Assembly: GCA_003327425.1 (NCBI GenBank)
Contig: QOQW01000016.1
Coordinates: 1-64,000 of the forward strand
Length of the DNA: 64,000 nucleotides
From: Candidatus Ozemibacter sibiricus
GTDB taxonomy: Bacteria; Muiribacteriota; Ozemobacteria; Ozemobacterales; Ozemobacteraceae
Direction of reading: 5' to 3'
The notes below the pieces were generated by a model. That model worked only from the letters and a program-made list of their open reading frames with translations, was not told where the DNA came from and ran no database searches. The position numbers and the translations under genes were made by a program. Of the stretch, positions 1-64,000 are shown one piece after another (position 1 is the first letter of the stretch; the number at the start of each line of letters is the position of its first letter).

Positions 1-87
1 CTCGAACATCGTGGCCAGGTGGGCTTTCCCCAGGAGGTCGAGGGCAAAGCGTTGGCGAAGACAGGTCGTTGGCCGGGCACGGTCCAT
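1..87 (-). CDS. Possible 5' end of an unidentified leftward gene (partial)
   Basis: On the minus strand an ATG at 87 opens a frame of 29 codons that runs off the window edge without a stop. An AAAGG ribosome-binding-like sequence lies about 9 nt upstream. The peptide begins MDRARPTTCLRQRF and is too short to assign to a family. The position fits a gene divergent from the pilin operon at 209. It could equally be a chance open frame. Confidence 0.3.
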   Translation of the reverse strand, partial: MDRARPTTCLRQRFALDLLGKAHLATMFE

Positions 88-114
88 CACCCGCAGCCTT
101 TTTCATCTGTAGGG

Positions 115-143
115 TTGCTAGAGTGTCAGTTTTCTGGTAAATT
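115..143 (+). promoter_or_regulatory. Candidate sigma70-type promoter for the first pilin operon
   Basis: TTGCTA at 115-120 and TAAATT at 138-143 are separated by 17 bp. They lie in a locally AT-rich stretch about 65 bp upstream of the GTG start at 209. Inferred from consensus similarity only. Confidence 0.4.
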
Positions 144-208
144 TGTTCCTTGAAAACTCCGGTGGGAACCCCCTGCCGTGAGCTGGTTGTCAGGGAGGTC
201 AGGGGAGG

Positions 209-2662
209 GTGAGTCGGCGACAGGGAATGGTTCTCGGAATCATTCTCCTCAGCTTGATGATGCTCGCGGTGTTCGTCTTTTCCTATCAATCCATGGTCCG
301 ACAGCAGAACCTGCGGGCGCATCGCGAACAGATCGGCGCCGTCGCCGAGACCCTGGCCGTCAGCGGCTTGAATCTGATCGCCGATCACCTCAATGCAGAT
401 CCAGAGCCCATCTTGATGGCGGGGGCTCCCACTCTGCTGACGCCGGGAACGCCCTCGACCGTCGCGCTGGCTCCTGCCCAATGCGAAGCCTTGCGCGCCG
501 AGCTGGATGATTATTTCCAGAAGCTGACCTTCTTTGCCGTGAAACCGCAATGCACGGAAGTTTCCGTGGTGTTCACCGACATTCTCCCGCTGACGCCCGA
601 TACCACCGCGGCGCAGTTCCAGGGCGGACGAGATCCGGCCGAGAAATCCGGAGAGGCTGTCCTGACCTGCACCGTTTCCTACCAATCCCTGAAGCGGCGA
701 GCCGAAGTGCGTCGGCAGTTCCGGGTGGTCAGCATGGTTCCAGGGCCCTTCGCCCGCTTCACCTTGTTTGTCCCCACGACCCCCAACTACTTCTCCTACA
801 ACGCATTGGGGGTGAACTTCGATGGAACGGTCGATTCGACCTACATCCCGCCTGGCACCACGGTCGGCCCCTTCGCCCCCCTCACGCTGTTCCATGGCTC
901 GGAAACCGCCCCCCTGGACCCGGGGTTCACCGCCCGTCCGCCCACCACGGACCTGTTGCGAGGGTGGGTGTTTCTCGGCCCGAGCCGGGACCCGGTGGCG
1001 ACGGGCCCCGTCCTGTTGAGGATTCCAAGTGGCTACAACAGTGCGGCGGGCGGCCATTTCCTGTTTTCCAAACCGGTCGTGGTGCCGCCTTCGCCGATGG
1101 CCGTCGTGGCTCCGGAGAACATCACCGACCCCACCCATTTCCAACTGCCGCCCGCGGCGCCGCCCGGCGTGCAGGCCATGTTGGGCGGGGTGTATCAGGG
1201 CTTTTTCACCAAAGATCCTGGTCTGGCCAATCCGGCCGCTGGTGCCGCCGGATGGAATCTGTGGCCCGACCTGCTGACCGGGGCCGCCTGGACGCCGGCC
1301 GATCGCTTCCTGTGCGCGAGCAGCTGGCTGTTCCCCTTCGGCGACAAGAACAATGTCTCGCGAACCCTGATGGTCGGCCCGGTTCTGGCGGGCTTTCTCA
1401 AATTCTACTACCTCAAGGAACATCCCCCGTCCGCCACCCCCTGGAAGGGGATCATCAAAGGGGTCCCGCTGGCGACCTACAATCCGACCGATACGATCGC
1501 TATGCTGGCGGCAGGGTCGCCTCCAGCCATCCGCTACCAGGATCTCTTCCGGCAGGCGTTCGGGGGAAAGCCCGGGTACGGCAGTCTGCTGACGGTGATG
1601 CCGACGAACTTCGTGGTAAACCCCGCGGCCAGCCCTCTGACCACCGGCGTCCCCTTCAACATCTTCTTCGATTTCATGGCCTATGACGGGCCGCCGGCTG
1701 CCTATCCCAAGCCATTGTCCTACCAGCCGTCGCCCACCGGCCTGGGCCAGCCGACCGATCCCTATTTCGTTCCCTATCATGATCTCATCAAGGACCAGGC
1801 CGCGGTCGGGGTGCGGGGTCTCCACCCCTATGGACCGCCTGAAGGCGCGGCCTATGCCAACAAGTGGTTCGAGATCCGGTTCAAGGAAGGAGGCACCACC
1901 CCTGACGACATCTATTTCCGAGGCAATCTGGCCAACTTCGACGTGCGGGCCTCGAATCTGATGCAACGGGTGACCCACGTCATCGATCTGGCGTCCTGCA
2001 CCTCGGCTGCCGAAGAGCGCGAGCTTCTCGAGCGCTCGCTGTTCTATCGGGAAACGGCCCTGCCGCCCCTGCCCGCCGATCCGCCAGGGTTGACCGCCGT
2101 CTCGCCACCCCTGACCACGCCCGTGTACCGGTTGCAGAAACGAGGCATTCTGATGATCTTGCGACGCAAAGACGGGGGGGTGAACAACGGTCCGAGCTGG
2201 GGGCCACTCGATCTGCCGGGACCGCTCCTGCTCGACAAGTCGGCCATCCTGATCGTGGGCAATGGCGATGTACGCATTGCCAAGCCCATTCGAAGCCCCG
2301 AGCTGCATGGATGTCCCTATTGGTTGTGTTCGGTCGTTTGCTTGCAGGGCAACATCATCCTGGGGACCACGGAGCAGGTCGATGCCTACCTGACGGCTTT
2401 GGCGCCCGGTACGCCTGGTGGCCGTCTGCTTTCGGCCGGGCCTGGAATCAACCGGATGAATATCGTGGGAGGCCTGGCCATCCGGGAAATGGGGCTGGCC
2501 AACCCACCGACCGGGCAGTCGACGATGGAGCATTTTCCCCAGGGCGGGACCATACGGTACAACCCCCGGTTCAATCCGTCGTTGCCTGCCCAGTATGCGA
2601 TGTCGCGGGTCTTCGTGCTCGAGGAAAAGGCCCGCTCAGTGGTGGTCGGGGGAGGAGATTGA
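209..2662 (+). CDS. Large PilX/GspK-like minor pilin-type protein
   Basis: This 817-residue protein starts at GTG 209, just behind a purine-rich AGGGGAGG stretch. Its first 30 residues look like a PilX/GspK-type prepilin: a short basic leader (MSRRQG), then one hydrophobic helix (VLGIILLSLMMLAVFVF) without the Glu typical of major pilins. The remaining ~780 residues are Pro/Gly-rich, presumably extracytoplasmic, and match no domain I recognise. Family PilX/GspK proteins are usually 150-350 residues, so this one is unusually large. Its TGA is followed 1 nt later by the next gene, and two further prepilin-like genes follow, as in pilV-pilW-pilX or gspI-J-K clusters. A role at the tip or in priming of a type IV pilus or type II-like pseudopilus is inferred. 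An adhesive function for the large domain is possible but not shown. Confidence 0.6.
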   Translation: MSRRQGMVLGIILLSLMMLAVFVFSYQSMVRQQNLRAHREQIGAVAETLAVSGLNLIADHLNADPEPILMAGAPTLLTPGTPSTVALAPAQCEALRAELDDYFQKLTFFAVKPQCTEVSVVFTDILPLTPDTTAAQFQGGRDPAEKSGEAVLTCTVSYQSLKRRAEVRRQFRVVSMVPGPFARFTLFVPTTPNYFSYNALGVNFDGTVDSTYIPPGTTVGPFAPLTLFHGSETAPLDPGFTARPPTTDLLRGWVFLGPSRDPVATGPVLLRIPSGYNSAAGGHFLFSKPVVVPPSPMAVVAPENITDPTHFQLPPAAPPGVQAMLGGVYQGFFTKDPGLANPAAGAAGWNLWPDLLTGAAWTPADRFLCASSWLFPFGDKNNVSRTLMVGPVLAGFLKFYYLKEHPPSATPWKGIIKGVPLATYNPTDTIAMLAAGSPPAIRYQDLFRQAFGGKPGYGSLLTVMPTNFVVNPAASPLTTGVPFNIFFDFMAYDGPPAAYPKPLSYQPSPTGLGQPTDPYFVPYHDLIKDQAAVGVRGLHPYGPPEGAAYANKWFEIRFKEGGTTPDDIYFRGNLANFDVRASNLMQRVTHVIDLASCTSAAEERELLERSLFYRETALPPLPADPPGLTAVSPPLTTPVYRLQKRGILMILRRKDGGVNNGPSWGPLDLPGPLLLDKSAILIVGNGDVRIAKPIRSPELHGCPYWLCSVVCLQGNIILGTTEQVDAYLTALAPGTPGGRLLSAGPGINRMNIVGGLAIREMGLANPPTGQSTMEHFPQGGTIRYNPRFNPSLPAQYAMSRVFVLEEKARSVVVGGGD

Positions 2663-2663
2663 G

Positions 2664-3203
2664 ATGCCGAACTCGCTGATGACGTCTGGACGCCGCGGGT
2701 TCACCATGGTCGAGGTATTCGTGGCGGTGGTCATTCTCATGCTGGCTTTGATGCCATTGTCGACGGTGATCAGTGCCTCGAACCGTACCAGCAATGTTTC
2801 CGTCTATGAAATCATGGCGGTCCATTATGCCGCCGAGCTGGCGGAACAATTGAATCGGCTCTCGCCGACGATGTTGCGGCAGATTCGCCTCCAGACGGGG
2901 AAGGCCTTGCCCGCCCTCCTGGGCGAACCGTCCCTCGTCGCTGCCTTGCAAGATCATTCCTTCACGACCGAGTATGAAGTGCTGGTGCCGGATACCCGGT
3001 TTTCCCTGTTCTTGTCGCCTCTCCATCCCGCATTTACCTTGCGAGAACTGACGGTCGAGCCCTTGCCCGTCCATGTCGCGCCTTCGCTCCTTGGGAAGGG
3101 AAACCTGTGGGCGGTGAAAATCCATCTCGGGTGGAAGATGGCGCCTGGAGATCCTGTGCAGCACAAGGCGGTCTATGGCGTGATCCTTCGGGAGGACGCA
3201 TGA
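2664..3203 (+). CDS. Prepilin-like protein, PilV/GspI type
   Basis: A 179-residue protein with a classical type IV prepilin leader: Arg-rich N-terminus, cleavage site RRG|FTMVE with Glu at mature position 5, then a ~20-residue hydrophobic helix (VFVAVVILMLALMPLSTVIS). A prepilin peptidase would cut after the Gly and N-methylate the Phe; that enzyme is not in this window. A strong GGAGGAG ribosome-binding site (2650-2656) overlaps the end of the upstream gene and fixes the ATG at 2664. The 3' end overlaps the next start in ATGA. Size and operon position suggest a PilV/GspI-like minor pilin. The globular part is not recognisable beyond that. Confidence 0.7.
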   Translation: MPNSLMTSGRRGFTMVEVFVAVVILMLALMPLSTVISASNRTSNVSVYEIMAVHYAAELAEQLNRLSPTMLRQIRLQTGKALPALLGEPSLVAALQDHSFTTEYEVLVPDTRFSLFLSPLHPAFTLRELTVEPLPVHVAPSLLGKGNLWAVKIHLGWKMAPGDPVQHKAVYGVILREDA

Positions 3204-3916
3204 ACAAGTGGGCGCGAACCGACAGGATGTGGCGCAGCATGGACAGATCCGGGGCTTCCCTGGGCTGGAAGGACGGAGGATGGGGCCGGCGAGCCTGGGC
3301 CGGGGGTGTGACCATGGTCGAGGCCCTGGTGATGGTCGTGGTCGGGGTGATTTTGTTGATGGCGATGCAGACGTTCTTCTCCAACACCCTGCGGACCACG
3401 TTGAAGGGCACCGATTCCCTGGAGACGATCCGCGCTGCCAGCGTGTTGCTGAGCCAGTTCGGAAAGGACGTGGCCGCGGCGGGAGCGGTGATCTGCCACG
3501 GCCCGGGCCCCGGGCCGCAAATCGAACGGATTCCGATCGGCGGTTCCTTCTCGCCAGGGGCCATTTCTCTCTGCAACACCATCGAAATGGCGGCCCCGAT
3601 CGGCACCATCACCTATTCCTTCTCTCCGACCGACTCGTATGTCACCAGGCGGGTATCGAGTGCCACGGCCCCCTTGCAGGAGCGGCAATTCGCTTTGCCG
3701 CGACTCAAGGAATTCGGGGTGGCGTATGTCCAGAAGGAGTTCTCGCCATTTACCACCGGTGCGCCTTATCCCGTGCCGCAAAGCCACGTGCTCTTGCGCA
3801 TCAAATTGTCTTCTGACGATCCCCGTTTCCCGGCCCGGGAGCTATCGCTGAGCTCTTTCTTCATCTCGAGCCAGATGAAGGCCACCGATTGGAATTATTA
3901 CGTCAATATCCCTTGA
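3200..3916 (+). CDS. Prepilin-like protein, PilW/GspJ type
   Basis: A 238-residue protein whose start overlaps the previous stop (ATGA) behind GGAGG. A long leader of about 35 residues precedes an atypical cleavage motif, AGG|VTMVEAL, with Val instead of Phe at mature position 1 and Glu at position 5. The hydrophobic helix VMVVVGVILLMAMQTFF follows. The size and the third position in the operon fit PilW/GspJ. Later text such as RIKLSSDDP and the SLSSFFI segment looks like the beta-rich pseudopilin body. It presumably assembles with the two proteins encoded upstream. Function is inferred from the leader and the context. Confidence 0.65.
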   Translation: MNKWARTDRMWRSMDRSGASLGWKDGGWGRRAWAGGVTMVEALVMVVVGVILLMAMQTFFSNTLRTTLKGTDSLETIRAASVLLSQFGKDVAAAGAVICHGPGPGPQIERIPIGGSFSPGAISLCNTIEMAAPIGTITYSFSPTDSYVTRRVSSATAPLQERQFALPRLKEFGVAYVQKEFSPFTTGAPYPVPQSHVLLRIKLSSDDPRFPARELSLSSFFISSQMKATDWNYYVNIP

Positions 3917-3980
3917 TTTCCTTTCATTGGAAAAGCTGAGGAGATCTGGCTCCCAAAAGAAAAAGGTGAGGAGGTTTTTT

Positions 3981-4655
3981 ATGGTTCGCCGAATGTGGAT
4001 GGCGCTTGCCTGTGGCTTGGTAATTTGGGGATTTGTTCTCCCCGCCGCTTGGGCAGGTGTTGATCCTGGGGAGCTTTACCAGGCCATCTACGCCTACAAT
4101 AAAACGCATCAGACCCGTATGGACCCGGTCGATGTCAACACCCTGCTCCAGGAAGGCTTCCTGAGCGTAATCCCGGAAGTATCGGAAGAATGCCGGGTAA
4201 GCTATGTGGATGTTCCTCCTGAGGGCAAACAAATGAAGGTCGCGATCGTTGTCTACGCCAATCCTCCCATCATCAGGGAAGCGATTTTTCCCGGTTGGGG
4301 CTTTGAGGGTGAGATCGCAACACCTCCTGCCAAGGCCCCGGCTTCAGGATCAGCCAATTTCCCCGGATCACTTGGGGGTGTCATGGAATATGTAACTCGT
4401 GTTCCCGAAAAACAGATGGTGCCAGCCACCAGTCCCACTCCAATTGGGAGGTCGAACCAACAGGAGGTCGGTCAAGGGACGATTCGGGTAAGCTTGCCCA
4501 GCAAGGACACGGTCGAAATTCGGTACTATTTCCCCATTTTGCCGAGAATCCAGTCCTGGACCTCATCACGGGAGAAGGCCCCGCTTCCGCAACGTTCCGA
4601 CCGCTTTTCCAAGGAAGTGTTGCCTACTCTCCTCCAGACCAGGCCCTTGAAATAG
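3981..4655 (+). CDS. Exported protein of unknown function
   Basis: This 224-residue protein begins with a clear Sec signal peptide: MVRRM, a hydrophobic core ALACGLVIWGFVLPA, and a likely cut after AWA. GGTGAGGAGG at 3965-3974 sets the ATG at 3981 rather than a TTG 54 nt upstream. The mature part contains a Pro/Ala/Ser-rich middle and a hydrophilic, basic C-terminus. I recognise no domain. It lies 64 nt after the pilin genes on the same strand and may be co-expressed with them, for example as a secreted or periplasmic accessory, but nothing in the sequence proves this. Confidence 0.6.
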   Translation: MVRRMWMALACGLVIWGFVLPAAWAGVDPGELYQAIYAYNKTHQTRMDPVDVNTLLQEGFLSVIPEVSEECRVSYVDVPPEGKQMKVAIVVYANPPIIREAIFPGWGFEGEIATPPAKAPASGSANFPGSLGGVMEYVTRVPEKQMVPATSPTPIGRSNQQEVGQGTIRVSLPSKDTVEIRYYFPILPRIQSWTSSREKAPLPQRSDRFSKEVLPTLLQTRPLK

Positions 4656-4786
4656 CCCCTGTCAGAAGAACCCATCAAACATCATTTATAGAGAAAGTTT
4701 TCACATGTTTTAGCTTTTGTTAGGTGGGCAGGGGGCTCGGTGCGAATTTTCCCTCCCTCTCAGGAGGCCGTCCGGTCCCGGACCAG

Positions 4787-4815
4787 GCCTGGCCGGCCCT
4801 CGGCCGGTTCCAGGC
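4787..4815. terminator. GC-rich hairpin downstream of the first pilin operon
   Basis: GCCTGGCCGGCC (4787-4798) pairs with GGCCGG-tt-CCAGGC (4802-4815) across a 3-nt loop, giving a 12-bp stem with a 2-nt bulge. There is no T-run after it. It lies in a 377-bp gap between the exported protein (ends 4655) and hydC. The rest of the gap holds an AT-rich stretch (4680-4722) and the hydC promoter, and no gene is seen. Terminator function is inferred from position. Confidence 0.35.
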
Positions 4816-4980
4816 GTGTGCCCACTACGAGATGTCCCCATGTTTGAGTCGAGGCCTGAGGGACCTCCTTGTAAAAGACGGCGCTACTGGCCCCCGATGG
4901 TGATCAGGAGACGGGCCCTCCAGGATGGCGAATCGGGCAAAGGGACCCAGTGGCTCTGAGGAGCGGGCGTGCCAAGTCCC

Positions 4981-5010
4981 TTGACAGGTGGTCAAAAAAA
5001 GTGCTTTAAT
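4981..5010 (+). promoter_or_regulatory. Strong sigma70-type promoter for the hyd operon
   Basis: TTGACA (4981-4986, perfect -35) and TTTAAT (5005-5010, near-consensus -10) are separated by 18 bp that includes an A7 run. The predicted start of transcription is near 5017, about 16 nt before the hydC ATG. The 5' leader would therefore be very short, with only a weak AAAGG element upstream of the start codon. Confidence 0.65.
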
Positions 5011-5032
5011 TCACAAAAAGGCTGCGCGAACA

Positions 5033-5518
5033 ATGGCCGATCAGTTTGAAACCGTACGGGGCATCATCGGTCGGTATCACCACGACCGAAGTCGGCTGAT
5101 TCAGGCCATGTATGAGATCCAAGATGCCATGGGGTACATCTCGGATCCAATATTGGCCATGATCGCCGAGGGCTTCGGCATCGCCAAAAGCGAAGTGGCC
5201 GGGGTCGCTACCTTTTACCCCCACTTCCAGTTGAAGGCCAAAGCACGCTTCGTCATACGATGCTGCTCGGGCGTGGTGTGCGAGATCTGCGGGAATGCCG
5301 CGCTCCGGGAGGCAGTTCGCAAGACGCTCCGGATCAAAGAGGGAGAAGCGACCCGGGATGGCATGTTCCTGCTGAAGGTCGGTGGGTGCCTCGGGGCCTG
5401 CGACCAGGCTCCTGCCTTGATGATCAATGAAACCTTATATGGAAAGGTGCGCCCGGAGGACATTCCCGACCTTCTGCAGGGGGTGGCGCGCGGGGCCGCC
5501 ATGGGAGAGAAGTCATGA
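5033..5518 (+). CDS. hydC: [FeFe]-hydrogenase gamma subunit, NuoE-like [2Fe-2S] protein
   Basis: A 161-residue member of the NuoE/24-kDa family: an N-terminal helical part (about 1-70) and a thioredoxin-like [2Fe-2S] domain. The four cluster ligands are recognisable as a C-x4-C pair in CCSGVVC and a C-x3-C pair in GGCLGACDQAP. In NAD-linked multimeric hydrogenases this subunit relays electrons next to the NuoF-like subunit. ATG 5033 is chosen because the family begins close to this point and because the promoter at 4981-5010 lies upstream. A GTG at 4988 would place the start inside the promoter. The stop overlaps the hydB start (ATGA), so the two are translationally coupled. Confidence 0.85.
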   Translation: MADQFETVRGIIGRYHHDRSRLIQAMYEIQDAMGYISDPILAMIAEGFGIAKSEVAGVATFYPHFQLKAKARFVIRCCSGVVCEICGNAALREAVRKTLRIKEGEATRDGMFLLKVGGCLGACDQAPALMINETLYGKVRPEDIPDLLQGVARGAAMGEKS

Positions 5519-6843
5519 GTCCCATGGAGTGCCACCCCTTGCTCGATCATCTGGCCCGGCCTGCCCTCGAAACCTGGGAAGGCTATCGGGCGGCCGGCGG
5601 AGGCAAGGCTTTCGAACGGGCGGTGCGGCACTCGACACCGGAAGCGGTGCGTGCTGATATTCAGGCGTCGGGATTGAAAGGCCGAGGGGGGAGCGCCTTC
5701 CCGACCGGAGAAAAAATGGAAGCCGTGGCGCGGGCGTCGGGCTTCCCTCGCTATGTCGTGATGAATGGAGAAGAAGGGGGGCCCGGCGGGTTCAAAGACC
5801 GGTTTCTGCTCGAGGGCAGTCCCTATCTCATCCTGGAAGGCCTGCTGCTCGCTGGCTACGCCAGCGGGGCGACGCAGGGCCTCTGTGTGGTGCGGCGCAG
5901 CGCTCCAGAGGCGCAGCGCCGCCTGCGCCAGGCGGTTGAAGGCTTGCGAGCAGCCGGCTGGCTGGGGGCGAATATTCTGGGCACCGGGTTCACCTTCGAG
6001 GTGAGCGTCGAGATCGGAGCTGGGGTGTTCTGCTGCGGGGAAGAAACGGCCTTGTTGGAATCTGTTCAAGGGCGACGAGGGTATCCCCGCCCGCGACCGC
6101 CGTATCCTTCCGAGAAGGGATTTCGCGACTGCCCGACGTTGGTGGTCAATGTCGAGACCCTCGCCAATCTGCCTCTGATCATCGACCGAGGCCCGGAGTG
6201 GTTCCGCAGCATCGGTCGGGCCGACGATCCTGGCACACGTCTGTGGGGGGTCAGCGGACATGTTCGGAAGCCGGGAGTGTACGAAGCCCCGATCGGCACC
6301 CCGCTGGCCGAGGTTCTGGCTCAGGCGGGCGGGCCGCGCGAGGGCGAGCGCCTGGCCGCCGTCCTGCCGGGAGGCGCCGTGTCGGCCTTTCTGCCCGCCG
6401 AGGCCCTGGAAACCCCGCTGGCGGCGGATACCCTCGCCGCCCATGGGGGCTGCCTGGGGTCGGGAGCGATCATCGCCTTCTCTGATCGGTGCTGCTTCGT
6501 GCAGGTGGCGCAACGGCTGGCCGCCTTCTTCGAGCAGGAATCGTGCGGCAAATGCACGCCCTGCCGGGAAGGGACGAAAAAACTGCGGGAAGTGCTCGAG
6601 AGCGTGTCCAGCGCCCGGCGCAAGAATGGGGGCGAGCCGCGACGCGGCGTGGGCCGGGAAGTGCCGCCGCCCCGGCCGGGCGAGCTGCTGCCCCTGCTGA
6701 TCGAGACGCTGGCCCGGTCGTCGGCGTGCGGCCTGGGCCGGGCGGCCGGCACCGCGATCGGCAGCGCCCTCCGGTTGTTCCCGGAGGAATTCGCGGCGCA
6801 TTTCCAACGGCACGAGTGCCCCAAACGGATCTGCTGGAGCTGA
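5515..6843 (+). CDS. hydB: [FeFe]-hydrogenase beta subunit, NuoF-like NAD(H)-binding flavoprotein
   Basis: A 442-residue NuoF homologue. FMN/NADH-site motifs are present: GRGGSAFPTG near residue 56 and NGEEGGPGGFKDR near 84. The soluble-ligand-binding region follows, then the 4Fe-4S site ESCGKCTPCREG near 343 with the fourth Cys in SACGLG near 405. It should oxidise or reduce NAD(H) and exchange electrons with HydC and HydA. It consists of the NuoF core only. The N-terminal [2Fe-2S] thioredoxin-like domain and the C-terminal 2x[4Fe-4S] ferredoxin domain of the ~600-residue electron-bifurcating HydB proteins are both absent. A linker after residue 360 is Arg/Pro-rich and lower in similarity. 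The start is coupled to hydC, and hydA begins 4 nt after the stop. Confidence 0.85.
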   Translation: MSPMECHPLLDHLARPALETWEGYRAAGGGKAFERAVRHSTPEAVRADIQASGLKGRGGSAFPTGEKMEAVARASGFPRYVVMNGEEGGPGGFKDRFLLEGSPYLILEGLLLAGYASGATQGLCVVRRSAPEAQRRLRQAVEGLRAAGWLGANILGTGFTFEVSVEIGAGVFCCGEETALLESVQGRRGYPRPRPPYPSEKGFRDCPTLVVNVETLANLPLIIDRGPEWFRSIGRADDPGTRLWGVSGHVRKPGVYEAPIGTPLAEVLAQAGGPREGERLAAVLPGGAVSAFLPAEALETPLAADTLAAHGGCLGSGAIIAFSDRCCFVQVAQRLAAFFEQESCGKCTPCREGTKKLREVLESVSSARRKNGGEPRRGVGREVPPPRPGELLPLLIETLARSSACGLGRAAGTAIGSALRLFPEEFAAHFQRHECPKRICWS

Positions 6844-6847
6844 GCGG

Positions 6848-8599
6848 ATGATGACCGGACGATCGGGAGCCGAGGTGAACCTGGTGCTGAACGGGTTCCC
6901 GTTGCGGGTGCCGGCGGGGACGACCATTCTCGAGGCCGCCCGCCGGATCCATGTCACCCTCCCGCGGTTGTGCTCCCTGCCGGGGCGGGCGCATCACGGC
7001 TCGTGCCGGGTCTGCGTGGTCGAGGTGAAGGGCCGCCACGAGCTGCTGCCAGCCTGCGAGACCGTCGTGACCGAAGGGATGGTGATCGAGACCAACTCGC
7101 CGGTGGTGCGGCGGACGCGCCGCATGCTGGTCGAGCTGCTGCTGGCCAGCCATCCCGAGGACTGCAACACCTGCGACCGCAACCGGCTCTGCGAATTGCG
7201 CCGCCTGGCCCACGAGACCGGCATCCGGACGCGCTACTTCGAGCGGAGCCCCAAAGAGGGTTTCTACCCCGATACCTCCCATCCGTCGATCGTGCGCGAC
7301 CCCAACAAATGCCTGCTGTGCGGTCGGTGCGTCCATATCTGCCGCGAGGTGCAGACGGTCGAGGCCATCGGATTCATGGGGCGGGGGGGGCAGACCCAGG
7401 TGGCCAGCCCGTTCGCGGGCGGTCTGGGGGCTTCGCCCTGCGTCGGATGCGGCCAGTGCGTGCTGGCCTGCCCGGTCGGGGCGTTGCATGAGCAACACGA
7501 CCTCGACGCCATCTGGGATGTCCTGGCCGATCCCGCCAAGACGGTGATCGCCCAGGTGGCGCCCGCCACGCGCGTCTCGCTGGGAGAGGAATTCGACCAC
7601 CCGCCGGGGACGGCGCTGACCGGCCAGATCGTGGCGGCGCTGCGTCGGCTGGGGTTTCGCTATGTGTTCGACACCAGTTTCGCCGCCGATCTGGTAGCCG
7701 TGGAGGAAGGGCACGAGCTGGTCGACCGGCTGCAGGGCGGTGGGCCTCTGCCCTTGATCTCCAGTTGCAGTCCGAGTCTGGTCAAATTCATCGAACACTT
7801 CTACCCGGCGCAGTTGCCCCATCTCTCGGTCTGCAAGTCGCCGCAACAGGCGTTCGGAGCGCTCGCCAAGACCTGGTTCGCCCAGCGCCGGGGTCTCGAT
7901 CCGCACCGGATCGTGGTGATCTCGGTGATGCCCTGCACCGCCAAGAAATATGAGGCGGCCCGCCCCGAAATGAAGCGGAACGGAGTGCCCGACGTGGATT
8001 TCGTCCTGACCAATCGGGAGCTGGCGCGTCTGATTCGCGAAGCCGGGATCGATTTCGCCGCGTTGCCCGAGGAGCCCTTCGATTCCCCGATGGGAAGCGC
8101 TTCGGGGCCCGGTACCCTGTTCGGAACCTCGGGTGGCATGACCGAAGCGACGCTCGAGACGGTGCGCGCGCTGCTCGGCGGCCCGCCGCCCGGCCCCGAA
8201 GAGTACACTCCGCTGCGGGGGCTGAGCGAGGTCAAACGCGCCGCCTTCCGGCTGGGCGATCGGTTGCTGCCGGTGGCGGTGGCCAGCGGTCTGAGCAACG
8301 CCCGCACCCTGCTCGAATCGATCCGGGCCGGGAATCCGGAGGGGCTGGCGTTCATCGAATTGATGGGCTGTCCGGGCGGGTGCGTCGGGGGCGGTGGCCA
8401 ATCGCACGAAGCCTCGTTCGAGGTGCGGTCGATGCGGTCTTCGGCGCTCCATCGCGAGCATCGGGGGCGGCCGATCCGGCGGCCGGCCGACAATCCGGCC
8501 CTGCAGGCCCTCTATGAGGAATTCCTGGGCAAGCCCGGCGGCCTGAAAAGCCGCGATATTCTGTACACCCGCTATTTTCCCCGAAGCAAATACTGGTAG
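6848..8599 (+). CDS. hydA: [FeFe]-hydrogenase catalytic subunit
   Basis: A 583-residue enzyme with the CpI-like order of domains. First comes an N-terminal [2Fe-2S] ferredoxin domain (Cys in RLCSL, CRVC and PACE, residues ~38-75). A His/Cys-ligated [4Fe-4S] site follows (HPEDCNTCDRNRLC, ~101-114), then two ferredoxin-type [4Fe-4S] clusters (CLLCGRCVHIC ~156; CVGCGQCVLACP ~198). The H-cluster domain has L2 MPCTAKKYE (~361) and L3 ELMGCPGGCVGGGGQ (~505). L1 reads SSCSP near 301 instead of TSCCP, with Ser at the position of the second Cys. It catalyses reversible 2H+ + 2e- = H2. With HydB and HydC it forms an NAD(H)-linked trimer. It lacks the extra C-terminal [2Fe-2S] domain of Thermotoga HydA. 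No Tat signal is present, so it is cytoplasmic. Confidence 0.93.
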   Translation: MMTGRSGAEVNLVLNGFPLRVPAGTTILEAARRIHVTLPRLCSLPGRAHHGSCRVCVVEVKGRHELLPACETVVTEGMVIETNSPVVRRTRRMLVELLLASHPEDCNTCDRNRLCELRRLAHETGIRTRYFERSPKEGFYPDTSHPSIVRDPNKCLLCGRCVHICREVQTVEAIGFMGRGGQTQVASPFAGGLGASPCVGCGQCVLACPVGALHEQHDLDAIWDVLADPAKTVIAQVAPATRVSLGEEFDHPPGTALTGQIVAALRRLGFRYVFDTSFAADLVAVEEGHELVDRLQGGGPLPLISSCSPSLVKFIEHFYPAQLPHLSVCKSPQQAFGALAKTWFAQRRGLDPHRIVVISVMPCTAKKYEAARPEMKRNGVPDVDFVLTNRELARLIREAGIDFAALPEEPFDSPMGSASGPGTLFGTSGGMTEATLETVRALLGGPPPGPEEYTPLRGLSEVKRAAFRLGDRLLPVAVASGLSNARTLLESIRAGNPEGLAFIELMGCPGGCVGGGGQSHEASFEVRSMRSSALHREHRGRPIRRPADNPALQALYEEFLGKPGGLKSRDILYTRYFPRSKYW

Positions 8600-8615
8600 C
8601 GCAAGGAGAACCACC

Positions 8616-10007
8616 ATGGCTACTCTCACTCCCCCCGATGTGTTCGACCTCCCCGGGCTCGAAGCGCGGGCCCGCTCCCGTCAGAAGCCCGATCGGAGCC
8701 GCCTGGCCGAGCTGCTGGCCAAGGCCCGCGGCTTGCACGGCCTGACCCCCGACGAAGCCGCGTTCCTGCTCGATGTCGATGATCCTGAAGATCGCCAGCA
8801 GCTGCTCGATGTGGCGATCAAGGTCAAACAGGAGATCTATGGCCCCCGGCTGGTGCTCTTCGCGCCGCTCTACACCTCGAGCCACTGCACCAATGACTGC
8901 CTCTACTGCGGGTTCCGCGCGACTTCCGGCACGGCCCGCCGGCGCCTGACCCTCGAGGAGATCAAAGCCGAGACCCGCGCCATCGTGGCCATGGGGCACA
9001 AGCGGGTGTTGATGGTGGCGGGGGAAGATGTCACGCTGACCCCGCGCGATCTGGCCGCGCAGGTCGAGGCCATCTATTCCGTGCATGAGCCCAAGGGCAA
9101 TATCCGGCGGGTCAACGTCAACGCCGCGCCCCTCGATGTGGAGGGCTTCAAAGTGCTCAAGGGAGCCGGCATCGGCACCTACCAGTGCTTCCAGGAGACC
9201 TACCATCCTGAGACCTACCGCCGCATGCATCCGCGTGGGCCCAAGAGCGACTATCACGGTCGGCTGCATGTCTTCGACCGCTGCATTCCGGCGGGCATCG
9301 ACGATTTCGGCATGGGGTTCCTGTTCGGGCTCTACGACCATCGGTTCGAGACGCTCGCCCTGCTGCAGCACATCGCCTGGCTCGAGAAGACGTTCGGCAT
9401 CGGCCCGCACACCATTTCCATCCCGCGCTTGGAGCCGGCCGAAGGGACGGACGTCTATGAAACCACCCCCTGGAAGGTCTCCGATGACGAACTGCTGAAA
9501 GTGACCGCCATCCTGCGGCTGGCCGTGCCCTACACCGGTATCATCCTGTCGACGCGGGAGACGCCGGCCTTGCGGCACCGGCTGCTGCAGGTCGGGGTTT
9601 CCCAGATGTCGGCAGGGTCGATCACCAATCCGGGCGGCTATGCGGAAGGGGAGGACTCGGTGGCCCAGTTCGAGGTGCAGGACCACCGCTCGCTCGACGA
9701 GGTGATCCGCGAGGTCTGCAAGGAACGGTACGTGCCGAGTTTCTGCACCGGCTGCTATCGGAAAGGCCGAACCGGCGAGAAGTTCCAGTCGATGGCGAAA
9801 CACCAGCATATCGACACGTTCTGCTCGCTGAACGCGGTCGCCACCCTGCAGGAGTACCTCGAGGATTTCGCCTCGCCCGAGACGCGGCAGGTGGCTGAAC
9901 GCTGTCTGGGCGAGTTCATCGAGCAGCAGACCGACCCCGAGATGCGCGCCAAGATGATGGAATGGCGCGCACGCATCAAGAAAGGCGAGCGTGACATTCC
10001 CTATTGA
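8616..10007 (+). CDS. hydG: [FeFe]-hydrogenase maturase HydG (radical SAM tyrosine lyase)
   Basis: A 463-residue ThiH-like radical-SAM enzyme that splits tyrosine to p-cresol and dehydroglycine and supplies CO and CN- to the H-cluster. The CxxxCxxC motif is HCTNDCLYC near residue 89. The C-terminal cluster-binding domain shows FCTGCYRKGRTGEKF near 378, which distinguishes HydG from ThiH. The MGHKRVLMVAGED segment fits the family. AAGGAG at 8603-8608 precedes the ATG by 7 nt. It follows hydA by 16 nt, so product and client are co-transcribed. A 131-bp gap before hydE contains no gene. Confidence 0.93.
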   Translation: MATLTPPDVFDLPGLEARARSRQKPDRSRLAELLAKARGLHGLTPDEAAFLLDVDDPEDRQQLLDVAIKVKQEIYGPRLVLFAPLYTSSHCTNDCLYCGFRATSGTARRRLTLEEIKAETRAIVAMGHKRVLMVAGEDVTLTPRDLAAQVEAIYSVHEPKGNIRRVNVNAAPLDVEGFKVLKGAGIGTYQCFQETYHPETYRRMHPRGPKSDYHGRLHVFDRCIPAGIDDFGMGFLFGLYDHRFETLALLQHIAWLEKTFGIGPHTISIPRLEPAEGTDVYETTPWKVSDDELLKVTAILRLAVPYTGIILSTRETPALRHRLLQVGVSQMSAGSITNPGGYAEGEDSVAQFEVQDHRSLDEVIREVCKERYVPSFCTGCYRKGRTGEKFQSMAKHQHIDTFCSLNAVATLQEYLEDFASPETRQVAERCLGEFIEQQTDPEMRAKMMEWRARIKKGERDIPY

Positions 10008-10138
10008 CGCGTCAGCGACGGGCGTCGCCGGTCGTGGATCGTGGTGGCGCTCGCGCGGACGCCGGACCTGGCCCTTGGCCCGACCTGCCTGGCCCGATCG
10101 GCAGGACCTGGACGACGGGGCCCGACCGGAGATGATGA

Positions 10139-11191
10139 ATGACGATTGATGTGGCAACGATCTGGGACGCTTTGGCGACTCGTGCCGCCTTGTCGCCGGC
10201 ACAGGCCGATTTCCTGTTCTCGCCTGCGTTCGACCCCCATCGGGAGCGGCTCTACGCGATGGCCGACGAGGTGCGGCGGCGCGAAGTCGGGGATGAAGTC
10301 TACCTGCGCGGCATCGTCGAGTTCAGCAACATCTGTCGGTGCCGCTGCGCGTACTGCGGAATCTCCGCCCTCAACGCCGGCGTGTCGCGCTATCGGATGA
10401 CCCGCGACCAGATCGCGGCGACGATCGACGCCGCGTATCGGCTGGGCTACCGCAGCTTCGTGCTGCAGTCGGGCGAGGATCCCGGGTACACGGTCGACGA
10501 CCTGTGCGGCATCATCAGCCATCTCAAAGAGCGGTTCGACGTGGCATTGACCCTGTCGATCGGGGAATGGCCGCGCGAGGCCTATGCCGCGTTCAAAGCG
10601 GCCGGGGCCGATCGGTTCCTGTTGCGGATCGAGACGTCCGACCCGGTGCTGTACGCGCGGTTCCATCCGCATTCGACCTGGGAGCGCCGGCACCGCTGCC
10701 TGATGGACCTGAAAGAGCTGGGCTATCAGGTGGGCAGCGGCATCCTGGTCGGACTGCCGGGCCAGGATGGCGCCAGCCTGGGTCGCGATCTCGAGTATCT
10801 GCGGGCCTTGCGGCCCGAGATGGTGGGCATCGGTCCGTTCATCCCGCACCCTGCCACGCCGCTGGCCGGCGAGAAGGGCGGCACCCTCGAGGCCTGCTTG
10901 ACCTTCCTGGCCCTGCTGCGCCTGTACCTGCCCGATGCCTTCCTGCCGGCGACGACGGCGATGGGGAGCATCGATCCCCAGGGACGTCAGAAAGCGCTAC
11001 GGGCGGGGGCCAATGTCATGATGCCGAACGTCTCGCCGATGGAGAACCGCGAGAGCTACCAGCTCTATCCGGGCAAGATCTGTCTGACCGACGATGCTGG
11101 CGCCTGCCGGAAATGCGTGGAGCGGATGGTGACGGCCATGGGCCGTACCGTGAACACCGGCCACGGGCACATCCGCCGGAAGGTGTTCTGA
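10139..11191 (+). CDS. hydE: [FeFe]-hydrogenase maturase HydE (radical SAM)
   Basis: A 350-residue BioB-like radical-SAM protein. The cluster motif is CRCRCAYCGI (C-x3-C-x2-C) near residue 66, and LQSGEDPGY follows the radical-SAM core as in HydE. HydE processes the organometallic Fe(CO)2CN-cysteine synthon delivered by HydG on the way to the diiron subcluster. The C-terminus has CRKC, near the second metal site of some HydE proteins. GGAG lies 7 nt before the ATG. The stop is 2 nt from aspA. The third maturase, the GTPase HydF, is not encoded in this window. Confidence 0.92.
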   Translation: MTIDVATIWDALATRAALSPAQADFLFSPAFDPHRERLYAMADEVRRREVGDEVYLRGIVEFSNICRCRCAYCGISALNAGVSRYRMTRDQIAATIDAAYRLGYRSFVLQSGEDPGYTVDDLCGIISHLKERFDVALTLSIGEWPREAYAAFKAAGADRFLLRIETSDPVLYARFHPHSTWERRHRCLMDLKELGYQVGSGILVGLPGQDGASLGRDLEYLRALRPEMVGIGPFIPHPATPLAGEKGGTLEACLTFLALLRLYLPDAFLPATTAMGSIDPQGRQKALRAGANVMMPNVSPMENRESYQLYPGKICLTDDAGACRKCVERMVTAMGRTVNTGHGHIRRKVF

Positions 11192-11193
11192 CG

Positions 11194-12576
11194 ATGGGCA
11201 CGGACTCTCGGATCGAACGCGATTTCCTGGGCGAACGGGCGGTGCCGGCCGGGGCCTACTATGGCATCCATGCCGTGCGGGCTGCCGAGAACTTCGCGGT
11301 GTCGGGCCGCCGGCTGCCGCGCTCGCTGATCCGGGCCCTCGCCCTGATCAAGAAGGCGGCGGCGCTGGCCCATGGGCAGCTCGGCGACCTCGACCCGGAC
11401 AAGGTGCGGGCCATCGAGCAGGCCTGCGACGAAATGGCCAGCGGCCGCTTCGATGCGGAGTTCATCGTCGATCCGCTGCAGGGCGGGGCCGGCACGGCCA
11501 CCAACATGAACGCCAACGAGATCGTGGCCAACCGAGCCTGCGAGTTGCTGGGTTCGCCATTGGGCAGCTACGTGCCGGTGCATCCGACCGACGATGTCAA
11601 TCGGGGCCAGAGCACGAACGATGTCTTTCCCACGGCGGTGCGCATCGCCGCCATCTGGGAGCTGCGCGACCTGGTCGATGAGGTGGCCCGTCTGCAGGAA
11701 AGCCTGCAGAAAAAGGAAAACGAGTTTGCCGCGATCTTGAAGATCGGCCGCACCCAGTTGCAGGATGCGGTGCCGGTGACGCTGGGGGCCGAGTTCTCGG
11801 CCTGGGCCGAGGCCATCTCGCGCGATCGGTGGCGGCTGTATCGGGTCGAGGAACGGCTGCGGGTGGTCAACCTCGGGGGCACGGCGGTCGGCACCGGCAT
11901 CAACACCTCCCGCAAGTTCCAGTTCGAAATCCTCCGGATCCTGCGGGATGAGACGGGCATCGGGCTGGCGCGGGCCGACAACCTGGTCGAGGCGACCCAG
12001 AACGCCGATGTCTTCGTCGAGATCTCCGGCCTGCTGAAGCCGCTGGCGGTGAATCTGAGCAAGATGGCGTCCGATCTGCGTCTGCTGGCGTCGGGGCCGC
12101 GCTCGGGCCTGGGCGAAATCCGGCTGCCGGCGGTGCAAGAAGGCAGCAGCATCATGCCGGGCAAGGTCAACCCGGTGATGTGCGAGATGATCCATCAGAT
12201 CGCCATGAAGGTCTATGGGAACGACCTGGTCATCACGCACGCGGCCGAGATGGGCCAGCTCGAGCTGAACGCCTTCCTGCCCGTGATCATGGACGTGCTG
12301 CTCGAGTCGCTGACCATGCTGCGGCGCGGGATCGCCCTGTTCAACGATCGTTGCGTCAAGGGCATCGAGGCCAACGAGCAGCGGTGTCGCGAGAACCTGC
12401 GCGGTTCGCTGGGCCTGCTGACGGTGCTGGCCGGGCGGCTGGGCCACGAGGCGATGTCGCAGGTCTACCAGCGCCACCTGCGGACGGGGGAGCCGGTCAC
12501 CGACATCCTGATCAGCGAGGGCTGGGCCACGGCGGCTGAGATCGAGGCGGCTCTCGAACGCTATCGCGCGGTCTGA
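11194..12576 (+). CDS. aspA: Aspartate ammonia-lyase (fumarase/aspartase superfamily)
   Basis: A 460-residue member of the class II fumarase/aspartase family. Seen are the N-terminal YYGIHAVRAAENF, the aspartase-like GGAGTATNMNANE near residue 97, RGQSTNDVFPTA near 136, and the catalytic mobile loop GSSIMPGKVNPVMCEM near 315. The first two favour aspartase over fumarase. It deaminates L-aspartate to fumarate and ammonium. It lies 2 nt after hydE in the same operon. Aspartase-like genes are known neighbours of hyd maturation genes in anaerobes. A role in supplying ammonium for the azadithiolate bridge of the H-cluster is plausible but inferred. Confidence 0.88.
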   Translation: MGTDSRIERDFLGERAVPAGAYYGIHAVRAAENFAVSGRRLPRSLIRALALIKKAAALAHGQLGDLDPDKVRAIEQACDEMASGRFDAEFIVDPLQGGAGTATNMNANEIVANRACELLGSPLGSYVPVHPTDDVNRGQSTNDVFPTAVRIAAIWELRDLVDEVARLQESLQKKENEFAAILKIGRTQLQDAVPVTLGAEFSAWAEAISRDRWRLYRVEERLRVVNLGGTAVGTGINTSRKFQFEILRILRDETGIGLARADNLVEATQNADVFVEISGLLKPLAVNLSKMASDLRLLASGPRSGLGEIRLPAVQEGSSIMPGKVNPVMCEMIHQIAMKVYGNDLVITHAAEMGQLELNAFLPVIMDVLLESLTMLRRGIALFNDRCVKGIEANEQRCRENLRGSLGLLTVLAGRLGHEAMSQVYQRHLRTGEPVTDILISEGWATAAEIEAALERYRAV

Positions 12577-12578
12577 CC

Positions 12579-12621
12579 CGACGCGGCGGGCCCCGCCTAC
12601 CGCCGCGGTCGGGCCGCGTCG
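12579..12621. terminator. Inverted repeat between convergent aspA and the cyclase gene
   Basis: CGACGCGGC (12579-12587) is the reverse complement of GCCGCGTCG (12613-12621), with 25 nt of GC-rich sequence between. It fills the 50-bp gap between two convergent genes and so may end transcription from both sides. There is no T-run, so factor-independent function is uncertain. Confidence 0.4.
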
Positions 12622-12626
12622 AAGGC

Positions 12627-15600
12627 TCACGCCGTGTCGAAGCGGAAGATCTCGACCTCGCGGCGTTTCCCTTTCACGCGGGTTTCGGCCAGACGCCGGC
12701 CGGGAAAGGCCGCGGCGAGGTCGGGGGTGGCCGCCACCAGGTCGGCAACCGCGCCGTCGGTGACGAGCCCTCCGCCCGATCGAGCGGCGAGATCGGCCAG
12801 CCGCGAGGCCAGGTTGACCGTGTCGCCCAGGATGGTCATCTCGAGCCGTACGCTCGGGGTGCCCAGCAGCCCGAATAGCACGGGGCCGCGGGTCAGGCCG
12901 AGGGCGGGCGGACCAGGCAGATCGGGGATCTCGACGGGCAGCCGCTGGCGCAGGGTGGCGGCGGCGTGCAGGGCCTGAGCGAGCGTGGCGGCGGGCGGGG
13001 TGGTGCCGGTGATGGGGAAGAACGCCAGCAGTTTGTCGCCGATGAATTTGTCGATGTCGCCGCCCGCCGCCCGGATGTGGCGCCCAGCGGCGGCCAGGGC
13101 GCGGTTGAGGAGGCTGACGATGCTCTGGGGATCGCGTTCGGCCAGCAGATCCTTGAACCCGGTCAGGGTGACGAACAAGACGAAGGCCTCGCGGCTCTGG
13201 CCGGCGCGGGCCTCGGCGCTGCGACCCTCGCGCAACGTGGTCAAGGTGGCCTCAGAGACGAATCGGCCCAGCAGGCGGCCCTGCGCCGCTTCTTCGGCCA
13301 TGCGGTTGAAGGCCGTGGCCAGGGCGTCGAACTCCCCGCCGTCGCCCAGAGGCAGGCGGGGGGAATAGTCGCCGGCGGCGATGCGCTGAGCGGCAGCGGC
13401 GAGCCGGTGCATGGGGGTCAGGAACCGGTCGGTCACCAACGTGGCCAGCCAGATGGTAAGCACCAGAATGCCGACCAGGAGAGCCCCTTGCAGGAGGAAT
13501 TCCCGGTTCACCCGCTCGAGAATGCGGCCCAGGCGGAGCGTGCCGATCACGATGTTGTCGTTGAGCTGGCGGAGGGGAATGGCCAGAGCGAGGGTGCGGG
13601 TCGAGCCGTGGCCGCGCTCTTCCAGCACTGCGGTCCGCCGTCGCTGGGCGGTCAAGGCCAGGCGGTGGTCGGCCGGCGGCGTGAGACGGAGCCATTCGTG
13701 CGTCAGGAACGGCTGGCCGGGGTCGGCCCGGAGGGAATCGACCGGGCGCGCTTTGCGAAAGGCGGGCGCGTTGGATTTGATCAAGGACCACCGGACGGGG
13801 GCATCGTAGCGGGGTTGAAGGAGATGATAGTAGAAGGAATGGAATTCCGGCATCGTCCGCCAGGTCAGCATCACGCCGAGGGGAGGCCTGGACGCGCCAG
13901 GGATCAGGGTGGTGTAGGTATGGTCGTTCGTCCCCTGCGATGATGACCATGTCGAAAGCTGATCGGGGGCGAGAAAGAAGCGACCGACCTGGTCCAGGCC
14001 GAGGGTGAGTCCGACGTCTTCGTACTCCTTTTCGAGTTCGCTGCCGATCAGCATTTCCTGGTCGGGGGCGCCTGGACGAGAGGATGGCTCCTGGTCTTCG
14101 CCCCAACCCAGCGAGCGGGCGCCGGTTCGAGCCAGGTAGCGCGTGGCGAGGAGGCGGGGATCCTTGGTGGCCGGGACGGGGCGGGTGGGGTCGAACATCG
14201 CTCCCTGGCCCTGCGTGGGGGCCACCGAGAGATCGAGGAGGGGAAGGCCCAGGAGCGTCAGGTGTCGCCACAGTGTGGGGAGCGTTTCGGCCAGCCGGTT
14301 GGTCGCTTCCGAACCTGCCTGAGGAACGCCGGAGGCGAAGACGCAGGGATGGAACGTGGCCCGGAACAGGGCGCGGGTCGTGGCCCGGGTCAGGTCGGTG
14401 GCAGCTTCCAAGGCGGCGGCACGGACAAACAGGGTTTCCTGGCTGTCGCCCTCCTGCCGGGTCAGGTGTTCGGCACGAGATTGGTCGAGAATAGCGATGG
14501 CGATCACCAGGGTCGGGAAGATGGCCAGCAGGAACCCGCCCAGCAGTTGGCGTGAAAGGGGAAGGAAGGTTCGTTCGGGGCCGCTGCGCCAGTACCTCAA
14601 AAACCAGAGACCCCCGGCCAGCCAGGCCAGGGCGGCGAGCCCGCCGATCACGCGAGGGATGGTCGGCGGGGGCTTGGGACGGGCCAGCCATACGCTTTCG
14701 GAGGCCAGGGTCCCAGGCGGGATCCGGTGGAAGATCAGCTCAGAGGCGGTCGCCACGGCGAGGAGGCCAGTGTTCCATGGCCGTGGGGGTCCTCCTCCCG
14801 TGACGGCTTGCCGAGGAAACTGGTTCGTGACTTGCTGCCCCGGGCTGGGCGGAGTCGGCGACCAGACGCCTAGCGCCCCGCGGCGAGCCCATTGTCGCAG
14901 GATCTGGGTCATGGTCAAGGCTTTGGGGGCTTGATCGGGAGGAACCATCAGAACCAACAACCCGCGCAGTCGCCGCATGATGTCGCGACCAGCCATCTCC
15001 CGGCGCGGATCGTAGCGGAGGGTACCGGCGGATCTGCTCGCGCGGCGGTAGATCGGATCGTCGGGGTGGAGGAGGTCGGGCTCTTCCAGGATCGGGGTGA
15101 TGAACCATCGTCGCGGGACGTCATTCATCGGGCTGTCGTAGGCCGTCATCAGCCGGCGTCGCAGATGGTCGATGGTCTGGCTGTACAGACCGGTGAACGG
15201 CCCGCCTCGTCGTTCCACCCACCGTTGGAGGTCGCTGGGGATGGGGATTTCGAATCCCAGCCGGGTGACGAGGTTGACCCAGAGGGTCGGCAGGAAGAGA
15301 CGGAGATCGGTGCGTGCCGCGGCCGGCAACGGGGCTCCGCCCAGAACGAGGGTGGTCCAACTGGCCAGGGGCCCTCGGAAAGGAGCGTGATTGGCGCACA
15401 GCGCGATTCCCCACGCGGGGTCGGTCGACAGCTCGAACGGCCAGGAGCCGAGTTCGTGCCACTCCAGGCCATCCACGGACCCATAGCCGAACAGTCGATC
15501 GGGACCGGGAAGCAAGCGCAGCCAGATCTCCGGCGAGGCGGTTCGAACGCGGTCAGGCGGTGGTACCCCCTCGGGGCGCATGGCTGCGGCCTCCTCGGCG

Positions 15601-18600
15601 CGCCGGGCGGTCAGGATCTCCCCGCGTCTGGCCATGAGGGCCACGCAGGCGGCGTCGCCCGTGAGGCCCTGGCGGACCATCAAGCCGACCTGGCCACGGG
15701 GTGCCCCGGTGGGATCGGTGGGGAGGGTGAACCGCGCGGTGATCCCTGGGAAGCGATCGCTGCGAAAGGCGAAGAAGAAATCGTCCCAGGTCGCGTCGAT
15801 GTCGAACCCGCCGCCCATCACCTGCCACCCGCCACCTGGCAGGGTTATCAGCTGGCCCGGAGGGTGGGCCCCGCCGATATCCAGGCCTTCCCAGCATGCC
15901 TCGGACGGTGAGGAAGGGAGAGAGGCCAAGGCGGTCGGGTCGGTGCCGAGGATGACTGGCGACACCGTCGCCAGGGCGGGGTCGGCCGCGATGTGAAAGG
16001 ACGCATACGCCCAGGACAGGCCGGGAATCTGTCGATGGGCCGCGGTCAGGCGGCGGGCGAGGGGCGGCGGGATGCCCCCCCGATCATGGCTGGTTGGAGC
16101 TGGAGGAACGGCGGGGAGAAGGAGGGGGAAGGCGCGTTGCAGGCGGATGGTCGGGGCCAGTTCCGGGTCGGCCAGGCGCGCCACTTCTTCCAGGTCGGCT
16201 TCCAGGAGCGATTCTACCACCTGGCGGTCGCGGTCCTGGCGGGCCTTCTGCCACCGCAGCCAGCCCCCGCCGAGGCAGAGCCCGGTCAACAACCAGATTA
16301 CCAGGACTCCTGCGGCGGCGGCGGAAGGCCGGGCGGTCGGCGCATCTGCCGGATGAGCGCTGGCGAGCGAAGGAGCGTGCGTGGGAGAGCGAGCGGGAGA
16401 GGGAGAGACCAAGGGGATGGACGGGGCGGAGAGGGAAGGATCGCCGCCAGGATCTGGGATCCTGGCGGGAGGCCGCGGCGAATCAGCGTTCGCAATCGAC
16501 CGGGGGGGGACGGCGAGGTGGAGGGCAGGGCAGGAATCCGACGGCGCCAAGGCAGGTCGCGGAAGCGGTGGCGTGAGATGGCGGAGTTCCCAGGCGTGGT
16601 CGGCCACAGGCAGGAACTCTTCCTCGGGATGGCGCTGGCGGATGGCGTCCGAGACAACGATCCGGGTCGCCGTGCCCTGGCGCGAGCAGCTTTCCAGGGC
16701 CGCCGCCAGCGGCACGACCTCGCCGAGGACGGTGAAATCGAGCCGGACCTCGCCGTCGCCCAGGACGCCGGCCACCACCTCGCCGCTGTCGAGGCCGATT
16801 CCGATCTCGTATAGGAAGGCCCCCGCTCGGGCCCGGCCGGCTTGCAAGGCGAGGTGGGCCTGCCGCATGGCACGGGCGGCGGCGAGGGCCCGGCGTTCGC
16901 GCGCGGTGGCGTCGGGCCCGTAGAACACGGCGACGATGGCATCGCCGATGAAGCGGTCGACCACCCCGCCCTGGCTTTGGATGGCCTCGGCCATGGCTGC
17001 GAGGTGGGCATTCAGCATCTGGAAGACCGCCTCGGGAGGATGGGTTTCGCTGATCGTGGTGAAATCGCGCAGATCGGAGGCGAGCACGGTCACCGGCTGC
17101 CGCCGACCGGCGGCGGCGGCCGTCAGGCTGCCGCCAGCGACCACGTCCAGCACCTGGGGCGCGACGAAGCGGGTCAGATCGCGGCGGGTGCGCAGCTCGG
17201 CGGTCATCTGATCGAGGATCAGGGTCATGCGGCCCAGTTCGTCCTCCCGCGCTTCGGCCAGTCGGACCGTCAGATCGCCGTCGGCGATGGCGCCCAGGCC
17301 CTGGCCCATGCGGACCATCGGACGCGCCAGCCAGGTGGCCAGCCGATGCCCGACCAGTCCGAGCAAGAGCAGGAGGCCGGCCACCAGGGCGGCCAGCTCC
17401 CGGCGTTCCTGGCGCAGGCGGGCCTGGATTTCGGCCAGAGGCGCCTGCGCGGCCAGGATGAAGGACGGATGGTCGGCCAGCACCCGGGCCAGGCCGAGCG
17501 AGCGGCCGTGCGACAGCACGCGGGCCGGCGGCCGACCGGGCCGAACCGCCGCCGCCAGGGCGCGCAGATCCGTGGTGTCGCCGGCTCCGGCCAGATATTC
17601 CAGGCCGAGGCCGCGCTGCTCGAAGACGGCGAGCCCGGTCAGGGGGCGGGACAGCCGGTCGGTCCCGGAGCGGAAGGTGGTTTGCAGCATGGCTCGCAGG
17701 GTGGGGGCGATATCCCAGATGATGCCGATGACCATGCGCAGCCGCCCCGCTTCCCAGAACGGCTGGCCGACCCCCATGTAGCGCAGCCGGCCGAGCCAGA
17801 AGCGCTCCAGGTTGCCGGCGGCGTTCTTGCCGTAGCCGCCGATCATGGAGCCCAGGGAAAAGAGCCGCTGGGGAACGGAAGCAGGGGCGACGGCACTGGC
17901 GTTCGGGCGCAGGTCATTGGCCCAGTAGCGACCGAGAAGGCCGAGCAGGGTGGGCACCGTGTTCGTCGGCACCCTCAGATGGCCTGCCATCAGCGTGGTG
18001 CCTTGAGGGCCGAAGGCGACGACGGCCAGGGCATCCAGCCCCGCGGCGCGCACCTGGTGCAGGAGCGTATCGAGCACGGGCGAGGAGGAGGCGGTGGTCC
18101 AGGGGGCCGCGGCCAGGCGGTCGGCCAGGGTGCGGCCCTGGCGGTCGGTCTGATTGAGCAGGGGGCGGCAGATGGCGGCCTGCCGGGCGGCCAGGCCGTC
18201 GATTTCTTCTTCGAAGGCGTCGAGACGGAGGCCCAGCGTGCGCGCCAGTTCGTCTTGCAGGTTCCGTTCATGGGCCTGGGCATGACGGGTGCCAGCGATG
18301 ATCGCCGCCATGACCGGAAGAGCCGCCAATCCGGCGAACCAGAGAAACAGCGCGCCGCGAATGCCCGGCTGGGGCCAGCGTCCTTCTCGGAGGCGGAACC
18401 CTCCGATCCACGTCCAGGCGATGACCCAGACCCAACTGGCCAGCCGGGCGGTCCAGCCCAGCAACCCGGGCCCGGTGGCCGGGCGACGGATGAGCAGCAC
18501 TCCCAGATGACCCGTTGCCGGATCGAGCGGACAGACGCGCACCCACCAGTCGCCGCGTTCAGCCAGGCGGTCCACGCCGTTCCAGGGCAGGCGGGGCAGG

Positions 18601-19490
18601 CCCCTGACATCGCCGGGCGTGGGGGAAGGGCCGATGCCATACTGGCGGTACCATGCCTGCAGCACGGCGGCTACGCGGGGAGATCGCACCACCGGCGGGC
18701 CGATCGGAGTGCCGCTGGCCGGTCCGTGGGCGATTGGGGCGGGCAGGAAGGCTGGCAGGACATGGCGGGGGCGCCAGCGGTCGGCCAGGAAGCGCAGTCC
18801 CGCGAGATGCCATTCTCCGGCCGGGGGGGTGAGCAGAACCAGGAAGGCGCCCAGAGGCCGGCCCTCGCATCGACAGATCTGCCAGACCACCTGGCCGTAC
18901 TTCTGTTTATGGATCACTGGGAGGGGAATGCCTTCGTAAGGTGCTTGCAGCATCGCTGGCAGGAATCCGAACCCGAACAATCCTCGCAGGCGGCTTTCCC
19001 AGGACTTGTCCATCATGGGGCCCCCGGTTTCGCTCTCGCTCTGGCGCAGGAGATCGGTGAGCAGCCGGGTCATCATCGTGCGTTGAGCCGTTGGCCAACG
19101 GGGCCCGGCCAGGGGAACGGGCGAGGCGTCGGTTCCGTGGTCGGGGGCGACCACGGCCCAGACCTGAATGGCGCCGCTCGGGGGCGGCAAATGGGCCGCC
19201 AGCCGCTTCGACAGGGAAGCCACCCGGGCGGCGAGGGGCCGATCAGGCTGGTCGATCTCTTCCCAGGTCTTCTTCAGGCGAGAGGCCAGGAAGAGGGCCG
19301 GGAACCCCGGGGCTGAGCCGGCGCGCAGGAGGCGGGCCGCCGGATCGGTCCGCTCGAGATATCGCCGTTCGGTGTCCTCCCGGTCGAGGCGGGCCTGCAG
19401 GTCGGCCTGGTACGCCAGGAAAGCCACGGGAAGGAAGGACAGGATCAGGGGCAACCACCAGCCACCCCGCCGGACATGGCTACCAGTCAT
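12627..19490 (-). CDS. Giant two-cassette membrane class III nucleotide cyclase
   Basis: About 2,287 residues, built from two similar halves. Each half has a TM helix, a large outside domain, two TM helices, a second outside domain, a TM helix, HAMP and a class III cyclase domain (CHD). Half 1: TMs ~10, ~350, ~375 and ~705, HAMP ~715-765, CHD ~790-955. A Pro/Ser-rich linker follows. Half 2: TMs ~1075, ~1620, ~1655 and ~1995, HAMP ~2010-2065, CHD ~2090-2280. In CHD1 both metal Asp are present (D806, D850), but Lys is R846 and the Asn/Arg pair is P927/A931. In CHD2 the first metal Asp is T2108, while D2152, K2148, T2219, N2226 and R2230 are intact. K/T specificity residues suggest a class IIIb adenylate cyclase. 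Residues ~1205-1380 resemble a DUF1349-type beta-sandwich (LDIG, GGGFDI, ITARF). AGGA lies directly before ATG 19496 but 6 nt before ATG 19490, which is therefore chosen. Confidence 0.8.
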   Translation of the reverse strand: MTGSHVRRGGWWLPLILSFLPVAFLAYQADLQARLDREDTERRYLERTDPAARLLRAGSAPGFPALFLASRLKKTWEEIDQPDRPLAARVASLSKRLAAHLPPPSGAIQVWAVVAPDHGTDASPVPLAGPRWPTAQRTMMTRLLTDLLRQSESETGGPMMDKSWESRLRGLFGFGFLPAMLQAPYEGIPLPVIHKQKYGQVVWQICRCEGRPLGAFLVLLTPPAGEWHLAGLRFLADRWRPRHVLPAFLPAPIAHGPASGTPIGPPVVRSPRVAAVLQAWYRQYGIGPSPTPGDVRGLPRLPWNGVDRLAERGDWWVRVCPLDPATGHLGVLLIRRPATGPGLLGWTARLASWVWVIAWTWIGGFRLREGRWPQPGIRGALFLWFAGLAALPVMAAIIAGTRHAQAHERNLQDELARTLGLRLDAFEEEIDGLAARQAAICRPLLNQTDRQGRTLADRLAAAPWTTASSSPVLDTLLHQVRAAGLDALAVVAFGPQGTTLMAGHLRVPTNTVPTLLGLLGRYWANDLRPNASAVAPASVPQRLFSLGSMIGGYGKNAAGNLERFWLGRLRYMGVGQPFWEAGRLRMVIGIIWDIAPTLRAMLQTTFRSGTDRLSRPLTGLAVFEQRGLGLEYLAGAGDTTDLRALAAAVRPGRPPARVLSHGRSLGLARVLADHPSFILAAQAPLAEIQARLRQERRELAALVAGLLLLLGLVGHRLATWLARPMVRMGQGLGAIADGDLTVRLAEAREDELGRMTLILDQMTAELRTRRDLTRFVAPQVLDVVAGGSLTAAAAGRRQPVTVLASDLRDFTTISETHPPEAVFQMLNAHLAAMAEAIQSQGGVVDRFIGDAIVAVFYGPDATARERRALAAARAMRQAHLALQAGRARAGAFLYEIGIGLDSGEVVAGVLGDGEVRLDFTVLGEVVPLAAALESCSRQGTATRIVVSDAIRQRHPEEEFLPVADHAWELRHLTPPLPRPALAPSDSCPALHLAVPPRSIANADSPRPPARIPDPGGDPSLSAPSIPLVSPSPARSPTHAPSLASAHPADAPTARPSAAAAGVLVIWLLTGLCLGGGWLRWQKARQDRDRQVVESLLEADLEEVARLADPELAPTIRLQRAFPLLLPAVPPAPTSHDRGGIPPPLARRLTAAHRQIPGLSWAYASFHIAADPALATVSPVILGTDPTALASLPSSPSEACWEGLDIGGAHPPGQLITLPGGGWQVMGGGFDIDATWDDFFFAFRSDRFPGITARFTLPTDPTGAPRGQVGLMVRQGLTGDAACVALMARRGEILTARRAEEAAAMRPEGVPPPDRVRTASPEIWLRLLPGPDRLFGYGSVDGLEWHELGSWPFELSTDPAWGIALCANHAPFRGPLASWTTLVLGGAPLPAAARTDLRLFLPTLWVNLVTRLGFEIPIPSDLQRWVERRGGPFTGLYSQTIDHLRRRLMTAYDSPMNDVPRRWFITPILEEPDLLHPDDPIYRRASRSAGTLRYDPRREMAGRDIMRRLRGLLVLMVPPDQAPKALTMTQILRQWARRGALGVWSPTPPSPGQQVTNQFPRQAVTGGGPPRPWNTGLLAVATASELIFHRIPPGTLASESVWLARPKPPPTIPRVIGGLAALAWLAGGLWFLRYWRSGPERTFLPLSRQLLGGFLLAIFPTLVIAIAILDQSRAEHLTRQEGDSQETLFVRAAALEAATDLTRATTRALFRATFHPCVFASGVPQAGSEATNRLAETLPTLWRHLTLLGLPLLDLSVAPTQGQGAMFDPTRPVPATKDPRLLATRYLARTGARSLGWGEDQEPSSRPGAPDQEMLIGSELEKEYEDVGLTLGLDQVGRFFLAPDQLSTWSSSQGTNDHTYTTLIPGASRPPLGVMLTWRTMPEFHSFYYHLLQPRYDAPVRWSLIKSNAPAFRKARPVDSLRADPGQPFLTHEWLRLTPPADHRLALTAQRRRTAVLEERGHGSTRTLALAIPLRQLNDNIVIGTLRLGRILERVNREFLLQGALLVGILVLTIWLATLVTDRFLTPMHRLAAAAQRIAAGDYSPRLPLGDGGEFDALATAFNRMAEEAAQGRLLGRFVSEATLTTLREGRSAEARAGQSREAFVLFVTLTGFKDLLAERDPQSIVSLLNRALAAAGRHIRAAGGDIDKFIGDKLLAFFPITGTTPPAATLAQALHAAATLRQRLPVEIPDLPGPPALGLTRGPVLFGLLGTPSVRLEMTILGDTVNLASRLADLAARSGGGLVTDGAVADLVAATPDLAAAFPGRRLAETRVKGKRREVEIFRFDTA

Positions 19491-19837
19491 GGCCATTCCT
19501 GGTGGTGGTTCGGAAACGAGTGGGGGAGGCAAGTCTGGTGACTCGGTCAGCGGGTGGGTTCGCCGCAGACGAGCAGCCCTCGGCCATCACTTCGGTCATC
19601 ACCCCGGTCATCGCTGCGCACCGCTGGGGTGAATGCCTGTTCTGTTCAGACCCGGCCAGGGAGGGGAGCCTTTCGCCTTCGCGGGTGATCCGTGGCGAGC
19701 CAGGGCGGGGGCAGGCAGCTTCGCCGGTGGGGTCATGATCGGGGGACGTCCTGGAGCACCCGGAGCGGTCGGCTGGGGTGGCGCCTCCCGGGTTCTCGTA
19801 CCACCCTGGCTGGCCGGGGCCGCCAACCGGCGGTCAT
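19491..19837. other. Intergenic region without recognisable gene
   Basis: This gap of about 350 bp lies between the start of the cyclase gene and the end of sppA, both on the minus strand. It should hold the cyclase promoter. Short open frames here (for example 72 codons at 19608-19826, minus) are Pro/Ala-rich, lack a ribosome-binding site and look like chance. I see no clear -10/-35 pair, RNA gene or repeat. Confidence 0.5.
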
Positions 19838-20860
19838 CTACTTCCCGATCGAGAATTGGTATTTGATCGCCGGCACCTGGTGAGCCGCCATCTGGGCCTC
19901 CAGCCAGGCCAGAAAGGCGGGGGCCCCGGAATGCATCTCGACCAGGTCGCCGAGCAGTTCGGCGAGCCCCTTCTTGGCTTTGCGTCTGACCAGTTTGGCC
20001 GTTTTGAGGCCGGCCAGCTCGGCCGCCTTGGCCAGGGCGTCCTCGCGATAGCCGATGCCGTCGATCAAGCCGTTGGCCAGGGCCTGTTCCGCGGTATAGA
20101 GCGAGCCGTCGGCCAGTTTGGTGATCTCTTGGGGGCTCTTGCCACGGGCCGCGGCGACGATGGCGATGAAGCGGTCGTGCATGCCGTCGATGATCGACAT
20201 CAGCATGCGATGCTCCTCTTCGGTCATTTCCCGGAACGGGGACAGCACGTCTTTCTTGGGCGTCCGTTCGGACTTGAGCGCGATATGCCGGAACCCGATC
20301 ATGTCGGCGAGTTTTTCGATGTTGGCGGTCTGCATGATGACGCCGATGCTGCCCAAAACCGAGGTGGGATGGGCGAAGATCTTGTCGCCGGCGCAGGCGA
20401 CGTAGTAGCCGCCCGACGCCCCGAGCTGGCCGATCAGGGTGACGATGGGCTTCTTGCGTGCCTTCAGCTTGGACAATTTGTGATGGATGATATCGGACGC
20501 GGTGACCTCGCCGCCAGGCGAGTTGACCTCGAGCAGGACGGCCTTGACCCGGTCGAGTTTGAGGGCGGCTTCGAGGTCTTTGTCGAGGCGGTCCATCAGG
20601 CTGCGCTTGAATTCGAACGGGGTGGGATCGTCGTCGTCGCCCATGGTGATGGTGCCGTTGATCCTGATCAGCAGCACCTCGTCGGTGGCGTCGCGATCGC
20701 CTTCGACATACTCGGTGCGATACTTGGCCTCGTCACGGGGGTTGGGGCCCAGGTTGAACAGGTCGAACAGCCCCTGGGCGGCGGCTGGCCGCGGAACCAG
20801 GAGCGAGCCGATGGTGGCGAGGGCCAGACAGAGCAGCAGGGAAGCGGCGGAGCGGTTCAT
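19838..20860 (-). CDS. sppA: Signal peptide peptidase SppA-like serine protease (S49)
   Basis: A 340-residue S49-family protease with an N-terminal signal peptide or anchor (MNRSAASLLLCLALATIGSL, possible cut at AAAQ). ClpP-fold features are VLLEVNSPGGEVTASD near residue 110 and LGASGGYYVACAGDKIFAHP near 143, whose Ser is the predicted nucleophile. SVLGSIGVIM follows, then the KKDVLSPFREMTEEE segment with the Lys region of short SppA proteins. It degrades leftover signal peptides in or outside the membrane. ATG 20860 is preceded by AAGGAG at 7 nt spacing; the open frame continues upstream without a better start. It lies 64 nt after the OYE gene and is probably co-transcribed with it. Confidence 0.88.
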   Translation of the reverse strand: MNRSAASLLLCLALATIGSLLVPRPAAAQGLFDLFNLGPNPRDEAKYRTEYVEGDRDATDEVLLIRINGTITMGDDDDPTPFEFKRSLMDRLDKDLEAALKLDRVKAVLLEVNSPGGEVTASDIIHHKLSKLKARKKPIVTLIGQLGASGGYYVACAGDKIFAHPTSVLGSIGVIMQTANIEKLADMIGFRHIALKSERTPKKDVLSPFREMTEEEHRMLMSIIDGMHDRFIAIVAAARGKSPQEITKLADGSLYTAEQALANGLIDGIGYREDALAKAAELAGLKTAKLVRRKAKKGLAELLGDLVEMHSGAPAFLAWLEAQMAAHQVPAIKYQFSIGK

Positions 20861-20924
20861 GTGATTCTCCTTGCGGTGGGGAAACGGGCGGACCCGCCGA
20901 TGAGGGGAGCGGGTCTCGTCGAGT

Positions 20925-22022
20925 TCACTCATTCCAGGTCGGACGGCTGGCGCCGTCGGGGCAGCCCCGGCTGTGGAACCGACAGCGGGGGCAGAGCAGG
21001 CATTCGCGGACCGGGTTGCGGTCGAGGCCCTGGGCCTTCTGGATCCAGGCGGGGTCGCGCAGGAGCATGCGGCCGAGCACGATGAGGTGGGCATCGCGGT
21101 TGGCGATGATCTCATGGGCGAGGGTAGGAAATTGGATCTTGCCGGCCACCGCGACCGGGATCGACACAGCTTCGCGGATATCACGGGCGTCATCGCGGAA
21201 GACGCCGTACGGGGTGGCGGGGCCGACCAGCGATTCCGGGCCGTGCAACGAGGCATACATCCCGCCGGAAACGCTGATCAGATCGGCGCCCGCTCCTTCC
21301 AGGCCTTTGGCCAGCAGGCAGGAGGCCTGCAGGGTGAGGCCGCGCGGCAGGTAGTCGCGCGCCGACAGGCGGTAGGAGATGAGGAGGTCAGGGAACGCGC
21401 GCCGGATCGACTGGACCACCTCGAGCGGGAAGCGGCTGGCGGCGTGGCGCTGCAGGCCGTATTCGTCATCCCGCTGGTTGGTCAGGGGCGACACGAACTG
21501 GTGCAGCAGGTAGCCATGCGCGCCATGGAGTTCGACGCCGGCGAACCCGGCGTCCTGGGCGAGGCGGGCGCTGTCGGTGAACTTCCGCACCAGATCTTTG
21601 ATCTCCTGCGGGTGGAGGGCACGGACGGGCCGATCGAGGACGGGGCACGGAATGGGCGAGGGCGCGACCATCTGGGTGTGTTCCCGCGAAGGGAGGCCCT
21701 GGCGGCCCGCATGGTGCAACTGCAGGAGGGGGATGGCGCCGCGTTCGCGAATCGTTTCGGCCAGTTGCCGCAGCCCGGGCAGCGCTTCTTCGCTGTAGGC
21801 GTTCAGCTCGCGCGACCAGCCCGGCCCCTCGGGAGAGATAACCGCGGCCTCCGCCACCACCATGCCGACGCCGGTCAGCGTGAGGTGCCGGTAATAGGCC
21901 AGCATGGTTTCGGTGACCAGGCCGCGTTTGTCGGCATACTGCGTCGCCATCGGGGCGGCCACGAAGCGGTTCTTGAGCGTATAGCCCCGCAAAGACAAGG
22001 GCTCGAAGGGATTGGGCGGCAT
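20925..22022 (-). CDS. NADH:flavin oxidoreductase, old yellow enzyme family
   Basis: A 365-residue FMN-dependent TIM-barrel oxidoreductase. Family signatures are FEPLSLRGYTLKNRFVAAPM at the N-terminus, LLQLHHAGRQ near residue 100, GFAGVELHGAHGYLLHQFVSP near 160 and HLIVLGRMLLRDP near 315. It probably reduces activated C=C bonds of enones or enoyl compounds using NAD(P)H. The C-terminus carries four closely spaced Cys (CLLCPRC...C), resembling the Fe-S binding motif of the larger 2,4-dienoyl-CoA reductase-type members. The FAD/NAD(P) domains that normally follow in those proteins are absent. The substrate cannot be read from the sequence. It is divergent from the DUF2156 gene. Confidence 0.85.
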   Translation of the reverse strand: MPPNPFEPLSLRGYTLKNRFVAAPMATQYADKRGLVTETMLAYYRHLTLTGVGMVVAEAAVISPEGPGWSRELNAYSEEALPGLRQLAETIRERGAIPLLQLHHAGRQGLPSREHTQMVAPSPIPCPVLDRPVRALHPQEIKDLVRKFTDSARLAQDAGFAGVELHGAHGYLLHQFVSPLTNQRDDEYGLQRHAASRFPLEVVQSIRRAFPDLLISYRLSARDYLPRGLTLQASCLLAKGLEGAGADLISVSGGMYASLHGPESLVGPATPYGVFRDDARDIREAVSIPVAVAGKIQFPTLAHEIIANRDAHLIVLGRMLLRDPAWIQKAQGLDRNPVRECLLCPRCRFHSRGCPDGASRPTWNE

Positions 22023-22176
22023 GCTGGCATGATACTGGAGGCCCCAGGGGAGGTCAAGACGGCCGGGAGCAAGGAAGATGCCCTCTGGCTAGCGCGGGAT
22101 GCGCCTTGGCTCCACACCCCGCCACGCATTCCGCGGGGTCGACGGGGAAAATGCCGGGGCCGGGGCGTCCCGCAGG

Positions 22177-22206
22177 TTGGATCAGGTGGGCGAGCTATGG
22201 TAGGAT
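22177..22206 (+). promoter_or_regulatory. Weak candidate promoter for the DUF2156 operon
   Basis: TTGGAT (22177-22182) and TAGGAT (22201-22206) are spaced 18 bp apart. The -10-like box lies only 9 nt before the ATG at 22216, so an mRNA starting here would be nearly leaderless. AGGA within the same box could instead act as the ribosome-binding site of a longer transcript; both cannot apply at once. Confidence 0.25.
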
Positions 22207-22215
22207 GCCTCATCC

Positions 22216-23115
22216 ATGAATGCCTTGCCGACCTTTCCCGCCTCGGTGCCTCTGGGGTTCGAGCACCAGCCCCTGATCGCGGGCCTCTTGGCTCGGAAGG
22301 GCATCCATTCCTCGGATTTCGCCTTCTACAACCTTTGGGGTTGGTACCTCGAAAAGCCGACGCAGATCAGCCGCTTCGGCGACCATCTGATCCTGGTGGT
22401 CGAAGGCCCGGGTGGGGCCTGTCTGGCTCTGCCTCCGCTGGGGGAAGGCCCGATCCGCGGCGCGCTGGAAGCGCTGCTTGCCCAGATGGCCGTGCGCGGA
22501 TGTCCGCTGACGCTGTCCTACGTTCCGACCATCATCAAGGAGGAGATCGTCGCGGCGGTGCCGGGATGCCGATGCGAGCCGCAGCGCAGCGATTTCGACT
22601 ACCTCTATGATCGTACTGAGCTGGCCGAGCTGGCCGGTCGCAAGTTCCACCAGAAGAAGAATTTCGTCAATCGCGTCCAGGACGAGCTGCGACCGGTCGT
22701 CGAGCGTATGACACCCGCCCATGCCGACGAGGTGCAGGCCTACCTCGATCAGTGGTATGCCGCCTTTCCCGCCACCGATGAGACGGTCAAGATCGAAGCG
22801 CTGGCCGCCCGGCGGGCGCTGCCCCACCTCGACCGGATGGGCGGCCTGGGAATCCTGGTGCGGGTGGATGGCCGCCTGGCCGGGGTCTCCTTCGCCTCCC
22901 CGGTGCATCCCGGCTGCTGGGTGGTGACCCTCGAGAAGGCCGAGCGCAGCTACAAGGGGTTGTACCAGTTCCTGAACTGGGCCCTGGTCAACCGCCTGCC
23001 GCCCGACGTCACCCTCATCAATCGCGAAACCGATCTGGGCATCGAAGGATTGCGGACGGCCAAGCTGAGCTACCACCCGTGCGGCTTCGAGGAGAAATTC
23101 ACGATATGGTTCTGA
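22216..23115 (+). CDS. DUF2156 (phosphatidylglycerol lysyltransferase C-terminal-like) protein
   Basis: A 299-residue protein of the DUF2156 / LPG-synthase-C family, which has tandem GNAT-like folds. Seen are an N-terminal FAFYNLWGW segment, DYLYDRTELAELAGRKFHQK near residue 130, which is typical of the family, and VTLINRETDLGIEGLRTAK near the C-terminus. The membrane domain of MprF-type enzymes is absent, so this is a soluble form. Related proteins use aminoacyl-tRNA or acyl donors; the substrate here is unknown. The last codons overlap the start of a lipoprotein gene, so the two are translationally coupled. Confidence 0.75.
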   Translation: MNALPTFPASVPLGFEHQPLIAGLLARKGIHSSDFAFYNLWGWYLEKPTQISRFGDHLILVVEGPGGACLALPPLGEGPIRGALEALLAQMAVRGCPLTLSYVPTIIKEEIVAAVPGCRCEPQRSDFDYLYDRTELAELAGRKFHQKKNFVNRVQDELRPVVERMTPAHADEVQAYLDQWYAAFPATDETVKIEALAARRALPHLDRMGGLGILVRVDGRLAGVSFASPVHPGCWVVTLEKAERSYKGLYQFLNWALVNRLPPDVTLINRETDLGIEGLRTAKLSYHPCGFEEKFTIWF

Positions 23116-23690
23116 CCGGGCGAATCGGGGTCGTCCTGCTCCTGTGGGTGCTGACCACGTGCGGATTGGCCGGGTGCGGCGGCGAGCACACCGTCCCCGT
23201 GCCGGTCGAGAAAATGGGGCCGACCGCCGAGCCGGCCGAATCGATGGCGCTCGATGTCGATGCCCGCGGCTACGTCAACGGGGTCTTCCAGCCTGGCAAC
23301 ACCGATGTGAAAGGGTACTACCAGTATCCGGTGTCGTATACCGGCGCCTGGGATCTCATTCAGACCAACGCGCGGCAGAACTGGTTCCTGGCCATGTCGG
23401 TGGCCACGGGCTCGCGGGTCGACATCGTCGGCACCATGACCCGGGTCATCTTCGACTTCTGGGACCACCGCCAGTATGCCGATGCCGGTCGGGTCTCCTT
23501 CTGGCTCGACGGGGTGAAAGTGGGGGAATTCGACCTGGCCCGCACGGCTGCCACCGGGCAGGCCATCATGGATTACATGGTCTACACCGGCAAGACGACC
23601 CTGGCGACCGTCTCGATGCGGCTCGAATCAGGCCGGGCCGTCATCGCCGGTTACCGTTTCATCTTCCCGCCGATCGTGGTGAACCGGTGA
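23106..23690 (+). CDS. Lipoprotein of unknown function
   Basis: A 194-residue protein with a lipoprotein signal: basic start, hydrophobic GVVLLLWVLTTC, and lipobox LAGC, with the modified Cys near residue 22. The mature part (~100-190) looks like a beta-sandwich, with segments such as RVSFWLDGVKVGEFDLA and TLATVSMRLESGRAVIAGY. I do not recognise a named family. It overlaps the DUF2156 gene by 10 nt upstream and the ankyrin gene by 4 nt downstream (GTGA), so the three form a tight operon. Confidence 0.65.
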   Translation: MVLTGRIGVVLLLWVLTTCGLAGCGGEHTVPVPVEKMGPTAEPAESMALDVDARGYVNGVFQPGNTDVKGYYQYPVSYTGAWDLIQTNARQNWFLAMSVATGSRVDIVGTMTRVIFDFWDHRQYADAGRVSFWLDGVKVGEFDLARTAATGQAIMDYMVYTGKTTLATVSMRLESGRAVIAGYRFIFPPIVVNR

Positions 23691-24979
23691 GCGGTTTCTG
23701 GAAGGCGTTGGGCTTCCTTCTTCCCGAGGAAATCTTCCCCGCGGTGCGGGTCGGCGACCTCGAGCTGGTCAAGAAGATCGTGCGGGCGCATCCGCCGGCG
23801 GCGGTGCTGTCCCATCCCACCTATGGCACGCCCTTGCATGCCGCCATCGCTGAGGGCAAGGCCGAGATCGCCGCGTTCCTGCTCGAGGCGGGCGCCGATC
23901 CCCGTCAGAAGGATGCGGCCGGGATGACCGCGGTGCATCTCGCCGCGACGCGAGGCGATCGGGCCATCCTCCAGCACCTGGTGGAGGCGGGCGCCTCGCT
24001 CGAGGAGCGCGACCCCGCCGGGCAGACGCCCTTGCATCTGGCGGCGGCGGCCGGCCGCAAGGAAGCGGTGGCCTTCCTCCTCGGGCGGAAGGTGCCGGTC
24101 GATCTGCTCGATCCCGCCGACGAATCGCCGTTGTTCAAGGCCGTGCGCAACGGGCATCTCGAGGTGGTCCGGCTGCTGCTCGACCGCGGCGCCGAACTGG
24201 ATCGGGACAACAAAGCCGGCCAGACCCCCTTGCTGGTGGCCGCCGCCAGCGGTCAGGAACGGATGCTGCAGTTCCTGATCGATCGCGGTGCCGACGTGCT
24301 GGCGGTCGACCGCAAGGCGAAGGGCATCCTGCATGCCCTGGCGGCCCGCGGCACCCGCGATCTGATCAGCCTGGCCCTGCGTCACGGGGCCGATCTCGCC
24401 TGGCGGGACGCCGATGGCGAGACCCCGTTGCATCATGCGGTCTTCATGGGAAACTCCGAGCTGGTGGAATATTTCCTGGTCCGCGGGGCGGCTCCCGATG
24501 CGCAAGATGAGGAAGGCTGGGCGCCCCTGCACTGGGCGGCCTGGCGGAAGGACCGCCGCTGTGCCGAGATCTTGCTGGGGCGCGGGGCCGATCCCAACCT
24601 GCGCAATCGGGCCGGCCGGACGCCGTTGCATCTGGCGGTGCTGCTGGGGGCCGATGCGACGTTCCTGGCCTTTTTGCTGGAACGCGGAGCCGATCCCGCG
24701 CTGGCCGATGCGGCCGGGGCCACCCCGCGCGATCTGGCGATGCGGCATGGCCTGCCCTGGCCGGTGACGCCGGGGCGGGTCTCTTCCACCTCGGCGCCCC
24801 CGTCGGCGTCTTTGGCTCCTTTGCCCTCTGCCTCTGCCTCTCCCTCTCCCTCGGCGCCTCCATCGTCGGTCGCCGGCTCCGAGGCTGCTCCCGCTGCTGC
24901 CGAGGTCGCTGGCCAGGCGGCTCCGCCCGAGCCCCTGGCCGGATCGGCTCCTCCGCCTCCCGACTCGCCAGGAAGCTGA
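23687..24979 (+). CDS. Ankyrin-repeat protein with low-complexity tail
   Basis: A 430-residue protein starting at GTG 23687 inside the previous stop. Residues ~15-365 form about ten ankyrin repeats with the pattern G-x-TPLHxAAxxG...LLxxGADP. There is no signal peptide, so the protein is probably cytoplasmic and mediates protein-protein contacts. The last ~65 residues are almost only Ser, Pro and Ala, partly encoded by a CCTCTS hexamer microsatellite. Coupling to a lipoprotein gene and a DUF2156 gene suggests a shared envelope-related role, but no partner can be named. Confidence 0.8.
   Translation: MSGFWKALGFLLPEEIFPAVRVGDLELVKKIVRAHPPAAVLSHPTYGTPLHAAIAEGKAEIAAFLLEAGADPRQKDAAGMTAVHLAATRGDRAILQHLVEAGASLEERDPAGQTPLHLAAAAGRKEAVAFLLGRKVPVDLLDPADESPLFKAVRNGHLEVVRLLLDRGAELDRDNKAGQTPLLVAAASGQERMLQFLIDRGADVLAVDRKAKGILHALAARGTRDLISLALRHGADLAWRDADGETPLHHAVFMGNSELVEYFLVRGAAPDAQDEEGWAPLHWAAWRKDRRCAEILLGRGADPNLRNRAGRTPLHLAVLLGADATFLAFLLERGADPALADAAGATPRDLAMRHGLPWPVTPGRVSSTSAPPSASLAPLPSASASPSPSAPPSSVAGSEAAPAAAEVAGQAAPPEPLAGSAPPPPDSPGS
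24825..24854 (+). repeat. Hexanucleotide microsatellite inside the ankyrin gene
   Basis: Five tandem CCTCTG/CCTCTC/CCTCGG units encode the SASASPSPSA part of the tail. The unit length is a multiple of three, so slippage would change tail length without a frameshift. Confidence 0.7.
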
Positions 24980-25122
24980 GGCGGCAGGGGCCCTCGGCCG
25001 GCGATGGTCGAGTGGCTCACTGGGACTGGTCTGCCCAGAAGCCGCAAGAAACCGCCAGCGGGCGAAGCCGCGGACAACGCTGGCACGGAATCGAGGAGCG
25101 GCCGTCGAGGCAGGAGCCCTGA

Positions 25123-25470
25123 TCAGGACAGCTCGGCGATGGCGGCGGCTTCGGTGTCAGCCACCATCGCAAAGCTGAGGATGCCCGTGTTGCGGAACAC
25201 GGTCATGGCGATCTTGCTCAGCCCGACCATGACGAGCTGGCCGCCGCGATGTTCGACGATGTTCTCGGCCATCTCGAAGAGGGCGGCCACCCCCTGGCTG
25301 TTGATGACAGGGGCCCCTTCCAGGTTCAGCACGAATTTCCGGCAGCCTTGCGAGAAGCCGTGTTCGACGGCTTCGGCCACTGCTTCGGCGCCGATGCCAT
25401 CGAGATAACCGTTGACCCGGATGGTCAGGATTCCCTGGTCGAGGTGGGTCGTTAGATGGAATGGCGACAT
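25123..25470 (-). CDS. STAS-domain protein, anti-sigma factor antagonist-like
   Basis: A 115-residue single STAS domain. It has the strand pattern LTIRVNGYLDGIGAE, KFVLNLEGAPVINSQGVAAL and GQLVMVGLS of the SpoIIAA/RsbV family. The Ser of INSQG aligns with the regulatory phospho-Ser of DSSG-type motifs, so it may be controlled by a partner-switching kinase. No kinase, phosphatase or sigma gene is adjacent. ATG 25470 fits the domain boundary; the open frame extends upstream without domain content. A 143-bp gap separates it from the convergent ankyrin gene. Confidence 0.8.
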   Translation of the reverse strand: MSPFHLTTHLDQGILTIRVNGYLDGIGAEAVAEAVEHGFSQGCRKFVLNLEGAPVINSQGVAALFEMAENIVEHRGGQLVMVGLSKIAMTVFRNTGILSFAMVADTEAAAIAELS

Positions 25471-25612
25471 TGCCGGTGGCGTCCTTTCCGCCAGGGCGCA
25501 GACGCGGCGCCCGGCCTCTCGCATTCTAGCACACCCCCGCTCCGTGCCAAAACACCGGGGAAGGACTCTGGAACCGGAACGGCTCGCTCCCGGAGCCAAG
25601 AGAACGAAGGAC

Positions 25613-25641
25613 TTGGCGCCGGAGCGTTTTTCCTATACCTT
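25613..25641 (+). promoter_or_regulatory. Candidate promoter for the alpha/beta hydrolase gene
   Basis: TTGGCG (25613-25618) and TACCTT (25636-25641) are spaced 17 bp apart, about 43 bp upstream of the ATG, in an otherwise GC-rich divergent gap of about 210 bp. Confidence 0.35.
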
Positions 25642-25683
25642 GGCTGTCGCAGGATCATTCCCCCGGGTCGAGGATGGCGACAG

Positions 25684-26457
25684 ATGGATGAGGCACGAAC
25701 GCGATATCTGATCGATGGCCGAGAGCTTTCTGTGTTGGAAGCGCCCGCTCGCGCCGACGACCAGGCCGGGCAGGATGACCGCGCGATCATCCTGCTGCAT
25801 GGGTTGACCGCCTCGGCCGCCACGATGAAGCCGCAGATCGAGCTGTTGACCGGGGCGGGCTTCGTCTGCCTAGCGCCCGATGCCCCGCACCATGGGCCGC
25901 GGGATGACGGGTTCCTGGCCGCCATGCATGAGGCGCCTCCGACACGGGCCCATGCCTGTCTGCTCGATATCGTCACCGCCTGGATCGACGAAGTCGCCGC
26001 CCTGCAGAGGGCCTTGCGCGCCGCCGGCAAACGCCGCCTGGCCGTGGTGGGGGTCTCCATGGGAGGGCACACCGCTCTCGGCGCGATGTTGCGGGAGCCC
26101 CGTCCCGATGTCTGCGTCCCGCTCATTTCCACTCCCAGCTGGGAACCGCGCCGGGTTGGCGCTGCCCGCGATCCCCGCGATGTCCAGGCGCCCGTGCATT
26201 TCCCCGAGCGATTCCCACCTACTCCGCTGCTGGCCATCACCGCCGGCCGGGATTCGATCGTCCCCCCGGGCCCGATGAGGGCCTTCGTGGCAACCCTGCG
26301 CCCGCTGTATGCGGCCTTCCCCGAGCGGTTGCACCACCGCGATTTCCCTGAATCCGATCATGTCATGCGGCCGGAAGACTGGCAGGCGGCCTGGCAGGAG
26401 GTGCTCGCCTGGCTCGCGCGCTGGCTTCCCCCGGCGCCGCCGTCGAGGCCGGGCTGA
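25684..26457 (+). CDS. Alpha/beta-hydrolase (esterase/dienelactone-hydrolase-like)
   Basis: A 257-residue alpha/beta-hydrolase. Seen are the oxyanion region ILLHGLTASAATM near residue 38, the nucleophile elbow GVSMGGH near 121, an Asp in TAGRDSIVP near 190 and a catalytic His in PESDHVM near 223. The arrangement resembles YitV/dienelactone-hydrolase-like esterases. There is no signal peptide. The substrate is unknown. It is monocistronic between convergent and divergent neighbours. Confidence 0.8.
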   Translation: MDEARTRYLIDGRELSVLEAPARADDQAGQDDRAIILLHGLTASAATMKPQIELLTGAGFVCLAPDAPHHGPRDDGFLAAMHEAPPTRAHACLLDIVTAWIDEVAALQRALRAAGKRRLAVVGVSMGGHTALGAMLREPRPDVCVPLISTPSWEPRRVGAARDPRDVQAPVHFPERFPPTPLLAITAGRDSIVPPGPMRAFVATLRPLYAAFPERLHHRDFPESDHVMRPEDWQAAWQEVLAWLARWLPPAPPSRPG

Positions 26458-26560
26458 TCGCCCGTCGGGTAGCCGGCACGGCCGGCAGGCTAAAGGAAAA
26501 GCCGCCCGTGGCCGATGGTCTTCCTGAGGAAGAAAAATCCACCCCTCTAGGGAGGCTCGC

Positions 26561-26746
26561 ATGAAACCGAGGTCCGTTCCGGCCCCCCATCAGCCCGAAT
26601 GCAAGACATGCCCCCGGTTCTCCATTCTGCGCTCCCCATGCCGTCCCGAGGCCTGCATCTTCCGACAGAATGCTCTGGTGACCGTCCTGCCGACCGCCCT
26701 GAACCTTCTCATCTCTGCTCGCCCCGTTGGCGTTTCGGCGTCCTGA
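26561..26746 (+). CDS. Possible small Cys-rich protein
   Basis: A 61-codon frame with a well-placed AGGGAGG (26549-26555), 5 nt before the ATG. The N-terminal half contains four Cys (ECKTC, SPC, EAC) that could bind zinc. No family is recognised. It lies in a 371-bp gap (26458-26828) between the hydrolase and the convergent pilin cluster; the rest of the gap is GC-rich sequence with imperfect inverted repeats (26760-26825) that may terminate either side. Real expression is uncertain. Confidence 0.33.
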   Translation: MKPRSVPAPHQPECKTCPRFSILRSPCRPEACIFRQNALVTVLPTALNLLISARPVGVSAS

Positions 26747-26826
26747 GGCCGTTTCCAGCTCGCTGACCGTCGCCCGCCTTCTGCGCGGGGCGGGCCCGCC
26801 TGCCCGCGGCCCGAGGCGGGGGCGGG

Positions 26827-28332
26827 TCACCCCTTCGTGCTGGCCATCTCTTTCCGGGCGTCTTCGAGATTCTTGAGGTTGTCGATGGCCATCTCCTTCA
26901 TGCGCAGGTTCTCGACCTTGCTCTTGCCGAAGTTGTAGATCTGTTTGGCCGCCTCGTAGGCCTTGACCTTGTCTTGGTTGGCTGCCGATTCCATCCAGGT
27001 CAGGTCGCAGTTGGCGTATTCGGTTTTCACCAGGCGCATCTCGGTGCATTTCTCGTCGATCAGGGCGGCTTTCTCCTCCGGGCTCATATTGGCGTTGGCC
27101 AGCTCCCGTTCGAGCTGCGACCGCAGCTCAGCCTCGGTGGCAGGATACTTGTCGATCATCTTCGTGAACTGCTTCATCTTTTCGGGGTCTTTCTTGTCTT
27201 CTTCGCTGAGATTGGCCATGGCTTTCTCGATCTGGCGATCGACCAGCTTCATTTCATAGGCCTTCTTCTGGGCCTGGGCTCTGGCTTTCTGGGCCGGGTC
27301 GTTCTCATTGTAGATGGTCTTGCCGGCGAAGGACCGATCGAAGAACTCCTTTTCGTTCCGCTTGATGCGCTCGTCGAGTTCCTTGATGATGCGGTCGGCT
27401 TGTTCGGACGCCCGGTTGCCGCTGCCTTTGGGCGGGATGTCGCGGTCGGGGCATTCGATCTTGCGCAGCTCGTCGCGCAGGGCGGTGACCTCGGCGACGT
27501 CAGGGTCCTCGCCGGTCAGCCAGGCCCACCACGAATGGCCGGTGTCGACCTTTTTGATCTGGTCGTTGAGCCCCTGCAGATCTTCGTTGACCTGCTTGAT
27601 GGAATCTTTCTGGACCTGCGTCAGATCATCGATCTGTTCCTTGGTCAGGTTCTTCAGGTCGTCTTTGCCCAGGGCATCGTCGAACCAGACGCATTTCTCG
27701 GCGGTGTCGAGCGGGTCTTTGACCGTGTTGCCCAACTGGAAGGAGCTGGCGAAGTGCTTGTTGGCCAGCTGGTAGTAGTCGTCACGCAGGATGACCGAGG
27801 TGCGTTCGACGTGGATCTCATCTTTTTTCATGCCAGGAATGCGCATCTTCATCCGGACGACCACGTCGACCCGGGCTTGCAGATTGGGGTTCTTCTCGGC
27901 TTCCTCGGGCGAGAGGTTCTGCTTGGTGATGGTGATGGCATCGACGTTGGTCGACAAGGTGCGGGGGGCCTTCCCGGCCAGGATGCGGCGCAGGACCGGA
28001 CGCCCGAAGGTGTAGCGGACGGTCTGGGTGCGATCGGCGGCCAGCTTCTCCTCGCCATCCTGGTCCTCGCTGACGAAGCGTTGGAACTCGAGGGTGAGGG
28101 GCTCGGGGGTGGTCTTGAAGGTGTTGGCCTTGACGGCTTTGAGGTCGGCCGTGAGCTGCATGATGATGGTGCGGGCCTCTCGCTGCAGGATCTGGCGGGT
28201 GGAGGTCTGGGCGATGTTGCGTTGGGCCTGGCTCCAGAAGCCCATGGCGACGCCCATGACGAGCGAGCCGAGCATGACGCCGACCATGACCTCGGTCAGG
28301 GTGAAGGCGTGTCGGGGAGTGTTCGCGCTCAT
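26827..28332 (-). CDS. Prepilin-like protein, PilW/GspJ position, with long charged C-terminal region
   Basis: A 501-residue protein with a prepilin leader: SANTPRHA|FTLTEVMVG, with Glu at mature position 5, and a hydrophobic helix to about residue 35. Residues ~40-200 look like a pseudopilin body. From ~200 on the protein is very rich in Lys, Glu, Asp and Gln with heptad-like spacing, so long helices or coiled coil are likely. This is far longer than usual PilW/GspJ proteins (~200). The ribosome-binding site GGAGGT abuts ATG 28338 and lies 6 nt before ATG 28332, so 28332 is preferred. It is last of four genes in a leftward cluster. Confidence 0.65.
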   Translation of the reverse strand: MSANTPRHAFTLTEVMVGVMLGSLVMGVAMGFWSQAQRNIAQTSTRQILQREARTIIMQLTADLKAVKANTFKTTPEPLTLEFQRFVSEDQDGEEKLAADRTQTVRYTFGRPVLRRILAGKAPRTLSTNVDAITITKQNLSPEEAEKNPNLQARVDVVVRMKMRIPGMKKDEIHVERTSVILRDDYYQLANKHFASSFQLGNTVKDPLDTAEKCVWFDDALGKDDLKNLTKEQIDDLTQVQKDSIKQVNEDLQGLNDQIKKVDTGHSWWAWLTGEDPDVAEVTALRDELRKIECPDRDIPPKGSGNRASEQADRIIKELDERIKRNEKEFFDRSFAGKTIYNENDPAQKARAQAQKKAYEMKLVDRQIEKAMANLSEEDKKDPEKMKQFTKMIDKYPATEAELRSQLERELANANMSPEEKAALIDEKCTEMRLVKTEYANCDLTWMESAANQDKVKAYEAAKQIYNFGKSKVENLRMKEMAIDNLKNLEDARKEMASTKG

Positions 28333-28366
28333 GGCCATACCTCCCTTCGCCGCGCACGGCGGCCGG

Positions 28367-28846
28367 TCAGAACTTGGTCTCCGGGTTGAAGATGAGGGCG
28401 GCGGCCCGCAGGCGGCGTTCCTCTTGTGTGGTGGTCTCTCGCCCCCCCCGGTCGCGCCAGCGGATCTCGGCCTGGAAGTAGATCTCGACCAGCTGCCCGG
28501 CCTCGTTCTTCGCGCCTTGCATGGTGGCCTCGAGCCAGTATTCGCGATCGGCGGCCTGCTTCAGGGCAAGAAGGCTGGCGCTGGTCTCTGGATAGTACTT
28601 CTCGGGAATGGGGAGGGGTTTCTCCTGGAGAAGCTCGGGGCATTCCTTCTGGTAGGTGGCGAAGGGAACGTGCTTGACCTCTTCGATGAGCTTGCTGACC
28701 AGGGCGCCCCCCTTGGATTGGTTGACCGTCTTGGTGGCGAGGGTGTAGTCGGTCGTGATCAGGCCCAGGATGGGAATGAAGGCGATGGCCACGATGGCCA
28801 CCGCCACCATGATCTCGACGAGGGTGAAGCCGGGCTGGCGTGCCAT
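28367..28846 (-). CDS. Prepilin-like protein, PilV/GspI type
   Basis: A 159-residue protein starting MARQPG|FTLVEIMVAVAI, a textbook type IV prepilin leader with Glu at mature position 5 and a hydrophobic helix to about residue 30. The start follows the upstream stop by 1 nt (TGACATG). Size and position between the large PilX-like gene and the PilW-like gene match the first pilin cluster at 209-3916. The globular part has no further recognisable motif. Confidence 0.72.
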   Translation of the reverse strand: MARQPGFTLVEIMVAVAIVAIAFIPILGLITTDYTLATKTVNQSKGGALVSKLIEEVKHVPFATYQKECPELLQEKPLPIPEKYYPETSASLLALKQAADREYWLEATMQGAKNEAGQLVEIYFQAEIRWRDRGGRETTTQEERRLRAAALIFNPETKF

Positions 28847-28847
28847 G

Positions 28848-31721
28848 TCAGTCGACCTTCCACGTCGACCAGCGCGGCGAGAGCGTGACATGGTAGCGCC
28901 GGGGATCGAACTTGCCGGTCTTGGGGTGCAGGCTGCCGAGCGAAGCACGGACGCGAGAGGAGAGGAAATCGATCATGACATGGCCCTGCATGCGCATCTT
29001 GTCGACCCGGTTGGTGACCCAGTTGCCCTGGATGTTGAGCGAGGCGTCGGGAGAGACGTAGAGACCGACGTTGGTGAACAGCGATCCTTCCAGGACCCAG
29101 TCGCCGGCTTTGGTGATCACCAGTCCGCCCTGCCGCGCGATCAGGCTGAAGACCGTCTTGCGATCGAGGTCTTTATCGGCGGCGGGCTCATCGACGCAGC
29201 GGATATGGCAGCCCAGGAAGATGTTGCCCGAACAGACGATCATTCCCTTGCCGATCACCTGGAGGGTATCGCCCTCGGGGGGCGCGAAGGGCTGCTCGTT
29301 CGACCCGAGGGAGCCGGCGATGAAGGTGACGCCGTTGAGCAGCAGGGCTTTGCCCTTGGGGGTGTCGATCATGCGGTTGGGCAGATCTTTCAGGAAGGCC
29401 TGCCAGGTCGGGTAGAAGTAGGTGGCTTTCTTGGCGTATTGCTCGACGGTATAGAAGTTGGCCGGGCAATTGATCATTTTTTCCGGATCGTACATGTGCA
29501 GGGCCGTGTCGGCGGCGTTCTTTTCGACGTCGAACGGCTTCATGAACCAGAGATTGAAGTCATATTTGTTGATCACCTCGTCGGTGAACCAGACCGGGAC
29601 AGGGACGGGTGGCACGAAGCACCAGGGCGGCGGGAAGGGCAGGAGAGGCAGCCGGTCGAGCTGGGTCAGCCCGATGATGGTGACATGCCATTGTCGATAG
29701 CGTTTGACCACCATTCCTTCGATGTCTCGGGAGAGGGTCGGGTAGATGCTGTTGATACCGAAGAAATGGGTCTTGTTCTGGCCCCAGCCCAGGGAAGGCA
29801 GGGTATAGAGACTGTTGCGGGTTCCCATCCACGGGAGTTCGAAATCGACGAAGCAGTCGTCATCCGCTTCGCCGAAGGTCACCCCGGGCACCGGCGCCGA
29901 TTGGCCGAGGCCGCGGAGAGCGATCGAGATGCCGAAATGGATGATGGTGCAACTCAGCTTCGAGATGTCAGGGATGAAATTGATTTTGGCTTTGTTGTCT
30001 TTGTCGGGGCCGGTTTCAGGCGGTTCGGGGGCCCACCACTTGCCGGCATTGACCCGTTTGATGCTGGAGGCCCAGCGATCGCGGTTCTCTTTGTACTTGG
30101 GATCCTTGTTCAGCCAGTGGCAATTCGGGGCGATATCGCTGGACAACGACCAGCCGCGGTTGATCTTTTCGAATTTCAGGCCTTTGATGTTGGGAATGCC
30201 CAGCTTTTCGGAATCGACCTTGATGCTCTTGGTGTAGAAGGTGAAATCAAGCGTGTAATTGGCCTGGGAAACGACCATGTCCTCATCGCGGCCCAGCATC
30301 ATCAAGCCGTCGATGCCGCCGGCCAGGTTGAGGAAGGTATTGGCCACCCCGTTGCCCGCCAGCCGCGGCCCTTTCCAATCGCCCATCAGAGAGCAGTTGA
30401 CCAGCAAGGGGCTGCCGGGCTCCTCGTCGCTCTTGAAGTCGTCGGGCTTGTAATTGATACGGATCTGGCCCGCCATTTCTTTGTTCTTCTCGCGGGTGGC
30501 GCGGTCCTGGATGCGGCCGCCGCTGTTGTTGACGTAGAAACTGCCGCCATAGTCGTTGAAATTGATCCGGTCGTTGCTGAGATTGGCGGCGAAGAAGCTG
30601 TAGAGCGGGGCCATCGGTTGGATGTCGGAGACCTTGAACTCCTTGGTCGCCTCGATACGGCGTTCGGAGACGGAGCGGTCGCGAAAGGTGAGGCGGGCCT
30701 CCGAGCGCATTTTGAGTTCCCCGTATTTCTCGATGTGGTACTCGTATCCGACCGGGATGGGGCCGAGGCCGGCCGGCCACAGGTCGGCCAGGGCAGGGAA
30801 GAAGTTCTCGTCGTAGAGGATCTTGAAGGGGTAGAGATCAGGTTTGTCGAAGGCCTGCGCGATCATGCGAGCGATGACATCGAGGGTGAAATAATCGTTG
30901 AGGCCGAGCCCATCGGGGCGGTTGCAGGCCTGGGCGAAGGTCGAGCCCTTGGTGAGCGGTTTGACCGCCAGGTCGATGACGGGGGTCGGATCGATGGTCG
31001 CCAGCGTGATCTCTTTGTTGATGAGGGGGATCCAGACCTTGATGGGAATGGCGAAATTGAACAATTTGAGCCAGTCGGGGAAATAGAGCAGGAAGGCCAT
31101 GCGTCCCTTGTTCTCGAGGAAGTCGAGGACATCCTGGCGGGTCGAGAACTCGATGTCGATGCCGGGTACCTTGAATTCGCCGGCCTCGGGCTTCTTGGCG
31201 GTGATGCGGAAAGCCTTGTCGACCTCGACGGTGACCTTAACCTCCCAGGAGGTGACTTTCCCGTCCCCCATGAAGGCGACGAGCCGGTCGAGCGTGTCTT
31301 CGCCTTCGGGCTGCAGACGGAGATCCTGGGCGGTCAGCTCGATACGGTTCTTGAAGACCGTGTCTTGCAGCGGTTTGACGTCGAGCAGCTCATCTTTGCC
31401 GAGGTCGCCCCCGAAGGTGTAGGGGTTGTTGGGCGCGGCCTTCAAGGGGTACCGCAGGAGGAGGGCGAAGGTCTTGGCGTCGGCCTCGCGCTTGAAGGAG
31501 GCGGGATCATTCATCGAGCGGCTGAGACGATGGACCGCCCGCATCAGGGCGGCTTCGGCCAGGCAGCCGGCTTGATCGCCCGCCAACGATCGCCAGGTCT
31601 GGCGGCCCCGTTCGACCGAGGACTGGGTCAGCCAGATCGCGCCCAGGAACAGCAAGGCCATGATCAGGACCACCATGGCGAGGATATTGCCCCGCCTGGA
31701 GCGAGCCGCGAGCCAGCGCAT
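28848..31721 (-). CDS. Very large PilX/GspK-like minor pilin-type protein
   Basis: About 957 residues. A basic N-terminus (RWLAARSRRG) and one hydrophobic helix (ILAMVVLIMALLFLGAIWL) resemble the leader of PilX/GspK proteins without the position-5 Glu. The helix is followed by an amphipathic segment and then more than 880 residues of presumably extracytoplasmic, mixed sequence without a recognised domain. It is the counterpart of the 817-residue protein at 209-2662, though the two show little obvious similarity beyond the leader. The AAGGGGG ribosome-binding site lies 2 nt before ATG 31727 but 8 nt before ATG 31721, so the second ATG is preferred. Confidence 0.6.
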   Translation of the reverse strand: MRWLAARSRRGNILAMVVLIMALLFLGAIWLTQSSVERGRQTWRSLAGDQAGCLAEAALMRAVHRLSRSMNDPASFKREADAKTFALLLRYPLKAAPNNPYTFGGDLGKDELLDVKPLQDTVFKNRIELTAQDLRLQPEGEDTLDRLVAFMGDGKVTSWEVKVTVEVDKAFRITAKKPEAGEFKVPGIDIEFSTRQDVLDFLENKGRMAFLLYFPDWLKLFNFAIPIKVWIPLINKEITLATIDPTPVIDLAVKPLTKGSTFAQACNRPDGLGLNDYFTLDVIARMIAQAFDKPDLYPFKILYDENFFPALADLWPAGLGPIPVGYEYHIEKYGELKMRSEARLTFRDRSVSERRIEATKEFKVSDIQPMAPLYSFFAANLSNDRINFNDYGGSFYVNNSGGRIQDRATREKNKEMAGQIRINYKPDDFKSDEEPGSPLLVNCSLMGDWKGPRLAGNGVANTFLNLAGGIDGLMMLGRDEDMVVSQANYTLDFTFYTKSIKVDSEKLGIPNIKGLKFEKINRGWSLSSDIAPNCHWLNKDPKYKENRDRWASSIKRVNAGKWWAPEPPETGPDKDNKAKINFIPDISKLSCTIIHFGISIALRGLGQSAPVPGVTFGEADDDCFVDFELPWMGTRNSLYTLPSLGWGQNKTHFFGINSIYPTLSRDIEGMVVKRYRQWHVTIIGLTQLDRLPLLPFPPPWCFVPPVPVPVWFTDEVINKYDFNLWFMKPFDVEKNAADTALHMYDPEKMINCPANFYTVEQYAKKATYFYPTWQAFLKDLPNRMIDTPKGKALLLNGVTFIAGSLGSNEQPFAPPEGDTLQVIGKGMIVCSGNIFLGCHIRCVDEPAADKDLDRKTVFSLIARQGGLVITKAGDWVLEGSLFTNVGLYVSPDASLNIQGNWVTNRVDKMRMQGHVMIDFLSSRVRASLGSLHPKTGKFDPRRYHVTLSPRWSTWKVD

Positions 31722-31751
31722 AGCCATTCCCCCTTTCTGGCCGATCAGCCC

Positions 31752-32570
31752 TCACCCGCCTCGGGTGCGGGACGGACCGGCTTCCCCCAGCGGCAGGTCG
31801 GTCGGAAAAAGTTGACGGGTTTTCTCGATGGCTTGCAGGAACTGGTCGAGATCGACCTTGGTGCCGAGCGCGAGATTGCCCTTCACCAGCTCTTCGCGCA
31901 AACGCCCGGGATCGACCCTGGCGAGCTGTTCGAGCATGTCGGAGGCGCGAGCGATGTTGTCGGCGAAGGGGCCATAGACGTGCTTGAGTCTCTGCGCGGC
32001 AAGGGCATAGGCTTTGAAGGCCTTGATGAATTCGTCGAGACGTTGCTGCCGTTTGTAGGTCTCCATCAGACCCCCATAGGCCTCGAGCGCAAGGAAGGGG
32101 TTGTCGGCGGCATGGTCGAGCGCCTGCCGGAAGTGGGCCTCGGCGGCGGTCAGGTCGCCGGCGTCGAGATTGGCATTGCCTTCGATCAGCGCCGGGTCTT
32201 CGGCCGCCAGGGACATCTGGACCGCTTCGGGGGCCATTTCGGGGGGGAACTGGCGCTTGGGCGGCGTGGCGCGGATGACCGACCAGGCCTTGTCGAGTTC
32301 AGCAGCGATGACGTCTTGCCGTCCCTCGATGGGGGAGGCGGGGGTAGGGGCGGCGCCCGGGCGTCGACCGGGCTCGGTCGGGGCGGGCCGGGTCGGCAGG
32401 AGATCGAATGCCGAGCTGCGGCTTTCGATGGCTTGCGTCGAGAATTCGGCCTCCTGCCGGTCGCGTTCATGGCGGATGATCAAGGTGAGAAGCGGCAGCA
32501 ACAGGAGAACGCATCCGATCACGAACCATCGGATGTCGCTTAAATCGATGCGATCGACCGGTTCTGCCAT
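31752..32570 (-). CDS. Membrane-anchored TPR-like protein
   Basis: A 272-residue protein with a short cytoplasmic N-terminus, one TM helix (WFVIGCVLLLLPLLTLII, ~15-32), a Pro-rich spacer and a helical region at ~115-200. That region has tetratricopeptide-like pairs such as GNANLDAGDLTAAEAHFRQA and LEAYGGLMETYKRQQRLDEF. Single-TM TPR proteins often act as assembly or pilotin-like factors in pilus and secretion systems. It is first in the leftward pilin cluster, 30 nt before the large PilX-like gene, so a pilus-assembly role is likely but inferred. Confidence 0.6.
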   Translation of the reverse strand: MAEPVDRIDLSDIRWFVIGCVLLLLPLLTLIIRHERDRQEAEFSTQAIESRSSAFDLLPTRPAPTEPGRRPGAAPTPASPIEGRQDVIAAELDKAWSVIRATPPKRQFPPEMAPEAVQMSLAAEDPALIEGNANLDAGDLTAAEAHFRQALDHAADNPFLALEAYGGLMETYKRQQRLDEFIKAFKAYALAAQRLKHVYGPFADNIARASDMLEQLARVDPGRLREELVKGNLALGTKVDLDQFLQAIEKTRQLFPTDLPLGEAGPSRTRGG

Positions 32571-32598
32571 TGTTCCCTACCCTCAGTATTCCATCATA

Positions 32599-32604
32599 AT
32601 TATA
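32599..32604 (-). promoter_or_regulatory. Consensus -10 box for the second pilin cluster
   Basis: A perfect TATAAT on the minus strand lies about 30 nt upstream of the ATG at 32570, in an AT-rich patch of the 162-bp gap after ispH. No good -35 is seen at 16-18 bp, so an activator or an alternative sigma factor may be needed. Confidence 0.4.
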
Positions 32605-32732
32605 CTCGGTGTACCCTCCCTGATGGGGAAAACCAATCCTCAGAAGTGCCAGAAGGCCGATAACCTGAGGAACATCGAGATCGGAAGTGGTTCCAACAAG
32701 GGGAATCTTGGTCGAGAGCCTGCGGGGGTAGA

Positions 32733-33584
32733 TTACCCGGCCCTGGGCAGGGGGCGCGGCGTGGTCAAGCAGCGGATGACCTCTTCGGTGATCCAGTCGG
32801 GGGTCGAGGCGCCGGCGGTGACCCCGACCGTCGTGAAGGTGGCGAATGCTTCCAGGGGGAGTTCGGCGGCTGTCTCGACGTGGAAGGTCGGCCGGCCGGA
32901 GGCGGCGGCGATTTCGGCGAGACGCCGGGTGTTGGCGCTGTTGCGCCCACCGACGACCACGACCGCGTCGCAGGTGCGGGCGAGACGCTGGACCTCCTCC
33001 TGTCGGCGGGAGGTGGCCTTGCAGATCGATTGGAAGATCTGGCAGTGCGGGATACGGCGGCGCAGCTCAGCGCCGATGGCTTCGTAATCGGCGGCATTGA
33101 AGGTGGTCTGGGCGATCACCATGGCGCGGTCGAGCGCGGGCAAGGCCTGCGCTTCGGCGACCGAGGAAAGAATGTAGCAGGGGCCGGTGGCGAAGCTCTG
33201 CAAACTGAGGATTTCGGGATGCTCGCGGTCGCCGACGATGATGACCGGAACGCCCGCGGCGGAGCAGCTGGCGATGCGCTTCTGGCTCGAGACCACGTGC
33301 GGGCAGGTCGCGTCGACGATGGTCAGTCCGCGGGCGCGCAGGCGGGCGATGCGGTCGGCGGGCATGCCATGCGCCCGGATGAGGAGGATGCCGTGATCGG
33401 GGTCGACATCGTCGGGAAGGGGGGTGACCCCTTTGGCTCGCAATGTTTCGACGGCTTGCGGGTTGTGGATGAGTGGCCCGCAGGTGAAGATCTCGTCCTG
33501 GCCCTGGGCCGTCTCGAGAGCGATCTGGACGGCCCGCTTGACCCCCATGCAGAACCCGGCCGTCTTGGCGAGGATGATCTTCAT
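32733..33584 (-). CDS. ispH: 4-hydroxy-3-methylbut-2-enyl diphosphate reductase
   Basis: A 283-residue IspH/LytB. The three cluster-binding Cys are in AGFCMGVKRA (C12), DATCPHV (~C95) and SICKAT (~C190). Other family motifs are GPLIHNPQ, LIRAHGMP, the QTTF loop, the GGRNSANT substrate-binding motif near 215 and TAGASTPDWI near the C-terminus. It is the last MEP-pathway enzyme, making IPP and DMAPP with a [4Fe-4S] cluster. It lies 82 nt downstream of oleD on the same strand and may be part of the same long transcript. A functional tie to the lipid genes is not evident. Confidence 0.93.
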   Translation of the reverse strand: MKIILAKTAGFCMGVKRAVQIALETAQGQDEIFTCGPLIHNPQAVETLRAKGVTPLPDDVDPDHGILLIRAHGMPADRIARLRARGLTIVDATCPHVVSSQKRIASCSAAGVPVIIVGDREHPEILSLQSFATGPCYILSSVAEAQALPALDRAMVIAQTTFNAADYEAIGAELRRRIPHCQIFQSICKATSRRQEEVQRLARTCDAVVVVGGRNSANTRRLAEIAAASGRPTFHVETAAELPLEAFATFTTVGVTAGASTPDWITEEVIRCLTTPRPLPRAG

Positions 33585-33666
33585 GGCGCGGCCGCCTTTC
33601 GGGAGAACGCAGGCATGATCGGCGTCTGATCGCCGACCCGAGCCTGTAGCCTGATGTGGGGACGAT

Positions 33667-34719
33667 TCATGCGTGGGGTGGCTGCGGTGGATGCTCCTTG
33701 AACCACGCGGCCAGGCGCCGGGCCCCTTCGTCGATCGACACGCGGGGCTCGTAGCCGAGGTCGCGGCGGGCCGCGGCGATGTTGAACCAGTGGGCGGTCG
33801 ACATCTCGCTGGCCAGCCAGCGGGTCATGCGGGGCTCGCCGGACAGCCGGAAGATCGTCCAGATCCATTCCATGGCCCAGCCGATGCACCAGGCGACTCC
33901 AGCCGGGATGGTCTTGGTCACAGGGGGTTCGCCAGCCGCGACCAGGATCAGATTGACCATGTCGAACAACGGTCGGGGTTCGCCGTTGCTGATGAAATAC
34001 GCTTTGCCTGCGCAGGGAGCGCCGGGGGCGAGCCGCTCGGCCGCCAGCAGGTGGGCTTCCGCCGCGTTGTCGATGTAGATCGTATCGACGAGGTTGGTGT
34101 TGTTGCCGACGATGCGGAGCCGGCCGGCGCGGGCCGCAGCGATCATGCGGGGGGCGAGATGGTTGTCGCCGGGGCCCCAGATCAGGTGGGGCCGCAGGGC
34201 GACCGTGGCGAGATCGGGCCCATTGGCAGCCAGGACGAGTTTTTCGGCCATGGCCTTGGTGCGCGGGTAGTGGGTTTCGTAATGCTCGCTGTAGGGCACC
34301 GATTCATCGGCGTTCTCCATGTCCTTGCCGCCGAAGACGACACTGGGCGAGCTGGTGTAGACGAGGCGCTTGATCTTCAACTCGCGGCAGGCCGCCAGTA
34401 CGTTCTCGGTGCCGATGACGTTCGCCTGGTAGTACTCTTCGTAGGGGCCCCACATACCAGCCTTGGCGGCCACATGGAAGACCACCTCGCACCCTCGACA
34501 GGCGTTGGTGATCGCGGCTCGGTCGGTCAGATCGCCGCGCACGGTCTCGATGCCGAGGTGCTCGAGTTCGGGATAGGCGCCACGAGAAAAGCTGCGCACC
34601 TTCACCCCGCGTTGGGCGAGCATCGTGGCGATGGCCTTGCCTAAGAAACCGCCGCCGCCGGTGACCAGAACCTGGGTGCCCGCCGGCAGCCCAGGCGCCG
34701 GGCTGGAAGCATTGCTCAT
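33667..34719 (-). CDS. oleD: OleD, 2-alkyl-3-ketoacyl reductase of head-to-head olefin synthesis
   Basis: A 350-residue extended short-chain dehydrogenase of the 3-beta-HSD/epimerase type. The Rossmann motif is VTGGGGFLGKAI near residue 19, and the catalytic YPRTK (YxxxK) lies near 150 with an upstream TSSPSVVFGG Ser. OleD reduces the beta-keto acid made by OleA to a 2-alkyl-3-hydroxyalkanoate, using NADPH. The assignment rests on the family plus oleA, oleB and oleC directly upstream in the order A-B-C-D. GGAGG lies 4 nt before the ATG. The C-terminal half has an uncleaved hydrophobic stretch, AWCIGWAMEWIWTIF, which may touch the membrane. Confidence 0.85.
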   Translation of the reverse strand: MSNASSPAPGLPAGTQVLVTGGGGFLGKAIATMLAQRGVKVRSFSRGAYPELEHLGIETVRGDLTDRAAITNACRGCEVVFHVAAKAGMWGPYEEYYQANVIGTENVLAACRELKIKRLVYTSSPSVVFGGKDMENADESVPYSEHYETHYPRTKAMAEKLVLAANGPDLATVALRPHLIWGPGDNHLAPRMIAAARAGRLRIVGNNTNLVDTIYIDNAAEAHLLAAERLAPGAPCAGKAYFISNGEPRPLFDMVNLILVAAGEPPVTKTIPAGVAWCIGWAMEWIWTIFRLSGEPRMTRWLASEMSTAHWFNIAAARRDLGYEPRVSIDEGARRLAAWFKEHPPQPPHA

Positions 34720-34807
34720 GGGAACCTCCGCGTCATAGGAGTGGGTAGATGATACCAGAGCAGCTGGCTTCGTTCTACTGGGCTACCCAGAATCAGCCGC
34801 CCGCTCC

Positions 34808-36511
34808 TCACCTCGAAGCAACGGCCGTTTGCGCCCAGGTGGCGAGAAGTTCTCGATTGATCTTGGCGTTATGACGCACGTCCACCGGGAAGGAGCCGGG
34901 ATAGAAGAGGATGACCTGGATGGCGCGGGTGTGCGGGTGCTGGGCGCCGAGGGCTAGCAGTTCCCGGCGCAGGCCGGGCAGATCGTGGCGGTCGTCTCCG
35001 GGCTCGAGTTCGACGCAGAGAGCGGGAGTCTGCTGCCCGGGGGCGCCAAGCCCGACGAGCGCGGTGCGGAAGACGCGCGGATGGGCGTTGAAGATGGCCT
35101 CGCAGGGGATGGTGAAGAGCGGGCCCTGCGGGGTGGTGACGCGGTGGGCCTTGCGGCCGCAGAACCACAAGCGGCCCTGCCCGTCGAACCGGCCGACGTC
35201 GCCCATGCGGTGCCAGATCTCCTGGCCGTCGGCTGATCGGATCTTGGCGAGCGCGGTGGCTTCGGGGCGACGGTAGTACTCGCGGGTGACGATGGGCCCT
35301 TTCACCACGATCTCGCCGACCTCGCCTGTCGGCAGAATGAGACTGTCATCCCAGGCCGGGATGGGATCGTCGGTAATCTTGATGACCCGTACCGTCACAT
35401 GGGGCACCGGTCGGCCGACGCAGGTGCCCCCGCCTCGGGCCGTCTCGTGCATGGTCTCGCTGAGGATCTCCCGGCTGCCGATCGAGCTGACCGGCAGCGC
35501 TTCGGTGGCCCCGTAGGGGGTGAAGATCTCGGTGCCCTCGGGGAGCATCTTGTGCAACCGCTGGAGAACGTCGTTGCGGGCGGGAGCGCCGCATGAGATG
35601 ACGGTTCTGATGGTCGGGATCCGGCGGCCGTGCTTCTCGCCGTACCGGCTGAGGGTGTTGATCAGGGCCGGCGATCCGAACATCACGGTGGCGCCGTTGT
35701 CTTCGATGGCCTCGATCAGCTTGACCGGGTCGGCCTGGGCGGGTCGGGTGGCATCCATGTCGGGGATGACGCTGGTCATGCCCAGGCAGACGTCGAACAG
35801 GGCGAAGAGGGGGAAGGTCGCCAGATCGACGTCTTCCGTTCGGAAATCGTAGAGTTCCTGGATGTAGTGGACTTGGTGGGTCAAGATGGAGTGGGTGTAG
35901 ACGGCCCCTTTCGAGATGCCGGTGCTGCCGCTGGTGAACATGATGGCGCCCATCTCGTCGGCCGGCATCATGGCGATGGGGAAGGGCTGCTCGGAAGGGC
36001 GGCGCAGGTCGGTGTGCTTCCAGCCGCCCCAGAACAGGCGCCGCCCGACCGTGACGCAGGTCTTGATGGTGTCGGCCCCCCACCGGAACAGAACGCGGGC
36101 CACATGCGCCTTGGTGACACCGACGAAAGCTTCAGGCTGCGCTTCGGCCAGGCAGAGGCCCAGGTTCTTCAGGCCGATGCCAGGATCGATCAGCACGACC
36201 ACCGCTCCGACCTTGAACAGGGCGAAGGTGAGAATGAAGAACTCGAGCCCGGGGGTGACCATCAAGACGGTGCGGGTGCCGCGCCTGATGCCGATCTCTT
36301 CGAACCCGCGGGCGTAGGCGTCGCTCTCGCGCTCGAGCTGGGCGAAGGTCAGGTGGGTATAGGCGGCCCGTCCCTGCCAATCGCGCCCGGCCGGCACGAC
36401 GACGGCATGCTTGTGCGGCATCCGGACCGCTTTCTCGCGCAGAAGCGCGGCCATGTTGAACCCTTCTCGGGGGAGGAGAGAAGGGCTGGCGCTTGAACGA
36501 TCAGAAGCCAT
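34808..36511 (-). CDS. oleC: OleC, beta-lactone synthetase (ANL superfamily)
   Basis: A 567-residue adenylate-forming enzyme. The P-loop-like motif is FTSGSTGISKGAVYTH near residue 173, A5-like YGATEALP lies near 320 and the A7 region MGDVGRFDGQGRLWFCGR near 440. The FNMAALLREKAVRMPHKHAVV start is characteristic of OleC rather than acyl-CoA ligases. OleC adenylates the beta-hydroxy acid from OleD and closes a cis-beta-lactone. ATG 36511 follows the oleB stop by 11 nt, with GAGGA in between. An open frame extending upstream into oleB is ignored because it lacks family similarity. Confidence 0.87.
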   Translation of the reverse strand: MASDRSSASPSLLPREGFNMAALLREKAVRMPHKHAVVVPAGRDWQGRAAYTHLTFAQLERESDAYARGFEEIGIRRGTRTVLMVTPGLEFFILTFALFKVGAVVVLIDPGIGLKNLGLCLAEAQPEAFVGVTKAHVARVLFRWGADTIKTCVTVGRRLFWGGWKHTDLRRPSEQPFPIAMMPADEMGAIMFTSGSTGISKGAVYTHSILTHQVHYIQELYDFRTEDVDLATFPLFALFDVCLGMTSVIPDMDATRPAQADPVKLIEAIEDNGATVMFGSPALINTLSRYGEKHGRRIPTIRTVISCGAPARNDVLQRLHKMLPEGTEIFTPYGATEALPVSSIGSREILSETMHETARGGGTCVGRPVPHVTVRVIKITDDPIPAWDDSLILPTGEVGEIVVKGPIVTREYYRRPEATALAKIRSADGQEIWHRMGDVGRFDGQGRLWFCGRKAHRVTTPQGPLFTIPCEAIFNAHPRVFRTALVGLGAPGQQTPALCVELEPGDDRHDLPGLRRELLALGAQHPHTRAIQVILFYPGSFPVDVRHNAKINRELLATWAQTAVASR

Positions 36512-36522
36512 GGGTGTCCTCG

Positions 36523-37440
36523 TCAGGCAGATACGGTGGTCGGGCGGTTGTCGAGGGGGTGCCGGGCCAGGAAATCGCGCATCAGGGCGATGACTTCCTG
36601 ATGCACCTCTTCGAGGAGGTAGTGCCCGGCCTGCCGGAAGGAATGGGCCTCGACCTGGGGCAGCCGTCGCCGCCATTCCAGGAAGAACGCGCGGTCGAAG
36701 ATGAAATCGCGCTGCCCCCAGCACAACAGGGCCGGGGTGTTCTGGAAATGGGCCAGCCCGCGTTCGACGGCCTGCAGATCATCCCAGGAAGGATCGCCAG
36801 GAGCGAGCGGAATATCCTGCACGAAGCGGATCGTGGCGATGCGGTTTTCCCAGGAATCGTACGGGGCGAGGAAGGCCTCGTACACGGCAGGGGGCAAAGG
36901 CTTGACCGTGCTGGTCAGCGCGGTGATGCGGGCGAAGGCGTTGCAGCGCCGGGTGAGCCATTCGCCCAGGGCGGAATGGCGGAACAGCCACAGCGGCCAG
37001 GGGAAGGGCTTGCCAGCCGGCAGTCCGAACGCGGCGGTGTTGAAGATGACGAGGCGTTTGATGCGCTCCGGGTGGCGGGCGGCATAGCCGAACCCGATCG
37101 GCCCGCCCCAGTCATGCACGACGAGCGTGATGTCGCCGGTGACCCCGCGGTCGGCCAGCAGGGCTTCGAGGTCGTCGATGCGCGAACGCAGCCGGTACTC
37201 GTAGCGGTCATCGCCGGGCTTGTCGGAAAGCCCGCATCCGATGTGGTCGGGGACGATCACCCGACAGGTGTCGCGGAAGGCCGAGACCAGGCGCCGATAC
37301 AAAAACGACCACGAGGGGTTGCCGTGCACCATGACCATGGTCTCGGCGCCCTGGCCTTCCTCGAGGTAGTGCAGGCGCAGGCCGCGGCGATCGAAGAAAT
37401 GGCTGGCGAACGGATAGTCGGGAAACGACGGCGTCACCAT
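36523..37440 (-). CDS. oleB: OleB, beta-lactone decarboxylase (haloalkane-dehalogenase-like)
   Basis: A 305-residue alpha/beta-hydrolase with VMVHGNPSWSFLYRRL near residue 38, a nucleophile elbow VVHDWGGPIGFG with Asp near 113, as in haloalkane dehalogenases, and a C-terminal His in FRQAGHYLLEEV near 280. In olefin synthesis OleB decarboxylates the beta-lactone from OleC to a cis-olefin. ATG 37440 overlaps the oleA stop (ATGGTGA). A GTG 6 nt upstream is an alternative. As a stand-alone gene it matches Gram-negative ole clusters, in contrast to actinobacterial OleBC fusions. Confidence 0.87.
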   Translation of the reverse strand: MVTPSFPDYPFASHFFDRRGLRLHYLEEGQGAETMVMVHGNPSWSFLYRRLVSAFRDTCRVIVPDHIGCGLSDKPGDDRYEYRLRSRIDDLEALLADRGVTGDITLVVHDWGGPIGFGYAARHPERIKRLVIFNTAAFGLPAGKPFPWPLWLFRHSALGEWLTRRCNAFARITALTSTVKPLPPAVYEAFLAPYDSWENRIATIRFVQDIPLAPGDPSWDDLQAVERGLAHFQNTPALLCWGQRDFIFDRAFFLEWRRRLPQVEAHSFRQAGHYLLEEVHQEVIALMRDFLARHPLDNRPTTVSA

Positions 37441-38474
37441 TGCCACCCCAGCATCAGGCTGTTGAGGCCGCTGCCGATGCCCATGAAGGCGACCCGCTGG
37501 CCCCGCTGCAGCACCCCGCGTTCGGCGGCGATGGCGGCGGTGACCGGCAGCGAGACGGTGCCCATATTTCCCAGGAAGGGAAAAGTGCTGAAATCCTTGT
37601 CAGGGGAGATGCCCAACCCTTCGAGAATGGCCAATCGGTTGGCGTTGGCCACCTGATGAGGAATCAGCCGGTCGATTGTCTCGCGGGCCCATTGCATCTC
37701 TTGGTAGAAGGCCTGGCCGAGGCGGGTGATCAGCTCCTTGCCGTGGGTCAGCAGACCGATGGCGTTGGTCTCCATCATCATGGGCGCGCGCGGCGGGTCA
37801 TGGCGGTCGAATCCCCAGCGGCACATGCGGTGATGCTGGGGGGCGGCCATGGCGGTGGCGCCGACCAGGCGCGGCCGATCAGGGGCGTAGGAGCCGTCGG
37901 TCAGGACGACGCCGGCGGCGCCCGACCCGCCGGTCAGCGTGGCGAGGGCTTGTTTGAAGAAATCCATGCTGCCTTCGGCGATCATGCGCTCGATCATGAT
38001 GGTGGTGATCTCGCGGGCGGTCTCGCAGGCGACGATGAGGCCGGCTTTGATCTGGCCCAGTTCGATCCGGTTGGCGATGTCGACGATGCCGTTGAGCACG
38101 CCCAGGCAGGCGTTCGAGATGTCGTAGATCATGGCGGTCGGCGGCAGACCGAGGTTGGCGGCGACCGCACAGGCCGTGGCCGGTTCGAAATCGTCGCGGC
38201 AGACCCCGGCATACACCAGGGCGCCGATGTCGGACACGGGAACGTCGGTTTCTTCGAGGGCTTTGCGGGCCGCTTTGGTCGCCTCGTGGGAGTTGACGTG
38301 CCCCGGGTTCCACCACCGGCGTTCTTTGATGCCGGTCAGGGCCTCGAGCTGCCCGGGTTGCAAAAACAGCCTCTGGTAGAGGGGCCGCAGGCGTTCCTCG
38401 ATCCAGGAGCTGGTGATGACATTGGTAGGAAGCTCGTAGCCGATGGCTTCCAGGACCACCCGGGAGAACTTCAT
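37434..38474 (-). CDS. oleA: OleA, thiolase-fold head-to-head acyl condensing enzyme
   Basis: A 346-residue thiolase/KASIII-like enzyme. The active-site Cys is in ISNACLGVLNG near residue 123. RLIPHQVANANR near 270 holds the catalytic His, and GNMGTVSLPVTAAIA near 303 holds the Asn region. The N-terminus with TGIKERRWW fits OleA. OleA joins two activated fatty acyl groups head to head by non-decarboxylative Claisen condensation, giving a 2-alkyl-3-ketoacid. It starts 43 nt after pfaC, so it probably receives its acyl chains from that synthase. Overlap with oleB indicates coupled translation. Confidence 0.9.
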   Translation of the reverse strand: MKFSRVVLEAIGYELPTNVITSSWIEERLRPLYQRLFLQPGQLEALTGIKERRWWNPGHVNSHEATKAARKALEETDVPVSDIGALVYAGVCRDDFEPATACAVAANLGLPPTAMIYDISNACLGVLNGIVDIANRIELGQIKAGLIVACETAREITTIMIERMIAEGSMDFFKQALATLTGGSGAAGVVLTDGSYAPDRPRLVGATAMAAPQHHRMCRWGFDRHDPPRAPMMMETNAIGLLTHGKELITRLGQAFYQEMQWARETIDRLIPHQVANANRLAILEGLGISPDKDFSTFPFLGNMGTVSLPVTAAIAAERGVLQRGQRVAFMGIGSGLNSLMLGWQW

Positions 38475-38517
38475 GCTGGGACCTTTCTGCGACGGAGGAC
38501 GCGCCGGGACAAACCCA

Positions 38518-41500
38518 TCACGGCCGTTCGCGAAGACGGACGGCGAAATCCTCCAGTTTATATATCACCAGCCCATCGACTTTCAAGTACCCCGAGCCCT
38601 GGATGGTGCGCGTGGCATCGTCGATGGCGGTGACGCAGGCTTCGACCGTGACCTGCCGGTTGGTGGGAATGACCTGCCCGCGATAGGACCAGGTGTGCCG
38701 ACGGCCTACGGCGATCGGTTCGAAGCCAAGGCGGGGGCTGGGCGGGGTCGAAGCGTGGTCGCCGCCCCACCGATGCACGGCGGCGACCTTCAGCAATTGC
38801 AGGAACGCTTCGAGGCCGAGCGACCCCGGAATGACGGGGTCTTGATAGAAGTGGGCCTGGAAGAACCATTCTCCCGGATCGACCGTCTTGACGCCTCTGA
38901 TGAACCCGAGGCCGTGAGGGCCGCCGTCGGGCACGAACAGGTCGATGCCATCATTCATCAAGTAGGCCTTCGCCGGCAGAAGGAAGCCGTCGCGCCCGGT
39001 GTCTCTCGGGTCGTCAGGGGTCAGCGGCGCGGGGTGGGGCAGGGGGAAGGCCACGTGGCGGGCGATCTCATCGGGGCCAGGGGTGTAGGGCCGGGCCCCG
39101 CGCACGCCGACCTGCTGGGCCAGCGCTTCGCGCGTGAAGAACCCGAACGTGGTGTCGCCCTCATAGATCAGGCGGCGGCCGGCGCCGGTGACCCGGAAGG
39201 TGAACGACTGGATGATCATGCCTCCTGATTGCGAGATCTTGGTGCACCTGATCTCGGCGGTAAGCAGGCCGGTTCGATCGGTCACGTCCTCGTGCAGGGT
39301 GGCAGAGCCGTCGAGGTTGCGGTAGTGGAGCGGGTGCGAGCTGGTCAGTGCCGACCCCATGTAGGCCGAGAACCAGCCGCAGACTTGGAGCGGGAACTCG
39401 AGCAAAACCGAGAACGGAATGCCCGACTGGCGATTGGCCCGGAAATACCAGGCGTCGGGCGGGATGCGAAATTGGCCTTCGACGATGCCGCCCGGCTTGA
39501 GCAGCAAAGGCGGGTGGTCAACGCGGGTGATGCGATCGAGGAAGAGGTAGGGGGGGCCGGGCAGACGCGCCAAAAAGCGATCCCGGTCGAAGGGGCGGTA
39601 CGCTTCCCCGAAACAGACCGACGGCCGGCCGATCGCATACTCGAGGATCTGTTCGCCCGTGAATACCGCCGGCCGTTCTTCCTGATCTTCATCTTCGTCG
39701 CGGCCATCGACGGCTGGCGCGGTGGTGGCGGGGGCCGCGGTGGCGGCGGCGGGGCGGCCCGCCGCGGGGAAATGACGGGAATTCCAGAGTTGTACGAGCT
39801 TTTCTCGCGAGCTGCCGGAGAGCTGGACCGAGACGTCGGAACAGAGCACGATGCAACGGCCGTCGGCGTACATCAGGGCGTCGGCGATGGCGTAGGGTTC
39901 GGGCCGGAAGCCCAGCTCCTTGATCGAGATCTCGTAGGTCGCCCGGCGGGTGCCGGGGATGACCTGGCCGCGGCAGCGCAGCCCGCTGCGCACGCCAGGA
40001 ATGGGTTCGAACGCGCAGGTGTCGGCTTCGCCGACCCAGCCCATCCGCAGCAGGAAGATGCGGAAGGCCTGCATGCATGATTCGTACATCAGGGTGCCGG
40101 GCATGACCTGATCGTCGATGAAATGGCAGGTCAGGAACCAGGCATCAGGCGGGATGTCGATCTCGGCCCGGATCAACCCCAGGCCGAATCGGCCTCCAGT
40201 CGGTTCGATGGCGGTGACGCGATCAAGCACCGCCATCCGGCCATCCGGCAGGCCCACCGGTCGTCGCAGGGGCAGGCCGGCGAAGGCGGGGCCGAACGCC
40301 CCGGCCAGATCGCCGCGACGGAGGGCGGCGAACCCTTCCGGGCCGATCGTGGTCGGCAGCGGGCCGACGACCAGCTCGGGCAGGTCGGCCGGGCGGGGCC
40401 GAGGATCAGGGCGGGTCTCCTCGTCCTTGAGGATCAGTCCTTTGCCTTCCTCGAGCTGCTTCTGGGTGAAGAACCCGGCGCAGCCGTTGCGCATGGTGAT
40501 GAGCTGCCGGCCTCTCACGGTGCCGTCGAATTCGAAGAAGAACAGGTAGGTCTGGGCCTGTTTGATGAAGCGCAGGATCCGGATGTCGTAGCGGATGGTG
40601 TCGCCTGGCCGGGGCAGTGGGCCGTGGAAGGTGACGGTGGCGTCGAGCAGCCGGTAGACCGCCAGCCCGCGCGTCTTGAAATCGATGCCGAGCCAGGCCG
40701 AAAGGAAGAGGTCGGCCTGGCCGGCTTCGACGGCGAGGCCGGTGGGCATGCGATCGTGGTCGAGGTACCAGGCGCCGGGCAGAACATCATGCTCGGTGAC
40801 GCAGCGTCCCGGGCCCAGGCTGCCTTTTTCTCCTTCGACCAGCAGGATGCGGTCGACGAAATTCAACGGCTCGTCAGGCAGGCGGACCCGCGTCGGGAAG
40901 GCGTCGATCGGGGCGAAGAATTCGCCCAGGGCGGCGCCGATCCGGCCTACGGCGAACTCCATCGAGCCGCGCCGGTCGAGGAAGACCGCCGGCGGGGCGG
41001 CTGGGGCAGCCGGTGCGCCCGGCGTGGCGGGGACTGGGATGGCTGGCGCCGCGGTACCGGATGGGGGGGCGGGTGACGGGAAGCTGGGCGGGGTGGGGGC
41101 CGCCGGCGCCACGGTGGTAGACCAGGTGGCTGCTCCTTCGGTGGCGCCGGGGCGGTCGTCGGGTTGGGGCACGGGAAAATCGCTGCGCATGCCTTCGCTG
41201 GTTGCCGTTTGGGGAACGGGCGTCGTCGGGAGCGGGTCAGAGGCCGCGGTTTCGGCGCTCGGCTCGGCCAGGGATTCGCTGGGCAGCTCCTGCATCAGCG
41301 CCAGATGGCGTTCGAGCAGACGAGCCTGAGCCTCGGTCAGGCGGGCCGAGAGGTCCAGGAAGGCGCGGTGGGCCTGGGCGCCGGCCTGGCGGGCCGCCGT
41401 CCAGTCGGTGAGGAATTCCTGGCCCAGCGCCGACAGCGTCGGATCAGATGGCAGCGCTGACGGCACAGAAGAGGAGCGATGGTCAGGCATGGCGAGTTCC

Positions 41501-44500
41501 TCGGCGGGCGTGGTCAGAGCAGGGGAGCGATCGACGGCGATGGCGGAAGAGGCGGCGTCGAACCCATTGGCGGCGAAAGCTGGGCGAGAGCCCGCCACGG
41601 CCGCGGCCGGTTCAGCCGGAGCGAGGCTGGCAACGGTTTCGGGAGGGGCGGCGTGGCCACCGGGGCGAAGGACTGGCGATCCGGCGGTAGGGCTCGCTTC
41701 CAGGCTCGCGGCGATGGCGGGCTGGGGGCTTGCCTCGGCGGCCGAGCGGCTCGTTCCTGGGTCTGAGGGTCGGCGCGAGACTGGTTCGACCTCGTTGCTT
41801 GAGAGGGTTGTCGCCGGGCGGGGCCCGGTTGGCTCCGAAACAGGGGGCGCCACAGGTTGCAAGGCCTGGCTGGCCGCTGGTTTCGGCGCCTGGCGATGAA
41901 CTGACAGGGAGGTACCGTGCGGTCGGGCCATGGTGCCATGGCCGAACCGGTAGCCGATCGGCACGCGCACGGTGGCGCGGGGCGGCCCGACCGACACCGC
42001 CGCCGCCGCGGGGAATTCGTACAAATCGGCCAGATCGATGGCCACTCCTTCGGCATGCAAATGGGCCAACAAGCGCAGCAGGCCGATCTCTTCCGGCTGG
42101 CCGGGTTGCAGGATGGTGCGGGCCAGGTGGGGCCGCTGGCCAAGAATCTTGCCGATCATCCGGGTCATCGAGCCGCGGGGCCCCATTTCGAGGAAGAAGC
42201 GGATCCCGTCGGCGTAGGCGGTTTCGATGGTCTTGGGCAGATCGATGGGGCCGATGCACTGGGCGAGGATCGAGTCGGCCGAGGCGTCGCGCGACGGCAC
42301 GAAGGCGCGGCTCCAGCCGCTGCTGTAGAACGTAAGGCCGGGCGGCGGCGCGGTGTCGTCGAAGACATGCAGGGCGCGATACTTGTCGGCCACCGGCCGA
42401 GCTGCGGGGCAATGCACCGAGGAGACCCCTTCGATCTCGAAGAATGCGCATCCCAGGCGCTTGACCAGCTCGAGCACCTGGGCGCGACGGCCGCCGATGA
42501 CGCATTCGTCGGGGGTGTTGACGATCAGGATGTAGGTGTGGTCCAGGCCCTGGCGCGCCGCCTCGACCGTCGCCGCCGGGCGATCGACGACGCCGAGCGC
42601 CCAGTCGACGGGCACGGCCGGATCGAGGCCCCAGGCTTCGCGGACCGCGGTGCAGGGGCCGATCAGGTCGGTGGTGAACAGGGTCGAGACGCGCATGCGC
42701 TCGACCATCTCGTCACGCTGGTTCCAGGTGCGGGTGGCGAAGTTGCCGGCCGTCTCGCCGAGGCTGTAGCCGATGATGGCCGCCGGTTCGATCCCGAACC
42801 GGCGCACCAGATCGCTGGTCAGGGCGCAGCACGAGACATGGCCGAAGACGAGGGCATTGTGATCGGCCAGCAGCGCCGCGTTGGCCGCGGCTTCCCAGCC
42901 CGGGCCCCAGGCCAGGCGCCAGGGCGCGATGAGATGGATGGCGAACTGCTCGGCGAGATGGCGGTAGGCGGCATCGAGGGTGCGCAGCAGGTCGGGCCAG
43001 AACCGGCCGATGCCCAGCCCCATGCCGAGGAAATGGTTCCCCGAGCCGGGGAAGGTGAAGGCGATGCGGCCCTGCCGCGCCAGGGGGTCGGGGCTGTAGA
43101 AGACGGCATCGCCGAAGCGGGGTCCGCCGACGAAGAGTCGATCGGGGGTCTGGGCTAAATGCGTCTGCAGGGCGGTGAGGCGCTGGTCGAATTCCTCGCG
43201 CGTGGCGGCGCACAGAGCGGCGCCCAGATCATCGGGGGAGGGTGGGGGGCGGGACGCCCACCACTGCCGGGCGAGGTCGGCCAGCGACCAGTCGGGATGC
43301 GCGGTCGCCAGCTTGCGCAGGGACTGCAGATGGCGGCTCACCGCGGCCGGACCGACCCCGCGCGCCAGGAAAAGGGCGATGCCTGGCTCGCCCAGCGGGC
43401 GTCGCCGCTCGCGCCGCCGACCAGCCTCCACCTGACCGGTGGTGCTGATGGGAAGGGTCGGGGCCACCACGGGGGAGGCCGGCGTTTCCAGCGTTTCCAG
43501 CACGATGTGGGCGGCCGACCCGTCAGTGCCGAGCGCCGACACGCCGGCTCGCCGCGGGCCCTCCGAGCGGTTGCGCAGCCAGTACTGCGCCTGCCGGGGG
43601 GCGAAGAGTTGCGGGTGCTCTAGCAGCCGGGGGTGGGGGCGGCTCAGAGCCGGGAATGGCGGCAGCATTTCGTGGTACAGGCACAAAGCGGCCCGGATCA
43701 GCGAGGCCATGCCGGCGGCGCAGCCGGTGTGGCCGATGATCGGCTTGACGCTGGCCAGGGCCACCCGTGGGATCCGGCGACGGTGGGGGGGAATGGCCGC
43801 CAGTTCGGGCGGTTCCGGCGCGCCGGCGCTCGTTCCGTCGGGAAGGATGAAACAGGCGGCGATGGCCGCGGCTTCGCGGGCATCTTCGGCCGGATCGCCG
43901 CTGCCATGCGTTTCCAGCAGGCCGACCGTGCCCGGATGGGCGCCCGCCTCGGCCCAGGCCCTCCGGATCGCTACCTCGAGAGGGTTCGGGCCGCCGATGC
44001 CCGCGATTGCGGCATCGTTGCGGCCCGCCGTCAGTGCCGCGGCGGTGCCGGCCACGGGGCCTGACGCGAAGCCGGCCCCCCGGATCACGCAATAGATGCG
44101 ATCGCCGTCGCGGCGTGCATCGTCCAGTCGCTTGAGGACGAGCGCTCCGGCCCCTTCGCCCGGCACGGTGCCGTCGGGGTCGGCGGCGAACGGTCGGCAG
44201 ACGCCATGCGGGGCCAGCGTGTGCAGTCGATCGAAAGCGCGCAGGTGCCGCAGGTCGCCCGCCACGTCGACCGCGCCGACCAGGGCGCAATCGATCTCGC
44301 GGCGTTGCAGGGCGCGCCGAGCCGCTTCGAGCGCGCGCAGACCCGAGGTCTCCTCGCTGGAGAACGTGTGCGACGGGCCGCCGACCTGGAACTCGCGGGC
44401 GATCCGGCTGGCGACGATGCCGCCGAGAGCTCCGACGGTGCGGTCGCTGGTCAGGGGCGGGGACGCTTCATCTCGCACCGCAGCGAGGCCGTCTTCGGTG

Positions 44501-46584
44501 CCCAGCCCCCACCGCAGGGCGAAATTGGTGCTGTTGAGGTCGAGCCCGATGCCCATGAAGACCCCCCAGCGCAGCGAGGGGGGGCGGCTGCCGCGCAGAT
44601 CGCGCAGGGCGCCATCGACCGCCTGCAGCATCAATAGCTGTTGCGGCAGGATATCGGGGATCTCTTTCGGCGAGATGCGGAAGGCGCCGATCGGTACGGC
44701 GAGGTCATCGCCGAACCACCCCCGACGGAAACGGGCCTCGATCGCCTCGGCCGCGGTCGGGACGGGAAGCCGGTCGGGGCGGTCAGGGGCGGGTCCGTGC
44801 CGGGCGGCGGGGCCAGGGTGGCGGGCGGGGGATTCCTCGGCCGTGGCGTCGGCCACCGGCTCGGCGCCGAGCGCCACCGGCTGGAAGGCGGCCAGCCCCT
44901 GCCAGGGGCCGAACCGGGCGTCGAGACCGACGATGGCGATGGGTTCATCGGTATGGAGGTCGACGGCGTCCTCGATCTGGACCAAGCCATCGGTGCGGAC
45001 CATCGGGGTCGAGAGCGAGGCCGGCGGAGTGGCTGAAGAGGCGAGCCCGGCGCCGGAAGAGGCGCGGGGAGTGCTGGCCGGAGCGGTGGCCGAGTCGCGC
45101 GGGGAGGACGTGACGCCTGCCAGGTCGGCCGCAGAATCGGTTGAAGCAGGCACCGGCGGCAGCCACTCTTCGAGCAACACGTGGGCGTCGATGCCGCCGA
45201 ACCCGAAGGCGCTGACGGCGGCCCGGCGCGGCCGGCCGGGGGCGCGAACCGGCCAGGGCGCCGCTTCCCGCAGCACCTGGAAGGGGCTGTCGGCCAGCTT
45301 CAGGTTGGGGTCGGGCGACCGGAAATTGGCGGTCGGTGGCAGTTCGCCCTGGCGCAGGGCCAGCAGCACTTTCAGCAGGCCGGCCGCGCCGGCCCCGGTC
45401 AACAGATGGCCCACGTTCGATTTGACCGATCCGATGACGCAGGGCTGGGCAGGGCGGGGCTGGCCTTCCCACAACGTACGCAGACTGGTCAGCTCGACCT
45501 TGTCGCCGGTCGGCGTGCCGGTGCCATGGCATTCGATCAGATCGACATCGGCCGGCTGCCAGCCGGCCTGCCGATAGGCGGCCCGCATGGCGCGCACCTG
45601 CCCCTCGGGGTCGGGAGCCAGCAGGCTGCCCCCGACATCGTTGGCCAGGCCGATGCCGCGAATGACGGCCCAGATGCGGTCGCCGTCGCGTACCGCGTCG
45701 GCCAGCCGCTTGAGCAGGAACAGTCCGGCGCCCTCGCCGACCACCAGCCCATCGGCCGCGGCGTCGAAAGGCCGGCAGACTCCCGAGGGCGACAGGGCCC
45801 GCAACTGGCTGAACCCCATCTGGGTGAACTGGCACGACGGCCGGCAGACGCCGCCGGTGAGCACCGCATCGGCGCGGCCGGCCCGCAGCTCTTCGCACGC
45901 CAGCTTGATGGCGTAGAGCGACGAGGCGCAGGCGGCATCGAGCGTCAGGCAGCCGCCGCCCAGGCCGAGGGCCTGGGCCAGCAGCCCGGCCGGCGCGCCC
46001 GCCGCGAAGCGGTTCAGCGGCTGGTAGCCGACCAGCGGGTCGCTCACACCGGCGGCGCCGAGGGCCGCCTGGGCGGCGGCCGCCTCGGGCCGGCGCTGCT
46101 GCAGCAGAGGGCCGAGCACCCGCCAGGTCAGCTCGCAGGTGGTATCGGTCGGCAGCACGATGTTGGCGATCAGAACGGGCACGCGGGCGCGGTCGAGACG
46201 GTCGGTGCGGGCGCTGCGGAAGGCTTCCAGGCCCGCCTTGAGGGTGACATGGAAGAGCGGATCGAGCCCGCGCAGCAGGTCGAGCGGCAGCCCGGTCGCG
46301 GCGGCGAGGGCCTCGGGGTCGGGAAGCTCGCGGATCAGGCAGGCGGACGGCGACAGCACCCGGTCGACGGCGCCGGGGCGCGGGTCGGTGAGCTGGCGGG
46401 CCGGGCGGTACCAGCGGCCGGCCGGCACTTCGGCGCCGGTCCAGGTGGCGGAGCGGATGACCTGCCAGAACTCGTCAGGCCCGGGGGCGCCGGGGAAGAT
46501 GCCGCCGACCCCGACGATGGCGATGGCGAAAGGCGTCGCGGTCGGCTCGCCGGCCGCCGTGGTCGGCGAATCAGGCCGAGACAT
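38518..46584 (-). CDS. pfaC: PUFA synthase subunit PfaC-like (KS-CLF-AT-DH-DH)
   Basis: About 2,688 residues. KS (~20-450) has active Cys in DAACASSLYA near 218 and His motifs ECHGTGTP and KSNVGHLL. The chain-length-factor-like KS (~600-1050) has the Cys position replaced by Glu (SSEETSGL) but keeps ETHGSGDP and GHTGCAAG. The AT (~1178-1500) has GYSLGE. A low-complexity linker with a helical segment (~1700-1785) follows. Next come two FabA-type hot-dog pairs, each a degenerate domain followed by an active one: HFIDDQVMPG near 2155 and HFYQDPVIPG near 2580. KS-CLF-AT-DH-DH resembles myxobacterial Pfa3; no acyltransferase (AGPAT) domain follows. It condenses and dehydrates chains carried by the PfaA ACPs. 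The start overlaps pfaA by 14 nt. Confidence 0.9.
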   Translation of the reverse strand: MSRPDSPTTAAGEPTATPFAIAIVGVGGIFPGAPGPDEFWQVIRSATWTGAEVPAGRWYRPARQLTDPRPGAVDRVLSPSACLIRELPDPEALAAATGLPLDLLRGLDPLFHVTLKAGLEAFRSARTDRLDRARVPVLIANIVLPTDTTCELTWRVLGPLLQQRRPEAAAAQAALGAAGVSDPLVGYQPLNRFAAGAPAGLLAQALGLGGGCLTLDAACASSLYAIKLACEELRAGRADAVLTGGVCRPSCQFTQMGFSQLRALSPSGVCRPFDAAADGLVVGEGAGLFLLKRLADAVRDGDRIWAVIRGIGLANDVGGSLLAPDPEGQVRAMRAAYRQAGWQPADVDLIECHGTGTPTGDKVELTSLRTLWEGQPRPAQPCVIGSVKSNVGHLLTGAGAAGLLKVLLALRQGELPPTANFRSPDPNLKLADSPFQVLREAAPWPVRAPGRPRRAAVSAFGFGGIDAHVLLEEWLPPVPASTDSAADLAGVTSSPRDSATAPASTPRASSGAGLASSATPPASLSTPMVRTDGLVQIEDAVDLHTDEPIAIVGLDARFGPWQGLAAFQPVALGAEPVADATAEESPARHPGPAARHGPAPDRPDRLPVPTAAEAIEARFRRGWFGDDLAVPIGAFRISPKEIPDILPQQLLMLQAVDGALRDLRGSRPPSLRWGVFMGIGLDLNSTNFALRWGLGTEDGLAAVRDEASPPLTSDRTVGALGGIVASRIAREFQVGGPSHTFSSEETSGLRALEAARRALQRREIDCALVGAVDVAGDLRHLRAFDRLHTLAPHGVCRPFAADPDGTVPGEGAGALVLKRLDDARRDGDRIYCVIRGAGFASGPVAGTAAALTAGRNDAAIAGIGGPNPLEVAIRRAWAEAGAHPGTVGLLETHGSGDPAEDAREAAAIAACFILPDGTSAGAPEPPELAAIPPHRRRIPRVALASVKPIIGHTGCAAGMASLIRAALCLYHEMLPPFPALSRPHPRLLEHPQLFAPRQAQYWLRNRSEGPRRAGVSALGTDGSAAHIVLETLETPASPVVAPTLPISTTGQVEAGRRRERRRPLGEPGIALFLARGVGPAAVSRHLQSLRKLATAHPDWSLADLARQWWASRPPPSPDDLGAALCAATREEFDQRLTALQTHLAQTPDRLFVGGPRFGDAVFYSPDPLARQGRIAFTFPGSGNHFLGMGLGIGRFWPDLLRTLDAAYRHLAEQFAIHLIAPWRLAWGPGWEAAANAALLADHNALVFGHVSCCALTSDLVRRFGIEPAAIIGYSLGETAGNFATRTWNQRDEMVERMRVSTLFTTDLIGPCTAVREAWGLDPAVPVDWALGVVDRPAATVEAARQGLDHTYILIVNTPDECVIGGRRAQVLELVKRLGCAFFEIEGVSSVHCPAARPVADKYRALHVFDDTAPPPGLTFYSSGWSRAFVPSRDASADSILAQCIGPIDLPKTIETAYADGIRFFLEMGPRGSMTRMIGKILGQRPHLARTILQPGQPEEIGLLRLLAHLHAEGVAIDLADLYEFPAAAAVSVGPPRATVRVPIGYRFGHGTMARPHGTSLSVHRQAPKPAASQALQPVAPPVSEPTGPRPATTLSSNEVEPVSRRPSDPGTSRSAAEASPQPAIAASLEASPTAGSPVLRPGGHAAPPETVASLAPAEPAAAVAGSRPAFAANGFDAASSAIAVDRSPALTTPAEELAMPDHRSSSVPSALPSDPTLSALGQEFLTDWTAARQAGAQAHRAFLDLSARLTEAQARLLERHLALMQELPSESLAEPSAETAASDPLPTTPVPQTATSEGMRSDFPVPQPDDRPGATEGAATWSTTVAPAAPTPPSFPSPAPPSGTAAPAIPVPATPGAPAAPAAPPAVFLDRRGSMEFAVGRIGAALGEFFAPIDAFPTRVRLPDEPLNFVDRILLVEGEKGSLGPGRCVTEHDVLPGAWYLDHDRMPTGLAVEAGQADLFLSAWLGIDFKTRGLAVYRLLDATVTFHGPLPRPGDTIRYDIRILRFIKQAQTYLFFFEFDGTVRGRQLITMRNGCAGFFTQKQLEEGKGLILKDEETRPDPRPRPADLPELVVGPLPTTIGPEGFAALRRGDLAGAFGPAFAGLPLRRPVGLPDGRMAVLDRVTAIEPTGGRFGLGLIRAEIDIPPDAWFLTCHFIDDQVMPGTLMYESCMQAFRIFLLRMGWVGEADTCAFEPIPGVRSGLRCRGQVIPGTRRATYEISIKELGFRPEPYAIADALMYADGRCIVLCSDVSVQLSGSSREKLVQLWNSRHFPAAGRPAAATAAPATTAPAVDGRDEDEDQEERPAVFTGEQILEYAIGRPSVCFGEAYRPFDRDRFLARLPGPPYLFLDRITRVDHPPLLLKPGGIVEGQFRIPPDAWYFRANRQSGIPFSVLLEFPLQVCGWFSAYMGSALTSSHPLHYRNLDGSATLHEDVTDRTGLLTAEIRCTKISQSGGMIIQSFTFRVTGAGRRLIYEGDTTFGFFTREALAQQVGVRGARPYTPGPDEIARHVAFPLPHPAPLTPDDPRDTGRDGFLLPAKAYLMNDGIDLFVPDGGPHGLGFIRGVKTVDPGEWFFQAHFYQDPVIPGSLGLEAFLQLLKVAAVHRWGGDHASTPPSPRLGFEPIAVGRRHTWSYRGQVIPTNRQVTVEACVTAIDDATRTIQGSGYLKVDGLVIYKLEDFAVRLRERP

Positions 46585-49500
46585 GCCGCTCGAGGGTCCG
46601 GCGTCCGAAAGCTTCGTGCAGAGAGGGGTTCATCATGCACTCGTACCCTTCCAGCACGGCGACCAGGCCGCCCTGGGCGTCGACGAAATCGATGTCGGCC
46701 TGGGCCTTGTAGGACCCGGCCAGTCGCGCGGCGATCCGTACCGAGACTCGATCCGAGGGGAAGCTCGCCTGGTACTGGCGATACCGCGCGGCCGCGGTCG
46801 GCAGCGAGGGTGCCCCGCCCACTTGAGTGGTCCACAGGATCATCAACTGGAACGCCACATCGAGGGCCAGGGGATCGCTCAACCAGGCTGGCCGCAAGGG
46901 ATCGCGCACCCAGGCGGCCGGCGGCGGGGTGGTGCCGGACTCGGCCACGATGCCTTCGGGAGACCAGCCCTGCACACGATGGATGCCTTGCAGCATGGTG
47001 CCGTGGAACAGGTGCTGTCGGTAGATCTCAGCGATCGGCAGGGGGTAGGGGCGCGAGATATCGGGCCGGACGCGGCTGTCGGGGGCGGCGGGCAGGCGGT
47101 CGGCCAGCACCACCTCGGCGCTGGCATGGACGACCTCACGTCCGCCGGGAGTGCCGCGGATCTCGACGCTGCAGCACAGGCCGTGCGGGCCGGGTCGGAT
47201 CTTGGTGGCATGAACGCTGATCGGCGTGGGGCGGCCGCCCGCCAGCACGATGCCCTTCAGCACCTTCAGGTCGTCGAAGCCATGGAACTGCAAGCCCGGG
47301 TTCTCATGGATGGCGGCGTGGGCCATCCATTCCACCATCATGGCGACCGGGAAGACCGGTTCGCCGTTCAGGATATGGTGGGCCAGGTAGCGCTCGCGAT
47401 CGAGGTCGAGGTCGCGTTCGAACGCCAGCCGGAACCGGCGCGCCGGCCCGGCCGGAGCGGCAGTGGCCGTGGTGGTCCTACTGGCGGGGACGACCGTAGG
47501 GGCGACCTGGGGGGCGGGGGTGGCGGTGGTGGTCGGCTTCGACGGAGATTCTGCCGTCAAGCTGGCCTGGGAGGTGGGCGCGGAACGGTCCGGTCCGGGG
47601 CCGGTGGTCGTGGTGCCTTCCAGGGCGACGACGCCCACCTCGACGGGCGGCTGGCCGGTCGCGGCGATCTCTCGAATGAACAGCTCGGCGCCGGCCGCCA
47701 GCGGAATCAGACCGACACCTTCGGCCCGGAACAGCTTCTTCAGCGAATCGGTGACCATGCCCCCTTCCCACGGTCCCCAGTTGAAGGAGACGGTGCGGCA
47801 GGCCGGGTAGAAGCGGCTCCATTTCTGGGCGATCTTGTTGAGGGCTTCGTTGGCCATGGCGTAGTCGACCTGGCCGATGCGGCCCAGGCGGGCGGTCGTC
47901 GAACTGAACAAGCCGAGCAGCCGCAGACGCGCGGGGTCGAGGGCGGCCAGCAGGTGGCGCAGACTGGTGATCTTGGTGCGCAGAACGTCCTCGAGCTGAT
48001 CGCGGGTCTTGTCTTCGATCCGGCGATCGCGCAGCACTCCGGCGCCGTGCACCAGACCCACGATGGGGCCGACTTCAGCTTCGATGCTGGCGACCACCGT
48101 GTGCACCGCTTTCTCGTCGCGGACATCGACCGAGCGGTAGAGGGGCCGACCGCCGGCGGCTTCGATGCGTTGCAAGGTGGCCAGGATCTCCCGGCTGGCG
48201 AGCCGGGCGCGATACTCGGCTTCCAGTTCGCGCGGCTTCATCGCGGCGGAACCGGCATGGCGCAGGATGGCCTGCTTGATGGCGGCCTCGCCCTCGACGC
48301 CGGCGAGCCAGGCCGGTTCGGGTTGCGGGGCGGGAGTGCGGCCCAGCAGCAGAATGGTCGGCCGCCAGGTGCGTGCCAGGGCGACCGAGATCTCGGCGGT
48401 GACGCCTCGAGCGCCACCAGTGACCAGCACCACTTCCCCGGGTTGGAACAGGGGATTCGGATCGGGCGGAGCCGGCGGACGGTCCATGGCTTCCTGCAGA
48501 TGATAGAGTCCATCCGCGGTGATCCCGAGTTCGATCGGCCCGGCGCGGAACAACTGGGGAAGCAACGCCCGCACGGCCGCGGGCGCCTCGAGCGCGGGCG
48601 CGAGGTCGAACGCCCGCACCGTCAGTTCCGTCCATTCGCGGGCGGCGGTTTTCGCCAGGCCGGCCAGGCCGCCCTGACACGGATCGGCCGGCCCAGCCAG
48701 ATCGAGCAGGCCGAACCCGCCGTCCAGGCGGGCGACCGTGGCCAGCAGCACCGGCCCTCGGGTCACGTTGTTCCGCAGGATGGGACCGGCTTTCTGCACC
48801 GCGAAGAAGCCGTTGATCAGCGCTTCCTCGTGCTCCGCGCCCCACAGCGGGGCTTTGCGCTGGCGCTTGGGCGGGGCGCCGAGCACCAGCAGGGCATGGG
48901 TATCGGCGGGGAAGACCCAGGACTCAGGCGCCTGCAGATCGAGCTTGACGACTTTGTAGCCTTTCTGAGTCAGACCTTTGCTGAGTTCACGGGTGAAGGC
49001 GGTGCCTTCGTCGGTGACCAGGATGGTGCATCCCGCAGGGAGGGCCAGAGGCGCCGGATGGGCGGGTTCGGCATAGGGCACCGCGGTCAGGACGGTCCGC
49101 CGCAGGGGAACGGTGGGGGAGGGCGTCACCGCGGGCTGGCTGGCCACGGCGATTCCGGTGGCGGTCTGGGTGGCGGGAGAAGGGGCCGACGTCGGAGTCG
49201 GCGCGGTGGCGGCGTCAGCGCCGGAGGTGCCCACGCCCGCGGTCTGGATGGAAGCGGTCTGGGATTGCGTTGGGGCAGGCGAAGAGCCGGTCGGAGAGCC
49301 CGCGGTCGAGGTCGACAACCGGTCATCGGCAGGACCGGCCGCCAGGAAGTCGATGATCTGGCGCAGGGTGCGCAGCTTGCCGAGCTGGTCAGGCTGCACG
49401 ACGGGGGCCTGCGGGAACTTCTCCTGCACGGCGGACATGATCTCGACCCGCTTGATCGAGTCGATGCCGAGATCGGATTCCATGTCCATGTCGAGGTTCA

Positions 49501-52500
49501 GCATCTCGGGCGGGTAGCCGGTCTTCTCGCCGACGATGGCCAGCAGCGCCGGCTGGAAATCGGGGATGGCGCTGCCGGTGCTGCCGGTGGCGACGCCGGC
49601 CGGGGCGACGGCCGCCTGACGGGAGGATGTGGCCTGGCCGGCCGAAGAACCGGCGAGCGAAGCCGGCTGACGATCAGGGCCCATGCCGGCGGCCAGGAAG
49701 TCGATGATCTGGCGCAGGGTGCGCAGTTTGCCGAGCTGGTCAGGCTGCACGACGGGGGCCTGCGGGAACTTCTCCTGAACGGCGGACATGATCTCGACCC
49801 GTTTGATCGAGTCGATGCCGAGATCGGATTCCATGTCCATGTCGAGGTTCAGCATGTCGGGCGGGTAGCCGGTCTTCTCGCCGACGATGGCCAGCAGCGT
49901 CGGCTGGAAATCGGGGATGGCGCTGCCGGTGCGGCCGATGCTGGCGGTGGCGACGCCGGCCGGTGCGGCGGCCGCCTGACGGGAGGACGTGGCCTGGCCG
50001 GCCGAAGAACCGGCGAGCGAAGCCGGCTGACGATCAGGGCCCATGCCGGCGGCCAGGAAGTCGATGATCTGGCGCAGGGTGCGCAGTTTGCCGAGCTGGT
50101 CGGGCTGCACGACGGGGGCCTGCGGGAACTTCTCCTGCACGGCCGACATGATCTCGACCCGTTTGATCGAGTCGATGCCGAGATCGGATTCCATGTCCAT
50201 GTCGAGGTTCAGCATCTCGGGCGGGTAGCCGGTCTTCTCGCCGACGATGGCCAGCAGCGCTGGCTGGAAATCGGGCATGGCGCTGCCGGGGCTAACGGTG
50301 GCGACGCCGGCCGGGGCGGCGGCCGCCTGACGGGAGGACGTGGCCTGGCCGGCCGTAGAACTGGCAGGCGAAGCAGGCTGACGCTCGGTGCCGGTGCCGG
50401 CGGCCAGGAAGTCGATGATCTGGCGCAGGGTGCGCAGTTTGCCGAGCTGGTCGGGCTGCACGACCGGGGCCTGCGGGAACTTCTCCTGCACGGCGGACAT
50501 GATCTCGACCCGTTTGATCGAGTCGATCCCGAGATCGGATTCCATGTCCATGTCGAGGTTCAGCATCTCGACGGGGTAGCCGGTCTTCTCGCCGACGATG
50601 GCCAGCAGACCAGTCTGGAAATCGGCCGGCAAAGTCGGGCCGGCGGTCGCCCTGCTCGATGGGGAGCCGCTGGTCGGAGCAGCCGAATGGGTCGCCTGTC
50701 TCGAAGCCATCGCTGGTGATCCGAGCGGTGTCGCTTCCGCCGGGGCGGGGGCCGCGCTGCCTTCGAACGCAGAACCGGTCGCGGCAGGAAGAGGTTGAGA
50801 AGCGACGAACGGTTCGCTCGGCGGCGGGGCCGAGTGGCTGACCGCGGGGCCGGCCGGTCGGTGTTCAGGGATCGCCACGCTGGTCGGGGCGACCTGGGCG
50901 TCGATGGCCGGACGCGACGACTGACCGCTGCCGGTCAGGGCGGCGGCGGCTCCCAACGATCGCTCGATGATGGCCTGGATCGCCATCTGGGCCCGTTCCT
51001 GCCCTTCGAGGAAGCGTCGGTGCAGGTCGGCGGTCTGGGCCTGCATCTGCTGGAGGGCGGCCAGCGTTTCGCGGGTCAGGCGCAGGGCTTCCAGACTGGC
51101 GCTGGCGTTGGGGCCAAGACCGCCACCCACGGAGGGGGGCGCGGCGGTGGTCGGCACGGGCTTGGCATCGGTCGAAGAAGGGGTGGAAGGAGGTGGTGTC
51201 CAAGCGGGCGAATGTCCAGGTTGCATAGTTTGTACGGCCTTGGCGGAAATGGCGGCGCGTGACGGCTGACCGTCGTTCAGGCCGCTGGGCGTGGTGATGT
51301 TGGTGGCGGTGCGGGTGGTCGCGGTGGCGTTGGTCGCGGCGGAGAAGGACGCCCCTCCGGTCGAATGGCTCGCGCGGGCGGCCACCGCCGAGGTCGCTGG
51401 GTCGCCGCTGGCCGGGGCGTGGCCTGCGGCTGCCGTCATTGTGGCTGCGGCCCTCGCGGCGGGGGCGGTGGTGGGTTGCGAGGTCCGCAGTCCGGTGGCG
51501 CCGGCGGCCATGGCCATGCCAGAGGGCTGGCCATGAGCCTGGGTGGCCGCGTTGCCGCCGCTGCCGGTCGAGGCCGCCGGGCTATGGCCGGCCGCCGTCG
51601 CGCTGGTGGCGTCCGTCGGGCTTGCCCGACTCGGCATGGCCGCGGCTCGAGCCGGCTCGGCTCGGGTTCCGGCGGCCTGGGACAAGGCGTTCGCGGCCTG
51701 GGACAAGGCGTTCGTCGTCCGTGGCGTGGCGGGGGCGGCCCCGTCCGGCCGGGCCCGGGCGGGCCGGCTCTCGCGCGGCGGCACGGGCGCCCGGAAGTTG
51801 GCGCCGCAGATCGGGAAGGTCAATCGGCGCTGGCGGGGCTGCCAGGCGGCGAGCCGGCGCTCCCCGTCCTCCCATTCCTGGAGGCGCAGGGCATGGCCGG
51901 CGGCGGCCAGGGCGGCCAGCGCCCGGGCGAGGTCGCCGACGCCCGACCGCTGGCCGGCTCCGGCATCCACCGCGATGACCCGATGGGGGCGCTCGCCCAG
52001 GATGGCCCGGATCAAGCCGCCGATCTTGCCGCCGGGGCCGGTCTCGACGAAGGTCCGGATGCCGTCGGCATACATCGCCTCGATCAGCGTGACGAACCGC
52101 ACGGGATTGGCCAATTGACGGCCGAGCAGATCGGCCATGGCGGCCGGGTCGCTCGGATACGGGCGGCCGGTGGTGTTGGCATAGACCGGGATGGCCGGCG
52201 CGCGCAGGCCGCGGCGCTGCACCTCGGCCCGGAAGGGCTCGGCCGCCTCGGCCACCAGCGGACTATGGAAGGCGCCCGCCACCGGCAGCACGGTGGCCCG
52301 CAGCTTCCGTCGCGCGAAGACCTCCTTGGCCTGCTGCACCGCCGCGGTCGGGCCCGACAGCACCGTCTGCTCCGGCGCGTTTTCATTGGCGATGGTCAGC
52401 TCCAGCTTCTCTTCGGCCAGCACCGCCTCGATGGCCGCCCGCGCGGCGGCCACCGCGATCATGCCGCCGCGGTCGCCCTCCCCCTGGCCCATCAGTTCGC

Positions 52501-54583
52501 CGCGGCGCCGCGACAGGTGCCACAAGGCCGTCGGCTCGAGGGCCCCGGCCGCGCACAGGGCGGCCAGCTCGCCGTACGAGTGGCCCGCCGCCGCCGCCGG
52601 CGCGAAGCCGAACCGTTGCAGCACCCGGAAGGTGCCGTAGCCGATGGCGCCCAGCGCCGGCTGGGCCAGGCGAGTGGCGCGCAGCGCCTGCTCGTACTGC
52701 TCCCGTTTCATGCGATCGAGCGTCGGGCGCGGGAAGATGGTAGCCGCCAGCCCCTCGACCACGCGGTCGGCCGCCTGCACCGTGTCGAAGGCTTCCGGGA
52801 AGGTGCAGACCAGATCGCGGCCCATGTTGACGTACTGAGACCCCTGCCCGGGGAAGATGACGGCGGCCGGCTCGGCCCGCGGCCCCTCGTCATACCACAC
52901 GCCTTCCGGCAGATGGAAGGCGGCCGGCGCGGCCGGGTCGGCCAGCCGGGCGCGGGCCGCGGCGAACAGCGGGGCGCGCGACGTGCGATCAGCCTCGACC
53001 ACCATGGTCAGGCGGCAGGGCAGGTCGGCCCGGAACTGCTGCCGCGAGCGGGCCGCTGCGATGCCTTCGGGCTCGGCGGCCGCGGCCTTCTCGAAGGTGG
53101 CCAGCCGCTCGAGCAGCTCCTGGCGATTGCTGGCGGCGAACGCGTAGATCTCGACCCGGCCGTCCCAATCGGTGGCCGTTTTGGTGGGGTCGGCCTCCTC
53201 GACCAGGGTGTGGAAGTTGCTGCCGCCGAATCCGAACGAGCTGACCCCGGCGCGCCGCGGGGTCCCTTCCGGCGCGAACCACGGGCGCGGTTCGGTCAGC
53301 AGATAGAAGGGGCAGTCGCGGGTCTGCAGCAACGGGTTCGGTTCCTTGATCTTGATGGTCGGCGGCAGCACTTTGTGGTGCAGCGCCAGCGCGACCTTGA
53401 TCAGGCCGGCCGCGCCGGCGGCCGCCTTGGTATGCCCGATCTGCGACTTGACCGAACCGAGGCCCACCCAGGGTTCCCGGTGGTCGGGATTGGCGAAGAC
53501 CTCCTTCAACCCGGTCAGTTCGATCTCATCGCCCACCTTGGTGCCGGTGCCGTGGGCCTCGATCAGGCCGATGCTGCTCGGTGTCACGCCCGCCGCCTCG
53601 TAGGCGCGGCGGATGGCCACCACCTGCCCCGCCGCCGATGGCGCGTAGATGGCCTTCCCCTTGCCGTCGCTCGAGGTGCCCATCCCCCGGATCACCGCGT
53701 AGATGCGGTCACCGGCCGCCCGGGCGTCGCTGAGCCGCTTCAGCACGAGCATGCCCAGGCCTTCCCCCAGGATCGTGCCGTCGGAATCGACGCTGAACGG
53801 GCGGGCGTCGCCGGTCGGCGACAGGGCCGGCGTCTTGCTGAAGCACATGTACATGAAGATGTCGTTGAAGGTGTCGATGCCGCCGGTGATCACCATGTCG
53901 GCCCGCCCCGTCTCCAGCTCCAGCAGCGCCATGTGGATCGCCGCCAGCGAGCTGCCGCAGGCCGCATCGACCACGCAGTTGGTGCCGCCCAGGTTGAGGC
54001 GGTTGGTGATGCGCCCCGCCGCGACATTCCCCAGCAGCCCTGGGAACGAATTCTCCTGCCAGGCGACGTACCCTTCGGCGATATTGTCCATCACCTCGCG
54101 GGCGATCTCGTCGGGAACCCCCGCCCGCTGCAGCGCTCGCCGCCAGATCGGGTGCCCCAGCCTGGCCCCGAGCGGGATGACCAGCTCGAGCGTGCCGGTC
54201 AAACCGAGGATCACCCCGACCCGGCTGCGATCGAACGTGCGGTTCGGCCCGTACCCTGCATCCTGCAGAGCGCCGGTGGCCACCACCAGTCCCAGCAGTT
54301 GTGAGGTGTCGATGGCCTCGAGGGCCTGCGGGGTGATGCCATACTCGGCCGGATCGAACTCGGTGACGGGAACGAACCCTCCCCGTTTGGCATAGGTGCG
54401 ATCGGGAGTCTTGGGGTCGGCATCGTAATAATCCTCAGGCCGCCAGTGCGTCGGCGGGATCTCGGTGATGGCATCGACCCGGCCTTTGATGTTGGCCCAA
54501 TATTCCTGCAGCGACTGGGCGCGGGGGAAGAGGCAGCTCATCCCGATGATGGCGATGGGTTCGGAGGTTCGTTCACTGTTCAT
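46571..54583 (-). CDS. pfaA: PUFA synthase subunit PfaA-like (KS-MAT-4xACP-KR-DH)
   Basis: About 2,670 residues. KS (~8-460) has Cys in DAACGSSLAA near 218, with AHGTGT and GHTKAAAG. MAT (~576-875) has PGQGSQY, GHSYGE and the malonyl-type GAFHSP. A Pro/Ala/Thr linker of about 440 residues carries a helical segment (~1161-1211). Four nearly identical ACPs (~1322-1747) each have the phosphopantetheine Ser in GIDSIKR. KR (~2044-2327) has GGARGVTAE and Y in GQVDYAMANEAL. A C-terminal PS-DH-like domain (~2384-2661) has the HHILNGEPVFP His motif. The protein loads malonyl units and holds the growing chain. ATG 54583 is chosen; GTG 54592 and TTG 54595 are in-frame alternatives. Four ACPs are within the 4-9 usual for PUFA synthases. 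Confidence 0.92.
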   Translation of the reverse strand: MNSERTSEPIAIIGMSCLFPRAQSLQEYWANIKGRVDAITEIPPTHWRPEDYYDADPKTPDRTYAKRGGFVPVTEFDPAEYGITPQALEAIDTSQLLGLVVATGALQDAGYGPNRTFDRSRVGVILGLTGTLELVIPLGARLGHPIWRRALQRAGVPDEIAREVMDNIAEGYVAWQENSFPGLLGNVAAGRITNRLNLGGTNCVVDAACGSSLAAIHMALLELETGRADMVITGGIDTFNDIFMYMCFSKTPALSPTGDARPFSVDSDGTILGEGLGMLVLKRLSDARAAGDRIYAVIRGMGTSSDGKGKAIYAPSAAGQVVAIRRAYEAAGVTPSSIGLIEAHGTGTKVGDEIELTGLKEVFANPDHREPWVGLGSVKSQIGHTKAAAGAAGLIKVALALHHKVLPPTIKIKEPNPLLQTRDCPFYLLTEPRPWFAPEGTPRRAGVSSFGFGGSNFHTLVEEADPTKTATDWDGRVEIYAFAASNRQELLERLATFEKAAAAEPEGIAAARSRQQFRADLPCRLTMVVEADRTSRAPLFAAARARLADPAAPAAFHLPEGVWYDEGPRAEPAAVIFPGQGSQYVNMGRDLVCTFPEAFDTVQAADRVVEGLAATIFPRPTLDRMKREQYEQALRATRLAQPALGAIGYGTFRVLQRFGFAPAAAAGHSYGELAALCAAGALEPTALWHLSRRRGELMGQGEGDRGGMIAVAAARAAIEAVLAEEKLELTIANENAPEQTVLSGPTAAVQQAKEVFARRKLRATVLPVAGAFHSPLVAEAAEPFRAEVQRRGLRAPAIPVYANTTGRPYPSDPAAMADLLGRQLANPVRFVTLIEAMYADGIRTFVETGPGGKIGGLIRAILGERPHRVIAVDAGAGQRSGVGDLARALAALAAAGHALRLQEWEDGERRLAAWQPRQRRLTFPICGANFRAPVPPRESRPARARPDGAAPATPRTTNALSQAANALSQAAGTRAEPARAAAMPSRASPTDATSATAAGHSPAASTGSGGNAATQAHGQPSGMAMAAGATGLRTSQPTTAPAARAAATMTAAAGHAPASGDPATSAVAARASHSTGGASFSAATNATATTRTATNITTPSGLNDGQPSRAAISAKAVQTMQPGHSPAWTPPPSTPSSTDAKPVPTTAAPPSVGGGLGPNASASLEALRLTRETLAALQQMQAQTADLHRRFLEGQERAQMAIQAIIERSLGAAAALTGSGQSSRPAIDAQVAPTSVAIPEHRPAGPAVSHSAPPPSEPFVASQPLPAATGSAFEGSAAPAPAEATPLGSPAMASRQATHSAAPTSGSPSSRATAGPTLPADFQTGLLAIVGEKTGYPVEMLNLDMDMESDLGIDSIKRVEIMSAVQEKFPQAPVVQPDQLGKLRTLRQIIDFLAAGTGTERQPASPASSTAGQATSSRQAAAAPAGVATVSPGSAMPDFQPALLAIVGEKTGYPPEMLNLDMDMESDLGIDSIKRVEIMSAVQEKFPQAPVVQPDQLGKLRTLRQIIDFLAAGMGPDRQPASLAGSSAGQATSSRQAAAAPAGVATASIGRTGSAIPDFQPTLLAIVGEKTGYPPDMLNLDMDMESDLGIDSIKRVEIMSAVQEKFPQAPVVQPDQLGKLRTLRQIIDFLAAGMGPDRQPASLAGSSAGQATSSRQAAVAPAGVATGSTGSAIPDFQPALLAIVGEKTGYPPEMLNLDMDMESDLGIDSIKRVEIMSAVQEKFPQAPVVQPDQLGKLRTLRQIIDFLAAGPADDRLSTSTAGSPTGSSPAPTQSQTASIQTAGVGTSGADAATAPTPTSAPSPATQTATGIAVASQPAVTPSPTVPLRRTVLTAVPYAEPAHPAPLALPAGCTILVTDEGTAFTRELSKGLTQKGYKVVKLDLQAPESWVFPADTHALLVLGAPPKRQRKAPLWGAEHEEALINGFFAVQKAGPILRNNVTRGPVLLATVARLDGGFGLLDLAGPADPCQGGLAGLAKTAAREWTELTVRAFDLAPALEAPAAVRALLPQLFRAGPIELGITADGLYHLQEAMDRPPAPPDPNPLFQPGEVVLVTGGARGVTAEISVALARTWRPTILLLGRTPAPQPEPAWLAGVEGEAAIKQAILRHAGSAAMKPRELEAEYRARLASREILATLQRIEAAGGRPLYRSVDVRDEKAVHTVVASIEAEVGPIVGLVHGAGVLRDRRIEDKTRDQLEDVLRTKITSLRHLLAALDPARLRLLGLFSSTTARLGRIGQVDYAMANEALNKIAQKWSRFYPACRTVSFNWGPWEGGMVTDSLKKLFRAEGVGLIPLAAGAELFIREIAATGQPPVEVGVVALEGTTTTGPGPDRSAPTSQASLTAESPSKPTTTATPAPQVAPTVVPASRTTTATAAPAGPARRFRLAFERDLDLDRERYLAHHILNGEPVFPVAMMVEWMAHAAIHENPGLQFHGFDDLKVLKGIVLAGGRPTPISVHATKIRPGPHGLCCSVEIRGTPGGREVVHASAEVVLADRLPAAPDSRVRPDISRPYPLPIAEIYRQHLFHGTMLQGIHRVQGWSPEGIVAESGTTPPPAAWVRDPLRPAWLSDPLALDVAFQLMILWTTQVGGAPSLPTAAARYRQYQASFPSDRVSVRIAARLAGSYKAQADIDFVDAQGGLVAVLEGYECMMNPSLHEAFGRRTLERHVSA
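49341..50620 (-). repeat. Four tandem ACP-coding repeats in pfaA
   Basis: A ~210-bp ACP unit plus linker recurs at 49341, 49692, 50052 and 50403 (periods 351, 360, 351 bp). The ACP cores differ by only a few bases, and the linkers at about 49560-49690 and 49920-50050 are also nearly identical. This points to recent duplication or ongoing gene conversion. The units are in frame. Confidence 0.9.
51672..51713 (-). repeat. Perfect 21-bp tandem duplication in the pfaA linker
   Basis: Two identical adjacent 21-bp units (51672-51692, 51693-51713) encode the peptide NALSQAA twice in the low-complexity linker between MAT and the ACPs. This is an in-frame expansion. Confidence 0.8.
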
Positions 54584-54992
54584 CTCGTTCACCAAATCCT
54601 GTAGCTGATGGGAGTTCCCTCAGGACCGTGCGACGAAAGGGGCCGCACGGTCGGAGGTTCCACCTCCCTTTCCCGGGAGAACCCCCCAGAGTAACCCGTA
54701 TGCTACCACGGATTCGACGGAATTGCGACTGGAGAAATTGCCGTCGGCCGCCCGGAAGGCTGGCTGGCGAAAGAGGCGGCCGGTTCGCGTCGCCTCTGGC
54801 CGCTGACGATCGGCGGCGTTCTTGGGCAACACGTTCGCTGGCCGGTCATGGCCGGCGCTCGCCAGTCGGCGGTTGGCCCAGCCTGTCAGGGGGGCCGATG
54901 CTCCCGCCCGGCCTTCTGGTCGATCTCGCCGCGGGGCGTGGCCGCGGCCGTCGTTCAGGCCTCGAGCCGGGTCCGAGGGGGGCCTGGCACCG
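54584..54992. other. 409-bp non-coding gap between pfaD and pfaA
   Basis: No credible gene is seen. Open frames on both strands (for example a 70-codon frame at 54620-54832, minus) lack a ribosome-binding site and family similarity. The part next to pfaA contains the inverted repeat at 54624-54652 and a less GC-rich stretch (54690-54745), so a separate promoter or attenuator for pfaA is possible. Confidence 0.5.
54624..54652. promoter_or_regulatory. Perfect 9-bp inverted repeat upstream of pfaA
   Basis: GACCGTGCG (54624-54632) and CGCACGGTC (54644-54652) form a perfect stem with an 11-nt spacer, 41 bp upstream of the pfaA ATG. It could be an operator for a dimeric regulator or a leader hairpin in the pfaA mRNA. 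There is no T-run, so a simple terminator is less likely. Confidence 0.45.
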
Positions 54993-56627
54993 TCAGGCCG
55001 CCGCGCCGGGCAGGTAGCGCCCCCACACGCTGGCGGGCACCGGCCGGACCTCGGCCATGGCGGGCGGCACCGGGACCCCTTGCGCTCGGAGCAGACTGGC
55101 CCGCAGCACGACGGCCGCCCCGTACAGCAGGTTTCCCGCCACCTCGACCACGCGTCGGCCAGCCGGCGCTTCCAGGTGCGAGCCCTTGGCCCATTCGTTG
55201 AAGGCGCCCATGGCGGGTCCGCACCAGATCTGGTAATCGACCGTGCGGCCGGGGTCGCCGGCGATGGCCCATTTGGGCGACTGGCCCAGATACCAGCGGA
55301 AGACCAGGGCCATCAGATGGCGGGGATCGCGTTCGGCCCGCTCGATCTGACTGGGATCGCGTCGAGCGAAGTAGGCGCGCGTGTCCTCCCAGATCTTGGC
55401 GAGCGGGGCCTTGAAGATCGTCTTTTCGAGACTGTCGCGTTCGGCGGCCGGCAGGTCATCGAGGCAGCGGTAGGCGGTATACAGTTCGTAGAGCTTCTTG
55501 GCTCGCATGGCGAACATGGTGCCCCGCTTCAACACCTGGACGTTGACGCCCATCTCGAACATGTCGCCGGCGGGGGCCATGGCGATGTCGGCCTGGCCGG
55601 CCTGGGCCAGCATGGTGCGCACCGCCTCGGAGGTGCCCGACTCGACGCAGGCTTGATGGACCGACCCCACCATCACCCACGCCGCTCCCATGGCGAAGGC
55701 CGCCGCGGCGGCGGCCGGCGTGGCGATGCCGCCGCCCAGGCCGACCCGCAAGGGGATCGGGTAGCGGAACTGCGCCTGCAGCCGATCGCGCAGGGCCAGG
55801 AAGGTCGGCAGCAGGCAGACCGCCGGCCGATTGTCGGTGTGACCGCCCGAGTCGGCCTCGGCGGTGATGTCCTGGGCCACCGGCAGGCTGCTGGCCAGAC
55901 GCGCCTGCTCGGGCGTCACCAGCCCCCGGCCCAGCAGGTCGGCGACCATCTTCTCGGGGGGCGGCGACAGGAACTTGGTGGCCACCTCGACTCGCGAGGC
56001 TTTGGCGACGATGCGGGTGGTGGCGATGACCCGGCCGTCAGGGGTCTGGCGCAGGCCCTGCAGCCGATACCGGACCAGGGCCGGCGTCATCGTCAGGAAC
56101 GCCGAGGCCTCGACCAGTCCGACCCCGCGTCGCAGGAACAGATCGACCAGGGCCTCTTCCAGGTGCGGTTCATTCGGGCTATGGATGAGATTGACCCCGA
56201 AGGGAAGCCCGGGCGATGCGCGCTGCAGCCGATCGATGGCCTGTTCGACCCAATCGGGGGACTGGCCGGCGGCGCCGATGAATCCCAGCATGCCGGCGCG
56301 CCCGAGGGCTTCCGCCATGGCGGGCGAGCTGATCCCGTGCGCCATCGAGCCTCCCAGATAAGGGAATCGAAGGCCCAGATCGGCCAGGAAGCTCCGATCT
56401 CCGAGGTCGGCCGGCGCCAACGGCGGCACCAGCCCATGCACGGGGCTCGCTCCCGCTCCCGGGGCCTGGGAGCCCCAGGTCACGGTTCCGCCCTGCGCCA
56501 CGCCGAGCTGACCTTCCCGTTCGACGACGGTCAGCGGCCGGTCGATGGTGCGCATCGCCTCAGCCAACGCCGCTTCTCCGCCCTGCCACCTTTCGGGAGG
56601 GCCTTCCCACCAGCCGATGATGCCCAT
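54993..56627 (-). CDS. pfaD: PUFA synthase enoyl reductase PfaD
   Basis: A 544-residue FMN-dependent TIM-barrel enzyme of the nitropropane-dioxygenase/PfaD family. Seen are PYLGGSMAHGISSPAMAEALG near residue 93, VNLIHSPNEP near 145, the LRVGLGGGIATPAAAAAAFAMGA phosphate-binding region near 295 and VMVGSVHQACVESGTSE near 318. PfaD is the stand-alone enoyl reductase that acts in trans on chains carried by PfaA. AAAGGATC precedes the ATG. It is first in the leftward run and separated from pfaA by 409 bp; the pfaD-first order matches myxobacterial pfa1-2-3 clusters. Confidence 0.92.
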   Translation of the reverse strand: MGIIGWWEGPPERWQGGEAALAEAMRTIDRPLTVVEREGQLGVAQGGTVTWGSQAPGAGASPVHGLVPPLAPADLGDRSFLADLGLRFPYLGGSMAHGISSPAMAEALGRAGMLGFIGAAGQSPDWVEQAIDRLQRASPGLPFGVNLIHSPNEPHLEEALVDLFLRRGVGLVEASAFLTMTPALVRYRLQGLRQTPDGRVIATTRIVAKASRVEVATKFLSPPPEKMVADLLGRGLVTPEQARLASSLPVAQDITAEADSGGHTDNRPAVCLLPTFLALRDRLQAQFRYPIPLRVGLGGGIATPAAAAAAFAMGAAWVMVGSVHQACVESGTSEAVRTMLAQAGQADIAMAPAGDMFEMGVNVQVLKRGTMFAMRAKKLYELYTAYRCLDDLPAAERDSLEKTIFKAPLAKIWEDTRAYFARRDPSQIERAERDPRHLMALVFRWYLGQSPKWAIAGDPGRTVDYQIWCGPAMGAFNEWAKGSHLEAPAGRRVVEVAGNLLYGAAVVLRASLLRAQGVPVPPAMAEVRPVPASVWGRYLPGAAA

Positions 56628-56878
56628 GTCGCGATCCTTTCGAGAAACGGTTGCCCCCGCCGGCCCGGGCGACCCGGGTGGCGGAATGGGGGGAATCTAC
56701 CAGAAACCTGCTCGTTCCACAATCGGAAAGTCAGCCGGGCGCTGTCGCGTCATGACGTCTTCTACCTGCGTTTGCCGGCGACAGTCCTTCCTCCCGAGGC
56801 TGGCACGGGTGGGGTAGCAGACAGGCACAGATTTGGGTATCATGATGCCACTATCACCGTGAAGTTAATCATTGATTG

Positions 56879-57898
56879 ATGATGGACCGAGAACGCCGCT
56901 TGGGAATGGGGTTCCTCTCTGGGGCTCTGGGCCTGGTGATCCTGCTGGGCGCCCTCCTCTCGATCGGATCGGTCTTGATCGCTGGTCGCGACGCCTCGCT
57001 CGGCTACCTCCCTTTCGCATCCCAGTCTTCCGAGCCGTCTGGTTCGGAGGCCCCTACCGCCGTGGTGGCGACGACCACCGGGCCAGGGGTGACCGTTCCA
57101 CCTGCCAGTGACGGGCCCCGCATCGGCCTCGTCTACACGGCTTCGCAGGCGGCCATTCTGGCCAGCGGCCGCGAAGATCCGCTGCGCTCCTATCGCCGCG
57201 CCATCGAAATGCACGGGGGGCGAGTCGTGTCGCTCCTGGTCTCCGATCCTGAATCCGTGACCAATGAGAAGACCCGCCTGCTCGACGGCCTCCTGCTGCC
57301 AGGCGGGTGCGATGTCGATCCTGAGCTGTTCGGCGAGGATCCGCATCCGCGGCTCGAACGGATTGATCGGGCGCTCGATTCGCTGCAGTTCTTCCTGCTC
57401 GAATTCGCTCGAAAGCTGCGCCTGCCCGTGCTGGGCATCTGCCGTGGCCATCAGGTGATCAACGTCTTCCACGGCGGAAGCCTGTACCAGGACATTCCCA
57501 CGCAACTGGTCGACGTTCCGCCCCTTATCCATCGGCTCAAAGACGACCACGGCACCCACCGGGCCGTCCATCTCATTCAAATCGCCTCCGGCAGCGAGAT
57601 GGAGGTCCTGGCCGGCAGCTCGACCTGGGAGGTCAACACCTACCATCACCAGTCGGTCAAGCAGCTCGGCCGCGATCTGCGGGTCACCGCCTCTTCGGCC
57701 GACGGAGTGGTCGAGGCCATCGAAGGCACCACCGACTGGTTCGTCCTGGGCGTCCAGTTCCATCCCGAGAAGGATCTGGAGCATGATCCGCGCTGCGTCG
57801 CCCTGTTCGCCCGGTTTGTCGAAGCGGTCCGGGCCCACCGCGCCGAGGAGGAAGCGGCGCGTGCCCGGCAAAAAAACCGTTCGGAGCCTCCCCGATGA
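56879..57898 (+). CDS. Membrane-anchored class I glutamine amidotransferase-like (peptidase C26) hydrolase
   Basis: 339 residues. An N-terminal TM anchor (~11-32, FLSGALGLVILLGALLSIGSVLI) and a Pro/Thr-rich spacer precede a class I amidotransferase domain of the PuuD / gamma-glutamyl-GABA hydrolase type. Seen are LLPGGCDVDPELFGEDPH near residue 140, the nucleophile elbow GICRGHQ with Cys188, YHHQSVKQLG near 260 and the catalytic HPE in GVQFHPEKD near 295. It probably hydrolyses gamma-glutamyl amides. Known PuuD proteins are cytoplasmic, so the anchor is unusual. ATG 56879 is chosen from adjacent TTG/ATG/ATG codons; no clear ribosome-binding site is seen. Confidence 0.78.
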   Translation: MMDRERRLGMGFLSGALGLVILLGALLSIGSVLIAGRDASLGYLPFASQSSEPSGSEAPTAVVATTTGPGVTVPPASDGPRIGLVYTASQAAILASGREDPLRSYRRAIEMHGGRVVSLLVSDPESVTNEKTRLLDGLLLPGGCDVDPELFGEDPHPRLERIDRALDSLQFFLLEFARKLRLPVLGICRGHQVINVFHGGSLYQDIPTQLVDVPPLIHRLKDDHGTHRAVHLIQIASGSEMEVLAGSSTWEVNTYHHQSVKQLGRDLRVTASSADGVVEAIEGTTDWFVLGVQFHPEKDLEHDPRCVALFARFVEAVRAHRAEEEAARARQKNRSEPPR

Positions 57899-58089
57899 GC
57901 GAGAAAAAGAAGAAGCTCGACACCATGTGCGGCCTTCCCAAAGACGTGAAAGGCGACCTGCTGGATGCCTTCCGGGAGGCCGTCCGCAAACCCCGTTTCT
58001 ACTGCGAGCGCTGCCACCGCGTGGCCCGCAAGAAGCGCCACCTCTGCAAACCGGTCCGCCTACGAGAAAAAGGAAAATCCTCCCGCTGA
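57895..58089 (+). CDS. Small basic Cys-containing protein
   Basis: A 64-residue, Lys/Arg-rich protein. ATG 57895 overlaps the previous stop (ATGA), so it is translationally coupled to the amidotransferase-like gene. A CERCHRVARKKRHLC stretch (Cys ~37, 40 and 51 with His) could bind a metal as a half zinc ribbon. No family is recognised. A factor-independent terminator overlaps its last codons. Confidence 0.6.
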   Translation: MSEKKKKLDTMCGLPKDVKGDLLDAFREAVRKPRFYCERCHRVARKKRHLCKPVRLREKGKSSR

Positions 58090-58110
58090 AGAGGATGGAG
58101 GAATCCTTTT
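58067..58110 (+). terminator. Rho-independent terminator-like hairpin
   Basis: AAAAAGGAAAATCCTCC (from 58067) pairs with GGAGGAATCCTTTT (58097-58110) with a small bulge, followed by the final T4. It overlaps the stop codon of the small Cys protein and separates it from the lower-GC ATPase gene downstream. Confidence 0.55.
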
Positions 58111-58206
58111 CCCATCCTGGGCAGCTTGTTGCTTTGAGGTTGAGGGTTGAATCTTCGTTTGGGCTCATTTGCAACGGATTCTGCAGTCATGAATTCTTAG
58201 GAGGTG

Positions 58207-59325
58207 ATGGCGTTGGGAAGCCGTTTGGTGAGGTTGGCGATCAAAGGGTTCAAAACCATTCGGGCGCTTTCGAATTTCGAACCGAGATCCGTGTCGGTTC
58301 TCATAGGGCCAAACGGAGCGGGAAAGTCGAACTTTATTTCCTTTTTTCGGATGCTGGCGTGGACATTGGGGGCGCCAAGCAAGCTCCAAGAATTTGTCGG
58401 GAAGTCGGGGGGGGCAAACGCTCTGTTGTACGACGGATCGGCCGTGACCAGGGAACTCGAGGCCGAGATAACGGTGAAGACGGAGGTTGGGGAGAACCAG
58501 TATGCCTTTCGGCTTGTCTTTGCGGCAGGCGATACCCTTATTTTCGCCGATGAGCGGTATCGATTCTCGCGGGCGGATATTCCCCAGCCAGCTCCATGGC
58601 AAGGGTTGGGAGCTGGGCATCGCGAGCCGAATCTGGTAGTCCGAGCCGAGGAAGGGGATACGACCGCGCGAGTCATTCTCGCGCTCCTCCGAAAAATCGT
58701 CGTCTATCAATTCCATAATACTTCTGAAACAGCTCGCATGCGGTGCCGGTGGAACGTGGAAGACAACCGCTGGCTGAAGGAGGATGCCGCCAATATCGCG
58801 CCTTTTCTCCTGCGACTACGCGAAAATGAGCCTCGATGCTACCGTCGTATTGTCGAGACGATCCGCTTGATTCTTCCCTTCTTTGCCGATTTCGAACTCG
58901 ACCCCGAGAACGGTCGTCTCTTGCTCAAGTGGCGGGAGCGAGGGAGTGATCTGGTGTTCGACGCTTCGCAAGCGGCCGATGGAATGTTACGGGTGATGGC
59001 CCTCGTCACCTTGTTGCAACAACCCGAATCGGATCTTCCCCATGTGCTTATCTTGGACGAACCCGAATTGGGCTTGCATCCCTTCGCCATCAATGTCATC
59101 GGTGGCCTTGTTCGAGCCGTGGCGACGCACGTTCAGGTCATCGTGGCGACGCAATCTTCTGCTTTTCTCGATTGCTTCGAAGCCGATCACGTTGTGGTCG
59201 TTGAGCGGAAAGGCCGGGAGACGGAGTTGAAGCGCCTTGAAGCCAATTCCTTGAACGAGTGGTTGTCTGAATATTCCCTTTCCGAAATTTGGGAAAAGAA
59301 TATTTTCGGGGGGCGGCCAACGTGA
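58207..59325 (+). CDS. AAA-type (OLD/RecF-like) ATPase, candidate defence gene
   Basis: A 372-residue ABC/SMC-like ATPase of the AAA_21 group. It begins with the RLAIKGFKTIR strand typical of RecF/OLD proteins. Walker A GPNGAGKSN lies near residue 35, a signature-like region in DASQAADGMLRVMAL near 255, Walker B LILDEPELGLHP near 280 and a final VIVATQSSAFLD near 310. There is no nuclease domain of its own; the TOPRIM-like partner is the next gene, overlapping in GTGA. AGGAGGT lies 1 nt before ATG 58207 and 7 nt before an in-frame TTG at 58213, so the true start may be the TTG. GC content and codon use differ from the neighbours, suggesting horizontal origin. Confidence 0.8.
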   Translation: MALGSRLVRLAIKGFKTIRALSNFEPRSVSVLIGPNGAGKSNFISFFRMLAWTLGAPSKLQEFVGKSGGANALLYDGSAVTRELEAEITVKTEVGENQYAFRLVFAAGDTLIFADERYRFSRADIPQPAPWQGLGAGHREPNLVVRAEEGDTTARVILALLRKIVVYQFHNTSETARMRCRWNVEDNRWLKEDAANIAPFLLRLRENEPRCYRRIVETIRLILPFFADFELDPENGRLLLKWRERGSDLVFDASQAADGMLRVMALVTLLQQPESDLPHVLILDEPELGLHPFAINVIGGLVRAVATHVQVIVATQSSAFLDCFEADHVVVVERKGRETELKRLEANSLNEWLSEYSLSEIWEKNIFGGRPT

Positions 59326-60032
59326 GTGTGCGACTTCACTTCGTTGTCGAAGGCCAGACCGAAGAAACCTTCGTCCGTGACGTCCTTAGCCCGCATCTGG
59401 CAACCCATTCGGTCTGGTGTGCGGTTCGATGCGTGACGACCAGTCGGAGGCGGGGCAAGAAATATCGGGGGGGCTTGGATAGTTACCTGCGTGCGAAGAA
59501 CGATCTGATCCGATGGATGAAGGAAGATTCCGCTCTCGAAGTGTGGTACACCACGATGTTCGACTTGTACCGCCTCCCGAGCGATTTTCCGAATTACCAG
59601 CAAGCTTCTCTCTTGGCTTGTTCTCGACAGCGTGTCGCTTGCTTGGAAACAGCGTGGAAGGAGGACATTCCGTTCCCTCGTTTTATTCCGTATATCCAAC
59701 TCCACGAATTCGAAGCGTTGGTGTTGGCTGATCCCGAAAAGCTGGACTGGGAGTTCCTCGAGCATGAGGCGGCCATTGCCAACCTCGTTCGCCTGACCAA
59801 AATGTTCGAATCACCTGAATTGATCAATGATGGTGACGATACCTCCCCCTCCAAACGGATTATCAAAGAAATTCCCGATTATGAAGGAAAAAAGGCTTCG
59901 GCCGGTCCTCTCGTCGTTGCCAAAATCGGGCTACCCCAGCTCCGTGCGAAGTGTCCCCATTTCAGTGAGTGGCTCGGCAAATTGGAACGCCTTGTCTCTG
60001 GGCAGGGGCAGCCCCCCCCTCCCCAAAATTAA
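59322..60032 (+). CDS. DUF4276 (TOPRIM-like) protein, candidate effector nuclease of the pair
   Basis: A 236-residue DUF4276 protein starting at GTG 59322 within the ATPase stop. Family features are the N-terminal VEGQTEETFVRDVL, with the Glu residues expected of a TOPRIM-like metal site, TTMFDLYRLPSDFP near residue 72, YIQLHEFEALVLADPEKL near 127 and PSKRI near 177. DUF4276 genes are commonly coupled to AAA_21 ATPases in bacterial genomes. By analogy with OLD/Gabija and PARIS-type ATPase-TOPRIM systems, it may cleave nucleic acid on infection. This is inference. The C-terminus ends in a Gln/Pro-rich tail. Confidence 0.75.
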   Translation: MSVRLHFVVEGQTEETFVRDVLSPHLATHSVWCAVRCVTTSRRRGKKYRGGLDSYLRAKNDLIRWMKEDSALEVWYTTMFDLYRLPSDFPNYQQASLLACSRQRVACLETAWKEDIPFPRFIPYIQLHEFEALVLADPEKLDWEFLEHEAAIANLVRLTKMFESPELINDGDDTSPSKRIIKEIPDYEGKKASAGPLVVAKIGLPQLRAKCPHFSEWLGKLERLVSGQGQPPPPQN

Positions 60033-60087
60033 CCGTCGCAACCCTGTCGCCCGCTTTCTCATTGCGATGGCGGGCTCCCTATGGCGG

Positions 60088-60112
60088 GGTCGAGGGGTCG
60101 CACCCCTCGACC
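60088..60112. terminator. Perfect hairpin between convergent DUF4276 and M20 peptidase genes
   Basis: GGTCGAGGGGT (60088-60098) and ACCCCTCGACC (60102-60112) form an 11-bp perfect stem with a CGC loop. It lies in the 120-bp gap between two convergent genes and is well placed to stop both. No long T-run follows. Confidence 0.55.
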
Positions 60113-60152
60113 TCTCAGGAAAGGGCTGTGTTTCCTCGGTTTGTGCGTGGGG

Positions 60153-61604
60153 TCAACGCCGGCGGGTGGCTCTGGTCTGGCTGCTTTTCTGGCCGCGGTA
60201 CAGGCTCTTTGCCTTGGTGGCTGCCTTCGCTTTGCTGCTAGCCTGGGGTTTGGTCTTGGCCTTGGTGGCGGCCTTCGCTGGGCGGCTGCCGTGGGGCTTG
60301 CCTTGGGCCTTGGTTGGGTGGGAAGCCCCGCGTGCCGTCTTCCGGGGCGTGGGAGCGGGCGCGCTCGTCGCTCGCTCGGCCAGCCGCAGCGCGGTGAGGG
60401 CGAAGACCTTGGCGTCGCCCAACAGGTTGTCGAGCTTGCAGTATTCATTGGGCTGGTGGGCGACCTCGTCGAGCTTGCTGTAGACCACCGCCGGCAGATG
60501 GAGCTTGCGGAAGAAGGCGGCGACGGTGCCGCCGCCGATGCCGCGCGGGACGGCCTTGACCTTGTGGACGTCCCTGACGGCGGCGATCAGCTCGGTCACC
60601 AGCGGGTCGTCGGCCGCGGTGGGCGGCGCCGCCTCGCCGCGCTGCACATCTTCGAACGTGATCTTCACCTTGTGCTTCTTCTCGATGGCCTTGGCCAGCC
60701 GCTGGATCTCGGCTTCGACCTTCTTCAACGGATAGCAGGGGAGCACGCGCGCATCGAGGTAGAACACGTCCTCCGCCGGGATCGTATTGATGTTCGGGAT
60801 GTTGTTCTCTTTCTTGGTCGGTTCGAACGTGCTCATCGGCGGGTCGAACAAAGGATCCTTCTTCGGGAACGTCTTGTACAGCGACTGCAGGGCGACGACC
60901 AGCTCGCTGGCCGCTCGGAAGGCGTTGATGCCTTTCTGCGGCATCGAGGCATGGCACTGCTTGCCCTGGGTCTTGATCTTCAACCACCAGATCGATTTCT
61001 CGGCCACCTCGACCATCGAGCCATCGGCCAGCCCGCCATCCGGCACGATGAACATATCGCGCGGCCCGAACAGGTGCGCATGCTGCCGGCACAGAAAGCC
61101 CGCGCCGTACTCGCTGCCGGTCTCTTCGTCGGCGGCGAACAGCAGACCGAGGTCGAACGGCGGGCGCCAGCCGCTCTCCATGATGGCTCGCACCGCCAGC
61201 AGGCTGGCCACCAGCCCCTGGTGGTTGTCCTCCACGCCGCGCCCGTACAAGGTGCGACCTTCGACGGTCAGCGCGAAGGGGTCGGTCTTCCACAGGGACA
61301 GATCGCCGGGTGGCACCACGTCGAGGTGCGACATGATCCAGAGCGTTCGCCCGCCTTCGGTTCCCTTGTACAAGGCGACGAGATTGGGGCGGACCCCGCC
61401 TTTGGCGGCCGGGTGCGGGGCATCGTAGCGAGCGATCGAGTCGAACGGCAGCTGGCGCAGCTCTTGTTCGAGCCAGACGGCCTTGTCGAGTTCGCCCGTG
61501 CCGCCGCCGGTCGGCGTGATGGCCGGGATCGCCACCAGCCCCCGCTGCAGCTCGATGGCCCACGCTTCGAGAGCATCGATGTTCTTGAACAGATCGTTTT
61601 GCAT
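60153..61604 (-). CDS. M20-family metallopeptidase with basic C-terminal tail
   Basis: A 483-residue M20 peptidase (ArgE/DapE/carboxypeptidase G2 family). Zinc and catalytic motifs are SHLDVVPPGD near residue 93, GRGVEDNHQG near 123 (bridging Asp) and ADEETGSEYGA near 158 (catalytic and ligand Glu), with a dimerisation domain between ~200 and 330. The last ~60 residues are Lys/Ala/Arg/Ser-rich (KAATKAKTKPQ-like) and resemble histone H1 or HU-type tails. AAGGAAGG precedes ATG 61604. It probably hydrolyses a dipeptide or N-acyl amino acid; the substrate is unknown. Confidence 0.85.
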   Translation of the reverse strand: MQNDLFKNIDALEAWAIELQRGLVAIPAITPTGGGTGELDKAVWLEQELRQLPFDSIARYDAPHPAAKGGVRPNLVALYKGTEGGRTLWIMSHLDVVPPGDLSLWKTDPFALTVEGRTLYGRGVEDNHQGLVASLLAVRAIMESGWRPPFDLGLLFAADEETGSEYGAGFLCRQHAHLFGPRDMFIVPDGGLADGSMVEVAEKSIWWLKIKTQGKQCHASMPQKGINAFRAASELVVALQSLYKTFPKKDPLFDPPMSTFEPTKKENNIPNINTIPAEDVFYLDARVLPCYPLKKVEAEIQRLAKAIEKKHKVKITFEDVQRGEAAPPTAADDPLVTELIAAVRDVHKVKAVPRGIGGGTVAAFFRKLHLPAVVYSKLDEVAHQPNEYCKLDNLLGDAKVFALTALRLAERATSAPAPTPRKTARGASHPTKAQGKPHGSRPAKAATKAKTKPQASSKAKAATKAKSLYRGQKSSQTRATRRR

Positions 61605-61635
61605 GCGCCTTCCTTCCTCAAGGTGATTGAATGGT

Positions 61636-61663
61636 AGTATACCTTTCAGAAACTTTTTGTCCA
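61636..61663 (-). promoter_or_regulatory. Promoter of the M20 peptidase gene
   Basis: On the minus strand TGGACA (61663-61658) and TATACT (61641-61636) are spaced 16 bp apart, each five of six to consensus. They lie about 32 nt upstream of the ATG at 61604, in an AT-rich patch of the divergent gap. Confidence 0.6.
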
Positions 61664-61749
61664 GGAACTTCGCCGGACACGCTTTTCCCTCATTCCTTAG
61701 GACACTTCTGGAAAAGGAGGAAGAGGACATCCCTGTCCCTGCACCCTCA

Positions 61750-64000
61750 ATGGTGACACATTCGATCTATGCGCATTCCCTGAACAATGTTTCACCAGAT
61801 CGGTGGCACCGGCTGAACGATCATCTGAACGGCGTGGCCGAGCTGGCTGGTGAGTTCGCCTCGGCTTTCGATTCGGCCGACTGGGCGCGTGCTGCCGGCC
61901 TGCTGCACGATTTGGGGAAAGCCCATCCTGCCTTTCAAGCGTATCTGCGTCGGGTGAACGGTTTGGATGCCTCCGATCGAGATGATGGCGAAGCGCCCAC
62001 GACCGGCTCCCGCATCAACCATTCTGGCGCCGGCGCCGTTCAGGCGGACCGGCTCTGGAATACCCCGGCCACGTCCCTGATCGGCCGAGTGCTGGCCTAT
62101 CTCGTCGCCGGTCATCACGCCGGACTCCCGGACTGGTACGGCGGCTGCGATGCGCTCCCCCAACGTCTCCGTGACGAAGCCACGATCTTCGAAGAAATCT
62201 CCGCTGTCGTTGCCCCATTTCTCGAGAACCTCCCTCGGCGACTTTCTTTCCCGGCCTCAGCCATGGCTTGTCGGGGTGCCGAGGCCATCGCCTTTCATAG
62301 CTGGGTCCGCATGCTGTTCTCCTGCCTGGTCGATGCCGATTTCCTCGATACCGAAGGGTTCATGAATCCCGCTCAGCGGGCTCTCCGCCATAACTTGTCC
62401 GATTTGAAATCCCTGAAGCGTTCATTCGATGCGGCGTTGTCCGATTTCTTGGCACGGCTCTCCGCGCGGCCCGAAAGCGAGGGCGTTTCCCCGATCAACC
62501 GGGTGCGGGCCGCCATTCTCGAGGCGTGTCGACGAGCGGCCAGGCGCCCCCCGGGCTTTTTTCGGCTGGCGGTACCGACGGGTGGCGGCAAAACATTGTC
62601 TGGAACAGCCTTCGCCCTCGACCATGCCGTGTACCATGGCTTGCGGCGCATCATCTACGTGATTCCCTACACCAGCATCATCGAGCAGACCGCGCAGGTC
62701 TTGCGCGGGTTCTTGGGCGAAGCCAATGTGGTCGAACACCATTCGAACGTCCTTCTCGAGGGGCATCCGGTCCGTCCTGAACTGGCGCTGGCCGCCGAAA
62801 ACTGGGATGCTCCCGTCATCGTCACCACCAATGTCCAGTTCTTCGAGTCGCTGTATGCCGCCAGCCCCTCGCGATGCCGGAAATTGCACAATCTGGTCCG
62901 CAGCGTCATCATCCTCGATGAGGCCCAGTTGCTGCCGCCGCGTTGGTTGGTGCCTTGCGTCGAGGCATTGAATCGGCTCGTCAAGGACTATCACGCCACC
63001 GTCGTCTTCTCGACCGCGACCCAGCCCCCTCTGCCCGGCCTGGAGAGCCAAACTCAGGCCATCATCGAAGACGAATCGACCTTGTACGAAAACCTCCGTC
63101 GTGCCGACATCCAGTTTCCTGCGTCGCTCGAACCCTTACCCGATTGGCAGCCGCTGGTAGACCGCTTGCAGCAGCACCCCCAGGTTCTCTGCATCGTCAA
63201 CCGCCGCCGCGACTGCTATGAACTGTACCAGCAACTTTCTCAGATCCACCCCGAAGGGACGATTCATCTCTCGGCGCTCATGTGTGGCGCCCATCGCTCG
63301 CAGGTCATCGCGCAGATTCGCGCCGCCCTGGCCGAAGGGCGCCCGGTGCGAGTCATCAGCACGCAACTGGTCGAGGCGGGGGTCGATCTCGACTTTCCGG
63401 TGGTCTATCGCGCTCTGGCTGGGCTCGATTCCATTCAGCAGGCGGCCGGACGATGCAATCGCGAAGGGCGCCTGCCGGGCCGCGGCCAGGTCCGGGTATT
63501 CGTCCCGCCCACGGCCTCGCCGCCCGGCCTCTTGCGGAAAGGCGAAGATGCGACCCGTGAGCTGCTGAGCGATCCCGCGTTCTCTCCTGATGATCCTCAG
63601 ATCATGACGCGCTTCTTCGCCCGGTGGTACGATCGCGCCAACGACCTGGGCCAGTCGTGGTGGCATGAGCATTTGGTCAAGAACGTCAACGATCGCCAGG
63701 TGCCGGGCGCCGTGCAATTTCGCGCCGCGGCAAGGGAATTCCGCCTCATCGATCAAGATACCGTTCCGATCATTGTGCAATACGATGGCAGCCATGGTCT
63801 CCTCGAGCGCCTCCGCTATGGCGGGCCCTCGCGAGAATGCCTCAGGGCCTTGCAACGCTACGTGGTCAATGTCCATCCCCAGACCGCACGCCAGCTCCAA
63901 GAACAAGGGTTGGTCGGCGAAGCGATCCGTGGTATGCTGATGCAAGTCGATTCGACCCTCTACGACTCGAATATCGGTTTGAATATCTGGCGCCAGCCTA
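61750..64000 (+). CDS. cas3: CRISPR-associated helicase-nuclease Cas3 (3' end outside window)
   Basis: An open frame from ATG 61750 to the window end (750 codons) without a stop. The N-terminal HD nuclease domain shows GLLHDLGKAH near residue 56, AGHHAGLPDWYGG near 119 and VDADFLD near 197. The superfamily 2 helicase follows: motif I VPTGGGKTLSG near 275, VIPYTSIIEQ, motif II IILDEAQLLPP near 388, motif III FSTATQPP near 421 and motif VI QAAGRCNREGR near 563. HD and helicase in one chain fit type I systems. The short YAHS...W...DHL start and the DEAQ box resemble type I-C Cas3, but other Cascade genes are needed to decide. Cas3 degrades target DNA after Cascade binding. No repeat array is in the window. 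Confidence 0.9.
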   Translation, partial: MVTHSIYAHSLNNVSPDRWHRLNDHLNGVAELAGEFASAFDSADWARAAGLLHDLGKAHPAFQAYLRRVNGLDASDRDDGEAPTTGSRINHSGAGAVQADRLWNTPATSLIGRVLAYLVAGHHAGLPDWYGGCDALPQRLRDEATIFEEISAVVAPFLENLPRRLSFPASAMACRGAEAIAFHSWVRMLFSCLVDADFLDTEGFMNPAQRALRHNLSDLKSLKRSFDAALSDFLARLSARPESEGVSPINRVRAAILEACRRAARRPPGFFRLAVPTGGGKTLSGTAFALDHAVYHGLRRIIYVIPYTSIIEQTAQVLRGFLGEANVVEHHSNVLLEGHPVRPELALAAENWDAPVIVTTNVQFFESLYAASPSRCRKLHNLVRSVIILDEAQLLPPRWLVPCVEALNRLVKDYHATVVFSTATQPPLPGLESQTQAIIEDESTLYENLRRADIQFPASLEPLPDWQPLVDRLQQHPQVLCIVNRRRDCYELYQQLSQIHPEGTIHLSALMCGAHRSQVIAQIRAALAEGRPVRVISTQLVEAGVDLDFPVVYRALAGLDSIQQAAGRCNREGRLPGRGQVRVFVPPTASPPGLLRKGEDATRELLSDPAFSPDDPQIMTRFFARWYDRANDLGQSWWHEHLVKNVNDRQVPGAVQFRAAAREFRLIDQDTVPIIVQYDGSHGLLERLRYGGPSRECLRALQRYVVNVHPQTARQLQEQGLVGEAIRGMLMQVDSTLYDSNIGLNIWRQP

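Follow-up and report, generated by a model that had tools for sequence, protein, structure and literature searches.

A tandem receptor adenylyl cyclase of Candidatus Ozemibacter sibiricus with complementary half-sites, predicted to act as an obligate pseudo-heterodimer

The analysis of a 64,000-nucleotide stretch of DNA (the window) from Candidatus Ozemibacter sibiricus indicated that one of its genes very probably encodes an obligate pseudo-heterodimeric, cAMP-making receptor, which would have originated inside its own bacterial family by duplication, complementary loss, coupling and fusion. The protein is best read as an adenylyl cyclase of class IIIb-like type that has a single active site and receives two separate inputs from the periplasm, although activity, ligands and pairing geometry have not been demonstrated. 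The sequence pattern, the co-divergence of the halves, the homology of the units and the phylogeny were observed directly; co-folding, the cAMP product and regulation by two inputs are inferred.

The longest open reading frame (12627-19532, 2301 aa) begins with TTG at 19532, 14 codons upstream of an ATG at 19490. We favoured the ATG because AGGA is located six bases before it, and all residues are numbered from it, with an offset of 14 residues relative to the TTG-start protein. The gene and its parts are as follows.

12627-19490, minus strand: tandem receptor adenylyl cyclase gene, 2287 aa from ATG 19490
18468-19406, minus strand: periplasmic sensor A of unit 1, about 310 aa, placed between hydrophobic segments (low-confidence model)
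17328-18311, minus strand: sensor B of unit 1 with its flanking TM helices, dCache-like (model pLDDT 72, PDB matches)
16635-17105, minus strand: CHD1, putative donor of the C1-type half-site (Pfam Guanylate_cyc, residues, C1 clade)
16323-16580, minus strand: Pro/Ala/Ser-rich linker from unit 1 to unit 2 (read directly in the sequence)
14613-16265, minus strand: sensor A of unit 2, longer than that of unit 1 (hydrophobic segments, profile comparison)
13503-14483, minus strand: sensor B of unit 2 (hydrophobic segments, profile comparison)
13290-13430, minus strand: HAMP domain of unit 2 (Pfam HAMP match at residues 2035-2081 when counted from the TTG)
12642-13280, minus strand: CHD2, putative donor of the C2-type half-site (Pfam, residues, C2 clade)

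Pfam recognised two HAMP and two Guanylate_cyc domains in the protein and gave no convincing match outside them. Membership of the class III cyclases was supported by two PF00211 matches (whole-protein E 5.1e-21) and by PDB matches to class III cyclases at E-values down to 4.7e-23. The nearest relative, L154 of the same genus, has an identical layout, with 61% and 59% identity in the two cyclase domains, and the natural span from CHD1 to CHD2 in such tandem proteins is about 1500 aa.

In a class III active site one domain contributes two Asp, and the other contributes Lys, Thr or Asp, Asn and Arg. The original prediction had named ten residues in the two domains, and all ten were found as stated: CHD1 keeps both metal-binding Asp (D806 and D850), with Lys replaced by R846, Asn by P927 and Arg by A931, and CHD2 keeps K2148, T2219, N2226 and R2230 and has T2108 at the first metal Asp position. 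The second metal Asp of CHD2, which the prediction had not mentioned, is also kept (D2152), so that T2108 is the only catalytic loss in this domain. The six positions are thus complete across the dimer, with D806 and D850 coming from CHD1 and the other four from CHD2. Neither domain is complete by itself, as each chain of a homodimeric bacterial class III enzyme would have to be, and given the requirement for a class III site only C1:C2 pairing fulfils it here. Lys together with Thr marks adenylyl cyclases of class IIIb, and the combination predicts ATP as the substrate.

In the mechanism that we propose, CHD1 would supply the two metal-binding Asp, and CHD2 the adenine-recognising Lys and Thr together with the transition-state Asn and Arg. 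The C1/C2 interface would then form the sole complete site, its mirror site would be dead, and pairs of like domains (C1/C1, C2/C2) would have no activity. Each half is predicted to have four TM helices of its own, two sensors in the periplasm, of which sensor B is dCache-like, and a HAMP domain; with these separate parts, two inputs probably converge on the one active site.

The same arrangement recurs in the 5.68-Mb draft genome of the organism, a member of the Ozemobacteraceae (Riflebacteria). All 53 Pfam cyclase domains were extracted, and they included 17 C1/C2 couples, nine of them in adjacent genes and eight as fusions, of which seven each lie in a single ORF of more than 2000 aa and one is a frame-broken copy on contig C36. 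Each of the 17 consisted of one C1-type domain, with both metal Asp and without Asn and/or Arg, and one C2-type domain, with K, T, N and R and without the first Asp. Among the remaining 20 domains, 18 were complete. The two odd unpaired domains (C23:55801-56376 and C29:87571-89883) are a degenerate 191-aa domain adjoining a complete cyclase and a lone domain without the first Asp, Asn or Arg. The genome also gave 14 matches to cNMP-binding domains.

When the survey was extended to at least 18 genomes of the family, this one included, all 78 couples (76 scored by machine and two, C18 and the second couple of L164, read by eye) were complementary. Loci outside the organism's own genome were picked by similarity to C1 and C2 profiles and are not a random sample. 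Within one ORF, 40 of the couples are fused, and the remainder are split; two or three of the latter (L026, L041 and one in L226) resemble fused genes that are frame-broken or cut. In the 76 machine-scored couples, both metal Asp were present in every C1 domain (76/76 at each position), and Lys, Asn and Arg in every C2 domain (76/76 each), with Thr at the adenine position in 75 and Ser once, so that the base-recognition residues expected of an adenylyl and not a guanylyl cyclase (Lys with Asp, Thr or Ser) were present throughout. Retention was strict at these positions, and the positions that each half does not need were variable. The first metal position of C2 was G, S, A, T, Q, E or H, and D in three; these three (L168, L169 and L171, DKETNR) carry Glu at the second metal position, which is a putative alternative route to disabling the second site. 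The Asn and Arg positions of C1 held K, A, S, E and others; Asn was kept in 5/76 and Arg in 7/76, never both together. A pattern recurring in every couple examined is far beyond chance. It supports one composite active site per couple, in line with the single active site that the original prediction proposed for this protein, as does the completeness of the lone cyclases described below, with the interface and its activity remaining inferences.

C1 precedes C2 in each of the 40 fused couples, and the order is reversed in four split couples (C17, C47:114330, C18 and L172). The genes of split couples mostly overlap by 4 nt, which suits coupled translation. In three genera (g4, g9 and g10) C1 types had seemed to stand beside complete partners, and this was ruled out, as their C2 partners are more divergent and lack the first Asp. 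Between three and six fused genes stand in head-to-tail arrays at G019:C314 (L224, L225; six genes), G020:C22 and G021:C150, and in many of their C1 domains Lys occupies the Asn position as well as the Arg position (DKDAKK/DKDSKK). At L041 (CG2_30_54_10), C1 and C2 are separated by a frame change and by only about 300 aa; the locus is either misassembled or encodes a compact form whose second sensor is reduced.

Lone cyclases provided a control within the family. Scored identically to the couples, they were complete in 29 of 29 cases, including proteins of about 1000 aa with the 4-TM, two-sensor, HAMP layout. At 75 other loci found by profile search, mostly in other phyla, the two Asp and the Lys, Asn and Arg were retained in 78/78 domains. 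Adjacent same-strand couples were rare among the matches listed for eight cyclase-rich genomes of other phyla, and in the three such couples examined from other phyla, and in L080, both domains were complete; in spirochaetes, both partners of adjacent couples are complete. The best matches of the C1 and C2 profiles in seven further families of this phylum were complete cyclases where examined, without any C1 or C2 type. At the examined loci the two types were seen solely in the Ozemobacteraceae.

A phylogeny of both cyclase domains, which had been proposed as a check, was computed without the six site columns and without metazoan sequences. C1 and C2 formed separate clades (51 rows each, with node values of 97 and 99, respectively), and a few reversed-order pairs branched early or uncertainly. 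Fused and split members separated alike within C1 and within C2. The distance matrices of C1 and C2 partners were correlated with r 0.90 vs a permuted maximum of 0.10 (76 couples, 2000 permutations), so that chance pairing of C1 with C2 was rejected. Within the organism's own genome the correlation was 0.73 vs a permuted maximum of 0.49, and shared species history cannot explain the co-divergence of partners there.

The kinship extends beyond the catalytic domains. In a comparison of family profiles without HAMP and cyclase domains, the sensor regions of unit 1 and unit 2 matched with E 2.5e-23 over 639 columns, so that the two cassettes are homologous from end to end, which upholds the original description of two equivalent TM/sensor cassettes in a pseudo-twofold architecture. 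The sensor region of fused unit 1 is nearest to those of split C1 receptors and that of fused unit 2 to those of split C2 receptors; since this mirrors the kinship of the cyclase domains, the whole receptor was duplicated and not the catalytic domain alone. The independent origin suggested at the outset is likewise well supported, by the restriction of the C1 and C2 types to the Ozemobacteraceae among the examined families the nearest un-duplicated relatives being lone 4-TM HAMP cyclases of that same family. We propose that a complete homodimeric receptor cyclase was duplicated inside this family, and that complementary loss between the copies would have been followed by translational coupling and by gene fusion, once or twice. 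The trees left the number of fusions undecided: they need two changes between fused and split states, and a single fused clade was not rejected (AU p 0.455 for C1 and 0.54 for C2).

Each unit has four TM helices and a HAMP domain, as judged from relatives and from the two HAMP matches in the tandem protein, and the HAMP domains join the cyclase domains to the parts in the membrane. A dCache sensor is made up of a long helix and two Cache subdomains. With the model of sensor B of unit 1 (pLDDT 72), 91 matches in the PDB passed E<=0.001, and dCache domains of chemoreceptors ranked best (probability 1.00). Their TM-scores were only about 0.3, so the likeness to dCache holds at the level of the fold class only, and Pfam gave no match for the sensors. 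The model of sensor A (pLDDT 57) had no PDB match at E<=0.001 and only weak matches to dCache, and nothing is concluded from it.

It can be asked whether the mirror site, which the original prediction called potentially allosteric, has kept a function. It could be a regulatory ligand site, comparable with the sites for forskolin and bicarbonate in animal cyclases, which would give the receptor three inputs; we find this rather unlikely. Arg replaces the CHD1 Lys in 24/24 fused clade-A members at a mean identity of 43%, and this invariance at the R846 position, the sole evidence that bears on an allosteric role, suggests a constraint on the dead site, yet the Arg may be structural and there is no evidence of a ligand. 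In a second fused group, Lys stands in place of both Asn and Arg in most C1 domains. Lys95 and Arg176 in C1 of human soluble adenylyl cyclase (sAC, ADCY10) stand, we assume, at the Lys and Arg positions of CHD1, R846 and A931. This pair binds bicarbonate beside the active site (PMC12250328), but with A931 at the second position it is not kept in the tandem cyclase.

The possibility also exists that pairing takes place between chains, in which case two tandem proteins would associate and share two C1/C2 sites in place of one intramolecular site. In principle, a half might find its partner in a paralogue or in another copy of the same protein. Dimerisation of HAMP and dCache domains usually occurs between chains, the linker is long and apparently flexible, and the split couples show that the halves can occupy separate chains. 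Fusion and the 4-nt overlaps, however, hold the halves at 1:1 and near each other, which suits a 1:1 heterodimer, and the close analogue sAC pairs its two domains within one chain (PMC12250328), so that we consider pairing between tandem proteins unlikely. That the catalytic domains are simply decaying, leaving a pseudo-enzyme or a protein that signals by another route, is very improbable: residues required in complete cyclases are indeed missing from both CHD1 and CHD2, but the losses never overlap and each half keeps what its partner lost in 78/78 couples, the needed positions are retained in 76/76 where decay would strike both halves of the site, and the partners co-diverge.

The pseudo-heterodimeric cyclase proposed here can be compared with several known systems. 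In metazoan transmembrane cyclases (tmACs, ADCY1-9), C1 provides the metal Asp and C2 the Lys, Asn and Arg. They share with the tandem cyclase the fusion of C1 followed by C2, one active and one dead site, and membrane halves with pseudo-twofold symmetry that derive from a homodimeric enzyme of bacterial type which was duplicated and fused (PMC9552081). They differ in having six TM per half and no HAMP, as opposed to four TM, two large sensors and HAMP, and in having Asp at the adenine position (class IIIa) where the tandem cyclase has a IIIb-like Thr. Sequence matches between the two are weak, and the tandem cyclase appears to have arisen separately, within one bacterial family. Human sAC is also a tandem of C1 and C2 with one active site, to which C1 contributes Asp47 and Asp99 and C2 contributes Thr405 (PMC12250328), but it is no membrane receptor with HAMP. 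Homodimeric class III cyclases of bacteria, among them mycobacterial Rv1625c/Cya, have the same catalytic fold and differ in being single chains with complete residues and two equal sites; Rv1625c, which has 6 TM, has been proposed as the un-duplicated ancestor type of tmACs (PMC9433096). Fungal rhodopsin-cyclases are receptor cyclases reported to work exclusively as heterodimers (PMC8815786), and they are eukaryotic with rhodopsin as the input. Within the Ozemobacteraceae, five lone 4-TM HAMP cyclases of about 1000 aa (L175, L178, L180, L181 and L182) have the architecture of a full-length unit and differ in keeping D, K, D, T, N and R; they are presumably homodimers and closest to the state before duplication. 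With its activity inferred, the tandem cyclase works like tmACs and sAC, yet is neither, being class IIIb-like, bacterial and lineage-specific, with 4-TM, dCache-like, HAMP halves.

A 2022 review describes bacterial class III cyclases as homodimerising and sets the duplication and fusion that gave the pseudo-heterodimer in an early eukaryote (PMC9552081). Our literature search, which did not cover subscription papers, was directed at heterodimeric or tandem class III cyclases in bacteria as well as at the names of the phylum and genus, and it returned nothing on these proteins. The inferred series from lone homodimer to split pair to fused pair parallels the inferred route to animal tmACs; a tmAC-like end point would thus have been reached within one bacterial family in which the intermediates still coexist. 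Because they coexist, it becomes testable why one dead site was favoured, whether fusion insulates many paralogues, and what purpose two membrane halves with separate inputs serve. The half-plus-half design, present many times per genome in the Ozemobacteraceae, offers a bacterial parallel for the evolution of the animal enzyme. More tentatively, the family may to a large extent have exchanged homodimeric receptor cyclases for obligate heterodimeric ones, giving each cell many insulated, two-input (coincidence-type) cAMP couples, with the dead site kept for regulation and the lone, split and fused forms as preserved steps to a tmAC-like enzyme; we regard this as possible, with the balance somewhat against it.

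Two other groups of genes in the window were observed. PUFA-synthase-like megasynthase genes lie beside OleA-, OleC- and OleD-like genes (33670-56627, minus strand), and these are possibly a pathway to long-chain polyunsaturated hydrocarbons.

54996-56627, minus strand: PfaD-like
46574-54595, minus strand: megasynthase with KS, AT, four ACP, KR and DH
38521-46584, minus strand: megasynthase with KS and three FabA
37437-38474, minus strand: OleA-like
34811-36724, minus strand: OleC-like
33670-34719, minus strand: OleD-like

The second group is an [FeFe]-hydrogenase cluster (4988-12576, plus strand) with a thioredoxin-like ferredoxin, a NuoF-like protein, the hydrogenase large subunit and a radical SAM protein with BATS; a fumarase/aspartase-family lyase comes after it.
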